From the IMG/VR virus record IMGVR_UViG_3300020433_000018, positions 1 through 37,853 of that record: DNA of 37,853 nucleotides; one strand, given 5' to 3'. Below the pieces are notes generated by a model. That model made no database searches. It saw only the letters and a list, made by a program, of their open reading frames with translations, and was not told the origin of the DNA. This document shows, piece after piece, positions 1 through 37,853 of the stretch (its first letter is position 1; each line of letters opens with the position of its first letter). This DNA is from a virus. A program made the position numbers and the translations under genes.

Positions 1-1790
1 TCCGGCCTATCACCCTTCATCCCGGAAGATACCCACTCGTGATACTCCTCTGAGTTAGTAGACAGGTATATCTTTAGTCCGCGCAGCAGTTCCAAGTTAT
101 CTCGTACTATCCCCTTTTCATTAGTGGGCATCAGCTCCACCACTGCGGCTGCCAGGCCCCGCACCCCTTGCTCGCTAACCCTGCAGGACGGCGCTACCCC
201 GAACACGTCTCTTAGGGCACGTACGCTTTCGTGCTTGTAAACCTCCCCCTCAGCCTCAAGTCGGATTACATTCCCAGAAACGAAAGAACCCGAACTGGTA
301 GCCCGTATCTTAACACTCTTATGCAGAGCTAGGAATACGTCTTTGTATGCTGCCACTGGGTATTTTCGGTACCACTTGAGCTTAGCTGCTTTTATACACT
401 CCAATGTATCCCTGAGTATCCTACCCTGCTCGGTTTTAGCGTTAATAGTATTCGCGTGAAGCTCCACATCTTTCTTAGCGTCGGACAGGGACTCCAGGAA
501 CATGGAGGACATGGTATTTATAGCAGCTCTAAGTTCTGCCTTTGGAAGCAGGCTGAGGGCCGCCACTCTCAAGGACTCTGGGTTGTCGGGCAGTATAACT
601 AAGTCCCCGGATGCATCTATCAACTTAGATCCCTCTGGGGGCTCCAGGTCTTTGTACACTCCAGTGCTGAACTTATTATGGGTGTACCACCAGGGTGGCT
701 TTGGGAGACTCTTGACATGAGACGAGAACCTTTCGTCCTCCATCCCTAGTGCTCTGAGATATAAACTAGAATGCCTAGCTAATAGATCTACCGAGTCTGT
801 TAAGCCCACAAGTTTAGCCTCAAATGCGGATATAGAGTTCGATAGTGCCAGCCTAGCACTCGATAGTAGATCTACCTCTGTGTCGCCTGCCTTGGAGATA
901 TGTAGGTAGCTTTTCTTTGGTAAAAACTCTTCTAAGCCAGGATAAGATAGAGCAGCAACCTGAGACCTCCACCTCTCCCCTTGCTTCCCTAGCAGTTGAG
1001 TGACCTTGTCCGCGTCTCCACGGTATACTGCCGCAACCCCGCTGTAAGCTTTAGGAGGGTAAAGCTTTAGCTGCGACCTCGGACCTTCTAAACACGAAGT
1101 ACCCAATACCAGTGCCGCCGTTATAGCGCTCTCCACATAGCCTTCACCTCCCTGAGAGAGCTGAATAACCTTAGCATACATACCTTTTTGTATATGAGAC
1201 TGCCTATAGTTTTCTAGCATAGTCATTGAGGAAGCAGCGCCTTGTGTGCTCATTTCATCAAGCTGTAATAGCTTAGCCAAGCTTCTCTCGCTCATAATAG
1301 TGAAGTTACCGGGGCCCCGGCACCCAACATCGAATCCCCATCTATCCACATTGCCAGCCTGTATTCCTGTGTCCGTCAGAACCTCCCCCCGAGCCCACGT
1401 CGGACAGGCGTAGTCTCCTCTTTGTATATTAACTGGGGAGTACAGAAATTCATAATGCCTACGTATTCCGTTCGCTGGCTCCCAGGCACAGTCTAGTTTA
1501 TCTATTAGCTGCTCAGATCTATGTGTATTACGCCAGTCGTAACTTCTCCCACCCACTCTAGAGGTATACACGCTAAGTAGCGGCAGTGCCTCATTGTCAG
1601 TAGCCCCACTAGAGTACTTAAGTAGCTCGTGTACTGTACCATGATAGTACGTATCCGTAGCATTACCCAATTGGACTATATCGACTACTGTCCCGGAGCA
1701 AGTATCAATAGGGTCCATGGGCATGTACTCAGTATTCACTTCCCCGGTTTCACTTAGATGAAACCGGATCAAAGGGATTCTAGTGCTCAT
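1..1790 (-). CDS. Hypothetical protein of the RT operon, partial (at least 596 aa)
   Basis: An uninterrupted minus-strand frame runs from an ATG at 1790 to the left edge, so the C-terminus is missing. The ATG overlaps the stop of the gene before it as ATGA and has an AAAGGCG-type ribosome site 3-4 bases upstream, so translation is probably coupled. The product begins MSTRIPLIRFHL and looks soluble: I see no signal peptide, membrane segment or known catalytic motif. Aromatic clusters such as PPWWYTHNKF near residue 360 suggest a folded protein and not a shadow frame. It is the fifth gene downstream of the VWA protein and the fourth after the reverse transcriptase, in one transcription unit. 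I do not recognise the family; membership of the RT operon is the only functional clue. Confidence 0.8.
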   Translation of the reverse strand, partial: MSTRIPLIRFHLSETGEVNTEYMPMDPIDTCSGTVVDIVQLGNATDTYYHGTVHELLKYSSGATDNEALPLLSVYTSRVGGRSYDWRNTHRSEQLIDKLDCAWEPANGIRRHYEFLYSPVNIQRGDYACPTWARGEVLTDTGIQAGNVDRWGFDVGCRGPGNFTIMSERSLAKLLQLDEMSTQGAASSMTMLENYRQSHIQKGMYAKVIQLSQGGEGYVESAITAALVLGTSCLEGPRSQLKLYPPKAYSGVAAVYRGDADKVTQLLGKQGERWRSQVAALSYPGLEEFLPKKSYLHISKAGDTEVDLLSSARLALSNSISAFEAKLVGLTDSVDLLARHSSLYLRALGMEDERFSSHVKSLPKPPWWYTHNKFSTGVYKDLEPPEGSKLIDASGDLVILPDNPESLRVAALSLLPKAELRAAINTMSSMFLESLSDAKKDVELHANTINAKTEQGRILRDTLECIKAAKLKWYRKYPVAAYKDVFLALHKSVKIRATSSGSFVSGNVIRLEAEGEVYKHESVRALRDVFGVAPSCRVSEQGVRGLAAAVVELMPTNEKGIVRDNLELLRGLKIYLSTNSEEYHEWVSSGMKGDRP

Positions 1791-2059
1791 TTCGCCTTTA
1801 GCTTACGCAAATTACGGGTAGGCCCACCCCTAGCAGGTGGTGCCACACCCGCTATCTCAGAGCAAAGCTCAGCGTAGCTTTTCATAGAGACGGGTACGTG
1901 AATTACACTTAGAGTTCCCCCGTCACCGTCTAGTATGTTCGCTTCGACAATCACTAGGCCTGCAGCCCCCGTGATACCGAAGTCTGCGCTAACTAACTCA
2001 ACCTCGCCTTTAGGTATGTGACAGAATAGCTGAGCTAGAGTGATGGTTTTCGTAGCCAT
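1787..2059 (-). CDS. Small hypothetical protein of the RT operon (90 aa)
   Basis: The protein starts MATKTITLAQLF and ends in a basic tail (RKLKAK). I chose the ATG at 2059 because AAGGAAG stands seven bases upstream of it. A GTG six bases earlier (2065) overlaps the stop of the 548-aa gene as GTGA and is an alternative start. The stop overlaps the next start as ATGA. The sequence is mostly beta-prone (VELVSADFGI, GLVIVEANIL, LSVIHVPVSM), suggesting a small compact domain. It lies between two large unknown proteins in the RT operon and may be a subunit or binding partner of one of them. No family recognised. Confidence 0.75.
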   Translation of the reverse strand: MATKTITLAQLFCHIPKGEVELVSADFGITGAAGLVIVEANILDGDGGTLSVIHVPVSMKSYAELCSEIAGVAPPARGGPTRNLRKLKAK

Positions 2060-2061
2060 GT

Positions 2062-3708
2062 TCACTTCCTTTTTTGGATCAACTCTTTAAGTAGGTATTT
2101 AGAGAACTTAGCGGCTTCCAAGACCGTGCTAACAACTCGGTACCCCCACTGCCCTAGGTCTCTTTTTTTCTCGTTAGAATACACGAGTGCCCCCGAGCGA
2201 GATCTACTTAGGATACCCAAATCGGTACCGTCCCCACTTATGCCCATAAGTATCTTCCACTCCCTCCCGTCTAAGAACGGAGTTAGGGAGTAAGAGATAG
2301 TAACAGTGGACCCTGACCACCCCCATCCCCCACCTGAGTAGTATTGATACAGGAGAGGTAGTCCAGACATTTGCAGGTACAGCCTGAAGAAGTCATCGTC
2401 TGGAACGGGCATGCCCCCTTTTCCGTAGGCAGGTCCCGTGAGTATCCTGCTAAGGGGCACCTCTGAGCAACTTCCGAACATTGCAGTCCACCCAGACAGC
2501 TCTTCTTCTAGCCTGCCGCCTCCGCCATTCACTCCGTAGAGGCCCTGTGTGCGACTTAGATACTCCTCTAGCCTACGATCGTCGGGCTCTAATACTTTAC
2601 CCTTTATACGCCTATCTTTTAAGTACCCTATGGAGGAGTATCCCCGGGTATAGCCGTAATTACCAGACATGGGAACTTGCGGCGATCTCAGTATAGCGAG
2701 CTTCGCTACTAGGGGTATAGTCTCCGGGAGTTCCCGTACGTAGGCTTCCAATATACTTAGCATCTCCGAATTGGAGAATGGCCTTTGGGTCGGCTTACAG
2801 TAATTATTCCGAAGGTGTAGGTGGCCCTCCAGGTTAGCGCAGTCTGCTCGCTGCGGGCACTGAGTCCGGCACATCTTGGATTGCCTCCTGGATGCCAGAC
2901 TACTTTCAACCCGCTCTCGAATAGTTCCCGCTACTTTAGCTATAGAGCTCTTCCCCATACTGACATAACCGTCTTCTATTAGAGCTGAGCTGAACTCCGT
3001 AATAGAGTCCGGTAGCAAGTAAGAAGCTGGTATTCTAGCCCAGCCGGGCAGGGCCTCCTCTAGCATTTTTGATACTTCCATCTCCACTAGCCCAGTGTAG
3101 GGCTCAGAGCCAACCATACCGGGAATGAGGGTGGTAAGGCATGGCTCAGAACTACCTTTATCCTCACCAACGGAGTGGGGGCAAGTGAAGCAGTTTGCTG
3201 GTTTTTCACCCGCCACATCCAGCTTCTCTGTACGGTAGCACAACTCTGGTAGTACAGAAGCATCCTCCAGGGCATCTCCTTCCGGACCATAGATTGCCCT
3301 CACCGGAGTGATAGTAGCAGGTATGCCTAGAACGCCCCTAGCAATAACTAGAACGGAGGTGTCCGCCGTCTTAGAGGACTGAACTTCTAGACTACGTATT
3401 AGGTAGGTGCAAGCCACTGCCCGACTATCGCGCCATGTGTTTACCTTATAGCCAGCGACCAGGTTACCGGATCTTTTTAGAGACTCAGGACATACTGAGG
3501 CTATGTACTCCCCGGTTATACGGGCCAGGCAAGCCGCTACTTCTGCTTCATTATCTTTAGTACAGACTATTGCAACGTCATCCCTTAGGGGGAGATTGTT
3601 GTACACATAGTGCCCATACCCCCTGTTTAGGGGGCTTACTAGGTTTACTATGCCGTAGCTCTTATCCGGCCTGTATTCCCCAGCTTCGACCAGCTTTAGG
3701 AAGCTCAC
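2062..3708 (-). CDS. Cysteine-cluster hypothetical protein of the RT operon (548 aa)
   Basis: The gene starts with GTG at 3708, overlapping the previous stop as GTGA. Two cysteine groups stand out: C173, C176, C190 (CFTCPH...C) and C280, C284, C290, C304. The second resembles the C-x2-C-x5-C-x11-C clusters of the SNF2 helicase in this window. They probably bind zinc or an iron-sulfur cluster; which one cannot be told from sequence. The C-terminal third is rich in Gly, Tyr and Trp (YYSGGGWGWSGS near residue 460). There is no membrane segment or known enzyme motif. Position two genes after the reverse transcriptase, with overlapping start and stop codons on both sides, argues for a shared function. 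Family not recognised. Confidence 0.8.
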   Translation of the reverse strand: MSFLKLVEAGEYRPDKSYGIVNLVSPLNRGYGHYVYNNLPLRDDVAIVCTKDNEAEVAACLARITGEYIASVCPESLKRSGNLVAGYKVNTWRDSRAVACTYLIRSLEVQSSKTADTSVLVIARGVLGIPATITPVRAIYGPEGDALEDASVLPELCYRTEKLDVAGEKPANCFTCPHSVGEDKGSSEPCLTTLIPGMVGSEPYTGLVEMEVSKMLEEALPGWARIPASYLLPDSITEFSSALIEDGYVSMGKSSIAKVAGTIRERVESSLASRRQSKMCRTQCPQRADCANLEGHLHLRNNYCKPTQRPFSNSEMLSILEAYVRELPETIPLVAKLAILRSPQVPMSGNYGYTRGYSSIGYLKDRRIKGKVLEPDDRRLEEYLSRTQGLYGVNGGGGRLEEELSGWTAMFGSCSEVPLSRILTGPAYGKGGMPVPDDDFFRLYLQMSGLPLLYQYYSGGGWGWSGSTVTISYSLTPFLDGREWKILMGISGDGTDLGILSRSRSGALVYSNEKKRDLGQWGYRVVSTVLEAAKFSKYLLKELIQKRK

Positions 3709-4304
3709 TCTTCCCTATCCAAGTTGATTGCGTTTTTGTCGGAACACTTCTCCCCCAAAGGAACGCAGTGATTTGGATTTTGGACTTTTTGAAGCCCCTC
3801 GGTGCACCGGGAGCACATGTCTCCTATCATCCACAGCTCAGACTTTCTGTCATTTATGACAAGCCCTACCCCCGCATCTTTTATATCCCCCATAGGACCA
3901 GTGTGCATACCCTTGGTATCCCGCATAGACTGAGTGGGGTTCCCCTCCTCTGATATCGCGTAGGAGGCTGCTAGCTTAACCAGCTTGGTATCGCCGGAGG
4001 TAAACCTCTCCATCGGAATAGCCAGGCTTAGTTGGTCTATTGAAATAGCTCCTGCCTCGATAAGACATCTAGCTGATATCATCCCGTACTCCAGCTCTCT
4101 CCTACCTAAGCCCAGTATCTCCAACAACGTGTCGTCCAACCTCTCAATAGGGCTAGACAGGGCTGCCTCGGCTAGCGAAGGCACCTCAGTGATAGATACT
4201 GCAGCAGTAACAGAGGACCTGTCTACGACGTACTGTAGGCCCTCTTCGTCCACTAGGTGCATGGGTATGCCGATCATGCCGTCTTTAGGTTTAGATTGAA
4301 GCAT
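3705..4304 (-). CDS. Hypothetical protein with C-terminal Cys4 site (199 aa)
   Basis: The ATG at 4304 lies inside the 3' end of the reverse transcriptase gene (14-base overlap). It has a strong AAAGGAG ribosome site six bases upstream, also inside the RT gene, so its translation does not depend only on coupling. The first 150 residues are mixed alpha/beta without a recognisable motif. The C-terminus carries C164, C167, C180 and C187 (CSRC...C...C), a plausible zinc or Fe-S site like those in neighbouring genes. The stop overlaps the GTG of the 548-aa gene. As the gene directly after the RT it is the best candidate for an RT partner, but that is inference from position only. Confidence 0.8.
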   Translation of the reverse strand: MLQSKPKDGMIGIPMHLVDEEGLQYVVDRSSVTAAVSITEVPSLAEAALSSPIERLDDTLLEILGLGRRELEYGMISARCLIEAGAISIDQLSLAIPMERFTSGDTKLVKLAASYAISEEGNPTQSMRDTKGMHTGPMGDIKDAGVGLVINDRKSELWMIGDMCSRCTEGLQKVQNPNHCVPLGEKCSDKNAINLDREE

Positions 4305-5313
4305 TAGATACTCCTTTCATCAAGCTGTTAAGCTTTTGAAGCTTTCCGGCTTCCAGATACTGAGCGTAGTAGGTCAGCATACCGGAAACGGAAGCTATGT
4401 ATTCTTCAACATTTAGCCCCCTACCGTCCTTAACGGCCTCCATTGATATAGCGGCTCTACCGGATCTGGAAGCCCTTTCTAGGTTGTATATCCTAGCTTC
4501 TAGCTTCCTCCTGGATACCCTCGACATTCTTGGCGTCTTACCATTCACTATGAGGCCCAGAACTCTTTGCTGCTCCGCCTTCCCCGCTATGGAAAACTTA
4601 TGCAGCTGGAACCCCTCCGGAACTAATGGCTGCGATTTTAGAAACTCTAGAAAAGCGTGGCCCGCTGTATAGCTTTTGAACTTGAAGTACAAGTTATCCG
4701 AATACCTGAAATAGTCTATAAATCCGTATTTTTGCCTCCACTCTTCCACCTTAGGGTCTATAAACTTACATCCTATGCGGTTAGAAATCATTGGAGATCG
4801 GGGGCCACCTTGTACCAGCCTACCTCCCCGCAGCATCACCCCTACCACCTTGGTTACCTGGTCTTCAGATAGCAAGTCTTCGCCCGCTGAGGGGTCGTAG
4901 CTGGACCCCGGCGCGGTCGCGTTATCTCCGTTGTAGTACTCTCTAACTAGCTTAGATAGGTGTCTGTGAGTGATGCTGCCGTAGAAGTTAACTATATCTG
5001 CGTGCACCAAGCAGTGGGAGTTACACATGCGGGAGGCAGCCTTGCAGATATTGGTACCCGCCTCGTATGCGGCGCTCCTACCGGCAGGCATAGGCTTGTA
5101 TACTACATCCCCAATGAGTCTCTGCACCTTCTTGAGGATTGGGGCCACTGAGTACACTACTCTACCACTTTTGATAGTCACCGCATTGTATCCCAGATAC
5201 TCTCCGCTACTATCCCCTTTCCTTAGTAGGGACAGCGCTAACCCGAAGGACTGATTGGATATTCCAAGTGCCATCGGGATAGCGCGGGTACTACTATCTA
5301 TAAACGGGGACAT
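4291..5313 (-). CDS. Reverse transcriptase, retron/DRT-like, YSDN active site
   Basis: This 340-aa protein is an RNA-dependent DNA polymerase of the bacterial RT superfamily. Motif A is HADIVNFYGSI (D106), motif B is QGGPRSP (168-174), motif C is YFRYSDN (Y204, D206, N207), and a retron-type thumb block VLGLIVNGKTPRMSR follows at 251-265. The usual YxDD box is YSDN, so the second aspartate is Asn. The QGxxxSP motif B argues against a diversity-generating retroelement RT, which normally has SQ there. Length fits a stand-alone RT without maturase or nuclease domain. The ATG at 5313 lies two bases after the stop of the VWA gene, leaving no room upstream for a retron-type ncRNA. Four unknown genes follow in the same operon. 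The substrate RNA is unknown. RT identity is very likely; the biological role is open. Confidence 0.92.
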   Translation of the reverse strand: MSPFIDSSTRAIPMALGISNQSFGLALSLLRKGDSSGEYLGYNAVTIKSGRVVYSVAPILKKVQRLIGDVVYKPMPAGRSAAYEAGTNICKAASRMCNSHCLVHADIVNFYGSITHRHLSKLVREYYNGDNATAPGSSYDPSAGEDLLSEDQVTKVVGVMLRGGRLVQGGPRSPMISNRIGCKFIDPKVEEWRQKYGFIDYFRYSDNLYFKFKSYTAGHAFLEFLKSQPLVPEGFQLHKFSIAGKAEQQRVLGLIVNGKTPRMSRVSRRKLEARIYNLERASRSGRAAISMEAVKDGRGLNVEEYIASVSGMLTYYAQYLEAGKLQKLNSLMKGVSNASI

Positions 5314-5315
5314 TA

Positions 5316-6947
5316 CTAGTTTTCCATTTTAAGGAACCTGCCGTAGCCGGTGTCCCCCCGAGCTTCGCTAGTATTGACCCCCCATCTATGGTTGAGGGAG
5401 GGCACGCTGCCTCTAGAGGTGATGAGCCACAGCACCTTATTAGCCGGGTAGGCATCCCTAAAGTGGTCTTTAGGCATAGGAGCCTCTCCGTCAGTAGCAT
5501 AGATGAGCAGATCTGGTTTCTTATCGATGGACCACTCATCTTTTCTCAGATTAATAGCGAGCTCGAAGGGGGGATCGAACCAAGTCCCGCCGCGGCCCTT
5601 AACACTGAGGTCCCGCTTATCATCGAGATCATAGAGGTCGCAGATAGAGGTATCGCACTCACACACTGTGACTGCTACATCCCCCATCTTTTTTAGCGCC
5701 ATTAGCTCTGCGAATATCTCTAGAATCTCCCCCCGGCTAACACTGCCAGATGTATCAATAGCTAGTAGGATATTCCTCTTACGTAGCTTTTTCCTGCCCC
5801 GGCGCAATGACCTACCAAAGTCTGGCTTACGGGATGGTCTTGTGAAGGTAGGAATTTTTTCCGCTTTGCTGGATCCTGCGAAGCGCCTTAGTTCCGTACG
5901 CCAGTTGACAGTGGGTTCTCGTAGGGACGCCTCGATCATCTCCTGAAGGGAGCCGGGTATTACACCCCTACCCTTAGACGCCTGCTGAGCTATAGACATT
6001 ACCTTCTTAAACTCTCGGCGGAGGGAGTTGATCTCCTCAAGGGCGTCAGAAGGATCTTTTTCCACCGTCTCTATCAACTTCTTTTCCAGTGGGGTCAGGG
6101 GTCCACCGCCGGGACCTCTACCCCTTTCTGGGTCAGGCATAGATTCCACCAGCTTTCTAAGGTTACCCGGCTCCCCTAGGCGGTCTTCAGAGGTGTCAGA
6201 GTCAGAATTACCCCCACCTCCCTCCGCGTCTTCGCCTTTCTCAGGTTCATTAGAAGGATCCTCACTGCTGGAGCTTGAACCTTCGGGCTCCTCTTCGGAT
6301 GAGGGCTGGCCCTGCTCATCGCCGCCTTCTAGATACTGCTTTACGAACTCTTCCCCGTCATTATCTACACTTTCGCAAATTAGACGGACATAGGTTTCTA
6401 AGCTCTTTAGTACGGGAAAGTCCCGATCCGTAGGGTGGATGCCTCGGTAACTCCCGTAGGGCCTATTGTAGTCTGGCGAGATGTGCTCTGTAGGGGAGCC
6501 AATATCGCAGTGCAAGAACTCTAGAGAGAACGTCTTCATGTCGTCAATAAGAAAGGAGTTCAGTGCGTAATCCGCAGCAAGGTGAATTACCTTTATGGCT
6601 TTAGCCCGGTCCTTACCCTCAAACTCCATTAGGATCATAGCCATGCGGGGGATGTGGTCTAGTAGCAGGTGACCCATCTCATGCCAGAGCACTCCAGACG
6701 TAGCCTTCATGCTTAGCTCTTTGACCATGTTATCGTTGTACAAAAGTACATAACGCCCATCCGAGATGGTCACGGCCATAGTAGGGATTTCTTCCGATTG
6801 CTTAATCAGCAGCGAAGACGCTATGGTAGAACAAATACCCCCAACGCTTTTACTCCCAGCCAGTATGGCTAACCTCGTATGGAGGTTATCATTTAGCGTG
6901 GGCTTTTGGGCTACCTTAAGCCTGTTTAGATTCAAACTTCTTCTCAT
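5316..6947 (-). CDS. VWA-domain protein with HEMGH metallopeptidase-like domain (DUF2201 type)
   Basis: I place the start at 6947 (MRRSLNLNRLK), behind AGGAG at spacing five; a longer frame to 6998 would overlap the divergent gene. The N-terminal domain has the zinc-protease signature HEMGH at 89-93. A low-complexity acidic Ser/Glu/Gly linker occupies roughly 210-260. The C-terminal VWA domain shows the MIDAS motif DTSGS at 398-402, followed by GGTWFDP and LLIYATDGEAP. This layout matches the putative metallopeptidase plus VWA-like family (DUF2201), usually encoded beside a MoxR-type AAA ATPase; one lies at 8618-9796. Such pairs are thought to remodel protein or metal-enzyme complexes. The reverse transcriptase follows after two bases, so the two are probably co-expressed. 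Family assignment is firm, function in the phage unknown. Confidence 0.88.
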   Translation of the reverse strand: MRRSLNLNRLKVAQKPTLNDNLHTRLAILAGSKSVGGICSTIASSLLIKQSEEIPTMAVTISDGRYVLLYNDNMVKELSMKATSGVLWHEMGHLLLDHIPRMAMILMEFEGKDRAKAIKVIHLAADYALNSFLIDDMKTFSLEFLHCDIGSPTEHISPDYNRPYGSYRGIHPTDRDFPVLKSLETYVRLICESVDNDGEEFVKQYLEGGDEQGQPSSEEEPEGSSSSSEDPSNEPEKGEDAEGGGGNSDSDTSEDRLGEPGNLRKLVESMPDPERGRGPGGGPLTPLEKKLIETVEKDPSDALEEINSLRREFKKVMSIAQQASKGRGVIPGSLQEMIEASLREPTVNWRTELRRFAGSSKAEKIPTFTRPSRKPDFGRSLRRGRKKLRKRNILLAIDTSGSVSRGEILEIFAELMALKKMGDVAVTVCECDTSICDLYDLDDKRDLSVKGRGGTWFDPPFELAINLRKDEWSIDKKPDLLIYATDGEAPMPKDHFRDAYPANKVLWLITSRGSVPSLNHRWGVNTSEARGDTGYGRFLKMEN

Positions 6948-6952
6948 TTTAA

Positions 6953-6961
6953 CTCCTAGGA
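6953..6961. promoter_or_regulatory. Shared ribosome-binding site for two divergent genes
   Basis: The sequence CTCCTAGGA reads AGGAG on the minus strand, five bases before the VWA start at 6947, and TAGGA on the plus strand, seven bases before the start at 6969. The two start codons are only 21 bases apart, so promoters for both genes must lie inside the opposite gene. Confidence 0.6.
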
Positions 6962-6968
6962 ATGTCTC

Positions 6969-7943
6969 ATGGATATAAATACTGATGTAACTCAGCACTT
7001 ACTTAGGGAGGTACTGCAGGAGTACCCCGAGCTTGCAAAGCATGCTGAACTAGCTAGTAGCGGGCCGGAGGTCAGGGATGGTCTTCCCCTATCTTCCTTT
7101 GCCGATCCGCACAATAGACATTATCCAGTACACACGCCGGAGCATGCGATACTGTCTAAGGCTTATACCACAAAAGTCGCGAATGTTGCGCCTCACGTAG
7201 TGGCCCGAATTGATGATGCATTAGACCTGTTCGGATTAGAGCTGCCTGAGTCTGAGGCGGTCAAAGAGGCTGCCTCTGCAGAGCTTGATTTTCTTCTACC
7301 TTCTCAGAAAAAGATACCAATAAGGGATGCCTCTGATATTCCCTATGCGGAAGCAGCTCTTTTGAGGAATAGGTCTAAACTTCAGGTAAAGACCGCAGCA
7401 TCTGCGGCGATTAAACTAGTAAAGTACGCAGCCGATGCGGGGCTTGATGTTTCCCCGACCGTACTATCTATGGCGGGCATAGCTCAGTGCGATACTGATA
7501 AAGCAGCTATGTGGATAGAAGCTAGAGCTGATGCCGTTAAAGAAGCTTCGCACTCCGAAGCTTACATGCAGGTCTCTAACTTCGTTAGAGGCTTAAGTGA
7601 GGGGGCCACACGGGCTGACTTGACCAAGCTGGCTTCCGCAGTGGAGGAGTTGGATATTTTATCAGGGCTAACTCAACATTATGGGAGGAAACTTCCTGAT
7701 CCTATGGCTACAGTCTTCAACACCAAAGTAGCCATGCAGGCTTCCATGGATCTAGGAGGCTCTATGGTACCAGTCTCTAAGCTAGTAGCTATGGGGCCTG
7801 AGATCATTGGAGATATCTTAGGGGATGACATTGTACCTGAGATCAGCTCTGATGGAGAGGTAGACCCCCAGAAGCTCATGGAGATCTTAGAGACGCTACC
7901 CAAAGACATGAAGGAGCTACTCGCTTCTAAGGTAGGTATGTAG
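6969..7943 (+). CDS. Phage protein with FADPxxRxYPxHTPEH-type motif (324 aa)
   Basis: The start at 6969 has TAGGA seven bases upstream. Residues around 38-65 contain LPLSSFADPHNRHYPVHTPEH, a motif I recall from many phage and prophage head or structural proteins of unassigned function. The remainder is a helix-rich, Ala-rich protein with few cysteines (one, in AQCDTD) and repeated predicted amphipathic helices, plus an acidic C-terminal part. It is the first of two plus-strand genes set between the VWA and MoxR genes; the second begins one base after its stop. It could be a minor virion or head-associated protein. Function not established. Confidence 0.75.
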   Translation: MDINTDVTQHLLREVLQEYPELAKHAELASSGPEVRDGLPLSSFADPHNRHYPVHTPEHAILSKAYTTKVANVAPHVVARIDDALDLFGLELPESEAVKEAASAELDFLLPSQKKIPIRDASDIPYAEAALLRNRSKLQVKTAASAAIKLVKYAADAGLDVSPTVLSMAGIAQCDTDKAAMWIEARADAVKEASHSEAYMQVSNFVRGLSEGATRADLTKLASAVEELDILSGLTQHYGRKLPDPMATVFNTKVAMQASMDLGGSMVPVSKLVAMGPEIIGDILGDDIVPEISSDGEVDPQKLMEILETLPKDMKELLASKVGM

Positions 7944-7944
7944 C

Positions 7945-8595
7945 ATGAGGCTGGCCGGGGACAGGTATTCAAACACGGAATACGCAAGGAAAATTCTGTG
8001 CAGGTCCGCCCGGACTCCGGCCACTCCTATAGTAGTGGCGGCTGATATTATAACCGGAGGCAAGGTTTTTTTGTGGGAGTACGAGACCACCTTTGACTAC
8101 TTAGAGGATAATAATTGCTTGCCTAATGAGATGTTACGGGACCAGTTGCTGGCGGGCGTAGCAGCGATCCATAGTAGCAGCTTCCTATGGGATGACCGGG
8201 CATTTAGTGCTATAGCAGAGTCTTTTAACTCAGATCTTGCTATACCGGAGATAGTTGACCCTTTAAGGCCCGCCCAGCTTTGCTACGCCTTAGATGAGTT
8301 AAATCGCTTATACTCTATATACGAGAATGCTACGGACCTCACTCCCTTGTATGGGGAATCGGTTAAGGTTTTTGTGGCAGGATGCGCTGCGGTGCATGGA
8401 TTTCCTAAGCCCCCGAAGAACCTCTCTTTTGTTAGTGATGTTTATCACAGGTTCTTCGATATCCCAGAGGACTTAGCGGACACGGCCACTAATACAGTCC
8501 TAAAGAGGAAAGAAGCGGAGATAGCCGCTTATTGCTCTGCTATGAACAAGCTAAGCAGGGATATGCTGTCTCAGCTAAAAGAGAGCGGTAGCTAG
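7945..8595 (+). CDS. Hypothetical protein (216 aa)
   Basis: The ATG follows the previous stop by one base, with GGTAGG inside the 3' end of that gene as a likely ribosome site, so the two are translated together. The product is a soluble alpha/beta protein (MRLAGDRYSN...). I see no membrane segment, zinc site or catalytic signature. The segment VFVAGCAAVHGFPKPPKN near 155-172 is its most distinctive stretch. It ends 22 bases before the convergent MoxR gene, with no clear terminator hairpin between them. Family not recognised. Confidence 0.7.
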   Translation: MRLAGDRYSNTEYARKILCRSARTPATPIVVAADIITGGKVFLWEYETTFDYLEDNNCLPNEMLRDQLLAGVAAIHSSSFLWDDRAFSAIAESFNSDLAIPEIVDPLRPAQLCYALDELNRLYSIYENATDLTPLYGESVKVFVAGCAAVHGFPKPPKNLSFVSDVYHRFFDIPEDLADTATNTVLKRKEAEIAAYCSAMNKLSRDMLSQLKESGS

Positions 8596-8617
8596 TAGTG
8601 CTACAGCCCTCGAGCCA

Positions 8618-9796
8618 TTAGAAGTTACGACCAGCTTTCTTGATCTGCTCGATCGTAGCGTAGAGCTCCCGCCACTCCTTGGGGTGGTGGGTATTGATAG
8701 CTGTGGTCAGCTCATCGTGCCTCTTCCTGTGGGTGGCATCTCCACCAGTAGTCATACCTATCAGGTGCTTAACGAGGAGATGCTTGGTCTCTTCGGTCAG
8801 CATAGCTGCCAGCTTGATGAATCCGGTAGCGAACTTGTCCGGCTGCCAGTTATCGGTAGCTGAGAGGTACTGGCCCACCGAGTTCACGGTCCTAGTGACC
8901 ACATCACTACGGCCGTCCTTCTTCATCTTCTCGATTACGGGCTTTACCTTGGAGAACTTCGTTAGTACGTCCATAGGGTGTACCGAGTACTCCTTGTTTC
9001 GGGACCAGTCACAGAATGCAGCAGCGTGATCTGACCCGATGATAGAAGCGATTGCAGGCTCTACCATGCCGGCTGTCTCACCAGACACCTTAAGTAGGTT
9101 GCTGACCTTGTGCCAGCTAGCGGGGGTCGGGTAGAGCTTTTTAGCAGCTCTCGCCTTCTCATCTAGCAGCGCTTCAGGATTAATTTCAATGAAGGAGATA
9201 ACCTCCTCCGACATCCCCTCAGCTCTAGCATAGCGGAGCCACCCACCTAGAGTATGTTCTACCCAGAAGTGGCAACCTCGTCGGCGCCACGCAGGATCAC
9301 TGAGCATATCAATAGTCTCGTAATTCCCGTCATCTGGGTTGCACGCGCACATAACGTAGAGGTTATCTGGCAACTTCTCACCGTTAAGGGTGCGGTCACC
9401 GATCAGAGACCACGCCACGGCTAGTGTAGCCTTGTCCGCCCGATTGATCTCGTCCAGGAACAGGATAACCGACTTACCTGACTTGGCCTCTTGCACAGCG
9501 TTGTACAGCTTCTTTGGAGGCAATACCTCAAAGTACGGCACTCCCTCTGTCGGACGCTGGGGGATGCCGAAGCTAGCCTCGTCCTCCTGAGACATGGTGT
9601 AGACGTACACAGAGGCGTTTATGGCATCCCCCGTCTGATGCGCCATAGCAGTCTTACCGATACCCGCCCCGCCCCACAGCACTACTACGTTGTGGGATGC
9701 CGTGGTATGTATTAGGCTCTTAGAAGGCCCTACTGCTACTGTAGGCATTCCGTGTAGCGTCCCGAAGGACTTATTTTCAGTATTCAGGTTCTGCAA
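8618..9796 (-). CDS. MoxR-like AAA+ ATPase
   Basis: This protein has Walker A GGAGIGKT at 42-49, Walker B LFLDEINRA at 112-120, sensor-1 region CACNPDD at 150-156 and an arginine-rich DPAWRRRGCHF at 167-177. Together these fit the MoxR group of AAA+ ATPases, which act with VWA proteins to remodel target complexes. The expected VWA partner is encoded at 5316-6947, but two opposite-strand genes separate them. The long frame opens with TTG at 9796, behind AAAGGGA. An ATG at 9748 (MPTVAVG) keeps the whole P-loop and is an alternative start. The TTG start lies one base from the start of the divergent terminase gene, so the regulatory sequences of each must overlap the other gene. Confidence 0.88.
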   Translation of the reverse strand: MQNLNTENKSFGTLHGMPTVAVGPSKSLIHTTASHNVVVLWGGAGIGKTAMAHQTGDAINASVYVYTMSQEDEASFGIPQRPTEGVPYFEVLPPKKLYNAVQEAKSGKSVILFLDEINRADKATLAVAWSLIGDRTLNGEKLPDNLYVMCACNPDDGNYETIDMLSDPAWRRRGCHFWVEHTLGGWLRYARAEGMSEEVISFIEINPEALLDEKARAAKKLYPTPASWHKVSNLLKVSGETAGMVEPAIASIIGSDHAAAFCDWSRNKEYSVHPMDVLTKFSKVKPVIEKMKKDGRSDVVTRTVNSVGQYLSATDNWQPDKFATGFIKLAAMLTEETKHLLVKHLIGMTTGGDATHRKRHDELTTAINTHHPKEWRELYATIEQIKKAGRNF

Positions 9797-9797
9797 T

Positions 9798-11297
9798 ATG
9801 ATTTCCCTTTCCAGGAAAGCTCTAGCTGAATCGATTCTTCAGCTAGACGGTGATGAGTTCTCCCTAGGTGACTATCCATTTTACGATGCCCTATACACTG
9901 GGGAATACTCTAGAAGTATCCTTATGTGCGGTAGGCAGGTCGGTAAGTCCGTGTCTGCTGCTGCGTTTACGGTATGTGAGGCCGTCGCGGTGCCTCACTT
10001 TAAAACGCTTTACATATCTCCTACACAGAAGCAGACTTCCACCTTTAGTAACACCCGCATCAGCAAGCTGATTCAACACTCCCCGGACCTGAGGTCTATG
10101 ATGGGGAGGGTTCTCAGTGATAACGTTTTCCTTAAGGTACTGGGTAACGGGTCGGAGCTAATCTTTAACTATGCTTCCGACGATGCTGACCGAGTTAGAG
10201 GTATCTCTGCAGACCGCGTTATCTACGACGAAGTGCAGGATATCGACTACCAGTCTGTAGTACCGGTAATTAACGAGTGCCTCGCCAACTCCCGGTTTGG
10301 GTATGTCTCCTACATGGGCACCCCCAAGACTATGGAGAACACCATTCAGTTTATCTGGGAGCAGTCTACCCAGTCTGAGTGGTGTATTAGGTGTGGTGCT
10401 TGTGGGAAGCGCTCTTTCTACCGTAGCTCCCGTGGCATAACCGATAAGGGCCTCGCATGCTTATCATGCGGAGCTCTCGTCGATGTTCGCGACGGCACTT
10501 GGGTAGATATGGCGCCCAACGCTAGAACCCAGGGGTTTCACATACCTCAAGTTATCTTACCCCAAAACCAACTCCCACACCGGTGGGAGAGAATCACCCA
10601 CAAGCTTGAGACTTATCCCGAAAGTAAGTTCAACAATGAGGTTATGGGAGTCTCTGACTCCGTGGGTTCTAGGCTTATCGGTGTAGATGACCTCGCGGCC
10701 TGTTGCTCCGACTCGCCGCCGCCCGCTGCTGGCTTTACCTGCGGCGGGGTAGACTGGTCTGGCGGAGGTACCTCTGGCGTATCTCGCACAGTGGCCTGGG
10801 TGTTCTCCAACTCTCCTGGCGGGACCTTCAACACCGTCGATTACAAAGTGTTTCCCAACCAGAACCCCGTTTCCACCGTAGATGAACTAGCCACCTTCTT
10901 CTCTAGGTATCGCGTAAACCTCGTAATAGGTGATGCTGGAGAGGGGGCGCTGGCAAACTCACTATTACTTAGCAAGCTGCAGTGCCCCCTCTACCAGCTT
11001 CAGTACGGAAGCCAAACTAAACCCCTCAAATGGAATGGTATCGACCGCTACACTGCGGATCGAACCACTCTCATTGACTGCTTCTTTTATGACATCAAGA
11101 AAAAGCGTATAGCCTTTCTGGCCGAGCCAAGAATGTCCGAAGCTTTTGAGGATTTTCTGGCTCTGTACGAAGAAGTCACTCCTGCTGGGAAGAAAGTCTG
11201 GCGACATTCTCCTAGCAAACCGGACGACTGCTTACACGCCGCCGTCTTCTCATGGGTAGCCTGCAAAGTGCTTACCCACGATATGACTTTTTACTAG
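9798..11297 (+). CDS. terL: Terminase large subunit (DNA-packaging ATPase/nuclease)
   Basis: The start at 9798 (MISLSRKALAES) gives 499 aa; the same frame stays open to 9690, but that part overlaps the divergent ATPase. The ATPase domain has Walker A GRQVGKS at 45-51 and Walker B VIYDEVQD at 141-148. A zinc ribbon is inserted at about 196-224 (CIRCGAC...CLSC). The C-terminal RNase H-fold nuclease shows its three acidic sites: VDWSGG, VIGDAGEG and KPDDCLHA. The protein packages DNA by docking on the portal, encoded 13 kb away at 24330. No small terminase was recognised. The 3' end runs directly into the structured repeat array. Its ribosome site is weak (CAGGTT). Confidence 0.93.
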   Translation: MISLSRKALAESILQLDGDEFSLGDYPFYDALYTGEYSRSILMCGRQVGKSVSAAAFTVCEAVAVPHFKTLYISPTQKQTSTFSNTRISKLIQHSPDLRSMMGRVLSDNVFLKVLGNGSELIFNYASDDADRVRGISADRVIYDEVQDIDYQSVVPVINECLANSRFGYVSYMGTPKTMENTIQFIWEQSTQSEWCIRCGACGKRSFYRSSRGITDKGLACLSCGALVDVRDGTWVDMAPNARTQGFHIPQVILPQNQLPHRWERITHKLETYPESKFNNEVMGVSDSVGSRLIGVDDLAACCSDSPPPAAGFTCGGVDWSGGGTSGVSRTVAWVFSNSPGGTFNTVDYKVFPNQNPVSTVDELATFFSRYRVNLVIGDAGEGALANSLLLSKLQCPLYQLQYGSQTKPLKWNGIDRYTADRTTLIDCFFYDIKKKRIAFLAEPRMSEAFEDFLALYEEVTPAGKKVWRHSPSKPDDCLHAAVFSWVACKVLTHDMTFY

Positions 11298-11312
11298 CTT
11301 AGAACTAGTTTT
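11293..11312 (+). terminator. Weak hairpin at the terL 3' end
   Basis: ACTAG, a seven-base loop, CTAGT, then TTTT overlap the terL stop codon. The stem is only five base pairs, so it is a weak terminator at best. On the minus strand the same element is the first hairpin of array unit 1. Confidence 0.3.
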
Positions 11313-11373
11313 ACACGCAGGCCCTAATCAGGACTGCCTTAGATGGGATATAGGTCCTATCCCTATCTCTGCC
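11294..11373 (-). repeat. Array unit 1 (80 bases)
   Basis: This is the shortest complete unit and the last one in minus-strand order. Stem 1 is degenerate (ACTAG/CTAGT) and overlaps the terL stop. Stem 2 is GCAG/CTGC with an inner CC-pair stack. Stem 3 is GGGATA/TATCCC with a closing GAT/ATC. Confidence 0.6.
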
Positions 11374-11461
11374 CTAGTCGCTGCCCTACGGGCAGCAGAT
11401 GCACGCACCCTTTAAAGGTGCCTTTGCGGGAAACCTGGCGTGTCGCCAGGCCCGCCCTCTC
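11374..11461 (-). repeat. Array unit 2 (88 bases)
   Basis: Stem 1 is GCTGCCC/GGGCAGC with a three-base loop. Stem 2 is GCACC/GGTGC. Stem 3 is CCTGGCG/CGCCAGG, closed by GCGGG/CCCGC across a three-base bulge. Confidence 0.65.
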
Positions 11462-11569
11462 CTAGTCGCCGCCCTACGGGCAGCATACACACGCAGCCCT
11501 GGGAGCTGCCTTAGTGGGAAGAGGTTTCTCGCAGCCGGCTGAGGCTCGAGAATACACAACCACTCTGCA
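11462..11569 (-). repeat. Array unit 3 (108 bases)
   Basis: Stem 1 is GCCGCCC/GGGCAGC, with one pair that is C-A on plus and G-U on minus. Stem 2 is GCAGC/GCTGC. Stem 3 is longer and imperfect (TTCTCG with CGAGAA), closed by GTGG/CCAC. Confidence 0.65.
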
Positions 11570-11676
11570 CTAGTCACCGGCATAATGCCGGTATAAACAC
11601 GCACCCCTAGAGGTGCCCTTATGTTGAGATGTCCGGAAAGATCGTCTTCCCGATCGTCCGGACATCCAACCCTCCA
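11570..11676 (-). repeat. Array unit 4 (107 bases)
   Basis: Stem 1 is ACCGGCA/TGCCGGT with loop TAA. Stem 2 is GCACC/GGTGC. Stem 3 has a ten-base outer helix, GATGTCCGGA with TCCGGACATC, an inner GATCG/CGATC helix, and closing GTTG/CAAC. Confidence 0.65.
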
Positions 11677-11789
11677 CTAGTCACCGACATAATGCCGGTA
11701 TTAACACGCAGGGCTGTTAAGCCCTGCCTTACGTGGAAGAGCTCACCCGGTAAGTGTTTTTCTTACCGGGTGAGCTATGACTCCCTCCA
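11677..11789 (-). repeat. Array unit 5 (113 bases)
   Basis: Stem 1 is ACCGACA/TGCCGGT, again A-C on plus and G-U on minus. Stem 2 is GCAGGGC/GCCCTGC. Stem 3 is a perfect 15-bp helix, AGCTCACCCGGTAAG with its complement around a seven-base loop, closed by TGGA/TCCA. Confidence 0.65.
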
Positions 11790-11823
11790 CTAGTCGCCCC
11801 ATCCTGCATGCGCAATGGCGGGA
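11790..11823 (-). repeat. Array unit 6, partial (stem 1 only)
   Basis: Only the CTAGTC box and a divergent stem 1 (around CCCCAT and ATGGCGGG, with two mismatches) are present. On the minus strand this is the 5' end of the array, next to the promoter-like motif at 11823-11838. Confidence 0.5.
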
Positions 11824-11838
11824 CGTAAGCTTATACCA
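11823..11838 (-). promoter_or_regulatory. Promoter-like motif beside the RNA array (13/16 match)
   Basis: The plus strand reads ACGTAAGCTTATACCA, matching 13 of 16 bases of the motif at 24287 and 28499. On the minus strand it reads TGGTATAAG, an extended -10-like box pointing into the array. Next to it, at 11837-11846, is the palindrome CACTATAGTG. Confidence 0.4.
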
Positions 11839-11861
11839 CTATAGTGTGAATATTTGCGCGC

Positions 11862-14800
11862 TTAGCTAACCTCGCCGTAGGAGGGACCGATCTCTACGTC
11901 ATAGGGCATTGACACCGGGACTTCTGGAAACTCAGTTTTGATAAACCGGTCTACCTTTTCTTCCAAAAACCTTTTTAGCTTAGGGACTTCTGACTTAGGC
12001 ATTTCCCACACCATAGAGTCGTGTACCGTTAGCATCATCCTGCCCCTAATCTCTTGCATGCTCTTCCATAGATTAATCATCGTGCGGATGACTATCTCAC
12101 CACAGAAGCCCTGCACTAGGTAGTTGATGCCTTGCCGCTCGCACCTGGCTGCATACCAACCCCCCGCCCCAGCCGTGTAGAACCTTCTCGCCCTACCTGT
12201 AGGGGTACGGAGTATATTGTCGCTGCGTACCTTGGCTTTTATCCTATCGATGTAGTCCTTAATCCCAGGAAAGCGATTGAAGAACATAGCCATCAACTTC
12301 GCTGCCTCATCCTCCGAGATCTTTAGGTCCTCGCTTAGTCCCTTTACCCCTGTGCCGTAAATAAGACCAAAGTTCACGCTTTTAACTCGCTTACGCATAG
12401 TGGTGTACTTCTCTCGCAGCTCTGCTTCCTCTGGGTTAGTAGAGTTCCTGTAGTACTGGATGTCTTCGTACTTCTCCCCGAATATCTCGCTGGCTACCCA
12501 GGAGTGAACGTCCAAGCCATCTTTGAGAGCCTGTATCAGGGTGGGCTCATCTGCGTAAGCTGTGAGTACTCGGATCTCTGCACCACCGAAGTCCGCATCC
12601 ACTACTACTAGCTCTTCTCCAACCTCCCACCTGTACTTTTCCCGTAGCGCAACCTCCGTTGCGCTAGCCCCAGACGAGGTATCAGTGGGCACAAACAGTT
12701 TCTTGATGTTTATCCCGCCCAGCTTCTTCGATAAGGTTTGAATATTGGGGTTGGATGAGCTGGTCCTTCCGGTAGCAGTGCCATTGATATGGATGGTCCC
12801 GCGTAGTCTGCCATCATAAGCCGCACCTTTCTTAATACCTAGTACAAAAGTAGTAAGCGCCTTGGATGACTTTCTAACTTTGAGTAGGAGATTAGCTGGG
12901 TTGTTGGACAATAGCTCATCCCGCATCTCGTCCGTGATATCTTCTAGACCATTAGCCTCTAAGTACTCTTCTACATCCCTAGCGAGAAGGAGCTCGATGT
13001 ACTTTTTGAGGGATTCTTCGTCTGCGGAAGCCTCACCCGTCTCTGTTGTCTTAACCCTAGGAAGTCCGTACCCCGCTATGAACACTTTAGATACTAGCAA
13101 TTTCTCTTGTATATCTACGTGGTCAGTCGTCAATCCTAGGTCTTTAGCCACCCTAGCATAGAAGGCGGCGCTCCACTCTTTTATCTTACCCTCTAGGGAT
13201 CTCTGACAGTATTCTAGGTAGTCGGGATCGATCCGGATCCCTTCGTACTGCATCTGAGCCAGCATCTCAGTAGCAGGCAGGTAATGCCGGGACATTAGGG
13301 ATATCATAGGGGCCAAGCCCTCAGCTTTAGCCTGCTTAGGGGAGTGCTCCTTCCAAGCCCTAAGCCTCTGAGAATCGCTGATCCTCCAAGTTAGATCGGC
13401 GTCTACCGCAGCGTACTCCAGCATCATCTGCATAGGGGGCTCTTCGTAGGTCACTCCGTCGTAGTGGGGGTTTCCATCCCAGCGGTGCCTATTTCTATGA
13501 GTAAAGAACTTCTTCAGGCCAGCCTTGGCTGCGGACATTTCCTTCTTACTCTCTGCTGCCCACCCTTTTATAGCCGCAATAGCTCCGTCTATCGCGGCTT
13601 TGTTTGCAGCAGTTTGCCCCTTCTTCATCTTTCTGAGCTTGGCCACGTACTTCTTAGAAGAGGATTCCACCGTAGTAAGATCAAAGCCGTGTCCGATAGG
13701 GGAGGTATCTGGGTAATACAAGCCATCTACTTCATTAGGGTCAGTAGAAGCTACCCTAGAAAATGACTCGTCGAACTCTCGAACTACAGCGGCATCAAGC
13801 TCTTCTTTGAGACTTCTCTCGTAACCTACTAGCTCGGGGTGCTCTTCTACTACAACGGTCTTGAGGCTATAAAAGCTCTTTTTATCCTCATCCAGCATGT
13901 GCTCACCAAGCATACCGTCCCACTTAGTGTTCCTCACTGGACCGAATTTCAGCATGTAGTCCATGTTCATCCCTGAAACTTCTTCTATAGTAGCCTCTAG
14001 ATCAGGATGCACAGCGCAAGCTTCCGCAGTCCTCAGCATGAGAGGATACAAGGCCATGCTGTAGTCGAACTTGTAGTTCCACCAGGTTTTAGGGTTATCG
14101 CAGCCCAAAACCTTTAGTATCCAGGGGATAACCTCGTGGAACTCGTAGGGGGAGTCCTTATGATCTACCGGCACAGCGAATGATTTACCCGGCCCCACTG
14201 ACCCCGATAGAGCAATAATTCTAGCAGTCTTGGACCACTGCCAGAGAGTAGTGGTCTCGAAGTCCAAAGCCATCATGCACTGATTAGCGGGCTTACTTCC
14301 TGTAGAGTAATTCGCGTACTCGTCACAGATAGCTATAGCATCCTCCAGAGAGGCGGGGATGTCGAAACCCTTTATTAGCTTAGGTACATCTAGAGCCTCA
14401 GCGCTGGACCCCGCTGCGGCTACGGCAGCTTTCTTGAGGTCGTTCTCTACTAAGCTATACAAGCCTGGGTTGCGGAAGAACCGAGCTAGGCTGAAAGTAG
14501 GCATAACCTTGAAAGGCCTGCCTGCAACCTGCACTGTTACTACCCTACCCCGTATCTCTTCAGCGTTCGCATCTAATCCCAAACCATTTAGGGGGCGGCT
14601 ACCAAAGCACACAATAATCTTTGGATTCAGGTTGTGCACTTTCTGATATATAATGCTGGTAGCGCAGGCATTAAAAACCTCTTTAGTATTCTTACCGGGG
14701 CAACAAGCCCCGTACATATAGTGTGCACGGGCAGCCATTGCTTGTAGTGGCCCGTTTACCTTGCCGGAAATCCTTTCCGAACTAGCCATCTGGCTTACCA

Positions 14801-14960
14801 TATGCTTTACCAGACGGCCTGCGTTGTCGTTGAAAACTCCGCCCCATGGTGGAGGAGCCTCACCTAGAAATAGTACATCACAGGGGCTGGCGCCCACCCC
14901 AACTTCAAAGGTAGATTCCTTGAAATTGGGGCAGGATTGACACCCACTGGGCTTCATCAT
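11862..14960 (-). CDS. Family-A DNA polymerase with N-terminal uracil-DNA-glycosylase-like domain
   Basis: I place the start at 14960 (MMKPSGCQSC), where ATGA overlaps the primase stop and AGAGAGG stands six bases upstream; this gives 1032 aa. Residues 1-180 form a family-4 UDG-like domain with C7, C10 and later cysteines (C86/C87, C99) for an Fe-S cluster, GEAPP at 33-37, and PTFSLARFFRNP at 154-165 where active members have a His motif. A 3'-5' exonuclease follows: LDFETT near 232, NYKFD, and YAAVDAD. The polymerase domain has motif A DADFGGAEIRV, motif B KSVNFGLIYG and motif C LTVHDS. I recall UDG-polymerase fusions in phages such as SPO1. This is the replicative polymerase, expressed with the primase-helicase upstream. 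Confidence 0.93.
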   Translation of the reverse strand: MMKPSGCQSCPNFKESTFEVGVGASPCDVLFLGEAPPPWGGVFNDNAGRLVKHMVSQMASSERISGKVNGPLQAMAARAHYMYGACCPGKNTKEVFNACATSIIYQKVHNLNPKIIVCFGSRPLNGLGLDANAEEIRGRVVTVQVAGRPFKVMPTFSLARFFRNPGLYSLVENDLKKAAVAAAGSSAEALDVPKLIKGFDIPASLEDAIAICDEYANYSTGSKPANQCMMALDFETTTLWQWSKTARIIALSGSVGPGKSFAVPVDHKDSPYEFHEVIPWILKVLGCDNPKTWWNYKFDYSMALYPLMLRTAEACAVHPDLEATIEEVSGMNMDYMLKFGPVRNTKWDGMLGEHMLDEDKKSFYSLKTVVVEEHPELVGYERSLKEELDAAVVREFDESFSRVASTDPNEVDGLYYPDTSPIGHGFDLTTVESSSKKYVAKLRKMKKGQTAANKAAIDGAIAAIKGWAAESKKEMSAAKAGLKKFFTHRNRHRWDGNPHYDGVTYEEPPMQMMLEYAAVDADLTWRISDSQRLRAWKEHSPKQAKAEGLAPMISLMSRHYLPATEMLAQMQYEGIRIDPDYLEYCQRSLEGKIKEWSAAFYARVAKDLGLTTDHVDIQEKLLVSKVFIAGYGLPRVKTTETGEASADEESLKKYIELLLARDVEEYLEANGLEDITDEMRDELLSNNPANLLLKVRKSSKALTTFVLGIKKGAAYDGRLRGTIHINGTATGRTSSSNPNIQTLSKKLGGINIKKLFVPTDTSSGASATEVALREKYRWEVGEELVVVDADFGGAEIRVLTAYADEPTLIQALKDGLDVHSWVASEIFGEKYEDIQYYRNSTNPEEAELREKYTTMRKRVKSVNFGLIYGTGVKGLSEDLKISEDEAAKLMAMFFNRFPGIKDYIDRIKAKVRSDNILRTPTGRARRFYTAGAGGWYAARCERQGINYLVQGFCGEIVIRTMINLWKSMQEIRGRMMLTVHDSMVWEMPKSEVPKLKRFLEEKVDRFIKTEFPEVPVSMPYDVEIGPSYGEVS

Positions 14961-17900
14961 GTTGTACCTCTCTGATCCCACGAATCCAGCATCTCGGTGA
15001 TATCATATATGGTGATATCTGATGCGGTGATTCCCGGACGTAGCACCGAGGTTAGCCCTCCAAGGCGACGACGTACCGTGTGGTAGTTTTTAGTATTAGG
15101 GCTGGAGTCTCCCATCCGTTTTAGTCTCTCTGCGGTATCCTTACCATACCGGTTGGATCCCCTAAGCAACTGTCTAACTACGTCTGGCCACATTACAATT
15201 AACCAGCGCTCTCGGTTGCCGTTGTTTAGATCCTCAACATAAGATAGCCCGCAGTCCATCTCTATTAGGCTGTGCCTCGCAGTGGGATCGGATAGTATAG
15301 TCCGAACTGAGGTGTTACGGCTTTCACTTCCCGGGCGCTTGTGCTCTACCTTCGAGCTTAGGATTGTATCCAGTAGGTCCTGCTCCTGCGTAGACGTAGT
15401 GATTATCTCTAGGAGCTCTTTTTTCGATTTTATAACTCTTAGTATGTAGGAGTGCGGGTTCAGCCCAACACAAGCTACCATGGCTGCGGTCACTACTACC
15501 CCATCCAAAAACCTAGAGGGTACGGTTGCCCCAACTTCTTTACTTAGCGCATCCATTATAGTGGGCTGGCTGTAGGTGGCGCGTAACTCTGTTAGCTTTT
15601 TGAGGTACTCAGGGGCCAGCCTGTACATCCCAGTAGACAACGCCCTTCGATACTTCTGAATAGTTTCCTGCCCGAAGGTATTGAGCATAGTAGTATGTGG
15701 GTCACTTTTAGACTCACAACGTACCGTATGGATCTGCATGAATCGGCTTACATCAGCCTCTTCCCTCAAGTAGTTAATCGCGCCAGCCCAGATCTGACAT
15801 CGTAGAGTGTATACGGTTGCCTCTTTGCTCTCTACGTTACCACGTGTGATTCTACATGCTGGACTGTTAGTTAACCCCCTGATATCCGTTAATATTCCAC
15901 GTACCGCTTTGGAGTGCGGGTCGTCCCCCTTGTCCTCGAACTCGTCCAATGCGGCCCCTAGCGCGCAGTTGTTCATGTCCTTGCGGAATCCAGCAGTGCT
16001 GTATCCCGACTGAACATCCGACGAGCACTCTAGTAATCTCACCGTGGGGTCGGAGCCCGCAATAATATCTAGAAGCTTAGATTTACCTGTGCCTCTAGCC
16101 CCATTGATTAGCGTGTACAGCTGCCTAGGTAAGCAGCTAGAGATGGAATTAACCATCATAGCTGCAGCAAGGTACTCGCAGTCCTCCAAACCACCTTTTA
16201 GCGTCCAGCCCGTATAGATTACAGATACTAGAAAGTCATAGACATCCGAGTGCTTTACAGTGTTACCGTGTTCCAAGTCTAAGCAACTAGCAATCTCGGT
16301 AGACCAAGGTGCCCGGATGATGTTGAAGTACCTATCTCCTAGACGGGGGCCATCCAGGCAGGTCCACTCTAAGGTGCATTCATCCGTGTATCTTCCTATG
16401 TACACCTCGTAGCCGTTAACTAGGACCCAACAAGGCTCCGGCCCCGCCCCGAAGTCGTGCTCTACATAGTGTGCGCCAGCTTTGGTTTCGGTTAGGCTGC
16501 GCGTAGTAGGTAGTTCCCCGCATAACTGCGAAAGTGCTATCTGCATATATCCTCCCACCGTGGTGCTCTGTTCTGGTATTTTTATTGTACCGCCCTTGGA
16601 GGTCGTTATGATTGCCTGCGGAATGCCTACGGTACTTTTTAGCCAATAGAGTATGGACCCTAAGTCCTGAGATATTTGAGAATAGAGCTCTGTTGTCCGG
16701 CTCATTCTCCACTCTCTAGGCTCCTTCTTCTTCCTGTGCCAAGCCCGGATGAGAGTGTCGCTACCCTTGCTTCCATCTATTCCAATGAAGAAGAACTCCT
16801 CCCTCAAGGCTTGTAGTATCCTAGCTATAAATCCCTCCTCGCTGTCGTCTCTCCCTACGACCAGCTCTAGTATAGTCCCTATAGTTAGGGTGCACATTTT
16901 GCTTACCGCTCTAGCGTAGGCCATCTGTGCTTCAGGCTCCCTTAGGCAGCTCCCATCTTGCCCTATAGCTTCCTTCTGCCCCCTTAGGTCGTCTGGGTCT
17001 AAGGACGCTAACTTAGCCTTAGTAACACCAGCCAGCCATACGTGCGCAGCTTTGAAGTTAACCCACTTCTGATGAGTGCCTTCTGTTCTTTTAGCTGTTA
17101 GAGCTGATAACCAGGTCTCCCAGCCATGCTTCTTAATAGCCTCATCGGGATCTTTAGCCTCTACTTCTGGTGGCCAAGAAAATACCTTAACCGGCATGGA
17201 GGTCTGAGACATGATGATCTTAGCTATAGCGTCCCCGCCGTGATCCGGGTGGTCACATACCAGCATCACTTCTGATACGCCGCAGTACTCTTTAAGAATA
17301 TCCGGGCTGGATACAGATGCTCCGCCACAGGCAACTACTACTTCGTAGCTAAGGCCACTCTGGAACTCAACCATGTGTGCTAGTGCGTCTGTCTCCCCCT
17401 CCACGATCATGGCTCTCTTACCAGCCTTTTGTGCCCCCCACAGCATCGCTGAATAGAAGGGTAATCCAAAGAAGCCTATGGTCTCCTCATTCGCATCCGG
17501 GACATAGTGTGTGGATCTTGCTCCATCTGGTCGGAGGAAGTCTGATCTCAGCTTGAACCTAGTGATCTCAGTAGGAGATTTATGATACGCTAGGAGTAGT
17601 GCCCCGGTATTAGGTCCCGTCATAGAGGATTCTAAATAGGAAATAGAGTGCTCCAATATATCCTCAGGTAGATGCTTTACTAGTTCTACCCTAGGAGGCA
17701 GTACGCCTATCGGAAGCTTACCTAACGTGTCATCTGTGGGGACTCCCCTAGACTCTAAGAAGTCTAGCAGCGGCACTGCGTATTTATGTCTTTCAGAGTC
17801 TTTTGACTTTGCCGCCATCACCAGAGCAGTATTGCAGGCGGACAGTATCCCCGCTTTAATAGTCTGGCGGAGCTCCGCTACGTGCATATCCTGCACTACT

Positions 17901-18211
17901 TTTCTAGGAAGCCTTAAGTTGGCTACCCTACCTAGCCGCTTCATCGACTCGGTCCAAGAGCTAGAGGTGGCGGCAGCTAGAAATCTAATGGGATCCGTCT
18001 CGGATTTACCGCAGGAAAAGCATTTCACCACCCCCATGTCTGGAGTCACGTAACATGTGGGATTATATCCTTGGTGATAAGGACACTTCCCTACTACGGA
18101 TTTCCCCTTTATCTTCCACTCTCCGGGGGATCCAGAGAGGACGGAGACCCATTCAGCGAGCCCGATTTCCCCCCATAGGGACCTAGGCCTGAAGGCCTTT
18201 TCTTGTGACAT
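14957..18211 (-). CDS. Primase-helicase (CHC2 zinc, TOPRIM, P-loop ATPase)
   Basis: This 1084-aa protein combines priming and unwinding. The zinc domain is CPYH...CFSC (C43, H46, C64, C67). The TOPRIM domain has EGETD at 271-275 and DHPDHGGD at 320-327. The helicase-like ATPase has Walker A NGARGTGKS at 703-711 and Walker B-like ALDEFED near 755-760, followed by a segment resembling SF3/AAA+ phage helicases and not the RecA-type of T7 gp4. The start at 18211 lies two bases after the upstream nuclease stop, behind AAGGA. The stop overlaps the polymerase start as ATGA, so primase and polymerase are translationally coupled. The primase call is firm; the exact helicase superfamily is less sure. 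Confidence 0.9.
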   Translation of the reverse strand: MSQEKAFRPRSLWGEIGLAEWVSVLSGSPGEWKIKGKSVVGKCPYHQGYNPTCYVTPDMGVVKCFSCGKSETDPIRFLAAATSSSWTESMKRLGRVANLRLPRKVVQDMHVAELRQTIKAGILSACNTALVMAAKSKDSERHKYAVPLLDFLESRGVPTDDTLGKLPIGVLPPRVELVKHLPEDILEHSISYLESSMTGPNTGALLLAYHKSPTEITRFKLRSDFLRPDGARSTHYVPDANEETIGFFGLPFYSAMLWGAQKAGKRAMIVEGETDALAHMVEFQSGLSYEVVVACGGASVSSPDILKEYCGVSEVMLVCDHPDHGGDAIAKIIMSQTSMPVKVFSWPPEVEAKDPDEAIKKHGWETWLSALTAKRTEGTHQKWVNFKAAHVWLAGVTKAKLASLDPDDLRGQKEAIGQDGSCLREPEAQMAYARAVSKMCTLTIGTILELVVGRDDSEEGFIARILQALREEFFFIGIDGSKGSDTLIRAWHRKKKEPREWRMSRTTELYSQISQDLGSILYWLKSTVGIPQAIITTSKGGTIKIPEQSTTVGGYMQIALSQLCGELPTTRSLTETKAGAHYVEHDFGAGPEPCWVLVNGYEVYIGRYTDECTLEWTCLDGPRLGDRYFNIIRAPWSTEIASCLDLEHGNTVKHSDVYDFLVSVIYTGWTLKGGLEDCEYLAAAMMVNSISSCLPRQLYTLINGARGTGKSKLLDIIAGSDPTVRLLECSSDVQSGYSTAGFRKDMNNCALGAALDEFEDKGDDPHSKAVRGILTDIRGLTNSPACRITRGNVESKEATVYTLRCQIWAGAINYLREEADVSRFMQIHTVRCESKSDPHTTMLNTFGQETIQKYRRALSTGMYRLAPEYLKKLTELRATYSQPTIMDALSKEVGATVPSRFLDGVVVTAAMVACVGLNPHSYILRVIKSKKELLEIITTSTQEQDLLDTILSSKVEHKRPGSESRNTSVRTILSDPTARHSLIEMDCGLSYVEDLNNGNRERWLIVMWPDVVRQLLRGSNRYGKDTAERLKRMGDSSPNTKNYHTVRRRLGGLTSVLRPGITASDITIYDITEMLDSWDQRGTT

Positions 18212-18213
18212 CC

Positions 18214-19014
18214 TTATTCCTTATCACATACCCTCTTGAACGTACACCATTCACACAGCCGACTTCTCGTCGGGGCTGCGCCCGTATCATAGTACGCCTT
18301 TGAGAGTTGGTTAATCTTAATTACGGATGGGTTTTCTTCAGACAGTGCAAACTTTCGAGTCATCTTTACTGGGTTCCAGACTAGCTGGCTATTCTCAGTA
18401 AAGTATATCGCCGTCTGCACTGTATGTAACCCACGCTTATTAGCGTGCAGTAGCATTCCGTATGTTGATAGTTGGATCTCATGATCCTCTATATTATTCA
18501 CCCTCCCAGTTTTGATGTCAATAGCTATGGCGTGCAAACCTCCATTTTTATTCACTATTATACACCTGTCTAGCACCCCCCGGATAACCCCGGAGTTGTT
18601 GAAGAAATAGGTTCCAGTCATGTCGGGCATAGCTGCAAACCTACACTCAGCTAGGTCCTCCACTACATCGTGTCCCTGCTTGAACCTAATTAGCCTCTCT
18701 TCTAGACCCCGCACAGACTCGAACGCCGCGTGTATCTTAGTCCTTTGAGGGTTGCTCATCTCTATCTGTACTTCGTTTAGAGCGGCATCTTGAGCGATGT
18801 CCCCTGCCGTACCCTCTTTAAGTAGCTCAGCATACTTATGTATCCCTTTACCTATTTCTAGAGCGCTCTTGTCCGTAGGATACACTTCGTCTTCTTCTAG
18901 GTACCTCTTCCTTACATAAGACCACTCGAACTTTCGGCTACAGCCTTCGAGCATAGATACTTTAGTAGGCGACCACGGCCCTAGGGACTTAGCCTCTTGG
19001 CTAAAGAGATGCAT
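18214..19014 (-). CDS. Cas4/RecB-like PD-(D/E)XK nuclease with Fe-S cysteines
   Basis: The 266-aa protein has the layout of Cas4/AddB-type nucleases: C25 near the N-terminus (LEGCSRKFEW) and C254, C257, C263 at the C-terminus (CEWCTFKRVC), together able to hold a [4Fe-4S] cluster. Catalytic residues fit H59 (GIHKYAE), D149 (GVLDR), D166-x-K168 (IDIKTG) and Q181 (QLSTYGM). It probably trims or recombines DNA ends during replication. GGGAGA precedes the ATG. A strong hairpin at 19027-19059 separates it from the upstream putative ssDNA-binding gene, and the primase follows after two bases. A second, different nuclease of the same type is at 21610-22389. Confidence 0.87.
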   Translation of the reverse strand: MHLFSQEAKSLGPWSPTKVSMLEGCSRKFEWSYVRKRYLEEDEVYPTDKSALEIGKGIHKYAELLKEGTAGDIAQDAALNEVQIEMSNPQRTKIHAAFESVRGLEERLIRFKQGHDVVEDLAECRFAAMPDMTGTYFFNNSGVIRGVLDRCIIVNKNGGLHAIAIDIKTGRVNNIEDHEIQLSTYGMLLHANKRGLHTVQTAIYFTENSQLVWNPVKMTRKFALSEENPSVIKINQLSKAYYDTGAAPTRSRLCEWCTFKRVCDKE

Positions 19015-19026
19015 AAGTATCTCCCG

Positions 19027-19059
19027 GCAGCCCAGCCTAGTTTTTTAGGGCTGGGCTGC
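19027..19059 (-). terminator. Strong hairpin between the SSB-like and nuclease genes
   Basis: GCAGCCCAGCC pairs perfectly with GGCTGGGCTGC around an 11-base loop. No T-run follows on the minus strand, so it may be an attenuator, RNA-processing site or mRNA-stability element and not a full terminator. Confidence 0.55.
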
Positions 19060-19076
19060 TTAGTTAGTGTTTTGTA

Positions 19077-19838
19077 TTAGATATCGAAGCTAGGGGTTTC
19101 GCCCACTAGCTCGCTATCCTTATTCTCAAGCTGCCTAGTCTTGCGCTCCTCGATCTGGGCCAAGCCCCGATTCTCGAGTCGCTGACGCAGCTGATTGTAG
19201 TCGTTCTCCATGTCTCCCTTGAGCTTGAAGCCCGCCTGAACTAGGTCTTCGGGCACAGGAGTGGCTGACAGTGCAATATCGTACTGTAGCCAGCTGCGAC
19301 CGTTAGCCTGCTTCTTTGTCGTAGACAGGACAAAGCGCTTAGCCCATAGGGGTCTGGAATCCCTCTTAGCCAGGCGGAATAGTGCTTTGCCAGAGGACAA
19401 GCTGGTCTTGGAGAACGTAGCCTTAACCAGCTGATACCGCCCTTGATGCTCTACAACGCCGAATACATTGATATTATCGAAGCACGCGGTGCGCTGACCA
19501 TTACGCCAAGGCAGGTGGTCGCAATCAACGCAGGCGCCATACTTGCTGCCCTTCTTAGTGTCTAGAGATGAGCAGTCAATCATGGAAGTGTCTCCGTCAA
19601 ACTTGATGCGGCCCTTGTAACCTAATACCGGGACGAACTCCACGGAGCTCCCAAAGCTAGTACCTGCGATACAGAGGTCCCCCGGCCGAGCAGCATCCGG
19701 ACACCAGTCCTTGCCCATGCTAGCCGGATGAACTATCTTCATCACCGGGACCCGGATGCCACCCTCCTCACCGATTAGACCGTCCGTATTCGCGGTGACC
19801 CCCGCAATGATAGTCTTGTAGAGATCGGAATCACTCAT
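19077..19838 (-). CDS. Putative ssDNA-binding protein with zinc-type cysteines
   Basis: The 253-aa product has a cysteine group C89, C103, C106, C119 (CVDCDH...C), many beta-prone segments, and an acidic, polar C-terminal tail ending in a hydrophobic-acidic tip (SELVGETPSFDI). This resembles phage ssDNA-binding proteins such as zinc-containing gp32-type proteins. Its place at the head of the nuclease, primase and polymerase genes supports that role. No single motif is decisive, so the call rests on architecture and context. The ATG at 19838 overlaps the ATG of the divergent sigma factor in the four bases CATG; AAGGAAGG lies about 12 bases upstream. A strong hairpin follows the stop. Confidence 0.5.
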   Translation of the reverse strand: MSDSDLYKTIIAGVTANTDGLIGEEGGIRVPVMKIVHPASMGKDWCPDAARPGDLCIAGTSFGSSVEFVPVLGYKGRIKFDGDTSMIDCSSLDTKKGSKYGACVDCDHLPWRNGQRTACFDNINVFGVVEHQGRYQLVKATFSKTSLSSGKALFRLAKRDSRPLWAKRFVLSTTKKQANGRSWLQYDIALSATPVPEDLVQAGFKLKGDMENDYNQLRQRLENRGLAQIEERKTRQLENKDSELVGETPSFDI

Positions 19839-20499
19839 GCTTACTCATACCTTCCTTGATGTCTACTACAACGATCTGTCTAAGGTTGTAGTTCTGAGCC
19901 GGTCTCAAGAAGACCAACTGTTTTCAGAATATTATTCTCCAGAGGTCACTGAAGCCAGAAAAAAAGATATCCATAGGCAGATTGTAGAAAGTAACCTACG
20001 TTTGGTTTTCTTAATGGCCAAGCGCATTTGGAGAGATAAGGACCCCTCCACCCTGGAGGAGCTTATTAGTAACGGGAATGAGGGTCTGCTCCTAGCGTTT
20101 TCCAAATTTGACCACACCCGTAATATCAGGTTTTGTACCTACGCAGGGCACTGGATATTCATGTCCATGCGTAAGCACAGCACCTCATTAGTCAGGGTTC
20201 CTCAGGGCAAACCCATACCGCTCTACGTGTCGGATATAGTGATACCCGAGGAAGTGACCGACCACCCCTACTTCTCTTCTCGGCAATCTGCCGATGAGAA
20301 GCTAGCCCTCGCAGAGTTCTTGAGGTTCCTAACCCAGCGGGAGCGTTTCATAGTAGAGAACAGCTATGGCCTCAACGGGGGCTCCTGCTACTCCCTGCGA
20401 GAGCTGTCTACTAGACTTGGACTAAGCTCGGAGCGTATCCGGCAAATCAAATCCGAGGCTGTAGACAAGCTCTCACGATGGACGAAGTACTACGAGTAG
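19837..20499 (+). CDS. Sigma-70-family RNA polymerase sigma factor
   Basis: The 220-aa protein has region 2 at about 48-115: IVESNLRLVFLMAKRI, LEELISNGNEGLLLAFSKFD and FCTYAGHWIFMSMRKH. A region-3.0-like VRVPQG follows at 119-124, then region 4 at about 164-216 with a helix-turn-helix (SLRELSTRLGLSSERIRQIK, 186-205). Region 1.1 is absent. It should direct RNA polymerase to phage promoters. Because this phage encodes its own beta/beta' subunits, it could serve either that enzyme or the host core. The start overlaps that of the divergent SSB-like gene; the 3' end overlaps the convergent ParB-like gene by ten bases. Confidence 0.9.
   Translation: MLTHTFLDVYYNDLSKVVVLSRSQEDQLFSEYYSPEVTEARKKDIHRQIVESNLRLVFLMAKRIWRDKDPSTLEELISNGNEGLLLAFSKFDHTRNIRFCTYAGHWIFMSMRKHSTSLVRVPQGKPIPLYVSDIVIPEEVTDHPYFSSRQSADEKLALAEFLRFLTQRERFIVENSYGLNGGSCYSLRELSTRLGLSSERIRQIKSEAVDKLSRWTKYYE
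19865..19892. promoter_or_regulatory. Inverted repeat at the sigma factor 5' end
   Basis: ACTACAAC and GTTGTAGT form a perfect 8-bp inverted repeat with a 12-base spacer. It lies in the first codons of the sigma gene and just upstream of the SSB-like start on the other strand. It could be an operator or mRNA hairpin; chance is possible. Confidence 0.3.
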
Positions 20500-21623
20500 A
20501 TCTTCTCAGAGAGCACGTCCTCTAGAGGCTCCGATAGGTCCTTAGCACCAGCCACAGACTTTAGCACTTCGAGGATAAGCTCGGCATTAATAAGGGCGTT
20601 CTGATCCGCATCTACGGGATCCTCGCCGTCAGCCTTAGTCTCCTCGATTCGGATACTAATCTCTTCCCTCTCTGAGGAGACATCGAGGATAGCACGATGT
20701 AACTGGTCTTCACTAGCCATCTTAGAGGGGCTCTTCTTAGATGTACGTTTGCGGACATCTTTTCGGATTACCTCACCCGCCTCTACCTCTTCCTCCGCGA
20801 TCATGGAGTAGACCTCAGCAACCGTAGCGGCTTTGGTCGTATTACCCTCCTCGTCCGTGGAGCTCTTAGCTTTTTCCAGGATTTCACTACGAGTTTCCCC
20901 ATGCTCTTCCTTGATATTGGCCAAGATCTTACCCACGGAGAAAGAAACCTCCCCGTCTTCCACGGCCTGAACTACGTCTGGCATTACGTCCTCCTTAGCT
21001 AGGAGGGACAGGCGGCTCTTAAGGCTTTTCTCGGACATACCGGTGCGGGAACAGAAGTCCTCCAGTGGTACACCAAGATCTAGCTGTGCCTGAGCAGCAC
21101 GAGCGATCTCCATGTCGTTCCAGTTGAGGCGCAAGGTATTACGCACCAGTGAGTCGCTATTGATGTGCGCACGGATGAGCTTCTCGAAGTGCTCCCGTAC
21201 GTCATCCTGCAGCTCCTGATCTGCATCGGGGTTTAGCGCGAACCACTCGTTGAAGTGCTCCTCAACGAGGTCTTCCTCCGGCTTGCGGACCTCCACCCTC
21301 ACCTTAGTTAAAGCCTTGCCGTCATCAGTGGAGACAATCCCGTCCTCGTTGATGAGGGAGTTGAGTGCGAACATACGACGGTTGCCCTCGATCACCCGAT
21401 ACTGCCCATTATCTACGGGCATAACGATAGGGGACTCCAGTAGACCCTTAGCCTTGATAGACTCTTTCAGACTGGCGATCTGATCCTCTGAGCCGTAGTA
21501 CTCCCTGGCCTGTAGCGCGTCTGGATTGCCCTCTTTAGCGAAGATTACATGCGTAGTATCTACTAGTCGATAGGTTGCGGACGCGATGCCGCTGTTGACC
21601 GTAAGGCCTTCAAATCTGCTCAT
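20490..21623 (-). CDS. ParB/Srx-fold protein (377 aa)
   Basis: I chose the ATG at 21623 (MSRFEGLTVNSG), which has GAGGT ten bases upstream and overlaps the nuclease stop by 14 bases. An in-frame ATG at 21740 would overlap the nuclease much further and adds a sequence unlike ParB. Residues around 60-95 hold the ParB/Srx core: IKAKGLLESPIVMP and YRVIEGNRRMFAL, where GNRR matches the CTP/phosphate-binding arginine motif. A helix-turn-helix-like segment follows (GVPLEDFCSRTGMSEKSLKS), then a charged, acidic C-terminal region. ParB-like proteins bind DNA and use CTP; in phages they act in plasmid-like partition or as nucleases or regulators. No ParA is visible, so the partition role is unproven. 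Confidence 0.85.
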   Translation of the reverse strand: MSRFEGLTVNSGIASATYRLVDTTHVIFAKEGNPDALQAREYYGSEDQIASLKESIKAKGLLESPIVMPVDNGQYRVIEGNRRMFALNSLINEDGIVSTDDGKALTKVRVEVRKPEEDLVEEHFNEWFALNPDADQELQDDVREHFEKLIRAHINSDSLVRNTLRLNWNDMEIARAAQAQLDLGVPLEDFCSRTGMSEKSLKSRLSLLAKEDVMPDVVQAVEDGEVSFSVGKILANIKEEHGETRSEILEKAKSSTDEEGNTTKAATVAEVYSMIAEEEVEAGEVIRKDVRKRTSKKSPSKMASEDQLHRAILDVSSEREEISIRIEETKADGEDPVDADQNALINAELILEVLKSVAGAKDLSEPLEDVLSEKIYS

Positions 21624-22389
21624 GGGTGTTCTTACCTCTACAGTTGCCCCAGTTGCTGCACCATTTCTCGGAGCAGGCCCAGCTCGTGGGTGTGGTTCTA
21701 GGGAAGTTTCCTCTTGAAATATTGAGTGCAACCTCCCCAATCAGTTCCTCAAAGTAGTCGAGCTCGTGTTTAGCGAACTCGTAGCGGGCTACCGCCACTT
21801 TCGGAGTCTTGGTCTTTACAAGACTGTCGAAGCGGACGCAAGGGATATCCGTAGCCATAGAGTAGATAGCGAGCTGCACAGAGTCTCTAGCATCCCCGAT
21901 GCTCTTAGCCCGCTTAGTTACCTTGAGGTCACAGACCTCTTGGTACCCTGATCCGGCGTCTATATAGTCTACGAAGCCTTTGCAGGGGGCATCCCCTATC
22001 ACCTTCTCTACCTGCATCTCCGATGCTGTGATAGCGAGGTGTGGGGACACATCCTTATACCACACATTGTATAATTTTTGCGTGTAGTCCAACCACTGCC
22101 CGAGGTCATCGCCCTCTAGGTCTACGGTAGTAGGGTCGAAGTATCCCCGAAGGTCATCCTCGATAATATCCGCAATATCCTCCATGGTTAGCAGGGTATC
22201 GTTGAGAGTTGCTTGAAGGTGGGTCTCCACCATCTTGTGAACACCACTGCCTACGCTCATAGCTGCGGGCCGTTTAACCTCCGGCCTAACTCCTAAAATG
22301 TATTCCGCTTCGTACTTTTTAGGGCAGGTGAGATATAGATTTATCTGACTTGCGGATAGATAGCCTTTCGGCAGATTGAGAGCCATCAT
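21610..22389 (-). CDS. Second Cas4/RecB-like PD-(D/E)XK nuclease
   Basis: This 259-aa protein has C22 (LTCPKKYEAEY), H51 (SGVHKMVE), GFVDYID, D-x-K in VCDLKVTK, Q in DSVQLAIYSM, and three C-terminal cysteines (ACSEKWCSNWGNC). These are the expected Fe-S and nuclease residues of Cas4/AddB-type enzymes. It differs clearly from the nuclease at 18214 and is not a recent copy. Its start overlaps the SNF2 helicase stop as ATGA, so helicase and nuclease are translationally coupled, which suggests a DNA-end-processing pair of helicase and exonuclease type. Confidence 0.87.
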   Translation of the reverse strand: MMALNLPKGYLSASQINLYLTCPKKYEAEYILGVRPEVKRPAAMSVGSGVHKMVETHLQATLNDTLLTMEDIADIIEDDLRGYFDPTTVDLEGDDLGQWLDYTQKLYNVWYKDVSPHLAITASEMQVEKVIGDAPCKGFVDYIDAGSGYQEVCDLKVTKRAKSIGDARDSVQLAIYSMATDIPCVRFDSLVKTKTPKVAVARYEFAKHELDYFEELIGEVALNISRGNFPRTTPTSWACSEKWCSNWGNCRGKNTHEQI

Positions 22390-24263
22390 AGCCTCCTAAC
22401 AGGGATTTTGGTCTTCTCTATAGTATCCTGCAGGATGCACTCCCTATCAAAGGGGAGAGTTCCTTGATCTAGGCACTTGAGGGCATTGACGCAGGTTACG
22501 CAATTAGGGCGAGAGGACATCATACTGCTGACGTCCACTTTGCTGCTTAGTAGCTCCATGGTGCTGTGCGAAATAGAGCCGTTGACCACTACAGCCTGCA
22601 CCAGTAGCTTTCCGAATCCCTTAGCCCGTATACCGTAGTTCCTGTCCAAGGACTGTAACCAGTGATCTAAGCTCCAGCTAACTTCGCCATAGATCATCAC
22701 TGGGGCTTTGAACGTTACCCCGATACCCATAGATATCTGAGCCACTATAACGGCAGGGCCTTCTATGGAGTTGAACCTATCCTCTACTTCGCTGTGAGAC
22801 TCAGTGGTGGAGTCATAGCGTAGTACCTCGCAGTCCAGAAGTTTAGTTAGATCTGCAGAGACCTGCTCCATGAAGTACTGATGTTTACCCCAAAGTATGA
22901 CCTTCTTCCCGTTATTTACGTGCTCTTCTACCAATCCCTTTACTGTATCTATGATGGGCGAGCCCGGTACAGGGAGCACGTCCCTACCCGGATCCTGCTT
23001 TTCTACGTGGCACGCAGTAGTATAGGGGGATACATCCTCTCTAACGCAGGACACTAGATGTGGACACCCTTCGCAGATGTTGGGGTCTTTTCTAGATAAG
23101 TAGAGGAATCCACTAGACATCTGCGCTAGTCTGCCCATAGCGGTTATCGTATTTTCCGGAGCCGGCACTACTTTTCCCGCAAGTTTTATGGGATCGTGCC
23201 CAGCTACTATGTTGTACAGCCTCTTTAGTGAAGCGCCCGCTTCCACCGGCACTACTTGTATGGTCCGTTCTGGTAGATCTAGGCATTCCTCCGCGGTCCT
23301 ACGCATACTACAAAGGGATACTAGATCGTTTAGTATTCCCACGTTTTTGAACCCGGTAACTATGTTCGAGTTATACGGGCTGGTTATCACGTGACGAGCT
23401 CTGAACTTCCAAAAATTAGGGAGTAAAAAGCTCCCAAGTAGCTTTAGCTGAGCCCATAGGTGGAGCGGGCTGCCTAGAGAAGGGGTGCCGGTTAGTATCA
23501 GTCTCCGGGTGACTCTAGGTGTGTGGGATTCTATTAGTTTAAGGACTGCATCCGTTTTCTTAGATCTGGGGTTACGCATACTGTGAGACTCGTCTGCTAT
23601 AACGCTAGTAAACGGAATGGTGTCGAGGAGCCCAGCGGCCACTCTACATGTATCGTAGGTCACTACTACCCCAGCCAGTTTACCGTCGGGGTTAGCTAGT
23701 ATCTTAGCCAGACGCTTTTCTCTCTGCTTCGGTGAGGTAGCTACTAGCGGCTCCAGCCTTAGAGCCTTTTCACTGTGAAACTCCATCTCCCGTTTCCAAG
23801 TGAACTGGTTTACCTTTAGGGCTATGATTAGGGCCATAAAGTTGGGATCTTTCTCCCTACAGTACTGTATTAGGTCACAGCCAATCTTCGTCTTTCCTAG
23901 ACCTGGATCCAGGAACAATGCAACTCTTGGACTGTGTATAGCCAACGAGAGGGCCTCTACTTGATGGGCATAGGGCTTTACTTTGGGGGTAAAGCCGTCC
24001 AATCGATGAGCAGAGACCTCGTCGTCAGTATGTTGTAGGTCAGCTAGTGCGGACTTTGCTCCCGCTTCCCAGGCCATTTCCGGGGCTAGGTTATCCACGT
24101 CATCCTTGACAACCAGCCCGTATGGGTACATAGCTGGAAGCAGCCATAGTCCTACTCTAGAGTTCCATGTAGCACCAAAGACCTTGTCTATTTTAAGGCC
24201 GCCTAAATCTGCAGGTGCAACTAGGAACACGGGATTACCCCCGTTAGATGAATATCTAATCAT
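22386..24263 (-). CDS. SNF2-type DEAD-like helicase/translocase with two Cys4 clusters
   Basis: The 625-aa protein has Walker A DPGLGKTK at 119-126, a DESH box at 224-227, motif III LTGTPSLGSPLHLW, and motif V/VI regions QISMGIGVTFKAP and SLDRNYGIRAKG. The last resembles the QxxxRxxR motif but lacks its second arginine. Two cysteine clusters share exactly the same spacing, C-x2-C-x5-C-x11-C: C397-C418 and C588-C609. They probably bind zinc or Fe-S. The start has AGGAGG six bases upstream. It heads a minus-strand operon with a nuclease and the ParB-like protein. Likely roles are recombination-dependent replication, fork remodelling or displacing proteins from DNA. Confidence 0.87.
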   Translation of the reverse strand: MIRYSSNGGNPVFLVAPADLGGLKIDKVFGATWNSRVGLWLLPAMYPYGLVVKDDVDNLAPEMAWEAGAKSALADLQHTDDEVSAHRLDGFTPKVKPYAHQVEALSLAIHSPRVALFLDPGLGKTKIGCDLIQYCREKDPNFMALIIALKVNQFTWKREMEFHSEKALRLEPLVATSPKQREKRLAKILANPDGKLAGVVVTYDTCRVAAGLLDTIPFTSVIADESHSMRNPRSKKTDAVLKLIESHTPRVTRRLILTGTPSLGSPLHLWAQLKLLGSFLLPNFWKFRARHVITSPYNSNIVTGFKNVGILNDLVSLCSMRRTAEECLDLPERTIQVVPVEAGASLKRLYNIVAGHDPIKLAGKVVPAPENTITAMGRLAQMSSGFLYLSRKDPNICEGCPHLVSCVREDVSPYTTACHVEKQDPGRDVLPVPGSPIIDTVKGLVEEHVNNGKKVILWGKHQYFMEQVSADLTKLLDCEVLRYDSTTESHSEVEDRFNSIEGPAVIVAQISMGIGVTFKAPVMIYGEVSWSLDHWLQSLDRNYGIRAKGFGKLLVQAVVVNGSISHSTMELLSSKVDVSSMMSSRPNCVTCVNALKCLDQGTLPFDRECILQDTIEKTKIPVRRL

Positions 24264-24286
24264 CTTTGCCTCCTAGATGGATTAGG

Positions 24287-24302
24287 ACGTATACTTATAA
24301 CA
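24287..24302. promoter_or_regulatory. Promoter-like motif ACGTATACTTATAACA, copy 1
   Basis: An identical 16-mer occurs at 28499. Here it lies between the SNF2 helicase and portal starts, 27 bases before the portal ATG. The plus strand contains TATACT and the minus strand TGTTATAAG (extended -10-like), so it may fire in both directions. An A-rich stretch follows on the plus strand in both copies. Confidence 0.6.
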
Positions 24303-24329
24303 CAAAAAACAGTAAAATAGGGTCCCGAG

Positions 24330-26054
24330 ATGCACGGTAATCACTCTAATCCAATAGGTACTGACGGGGCACACATCGGGGCGTATCCAGACCCTATGAG
24401 GCTTTGGGCTCACTCTTTCAGCCCCAGGAGCTTGAAGCAGCTCTTCCGATGGACTGAGTATCTATACTACAACTCTGCTCAGATCTACGCTGGAGTTAAG
24501 AAGTTTGCCGAGTACCCTATAACTGAAGTCAACTACCTTAGCGATAGTGATAAGTTAACAGCTGCTTATCGCCGCCTATTAGAGGACATACTAGGGGTGA
24601 AGCGGGCTTTGATTCGTAGTTCTCTTGATCTGCAGGTATACGGCAACGCTTTCTGCTCAATGCACTTTCCCTTCAAAAGGTACCTAAAGTGCAGCGCTTG
24701 CAGCTACGAAGAGGAAGTTCACTCCGTAGATTTCAAGTACAAGCCGGACAGCGCCACCTTCACTATAAAGTGCTCAAATTGTGGCACTTCGGGGGTTGCT
24801 GAGGTAAAGGACAAGCTCATCCTAGAGCCTGAAAAGATAAACATAGTCAGGTGGGATCCTAAGTTAGTGGACATCACCCACAACCCTGTGACGGGTGAAA
24901 GTGAATACTACCTCACTATAGCATCTGACGTTAAGAGCAAAATCTTCAATGGGGATAAGCACTTAATCTCCACCATGCCCATGTCCATGCTTAAGACCAT
25001 AGCTGAGGATCAGTTATTCAAGTTTAATCATGGTGAGATCTTCCACATGAAGGCGGACTCCCCTGCAGGGGTAGATAGTGGCTGGGGGTACCCTCCGCTA
25101 ACGTCTACGATACACCTCTTCTACCACGCCTCGGTACTACGTAAGGCTAACGAGTCTATAGCGCTGGAAAGAATTATCCCTATGAGGGTGATGCACCCTC
25201 AGCCGGTATCCGGCAACGCGGATCCTATACTCACCCTGTCTATGTCTAAGTTTATGGCTGAGGTTGAGGACAACATTAAGAAGTGGAGGCGGGACCCGAA
25301 TCACATCATGATGGCTCCAGTGGCCGTAGGAGTTTCTCAGGTAGGTGGAGAAGGACGCGCCCTCATGGTAGACGCAGAGATAAACAGAGCTGAAGACAAC
25401 ATCATAGCCGCCATGGGGTTCCCTAAGGAGTTTATCTACGGAGGACTCAGCTTTACTGGTTCCAGCGTCACCCTACGTATGTTAGAGAACCAGTTAGAGA
25501 GCAGCACTTTTCAGCTCAACCAGCTATTACACTGGATTACTAGTAAGTGCGGCAAGTTCCTGGGGTGGAACACCATCAAGACTGAGCTGGGCGACTTCCG
25601 TATGCTGGATGATATGGCTCAGAAGCAAATGGCTATGAACCTCTTCCAGAGTGGTATTGTCTCCAAGACGACTCTTGCTGACTATCACGGTATTGATCTA
25701 GACGAAGAGCGTCAGAAGATTAGGAACGAGACCCTCACAGATACTAGATCCCAGAAAGAGTTAGAGATGGATATGGCTGAGCTTCAGAAAGACCTCAGTC
25801 AGCAAGCCCGCCAGATGACAGCTCAGCAGGGAGGCATGGGTCTAACCTATGACCAGCAAGCTGTAATCGGAGAAGCAGATAATCTAGCTATGCAGCTCAT
25901 GCAGATGGATCAGGGTACTCGTAAGTCTCAGCTGTCTAGCTTGCAGGCAGAAGACTATGTTATGTACAGCGTAGTGATTCAAAGGCTTGAGCAGCTACAG
26001 CTGGACCAAAAGAATATGGCTGTGCAGCAGATGCAGCAAGGGGGTATGATGTGA
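24330..26054 (+). CDS. Portal protein with inserted zinc ribbon
   Basis: The 574-aa product has portal-like features: an N-terminal helical region (LKQLFRWTEYLYYNSAQIYA), a central block with IAAMGFPKEFIYGG and TGSSVTLRMLENQ, and a Gln/Met-rich helical C-terminus. I recall this central block from phage portal proteins. A zinc ribbon is inserted at C121, C124, C148 and C151. The portal forms the dodecameric ring at one capsid vertex where terminase docks. The start has AGGG about nine bases upstream and a promoter-like motif 27 bases upstream. The stop overlaps the next GTG start. The terminase gene is 13 kb away, which is unusual for head genes. Confidence 0.82.
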   Translation: MHGNHSNPIGTDGAHIGAYPDPMRLWAHSFSPRSLKQLFRWTEYLYYNSAQIYAGVKKFAEYPITEVNYLSDSDKLTAAYRRLLEDILGVKRALIRSSLDLQVYGNAFCSMHFPFKRYLKCSACSYEEEVHSVDFKYKPDSATFTIKCSNCGTSGVAEVKDKLILEPEKINIVRWDPKLVDITHNPVTGESEYYLTIASDVKSKIFNGDKHLISTMPMSMLKTIAEDQLFKFNHGEIFHMKADSPAGVDSGWGYPPLTSTIHLFYHASVLRKANESIALERIIPMRVMHPQPVSGNADPILTLSMSKFMAEVEDNIKKWRRDPNHIMMAPVAVGVSQVGGEGRALMVDAEINRAEDNIIAAMGFPKEFIYGGLSFTGSSVTLRMLENQLESSTFQLNQLLHWITSKCGKFLGWNTIKTELGDFRMLDDMAQKQMAMNLFQSGIVSKTTLADYHGIDLDEERQKIRNETLTDTRSQKELEMDMAELQKDLSQQARQMTAQQGGMGLTYDQQAVIGEADNLAMQLMQMDQGTRKSQLSSLQAEDYVMYSVVIQRLEQLQLDQKNMAVQQMQQGGMM

Positions 26055-26419
26055 ATCAGGATGCCAAACCGGGATCTGACTACATAACTACTATGTCCCA
26101 GATGGCGGGCAATCGTCCTCTAGGAGTTCCAGACCCCTTCCCGTTTATACCAGACCCTCCCCCAGGTTTTGATGCGGAGAGTAACCCTATTCACACGGAG
26201 GGGGCTAACCCGCAGGAAGGTAAACCTAAGAAAGTTGTTAACGACTTTATACCAAATGCCAGGGTTTTTGTTATCGGAGAGGATGGCAATCCAGAGTACG
26301 ATCACGTACTAAGGCAGGGGGCATCTGGGCAGATTATCATAGGGAAAAAAGAGGTTGCTGATATGAGGGGTTCGGGGAGTTTTAAGGTCTATCTGGAGTG
26401 GCTTGTGCCCGTTAAGTAG
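26051..26419 (+). CDS. Hypothetical protein downstream of portal (122 aa)
   Basis: Translation starts at GTG (26051), overlapping the portal stop as GTGA. The N-terminal half is Pro-rich and probably disordered (DPFPFIPDPPPGFDAE). The C-terminal half looks like a small beta domain (ARVFVIGEDGNPEYDHV, QIIIGKKEV, FKVYLEWLVPVK). It has no cysteine. Location directly behind the portal suggests a minor virion or connector role. Family not recognised. Confidence 0.7.
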   Translation: MNQDAKPGSDYITTMSQMAGNRPLGVPDPFPFIPDPPPGFDAESNPIHTEGANPQEGKPKKVVNDFIPNARVFVIGEDGNPEYDHVLRQGASGQIIIGKKEVADMRGSGSFKVYLEWLVPVK

Positions 26420-26474
26420 ACACTATAGATAAAGTAACTATGCTTGGGGCGGCTGCAACAATAAGGAGGCCCCT

Positions 26475-26654
26475 ATGCGCAGAGTAGTTACCTTGATTAT
26501 GGCTTGTATCCTACCGGGATCCTGTGAGTTACAGAGTGAAGACCTGCCTAGGTTAGAGGATCCCACGCTCACCCACAGGCACATTGTCTTAGATGGTGTG
26601 CCCGTACACGTCTTAGACTTCGGTACTCCTATAGTAGTTAAGTCTGATAGCTAA
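26475..26654 (+). CDS. Small exported or lipoprotein-like protein (59 aa)
   Basis: A perfect AAGGAGG ribosome site lies five bases before this ATG. The product starts MRRVVTLIMACILPGSC, a basic N-terminus plus a short hydrophobic stretch ending in cysteine. The residues before C17 (LPGS) do not fit the lipobox well, so lipidation is possible but unsure. The remaining 42 residues are polar with beta-like segments. Size and position fit a small lysis or outer-spanin-type protein, but nothing proves it. A terminator-like hairpin follows immediately. Confidence 0.65.
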   Translation: MRRVVTLIMACILPGSCELQSEDLPRLEDPTLTHRHIVLDGVPVHVLDFGTPIVVKSDS

Positions 26655-26706
26655 AGAAAAGCGGCCAGTCTGCCATTAGATGTCAGCTCCTATTGCTGAC
26701 CGCTTT
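26653..26706 (-). terminator. Intrinsic terminator for the minus-strand operon 28362-26754
   Basis: On the minus strand AAAGCGGTCAG pairs with CTGGCCGCTTT over 11 bp (one G-U), followed by TTTTCTTT. An alternative inner hairpin, GTCAGC/GCTGAC at 26682-26700, excludes part of the long stem. On the plus strand the T-tail is poor (CTTTCCTT). Confidence 0.6.
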
Positions 26707-26753
26707 CCTTACCCGCTATCCGAAAGGATTTACGCCATCATGCCCAAAAGACA

Positions 26754-27186
26754 TCATCGCCGTCCTCCTTTCTTTCGTCGGATGTAGCCCTCGCGATTGT
26801 GAGCCGCGAGAGCTTTAGCTATGAGGTCCTCTCCAATCCATCCGCCCTCCTGCGTGGTATCGATCACTCTACCCTGAGGGGTTTGAGTCACGTCCCCACA
26901 GAGGGAGTCTGCACTGGGTGAGAACTTCTGCCCTCCTACCGTAACCCTGCCCTGCTGGTCAACCTCTCGGCAATCAGCTTGGTGAGTTCCGGTGGGGGAG
27001 TAGACTACTGTGTCCTTAGCGATCTTCATGAGCTGCATAGCAGCCCAGAAGCCCACCGCCAGACCCAGCAGTAGACTGAAAGAGATTAGGCCTTCTCCTT
27101 CAGTCTCCGATTCGGAGTTCAAGTCACCGTTACTAACGACTTCGTCAGGGTCGTAGATAACGGTGGCCTTGAGCTCCGGTAACCAT
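26754..27186 (-). CDS. Small single-span membrane protein, start unclear, possible +1 frameshift
   Basis: The frame ending at 26754 encodes one membrane segment (GLISFSLLLGLAVGFWAAMQ), then about 90 residues with two cysteines and a basic end (RRKKGGRR). Its start is a problem. The first in-frame ATG upstream, at 27311, lies 116 bases inside the preceding gene. The first plausible in-frame start after that gene is TTG at 27122, without a good ribosome site. An ATG at 27186, ten bases after the upstream stop and behind AGGCG, opens a 13-codon frame ending CCC-TGA-C, where a +1 shift enters the main frame exactly. I give the coordinates for that reading. A holin- or spanin-like role is possible but not shown. 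Confidence 0.5.
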
Positions 27187-27195
27187 AGGCGCCTG

Positions 27196-28362
27196 CTAGA
27201 GATCGGCTTCCACCAGATCCTGGTGGAGCCTAGCGAACCAGTTGAGGGCGGCCTCAACTTTAGCTTTCTTCGCCCCTTTTGTGGGGGCGAGGAAGCCCGG
27301 CACCCTCTCACCCGCCTTACGCATGGCGGGGATGGTAGCCGCCTCTACTGAGAGGCTGGCGAACTCGACCAGTGCTGCGTCTCGGACATCCTGGTCTAGG
27401 AGCCCGCGGCAGTCCCCACGGAGTGCCCTCTCTAGGGGGGAGGGCACCACTGCCTCCGACTGGAGGCGGTCGTCCAGCCGCATTAGACTCTCGAGAGCCC
27501 CAGCGCGGCGCGTATCCGTCTTGCTTGCCGTGTAAGCCGCCCAAGCGGCCGCTAGGGCCTCGTTGCCCGCCTGCATAGCCTCACGGACCCTGCCAGGCCC
27601 CGCCGAGGCCAACAGCTTCCTGTTGGCATCAGCCGCCTCCTTAGCGGAGGCCTCCGCCTCCTTCTGGCGTTGGGCCAAGGCCGTCTTGGCGGCCTTTATC
27701 TCCGCCTGGTAGGGTCTTAGGATACTTCCCAGCGACTCTCTTCGCCGGAGGTTCTCCAACTGGGCCCTGGCCTGGGCCATGAGAGACTTGATAGCCTCCT
27801 CCTCCTCCTGTTCCAGTTTAGCCTTTTTAGCTTCAGCTAGGGCTGAGGCCTTCGCCTCTTCCTGCTTAAGGAACTCCCGACGCTTAAAGGCCACGAACGC
27901 CTCATGCACCGGCGGCCCTGCTAGACGGGATATCACCCCCATATCCTCGTCCAGCAGCTGCTGGAGGGAGGAGATCGCCCGCACTGGCCCGCGGGAGGTC
28001 CTAGCCCGCAGGTCAGGGTGCGGGAGGAGCTCCACGAACCCTCGCCATCCCAGCAAGGCTTCCCGGTGAGCCTCAGGTAAATCCGCCTTGCAGATGAAAG
28101 ACTCGGCATACTGACGAGCCCAGGTCGCCAGTTCTTTTACATCTAACGTTAGAGGCGCGTACCATCTCAGGCCTGCCGGTCCCCCACGGCCCTCTACAGG
28201 GCTCAGGGCCTGGGACACCTTTTTCTTTACCCCCTGCTCATCCTCCCCTAGTGCCGCATAGACTTCCTGCAACGCTGCCCGTAGATGGGTCAACGGAGCT
28301 CTCTTAGTTCTTGCAGTAGTGCGCTCGGATCCTGAGCGCATAGTTTTCTTTGAGTCAGCCAT
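27196..28362 (-). CDS. GC-rich coiled-coil hypothetical protein (388 aa)
   Basis: The ATG at 28362 has AGGAAGGA about seven bases upstream. The middle of the protein (about 170-260) is a long charged Ala/Glu/Lys/Arg helix (KQEEAKASALAEAKKAKLEQ and similar), a likely coiled coil. The N-terminus is basic. It has only two cysteines and no enzyme motif. Two sampled lines of this gene are about 68-72% G+C against roughly 50% in sampled neighbours, which suggests recent acquisition or strong selection for Ala/Arg codons. With the following membrane protein it forms a two-gene minus-strand operon ending at the terminator near 26650. It may be a scaffold, tail or internal virion protein; unresolved. 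Confidence 0.75.
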   Translation of the reverse strand: MADSKKTMRSGSERTTARTKRAPLTHLRAALQEVYAALGEDEQGVKKKVSQALSPVEGRGGPAGLRWYAPLTLDVKELATWARQYAESFICKADLPEAHREALLGWRGFVELLPHPDLRARTSRGPVRAISSLQQLLDEDMGVISRLAGPPVHEAFVAFKRREFLKQEEAKASALAEAKKAKLEQEEEEAIKSLMAQARAQLENLRRRESLGSILRPYQAEIKAAKTALAQRQKEAEASAKEAADANRKLLASAGPGRVREAMQAGNEALAAAWAAYTASKTDTRRAGALESLMRLDDRLQSEAVVPSPLERALRGDCRGLLDQDVRDAALVEFASLSVEAATIPAMRKAGERVPGFLAPTKGAKKAKVEAALNWFARLHQDLVEADL

Positions 28363-28396
28363 GCTGATTCCTTCCTCTGGCTATGCCAGGGAGTAT

Positions 28397-28433
28397 GGGG
28401 GCTGCTTATTAGTAGATAGGAGAAGCAGCCCCC
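28397..28433. other. Strong inverted repeat upstream of the coiled-coil gene
   Basis: GGGGGCTGCTT pairs perfectly with AAGCAGCCCCC (11 bp, 15-base loop). No T-run follows on either strand. On the minus strand it would sit in the 5' leader of the gene starting at 28362. Confidence 0.55.
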
Positions 28434-28443
28434 TAGGTTAAGT

Positions 28444-28497
28444 CTCATCACCCCCTCAGCCCTCGCGAGAGGCCGGGGTTAGGTGCAGGGGTGTGAG
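28444..28497. other. Second, nested hairpin in the 28363-28547 intergenic region
   Basis: CTCA-T-CACCCC pairs with GGGGTG-TGAG (one bulge), enclosing a smaller stem around the palindrome CTCGCGAG. It lies directly before the promoter-like motif at 28499. Confidence 0.45.
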
Positions 28498-28498
28498 A

Positions 28499-28514
28499 AC
28501 GTATACTTATAACA
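28499..28514. promoter_or_regulatory. Promoter-like motif ACGTATACTTATAACA, copy 2
   Basis: This copy is identical over 16 bases to 24287-24302. It lies 33 bases before the RNA polymerase start, in a divergent intergenic region. The flank on the plus-strand side is also similar (AAAACNGT about four bases on). Confidence 0.6.
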
Positions 28515-28547
28515 ACTAAAACGGTTATTTTTGCGTGAGGTCTACGC

Positions 28548-31500
28548 ATGTCCGACAACAAAAAAGTTATGCCTATATTTCAGAGCCCAGAAGTTCGTAA
28601 CTCTAGGATAAGGGCTAAAGCTATAGAGGGGGTTAGAGGCCTCTTCCCCATTATAGGAACGCACTACGATATACACGCAGACAACTTCGAGATACCAAAG
28701 TACAAAGCAGCTACTTATGGGGAGCAGAAGACCGCTATCTATAAAGGCGGATCTATTTACGACCCTATGAAGGCCACCATAGAGATACGGGACAAGTCTG
28801 GGAAAGTAATATCGAAAAGGAACAGGCATACGGTTATGCACGTTCCTAAGGTTACAGGACGCGGAACTATGCTGGTAAACGGCAACGAGTACGCTATGAA
28901 GCATCAGCTCCGTACTCTGCCGGGAGTGTATACCCGACGTAGGGGCAATGATGAAATGGAGGCCAGCTTCAACTTGTCTAAGGGGGCTAACTTCCGGGTA
29001 TCTATGGACACGCGTAAGGGCCACCTTCAGATGGAGTATGGTACCTCCAAGATACCTATGTACCCGGTATTACGTAAATTAGGACTGGAGCACAACGACA
29101 TATCCAAGTATTGGGGGAAGGGTCTGGCGGACCGGAATAGAGACTCCTACGAAAAGAAAGGTACGTCCGCCGTTGGCAAGCTTTACGAGAGAATTATCCC
29201 CCCCTCTAAGAGGGTACATAAGGGTACTAACGATAAAGTTAGCGCTATCAAAGATTACTTTGAGAACAAAACAGAGCTCTCGGAAGAAACCACTGCCCGA
29301 ACGTTAGGGAAGGCTTTCAACCGAGTTACTCCTGAGTCCCTCTTAGCGGCTAGCCGTAAGTTGGTGCGCGTCTACAATGAGGAAGAGGAAGAGGACGACA
29401 GGGACAGCTTAGAGTTTCAAAAGGTTTTGGCTCCCGAGGATCTAATTAAAGAGAGATTGAGGAGCAGAGCTAGGGAGATTCAATTTAAGCTACGTAACAA
29501 GCTGGACCTAGCCCAGGACGTTAGGGTCGGTAAGGTCATGCCTAGCGCTACCACTGCCGCTGAGCTGAAGAAGTACATAGCTAGTTCTCAGCTAGCAGTG
29601 CTGCCCTCCCAGATAAATCCTATAGAGCAGGTGGATAGCCAGATGGCCGTTACCCGACTAGGAGAAGGTGGCATAGCCAGTGAGAGGGCAATACCTGGAG
29701 GAGTCAGGAAGCTGCACCCCTCTACTCTGGGAGTGATAGATCCTTTTAGGACCCCGGAGTCTAGTCAGGTCGGCGTAGACGTTAGGTTTGCTCTAGGGGC
29801 CGGTAGAGATGAGAACGGTAGGATCTACTCTAAGCTGCGTAACCTCAAGACAGGCAAGCTAGAGTACGTGCCTACTACTAAAATGAGAGATCTGACTATA
29901 GCATTTCCGGAGCAAGAGCTTAGAAAGGGTAATGTAGACGTCATTGATAAGGGTACGGTTTCCAAGGTAAAGGCGGGTAGAGCCCAGTATGCGGTAGATT
30001 CTGTCAAGGACATGTACACTGTAAACACGAACATGATCCCTCTGATGGACGGCTCTCAGGGCAATCGTCTTATCATGGGCAGTAAAATGGTGGGACAAGC
30101 GCTGCCCCTAGTTATGAGGGAAGAGCCTCTAGTACAGTCTGCTGTGGACTCCAAGGAGTCTACTTCTATGGAAGAGGTAGTCTCGGAGCTATCAGACGTA
30201 CGCTTGTTCAAAGATAGGGGGGAGGCTGAAGTTACTGAGGTAACTAAGAATGCTATAACGATAAAAAGGGACGGGCAAGTAGACAAAGTTAGCATAGCTA
30301 ATAACCTGCCTATGGCTTCTAAGACTTTCTTCCACCACAGCCCTGTAGTAAAGGTCGGAGACAAGCTGAAGCCGGGAGCTATCCTAGCCAAGAGTAACTT
30401 CACCCGTAATGGAAAGATGGCTCTTGGGAAGAACATGAATATAGCTTACTTAGCTTATCATGGACTAAACTCTAACGATGCTGTTGTTATCTCTAAGGGA
30501 GCGGCAGAAAAGCTGTCCTCTGTGAAGATGAGCAAATACGTTATCGAAGAAGATAAAGAGACGAGGGTAGACCACAATAAGCATTCTGCTAACTTCCCTA
30601 GAATATTCAATAAAGACCAGTATTCTAAGTTAAATAATGGCGTAGTTCGTGTGGGCCAGAAGCTGAAGTCGGGAGACCCCATAGCTACAGTTCTGAGAAA
30701 GAGGCCTCCGTCTATTGAGAATCAAGTACTGGGTAAGATCCATAAGAGCCTACGTCAGGAGTTTAGCGATAACTCTGAGATCTGGGACTCTTCTTCAGAG
30801 GGCGAGGTAGTTGCTGTAGAGAAAGAGGGTAAGCGTACCACAGTCATAGTTAAGTCCATAGAAAAAATGAAGCTGGGAGACAAGGTTAGCAATCGATATG
30901 GAGGTAAAGGTGTTGTCTCCAAGATAGTCGATGACGAGGATATGGTCCAAGATGAGTCGGGTAAGCCCATAGATATGTTGTGGTCCTCTCTGGGCGTAGT
31001 CAGCCGCATCAACCCCTCTCAAGTGGTTGAAACTGCCTTGGCTAAGGTGGCACGTAAGAGGGGTAAGCCCTACAAAGTAGCCAGCTTCAAGAACAGAAAT
31101 AATGTAAAGTTTGCTCGACAAGAGATGAAGAAACACGGAGTTAAAGACAAAGAAACAGTATATGACCCAATCACTGGTAAGAAGATACCTAACATCATGG
31201 TAGGGCCTCAGTACACGTATAAGCTCTTCAAGAGCACGGATACTAACTACTCCGCTAGGGGTATAGATGGCAGCTATGACGTGAACGATCTGCCGGCTAA
31301 GGGAGGAATTACGGGAGCCAAAGGTACTGGTATTATGGAGATCAATGCCCTACTGGCGCACGATGCCCGAGATATTCTCAAGGAAAACGCTATCTTAAAG
31401 GGCACTCGTAACAGTGAGTACTGGAGAGCCATGCAGTTGGGTAGGCCCCTACCACCGCCCAAGACCAACTTCGCATTTGACAAGTTTAAGTCAATGCTTG

Positions 31501-32912
31501 TGGGGGCGGGTCTGAATCTACAGAAGCAAGGGAATCAGATGGCAATGGCGCCCCTAACCGACTCTGACGTAGAAAAGATGTCAAACGGGGAGATACAAAC
31601 CGGGCGTATGGTCATATCTAAGAATCTAAAGCCTGAGAAGGGCGGCCTATTCGATCTCGGTGTTACTGGGGGATTGACCGGCACAAAGCTATCGCATATC
31701 GAGCTGCCCGACAGCATAATGAACCCCATCTTTGCGGATGCTGCCCGTAGGTTGGTGGGGGAGACTAAAGCAGGGCTCAGAGATAGGATAGCTCAGGAGG
31801 GAGGAGATTCTGTGCGTAGGCAGCTTAACGCTCTAGATCCAGACAAGCTCCTCCCGGGGTTACAGGCTAAGCTGAAGACCGCTAAAGGTAGCGATAAAGA
31901 TAACTATTTAAAACAGATAAAGGCCCTATCCGCCTTAAAAGAGAACGGTATGAAGGCTGGGGAGGCTTATATGATTAAGAAGTTCCCCGTCATCCCCCCG
32001 GTGCACAGACCCGTAGTTCCTGGTGCGAAGGGCGATCTCCTTATTTCTGACGTTAATCACGTCTATAAGGATTTAGTGCTTGCCAAAGATAAGCTAAAAG
32101 AGGCTATAGATCTAGACCTACCTGACGAAGACGTAGCTGAGATGCGTAAGCACGTGTCAGATGCAGCAGCAGCGGTGATTGGTACAGGGCCCCCAGTATC
32201 AAAGAAGCTTCAGACCGCAGAGGTCAAGGGTATAGTAAACACCATCACGGGTACTAAGACCGGGTTCTTCAACGGTAAGGTATTGTCTCGTAGGTTGGAC
32301 TTTACTGGCCGTGGGACCGCAGCACCCGACCCCACTCTAGGCATGGATGAGGTAGGGCTACCGGAAGACATGATGTGGTCTATGTACAGCCCTTTTCTTA
32401 TGAAGAACTTGGTTAAAAAAGGCTATCCAGCCCTACAGGCTAAGAAGCTGGTAGAAGATCGTAGCCTACAGGCTAGGGAGTCTTTAGCCCTGGAAGCTAA
32501 AAACCGTCCAGTCATCATAAATAGGGCACCGTCTCTGCATAGGTTCAATATGATATCAGCCTTCCCCCGTATGGTTAGCGGTAAGACTATAACTGTTAAT
32601 CCTTTTATGGAAGACGGTCAGAACCTAGATTACGACGGGGATGCGTTACAGGTCCACTTACCGGTAACTGAGGGGGCTGTAAATGACTCCAAGAAGATGC
32701 TGTTATCCAACAACACGCTTGGAGATAAGCGTAAAGACCAGATACTAGCTTACCCTAAGCACGAAGCAATAGCAGGCATACACAAAGCTCTAAATGATGA
32801 AAAGTCGGGTAGGTCTTTCAGATTTAACAGTGTGAGGGATGCCTTAGCAGCTTATCGCAGGGGCGAAGTTAAGCCGAATGATGAAATAGAGGTCCCAGAT
32901 GAACTATCTTAA
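28548..32912 (+). CDS. RNA polymerase beta subunit fused to N-terminal half of beta'
   Basis: This 1454-aa protein is a multisubunit-type RNA polymerase. The beta part shows GGVRKLHPSTLGVIDPFRTP (about 385-405; cellular VHPTHYGRVCPIETPEGPN), SKMVGQALPLV, GKNMNIAYLAYHGLNSNDAV, GDKVSNRYGGKGVVSKI and GTGIMEINALLAHDA. The beta' part follows without a break: GKVLSRRLDFTGRG, RPVIINRAPSLHRFN, and the catalytic NLDYDGD at about 1359-1365 (cellular NADFDGD), which holds the three Mg-binding aspartates. It stops about 90 residues later; the rest of beta' is at 33881. The N-terminal beta' zinc domain is missing. No cysteine occurs in the whole chain. GAGG precedes the ATG by seven bases. The position among virion-like genes suggests a packaged polymerase. 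Confidence 0.95.
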   Translation: MSDNKKVMPIFQSPEVRNSRIRAKAIEGVRGLFPIIGTHYDIHADNFEIPKYKAATYGEQKTAIYKGGSIYDPMKATIEIRDKSGKVISKRNRHTVMHVPKVTGRGTMLVNGNEYAMKHQLRTLPGVYTRRRGNDEMEASFNLSKGANFRVSMDTRKGHLQMEYGTSKIPMYPVLRKLGLEHNDISKYWGKGLADRNRDSYEKKGTSAVGKLYERIIPPSKRVHKGTNDKVSAIKDYFENKTELSEETTARTLGKAFNRVTPESLLAASRKLVRVYNEEEEEDDRDSLEFQKVLAPEDLIKERLRSRAREIQFKLRNKLDLAQDVRVGKVMPSATTAAELKKYIASSQLAVLPSQINPIEQVDSQMAVTRLGEGGIASERAIPGGVRKLHPSTLGVIDPFRTPESSQVGVDVRFALGAGRDENGRIYSKLRNLKTGKLEYVPTTKMRDLTIAFPEQELRKGNVDVIDKGTVSKVKAGRAQYAVDSVKDMYTVNTNMIPLMDGSQGNRLIMGSKMVGQALPLVMREEPLVQSAVDSKESTSMEEVVSELSDVRLFKDRGEAEVTEVTKNAITIKRDGQVDKVSIANNLPMASKTFFHHSPVVKVGDKLKPGAILAKSNFTRNGKMALGKNMNIAYLAYHGLNSNDAVVISKGAAEKLSSVKMSKYVIEEDKETRVDHNKHSANFPRIFNKDQYSKLNNGVVRVGQKLKSGDPIATVLRKRPPSIENQVLGKIHKSLRQEFSDNSEIWDSSSEGEVVAVEKEGKRTTVIVKSIEKMKLGDKVSNRYGGKGVVSKIVDDEDMVQDESGKPIDMLWSSLGVVSRINPSQVVETALAKVARKRGKPYKVASFKNRNNVKFARQEMKKHGVKDKETVYDPITGKKIPNIMVGPQYTYKLFKSTDTNYSARGIDGSYDVNDLPAKGGITGAKGTGIMEINALLAHDARDILKENAILKGTRNSEYWRAMQLGRPLPPPKTNFAFDKFKSMLVGAGLNLQKQGNQMAMAPLTDSDVEKMSNGEIQTGRMVISKNLKPEKGGLFDLGVTGGLTGTKLSHIELPDSIMNPIFADAARRLVGETKAGLRDRIAQEGGDSVRRQLNALDPDKLLPGLQAKLKTAKGSDKDNYLKQIKALSALKENGMKAGEAYMIKKFPVIPPVHRPVVPGAKGDLLISDVNHVYKDLVLAKDKLKEAIDLDLPDEDVAEMRKHVSDAAAAVIGTGPPVSKKLQTAEVKGIVNTITGTKTGFFNGKVLSRRLDFTGRGTAAPDPTLGMDEVGLPEDMMWSMYSPFLMKNLVKKGYPALQAKKLVEDRSLQARESLALEAKNRPVIINRAPSLHRFNMISAFPRMVSGKTITVNPFMEDGQNLDYDGDALQVHLPVTEGAVNDSKKMLLSNNTLGDKRKDQILAYPKHEAIAGIHKALNDEKSGRSFRFNSVRDALAAYRRGEVKPNDEIEVPDELS

Positions 32913-33126
32913 GATGGCCAAAGAAATAGGATCTAACCTAGCACTGCAAGAGGCACTGGGAGATATGGCTCCTGCAGATCAACTGGCTTTAGACCTAAAG
33001 CTACTCTCTGCTAGTGACTCAGGCCATAAGGACCCCACTTCTGTAGTAGACGAGCGGCAGGAGGATAACTCAAGGGTGTACGGTAGTCCCATGGAACTAA
33101 GCCCAGAGCAGGTAGGTGATAAGTGA
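32899..33126 (+). CDS. Small protein between the RNA polymerase halves (75 aa)
   Basis: The ATG lies 14 bases inside the end of the polymerase gene, behind AGAGG. The product starts MNYLKMAKEIGSNLALQEAL, close to the N-termini of the proteins at 33123, 36372 and 37546 (pattern A-x3-G-[AS]-x2-A). The rest is acidic, polar and probably disordered; there is no cysteine. The stop overlaps the next GTG start. It may be little more than a shared N-terminal tag with a tail. Function unknown. Confidence 0.7.
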   Translation: MNYLKMAKEIGSNLALQEALGDMAPADQLALDLKLLSASDSGHKDPTSVVDERQEDNSRVYGSPMELSPEQVGDK

Positions 33127-33872
33127 ATCCCTACCTAGAGCAAGCCAGAAACCTGGGGGCCAACTTGGCTACCGAAGAGTTTGAGAAGCAGGCTTTTTTA
33201 GGTGCGGCTATGAGCGCTCTTAGGCCATTGGGCTTTCTAGCTGGCATGTCTGGTAGGTTTGGGTCTCCAGGGTCCATGTTGTATCGAGCCACCAATCCAC
33301 ATATAGGTTCAGCTCTCGGATTCGGTGCTCTGGGGGCCGCAGGCGAAGACGAGGGCAATCGCCTTCACGGATTTGTGCAGGGAGCGGCTAGCGGATTACT
33401 GTTTAGTGGAGGTATGGGTCTAGGGGCTAGGTTAGGCAAGAGGCTACTAGCACCTATGTCCCGGACCGGATCCAGTACATCGAAAGCTTTCTATGGAGGG
33501 CTAGGGTTATCCCGAGGTCAGGTAAATCGCCTACAAAGGATACAGAGTCAGAACAAGAGAATAAACCGCCTCTCTAACTCCGGAAACCCCAACGCCTTAG
33601 GGCGTAGGAGATTTTCCAGCAAGAAGGATTTGGACACCTACATATCGGGCTTACGTCAGTCCAACCAAGCTAGGTACAACAAGCTTCTAGAGGGGATGAC
33701 TTCTGGACAGAGGGCTGCTATTAAGTCGGTTAGGTCCGCTAAGAATATAGGGGGAATTATAGGAGGAATGGGCCTTGGTATGGGCCTAAGCCATAGTCTA
33801 CCGGCATATCTGACTCCGGATTTAAGAACCTCCAGCGGTAGCATGTTCAATCCGTACAACAGCGGGCACTAG
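33123..33872 (+). CDS. Gly-rich hydrophobic protein with shared N-terminal motif (249 aa)
   Basis: Translation starts at GTG overlapping the previous stop as GTGA. The N-terminus, MNPYLEQARNLGANLATEEFEKQA, carries the motif shared by several genes here. Gly-rich weakly hydrophobic stretches follow (about 70-110, and IGGIIGGMGLGMGLSH at 210-225), separated by a basic helical part (QNKRINRL, GRRRFSSKK). No cysteine. This composition resembles internal or membrane-interacting virion proteins of phages. It sits between the two RNA polymerase halves and may be ejected or packaged with them. Family not recognised. Confidence 0.7.
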   Translation: MNPYLEQARNLGANLATEEFEKQAFLGAAMSALRPLGFLAGMSGRFGSPGSMLYRATNPHIGSALGFGALGAAGEDEGNRLHGFVQGAASGLLFSGGMGLGARLGKRLLAPMSRTGSSTSKAFYGGLGLSRGQVNRLQRIQSQNKRINRLSNSGNPNALGRRRFSSKKDLDTYISGLRQSNQARYNKLLEGMTSGQRAAIKSVRSAKNIGGIIGGMGLGMGLSHSLPAYLTPDLRTSSGSMFNPYNSGH

Positions 33873-33880
33873 GGGGAATT

Positions 33881-35656
33881 GTGAGAGGTAAGCTTAGTGA
33901 TATCCTCATAAATAGTAGGCTGCCAGCAGAACACAGGATTTCTGGCAGACTTAACACCTCCAATCTTAAACGGGCTATGGTGGGGCTAGCTAAGCGGGAC
34001 CCAGCAGCTTACGCCAAAGCAGCTCCTAAAATAAAAAAGCTTGGAGACGAGTTCTCAACTTTTGAGGGCATCAGCGTAGGTTTAGACGATATAGAGCCCG
34101 AGTATTCTAAGCGGGACCCTATTATAAATAAAGCTAAGCGCTTGGTATTTAACCCTACGGCCACTAAAAAGGCTAAGGTGGGTGCTCTGCTAGAAGCGCA
34201 GGGAAAGCTGAAAGAGCTTACCGGCCAGCATAAGGGTGACATGGCCATGACTGCTAGATCTGGTAGTCGCGGCAACATGGTTCAGCTCATGAAGATGGTC
34301 ACTAGCCCTGTAGTAGTAGGGGACTTTGACGGAGCTCCCGTTCCTTTCTTAATACAGAAGGGTTACTCAGAGGGCGTATCGCCCGCCGAGGGGTGGATAG
34401 CCGGGGACGAGAGTCGCGCCCAGGTTATCAAAGGCCAACTAGGCACGGCTGAGCCCGGGGAGATGCAGAAGGTGTTGGCCTCTGTAATGTCCGAGGGGGT
34501 GATAGCTAAAGACGACTGCGGGACAACCAACGGCATATCCCTTGATTCAAATGATGCCTCTATAGAGGGGAGGTACCTACCAGGTACGGGAGGGTACATA
34601 GATTCTACTAAAGCTGCGCAGCTAATGAGGTCGGGGAAGCCTATAAAAGTTAGGTCCCCGATGACGTGCGCCCTAGATAGGGGGGTATGTCAGAGGTGTA
34701 TGGGTGCCGGACCCCGAGGTAAACCCCTAGACATAGGTGTCAATGCCGGTATACGTTCCGCCCAGGCTCTGTCAGAGCCCCTTACCCAGATGCAACTATC
34801 TGCTAAACACGGGGTTTCCTTAGTCCAAGGAGACCACAACATCCCTAGGGGTCTTAAGGCCTTTAAGCAGTTTGTAGAGGTCCCTAAAGCATTCTTCTAC
34901 AAAGCTCCGCTTGCCGAGTCTGGGGGCAGGGTCGATTCAGTAGAGAAAGCACCACAAGGGGGTTTTGACGTTAAGATAGGCGGAATAGACCACTATGTTC
35001 CCCCTAATAGAAAGCTTCTTATAAAGAAGGGTACGAACGTAGAAGCGGGAGACACTATAGCTGAGGGGATAGCCTCCCCCGATGAAGTGGTTCGCCACAA
35101 GGGACTAGGGCATGGCAGAAACTACTTGGTCAAGTCTCTGCGTAAAGTGTATGACGAGTCAGCTGGCGGGGTCGATCCTCGACACATAGAGCTCCTTGCG
35201 CGAACTCAACTTAACTATGCTGAAGTGGTTGACGACGTTCCTGGAGCTAATCGAGGAGATATACTCCCCCTACATAGGATATCTAAGCACTTTCAGGGTA
35301 GAGGGACTGAGACGGACCTAAATAGTGCCATAGGCAAGGTAATCACGGAGTCGGCATCCTACGTTACTCCGGGTACATTGCTCACTAAGAGAGTAGTGGA
35401 AGACCTCAAGAAAGAAGGCATTTCAAAGGTTAAAGCTTACTCTGGAAAGCCTGTGCTACGTCCAGTTATGACTTCAGCATCCCGCACTCCACTGCTTAAC
35501 CCAAATTGGATGCAGCGCTTGGGATACCGATACCAAAAGCAAACACTTATAGACGCGGCTACTTTTGGGCAAAAGGGAGACATCCATACTTATGATCCAG
35601 TAGCTGCCTTAGCCTTTGGTAAGGAGCTGCGTCGGGGTTCAGGAGGTACGTATTAA
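33881..35656 (+). CDS. RNA polymerase beta' subunit, C-terminal half
   Basis: The gene starts with GTG at 33881 behind GGGGGA, eight bases after the previous stop; 591 aa. It continues beta': ARSGSRGNMVQLMKMV at 125-140 (cellular GARGSxxQIxQLAGMRG), a bridge-helix-like region near 175-200, and AKDDCGTTNG at 209-218. The second beta' zinc site is C213, C263, C270 and C273 (RSPMTCALDRGVCQRC). The trigger-loop region is IRSAQALSEPLTQMQLSAKHG at 291-311 (cellular IAAQSIGEPGTQLTMRTFH). It must assemble with the 1454-aa fusion. Its only cysteines are those zinc ligands. No alpha or omega subunit is present in the window. A TAATG overlap couples it to the next gene. Confidence 0.94.
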   Translation: MRGKLSDILINSRLPAEHRISGRLNTSNLKRAMVGLAKRDPAAYAKAAPKIKKLGDEFSTFEGISVGLDDIEPEYSKRDPIINKAKRLVFNPTATKKAKVGALLEAQGKLKELTGQHKGDMAMTARSGSRGNMVQLMKMVTSPVVVGDFDGAPVPFLIQKGYSEGVSPAEGWIAGDESRAQVIKGQLGTAEPGEMQKVLASVMSEGVIAKDDCGTTNGISLDSNDASIEGRYLPGTGGYIDSTKAAQLMRSGKPIKVRSPMTCALDRGVCQRCMGAGPRGKPLDIGVNAGIRSAQALSEPLTQMQLSAKHGVSLVQGDHNIPRGLKAFKQFVEVPKAFFYKAPLAESGGRVDSVEKAPQGGFDVKIGGIDHYVPPNRKLLIKKGTNVEAGDTIAEGIASPDEVVRHKGLGHGRNYLVKSLRKVYDESAGGVDPRHIELLARTQLNYAEVVDDVPGANRGDILPLHRISKHFQGRGTETDLNSAIGKVITESASYVTPGTLLTKRVVEDLKKEGISKVKAYSGKPVLRPVMTSASRTPLLNPNWMQRLGYRYQKQTLIDAATFGQKGDIHTYDPVAALAFGKELRRGSGGTY

Positions 35657-36345
35657 TGTCAGCTAGATTATTACGAGCCATCTCTAGAGGCCTGGCCGCT
35701 ACTGAGAGAGCGGCAATCGGGGACGCAGGTCTGAAATATACTTTGAGTAAAAAAGAGTTAGCTGCTCTCAGGAAATATGTTTCCGAGGCTGGTAGGGTTA
35801 CGGAAGAGGCTAGGCAAGGGGGGTCTGGACTTCGTAAGGCCCTGATAGGTAGCACTGCGGCTCCTGAGGTAATTAAGGCACGCTACGCACAAGGGGGCCT
35901 CTTAGGCCCTGGAGGAGTTCTTCTAGGGGATTTAGCCATGACTGAGCCCCTCAGGCAGTCTCTCAGGCGTACTGGAGCCCGGTTGCAGGGTAAAGCTGTA
36001 GACACCTCTGGGGCTACTCTAGGTCAGGACCTCAAACAGCTGGCTAAAGGGCTACCTGGACAGGGCGTTAACCTTGGGTTCGGGTTAGGATTCCCCATAG
36101 CCGGCGCGCTATCTGCACAGGGCATGGACCCTACCTTGGAAGAGGGGGGTCTAAGCGGAGTGGGGAGGGCCTTAGGCAGTGGTTTGGGGTTTCTTGGAGC
36201 TACTCCCTTCGGCTTGGGAGGTAGTATACTAGGCTCACAATTTGGAGGGGATATCGGTTCCTCAATCGGTAAACTATTGGAGTCCGACCCTGAACCAGCT
36301 AATAATATAGTCATGGACGCTGCAGTCCCTAAAAGTTATACTTGA
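35656..36345 (+). CDS. Gly-rich hydrophobic hypothetical protein (229 aa)
   Basis: The start overlaps the beta' stop as TAATG. The N-terminal third is helical and basic; residues about 130-210 are dominated by Gly, Leu and Phe (GFGLGFPIAGALSAQ, GFLGATPFGLGGSILGSQFG), which could insert in membranes or pack as glycine-zipper helices. No cysteine. In composition it resembles the 249-aa protein at 33123, though the sequences do not obviously align. It is a likely minor virion or ejection protein; family not recognised. Confidence 0.68.
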   Translation: MSARLLRAISRGLAATERAAIGDAGLKYTLSKKELAALRKYVSEAGRVTEEARQGGSGLRKALIGSTAAPEVIKARYAQGGLLGPGGVLLGDLAMTEPLRQSLRRTGARLQGKAVDTSGATLGQDLKQLAKGLPGQGVNLGFGLGFPIAGALSAQGMDPTLEEGGLSGVGRALGSGLGFLGATPFGLGGSILGSQFGGDIGSSIGKLLESDPEPANNIVMDAAVPKSYT

Positions 36346-36371
36346 ACAGACTTAAACTACGGAGATCGTAA

Positions 36372-37544
36372 ATGTCGCTATTTAAATTTGCTTACGTTAG
36401 AGGCGCACAGAATGCACTGGTATCCTCTGGAGCCATGGAATCCTATGAGTCGGAGGGTCACGCAGATCTAGCGGTCAAGCTAGCAGCGCTTTATATCCCG
36501 GACAGCATGGAGACCATGACTGAAGACCACCTAGCATCAGCTATGTCTTCCATGGTAAAGAAGGCTGAGCTCAGCCTAGATCCAAAGCAGGCCATGGCTC
36601 TGATGGGTGAGGATGAAGGCCCTGCAGAAGAGGCTTCTGAAGCTCTTAGCGATGCAGCTGAAGCATCTTCCAGCCAGGCTGCGGCCCTTCTAGAGGCTGC
36701 GCAGGCTCTCGAGGCCGCGTCGGACGCTGGCATCGGTGACGAAGAAGCTGCCCGTATGGTAGTAGCTCACCTCAAGGCGGCTAACTCTGCGGCTGCAGAC
36801 CCCGATGCTAGCGTCTTAGGTGGCTCAGGGAAAGGCGGAGTCAAAGGCGAGAAGGAGCATGATGGTCGAAAGCCTGAAGCTTATCACCTAGATGGTAAGA
36901 AAGGCCCCATGGCGGACGCCATGGATAATGCAGGGCACGAGGTTGCTGTTAAGAAACTAACGGAAGGCGCAGATCTGGATGCTAAGACAGCTGCTGCTAT
37001 CCTCCGTAAGCTCTCTGCGAGCGCGGCAATGGGTTCCGACGCGTCGGCTGTAGGGGGTAGCGGCGTGGATGAGACCCTCCAGAATGACGGTAGAGAAGAA
37101 GGTGCGTACAACCTAGAGTCGCAGGGCCCATCTAAAACAGTGCAGCCTGTAGGCCACGAGGTTGAAGTTGCTGGTGAGCCGGACGGAGAGAAGCTACCTA
37201 AGCAGGCTGCTTACAACTTCCTCCTCGCTAAGACCGCTGAAGAGGTGGGGGCTTTCCTCCCTTACGGTCTCAATCAGCAGGAGAAGCTCGCTGCTCTCCG
37301 CACCATGATGGGAATGTCCAACCCAGAGCGCGCTGAGTACATCTCTAGGATTAAGCTAGCGATGGAAGAGGGTTCTGAGGATAAGGACGACAAAGACGAC
37401 GAGGACAAGTACAAAGGGATGCCTGAGGGTCTCCGAAAAGCTCTGATGAAAAAAGAAGAGGGCAAGAAAGACGACAATGAGGATAAAGACGATTCCGAGA
37501 AGGAAGCGGCTTACATCCTACGTCAGCTAGGGCTGGGCGTCTGA
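36372..37544 (+). CDS. Ala-rich acidic protein with internal duplication (390 aa)
   Basis: The start is preceded by CGGAGAT. The N-terminus, MSLFKFAYVRGAQNALVSSG, carries the shared motif K-x-AY-x2-GA-x2-A. An Ala/Glu-rich helical part (about 80-140) is followed by an imperfect duplication: residues 145-193 and 223-266 share D-x-S-x2-GGSG, DGR-x3-AY-x-L, GP and GHEV-x-V in the same order. The C-terminus has charged Asp/Lys/Glu runs (EDKDDKDDEDK). No cysteine. Such proteins in phages are often scaffolds, internal head proteins or decoration proteins. Function not proven. Confidence 0.72.
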   Translation: MSLFKFAYVRGAQNALVSSGAMESYESEGHADLAVKLAALYIPDSMETMTEDHLASAMSSMVKKAELSLDPKQAMALMGEDEGPAEEASEALSDAAEASSSQAAALLEAAQALEAASDAGIGDEEAARMVVAHLKAANSAAADPDASVLGGSGKGGVKGEKEHDGRKPEAYHLDGKKGPMADAMDNAGHEVAVKKLTEGADLDAKTAAAILRKLSASAAMGSDASAVGGSGVDETLQNDGREEGAYNLESQGPSKTVQPVGHEVEVAGEPDGEKLPKQAAYNFLLAKTAEEVGAFLPYGLNQQEKLAALRTMMGMSNPERAEYISRIKLAMEEGSEDKDDKDDEDKYKGMPEGLRKALMKKEEGKKDDNEDKDDSEKEAAYILRQLGLGV

Positions 37545-37545
37545 T

Positions 37546-37853
37546 ATGAGTTCTATGAAGACCGCGTACATCATGGGTGCCGCTAAGGCCTTCCAGGACG
37601 GGGGTCTTCTGCCTGACGTACCTTTTCAGAAGGTGGCTCAAGGAGCCCAGATTGCAGCAAATGCAAATCCAGCTGAGGTGCAGGCAGTAGGGCAGTTCGT
37701 CCAACAGCAGGACCTAGATTCCATGCTTAAGATCCTTGAGGTCCTGACTGCTCTACTACAGCAGTACCAGCAACAAGCGGGAGCTATGCCTCCTCCGGGA
37801 GCTATGCCTCCTCCGGGAGCTATGCCTCCTCCGGGAGCTATGCCTCCTCCGGG
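37546..37853 (+). CDS. Hypothetical protein with GAMPPP repeats, partial
   Basis: The ATG follows the previous stop by one base; the frame is open to the right edge (102 codons seen). It starts MSSMKTAYIMGAAKAFQDGG, sharing the K-x-AY-x2-GA-x2-A motif with the 390-aa protein. A Gln-rich helical stretch follows, then hexapeptide repeats GAMPPP continuing past the window. It is probably a virion protein with a flexible Pro-rich tail. The length and the end of the repeat are unknown. Confidence 0.72.
   Translation, partial: MSSMKTAYIMGAAKAFQDGGLLPDVPFQKVAQGAQIAANANPAEVQAVGQFVQQQDLDSMLKILEVLTALLQQYQQQAGAMPPPGAMPPPGAMPPPGAMPPP
37780..37853 (+). repeat. Exact 18-bp tandem repeat (GAMPPP codons)
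   Basis: GGAGCTATGCCTCCTCCG occurs four times in a row without a mismatch, and the first two bases of a fifth copy end the window. Identity at the DNA level, including third codon positions, points to recent expansion. Confidence 0.95.

What the first reader, a model, noticed from the sequence alone, without database searches (positions are those of the whole stretch)
11294..11823. Tandem array of a compensatory-changing three-stem RNA beside the terminase gene
Five full and one partial unit share boxes (CTAGTC, ACACGCA, CCTTA) and stem positions, while stem sequences change mostly in a compensatory way. Coding is excluded by many stops. Tandem multi-copy structured RNA in a phage, and its place between terL and the polymerase gene, are unusual and fit no family I know.
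Basis: seen in the sequence. Interest (0 to 1): 0.9.

Follow-up and report, generated by a model that had tools for sequence, protein, structure and literature searches.

The report
Phage retron-like RNA array with RT
A marine phage genome carries a row of five similar folded RNAs that look like the templates of a retron-type reverse transcriptase encoded 6 kb away, so one viral enzyme may turn several RNAs into small DNA molecules, an arrangement I found described nowhere.

Summary
Window plus two close relatives give 13 units. The triloop hairpin pairs in every unit, with 12 G-U pairs on minus that would be A-C on plus; 0 of 2000 shuffles match it. Relatives with terL from 98% down to about 34% identity keep that RT in place, and most have a structured array between polA and terL. 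In most of those the units read a1-GC...hairpin...TG-a2 with different a1/a2 repeats per unit: 5-7 found per array against 0.2-0.9 in shuffles. That is the retron msr-msd plan, in tandem. I conclude the array is the set of cognate RNAs of a phage retron-like RT. The window's own units show the same junction (UAAG-stem-GUG-triloop hairpin) in circularly permuted order. The RT reads YSDN instead of YxDD; distant relatives have YADD plus a structured region beside the RT. No effector is evident and DNA synthesis is untested. Function (several RT-DNAs against host defences or other targets) is inferred.

The parts
11294..11373 (-). RNA unit 1 (terL-proximal; its terminal hairpin overlaps the terL stop)
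11374..11461 (-). RNA unit 2
11462..11569 (-). RNA unit 3
   Evidence: similar long hairpin in L007 unit at 6605
11570..11676 (-). RNA unit 4; its long hairpin is essentially identical in L003 and L007
11677..11789 (-). RNA unit 5 (polA-proximal); hairpin base conserved, tip replaced wholesale with pairing kept in L003 and L007
11790..11829 (-). Partial unit or leader hairpin (GTCCCGCC...GGGGCGAC) between polA stop and unit 5
   Evidence: conserved in L003 and L007
11683..11699 (-). Unit 5 triloop hairpin (7 bp, NTA loop), proposed msr recognition hairpin; equivalents at 11576-11592, 11468-11484, 11380-11396, 11294-11309
11708..11727 (-). Unit 5 stem 2 (GCA...TGC), proposed a2-loop-a1 stem; flanked by TAAG (template end) and GTG (candidate branch G)
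11740..11776 (-). Unit 5 long hairpin, proposed msd (reverse-transcribed part)
   Evidence: inverted repeat
4291..5313 (-). Retron-type reverse transcriptase, 340 aa, motif YSDN
11862..14981 (-). DNA polymerase A gene, same strand, directly upstream of the array
9690..11297 (+). Terminase large subunit, convergent with the array

Best explanation
The array is a set of five RNA templates (retron-type msr-msd RNAs) for the phage's own retron-like reverse transcriptase. They are transcribed on the minus strand, probably as the 3' extension of the polA transcript. Inferred steps: the RT binds the conserved triloop hairpin of each unit, primes from a G directly after the a1/a2-like stem, and copies the neighbouring long hairpin into a small RNA-linked DNA. 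In relatives the units have the standard order a1-G...hairpin...template-a2. In the window and its two close relatives the same junction is present (template end UAAG, stem, GUG, triloop hairpin), but the stem is closed by a loop and the chain is opened between hairpin and template, so the RNA is circularly permuted. Several RT-DNAs of different sequence would be made at once, most likely as decoys or inhibitors of host defence factors or other DNA-binding targets. Shown: RNA strand, unit structure, presence of the RT, conserved association and order. Inferred: DNA synthesis, branch G, permutation, function.
For: RT: PADLOC retron types III-A 1e-29 and XIII 1e-28; PDB sequence hits are retron RTs; the AF2 model's top 16 Foldseek hits are all retron RTs. 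Same RT in the array-bearing relatives whose contig reaches that far. Relatives' arrays in the same gap: a1-GC...TG-a2 units 7, 5, 6, 6, 6 against shuffled means 0.19-0.85. With a hairpin required, hits cluster in the polA-terL gap on the polA strand. A distant relative (L025, RT 25%) has units with 8-11 bp a1/a2, though the raw count there is only 9 against 4.6 in shuffles; L086, L087 and L089 likewise, only or mostly on the polA strand. The NTA triloop hairpin is shared by window-type and standard-type units. Strand and covariation. A published retron still makes RT-DNA with msr and msd in trans (PMC8989520), so a permuted order is mechanically possible.
Against: The RT reads YSDN, not YxDD. 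The RNAs lie 6 kb from the RT, not beside it. Window units lack a canonical a1/a2 enclosing the unit. No effector gene was recognised. L021/L022, L072, L076 and L079 have the RT but no array visible at this junction. No transcript or DNA product was examined.
Confidence: 0.74

Rival explanations
1. The units are structured small RNAs that act as RNA (decoys, sponges, ToxI-like or polymerase-binding RNAs) and have nothing to do with the RT.
For: Strong RNA-level structure; window units are not canonical retron RNAs; RT lies 6 kb away.
Against: Relatives' units have the retron plan and the RT is conserved with them; the triloop hairpin is shared.
Confidence: 0.15
2. DNA-level element: packaging site, replication origin or recombination hot spot next to terL.
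For: Position beside terL; palindromes; gain and loss of units between close relatives.
Against: 12 G-U pairs on one strand and no A-C; structured region lies beside the RT instead in distant relatives.
Confidence: 0.05
3. Stack of transcription terminators between two convergent genes.
For: Convergent terL and polA; many hairpins.
Against: Only two terminator-like sites found, mean 0.5 in shuffles, long hairpins lack U tracts; conserved boxes and unit order are unexplained.
Confidence: 0.04
4. The RT belongs to a diversity-generating retroelement and the array is unrelated.
For: Phages often carry DGRs (general knowledge).
Against: No repeats of 30 nt or more in window 1-10000; DGR RTs rank far below retron RTs in the fold search.
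Confidence: 0.02

Closest known systems
Bacterial retrons (types III-A and XIII RTs; Ec86/Eco1 structure)
   Same: RT family and fold; in relatives a1/a2 inverted repeats, G right after a1, short hairpin, long template hairpin.
   Different: Carried by phages in conserved synteny; many RNAs per RT in tandem; RNAs kilobases from the RT; YxDN in this clade; no recognised effector; window units permuted.
Type III toxin-antitoxin RNA arrays (ToxI)
   Same: Tandem repeats of a structured RNA.
   Different: From general knowledge ToxI repeats are about 36-nt pseudoknots next to a toxin gene; units here are 80-113 nt hairpin RNAs and an RT is the conserved partner.
Diversity-generating retroelements
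   Same: Phage-borne RT with an RNA template.
   Different: No template/variable repeat pair found; RT is closer to retron RTs.

Membership tests
Retron | Retron-clade reverse transcriptase | tested here: met
Retron | YxDD catalytic motif | tested here: not met
   YSDN in window, Y[S/C/F]DN in most relatives; YxDD in distant ones
Retron | ncRNA enclosed by a1/a2 inverted repeats | tested here: inconclusive
   Met in L005, L006, L008, L019, L023; in the window the stem is local and the order permuted
Retron | Conserved priming G next to a1 | tested here: inconclusive
   Invariant GTG after the stem in window units; a1-GC in relatives; priming itself not testable
Retron | ncRNA adjacent to the RT gene | tested here: not met
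   Array 6 kb from RT; structured region near the RT only in distant YADD relatives
Retron | Cognate effector gene or domain | tested here: inconclusive
   Genes beside the RT have no convincing defence-family match; genes downstream of RT gave no hits in diverged relatives
Retron | Production of RT-DNA (msDNA) | not testable with these tools
   Needs experiment
Diversity-generating retroelement | Template and variable repeats | tested here: not met
   (window 1-10000 only)
Rfam families | Match at gathering score | tested here: not met
   (only a tRNA in L132)

The most novel reading that the evidence does not exclude
A multiplex viral retron: a broad, uncultivated phage group keeps a retron-descended RT as a near-core gene and has expanded its template RNA into arrays of up to six or more units with exchangeable template hairpins, making a panel of small DNAs during infection; in the window's lineage the RNA has become circularly permuted.
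Probability: 0.5. Interest if true: 0.93.

Novelty: new variant of a known kind. Interest (0 to 1): 0.86.

Why it matters
Retrons are known as bacterial defence systems with one RNA per RT. A phage lineage that keeps the RT in synteny and multiplies the RNA would turn the system round: a virus making many custom small DNAs. It would give natural examples of multiplexed templates, of permuted retron RNAs (useful for RT-DNA production), and of an RT active site with YxDN, and it makes the question of what phages do with RTs directly testable.

Tried and rejected
Plus-strand RNA (rejected: A-C mismatches where minus has G-U). Rfam and tRNA searches: nothing. Terminator stack and DGR. Standard a1/a2 detector on the window: no unit in the array; pairing of stem arms between neighbouring units is worse than local pairing in nearly all cases, so the stem is local. 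Stem 2 with 5 bp only was not significant (460 of 2000 shuffles); with 7 bp, over a chosen set of 8 distinct units, it was. Search in named phages: no DNA match and no match to the window RT. Pattern scan of IMG/VR for window-type units: only the two known relatives have hits recognised as belonging to an array; the other 42 stretches look like scattered chance matches and were not examined one by one. Literature: no phage-borne retron array in the held library.

Full report
Observation. The array at 11294-11829 is real: five units of 80-113 nt between CTAG boxes plus a partial one. Both strands fold much better than shuffles. Two near relatives in IMG/VR (terL 98% and 96%) hold arrays of the same type with units gained and lost: L003 has counterparts of units 1, 4 and 5; L007 has counterparts of 3, 4 and 5 plus two others.

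Strand. Thirteen units aligned on both strands show that the 7-bp triloop hairpin pairs in all units on the minus strand, with 12 G-U pairs that would be A-C mismatches on plus; 0 of 2000 re-pairings match it. Stem 2 over 7 bp pairs 54 of 56 cells (3 of 5000 shuffles as good; 8 distinct units chosen by hand). The units are related, so these numbers are not strict probabilities. The RNA is therefore on the strand of polA, whose gene ends 33-70 bases upstream of it.

Template hairpins. The long hairpin of unit 4 is essentially identical in three phages. That of unit 5 keeps its base but has a completely different, still paired, tip in each. This is what one expects of a part under changing selection whose pairing matters.

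The missing partner. The window encodes an RT at 4291-5313(-). Its best profiles are retron RTs, its PDB sequence hits are retron RTs, and a 12-sequence AlphaFold2 model (pLDDT 80) has retron RTs as its first 16 fold matches. The catalytic motif is YSDN; Y[S/C/F]DN recurs in nearly all close relatives.

Relatives. RT, VWA gene, two short genes, AAA ATPase, terL and polA are syntenic. L005, L006, L008, L019 and L023 have 0.6-1.1 kb structured gaps between polA and terL. Searching the polA strand for 7-nt inverted repeats with GC after the left arm and TG or CG before the right arm finds 7, 5, 6, 6 and 6 places against shuffled means of 0.19-0.85 (some overlapping; shuffles keep base composition only). 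The repeat sequences differ between units, and CTTG or similar precedes the right arm. L034 and L041 have one or two units. L025, with terL about 32% identical, has at least five units with 8-11 bp repeats ending in AG; L086, L087 and L089 are similar. A triloop hairpin, mostly NTA, follows the left arm and matches the window hairpin.

Spread. A terL profile scan returned 78 loci; 38 carry the RT on the strand opposite terL, some 3-8 kb upstream. Many of the others are truncated contigs. In the RT tree YxDN and YxDD rows cluster (3 changes against 10.9 in shuffles). Distant YADD relatives have a structured region about 500 nt downstream of the RT instead. Some RT carriers show no array at the polA-terL junction (L021/L022, L072, L076, L079).

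Mapping to the window. Window units lack an enclosing a1/a2. Yet template end (UAAG), stem, G, short spacer and triloop hairpin occur in the same order around the stem as in relatives. Only the connection differs: the stem is closed by a small loop and the chain is open between hairpin and template. I read this as a circular permutation; confidence about 0.6. A published experiment shows that a retron works with msr and msd on separate transcripts (PMC8989520).

Mechanism and function. Most likely the RT copies each unit's long hairpin into RNA-linked DNA, giving several small DNAs at once. Near-core retention in a phage clade, no evident effector, and changing hairpin tips favour an anti-host role (decoy or inhibitor DNAs) over a self-killing defence; this last step is inference with confidence about 0.35.

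Verdict. Not filed as a canonical retron, because YxDD and RNA next to the RT were tested and not met. It resembles one in all features of RNA anatomy and RT fold that could be tested in its relatives.

Noticed in passing
window 11862-14981 (-): The polA protein has an N-terminal uracil-DNA-glycosylase-superfamily match (residues 30-174), an apparent fusion.
   Followed up: no
window 28548-32912 and 33881-35656 (+), 19837-20499 (+): Two proteins with multi-subunit RNA polymerase matches and a sigma-70-like factor: the phage seems to bring its own transcription machinery.
   Followed up: no
window 5316-6998 (-) and 8618-9796 (-): VWA (DUF2201) and MoxR-type AAA pair conserved beside the RT in most relatives; link to the RT unknown.
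   Followed up: partly
window 9690-9800: AAA gene and terL reading frames overlap on opposite strands; more distant relatives match terL only from residue about 37, so its true start may be later.
   Followed up: no
L054 14773-15682 (G009 54773-55682): AT-rich stretch full of ACTTTCCGGAAAGTA-like palindromes in an RT-bearing phage without an array at the polA-terL junction; possibly an origin.
   Followed up: no
L058 7740-8900 (G007): Several long hairpins alternating with hairpins of loop CTTTA near a tRNA-Met: probably this phage's array, at another place.
   Followed up: partly
L097, L128, L132 about 4100-5000: Structured region near YADD RTs with a shared GGCCCC(C)GACCCCAG motif, perhaps a single-copy ancestral RNA; Rfam calls a tRNA in L132 4418-4482.
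   Followed up: partly
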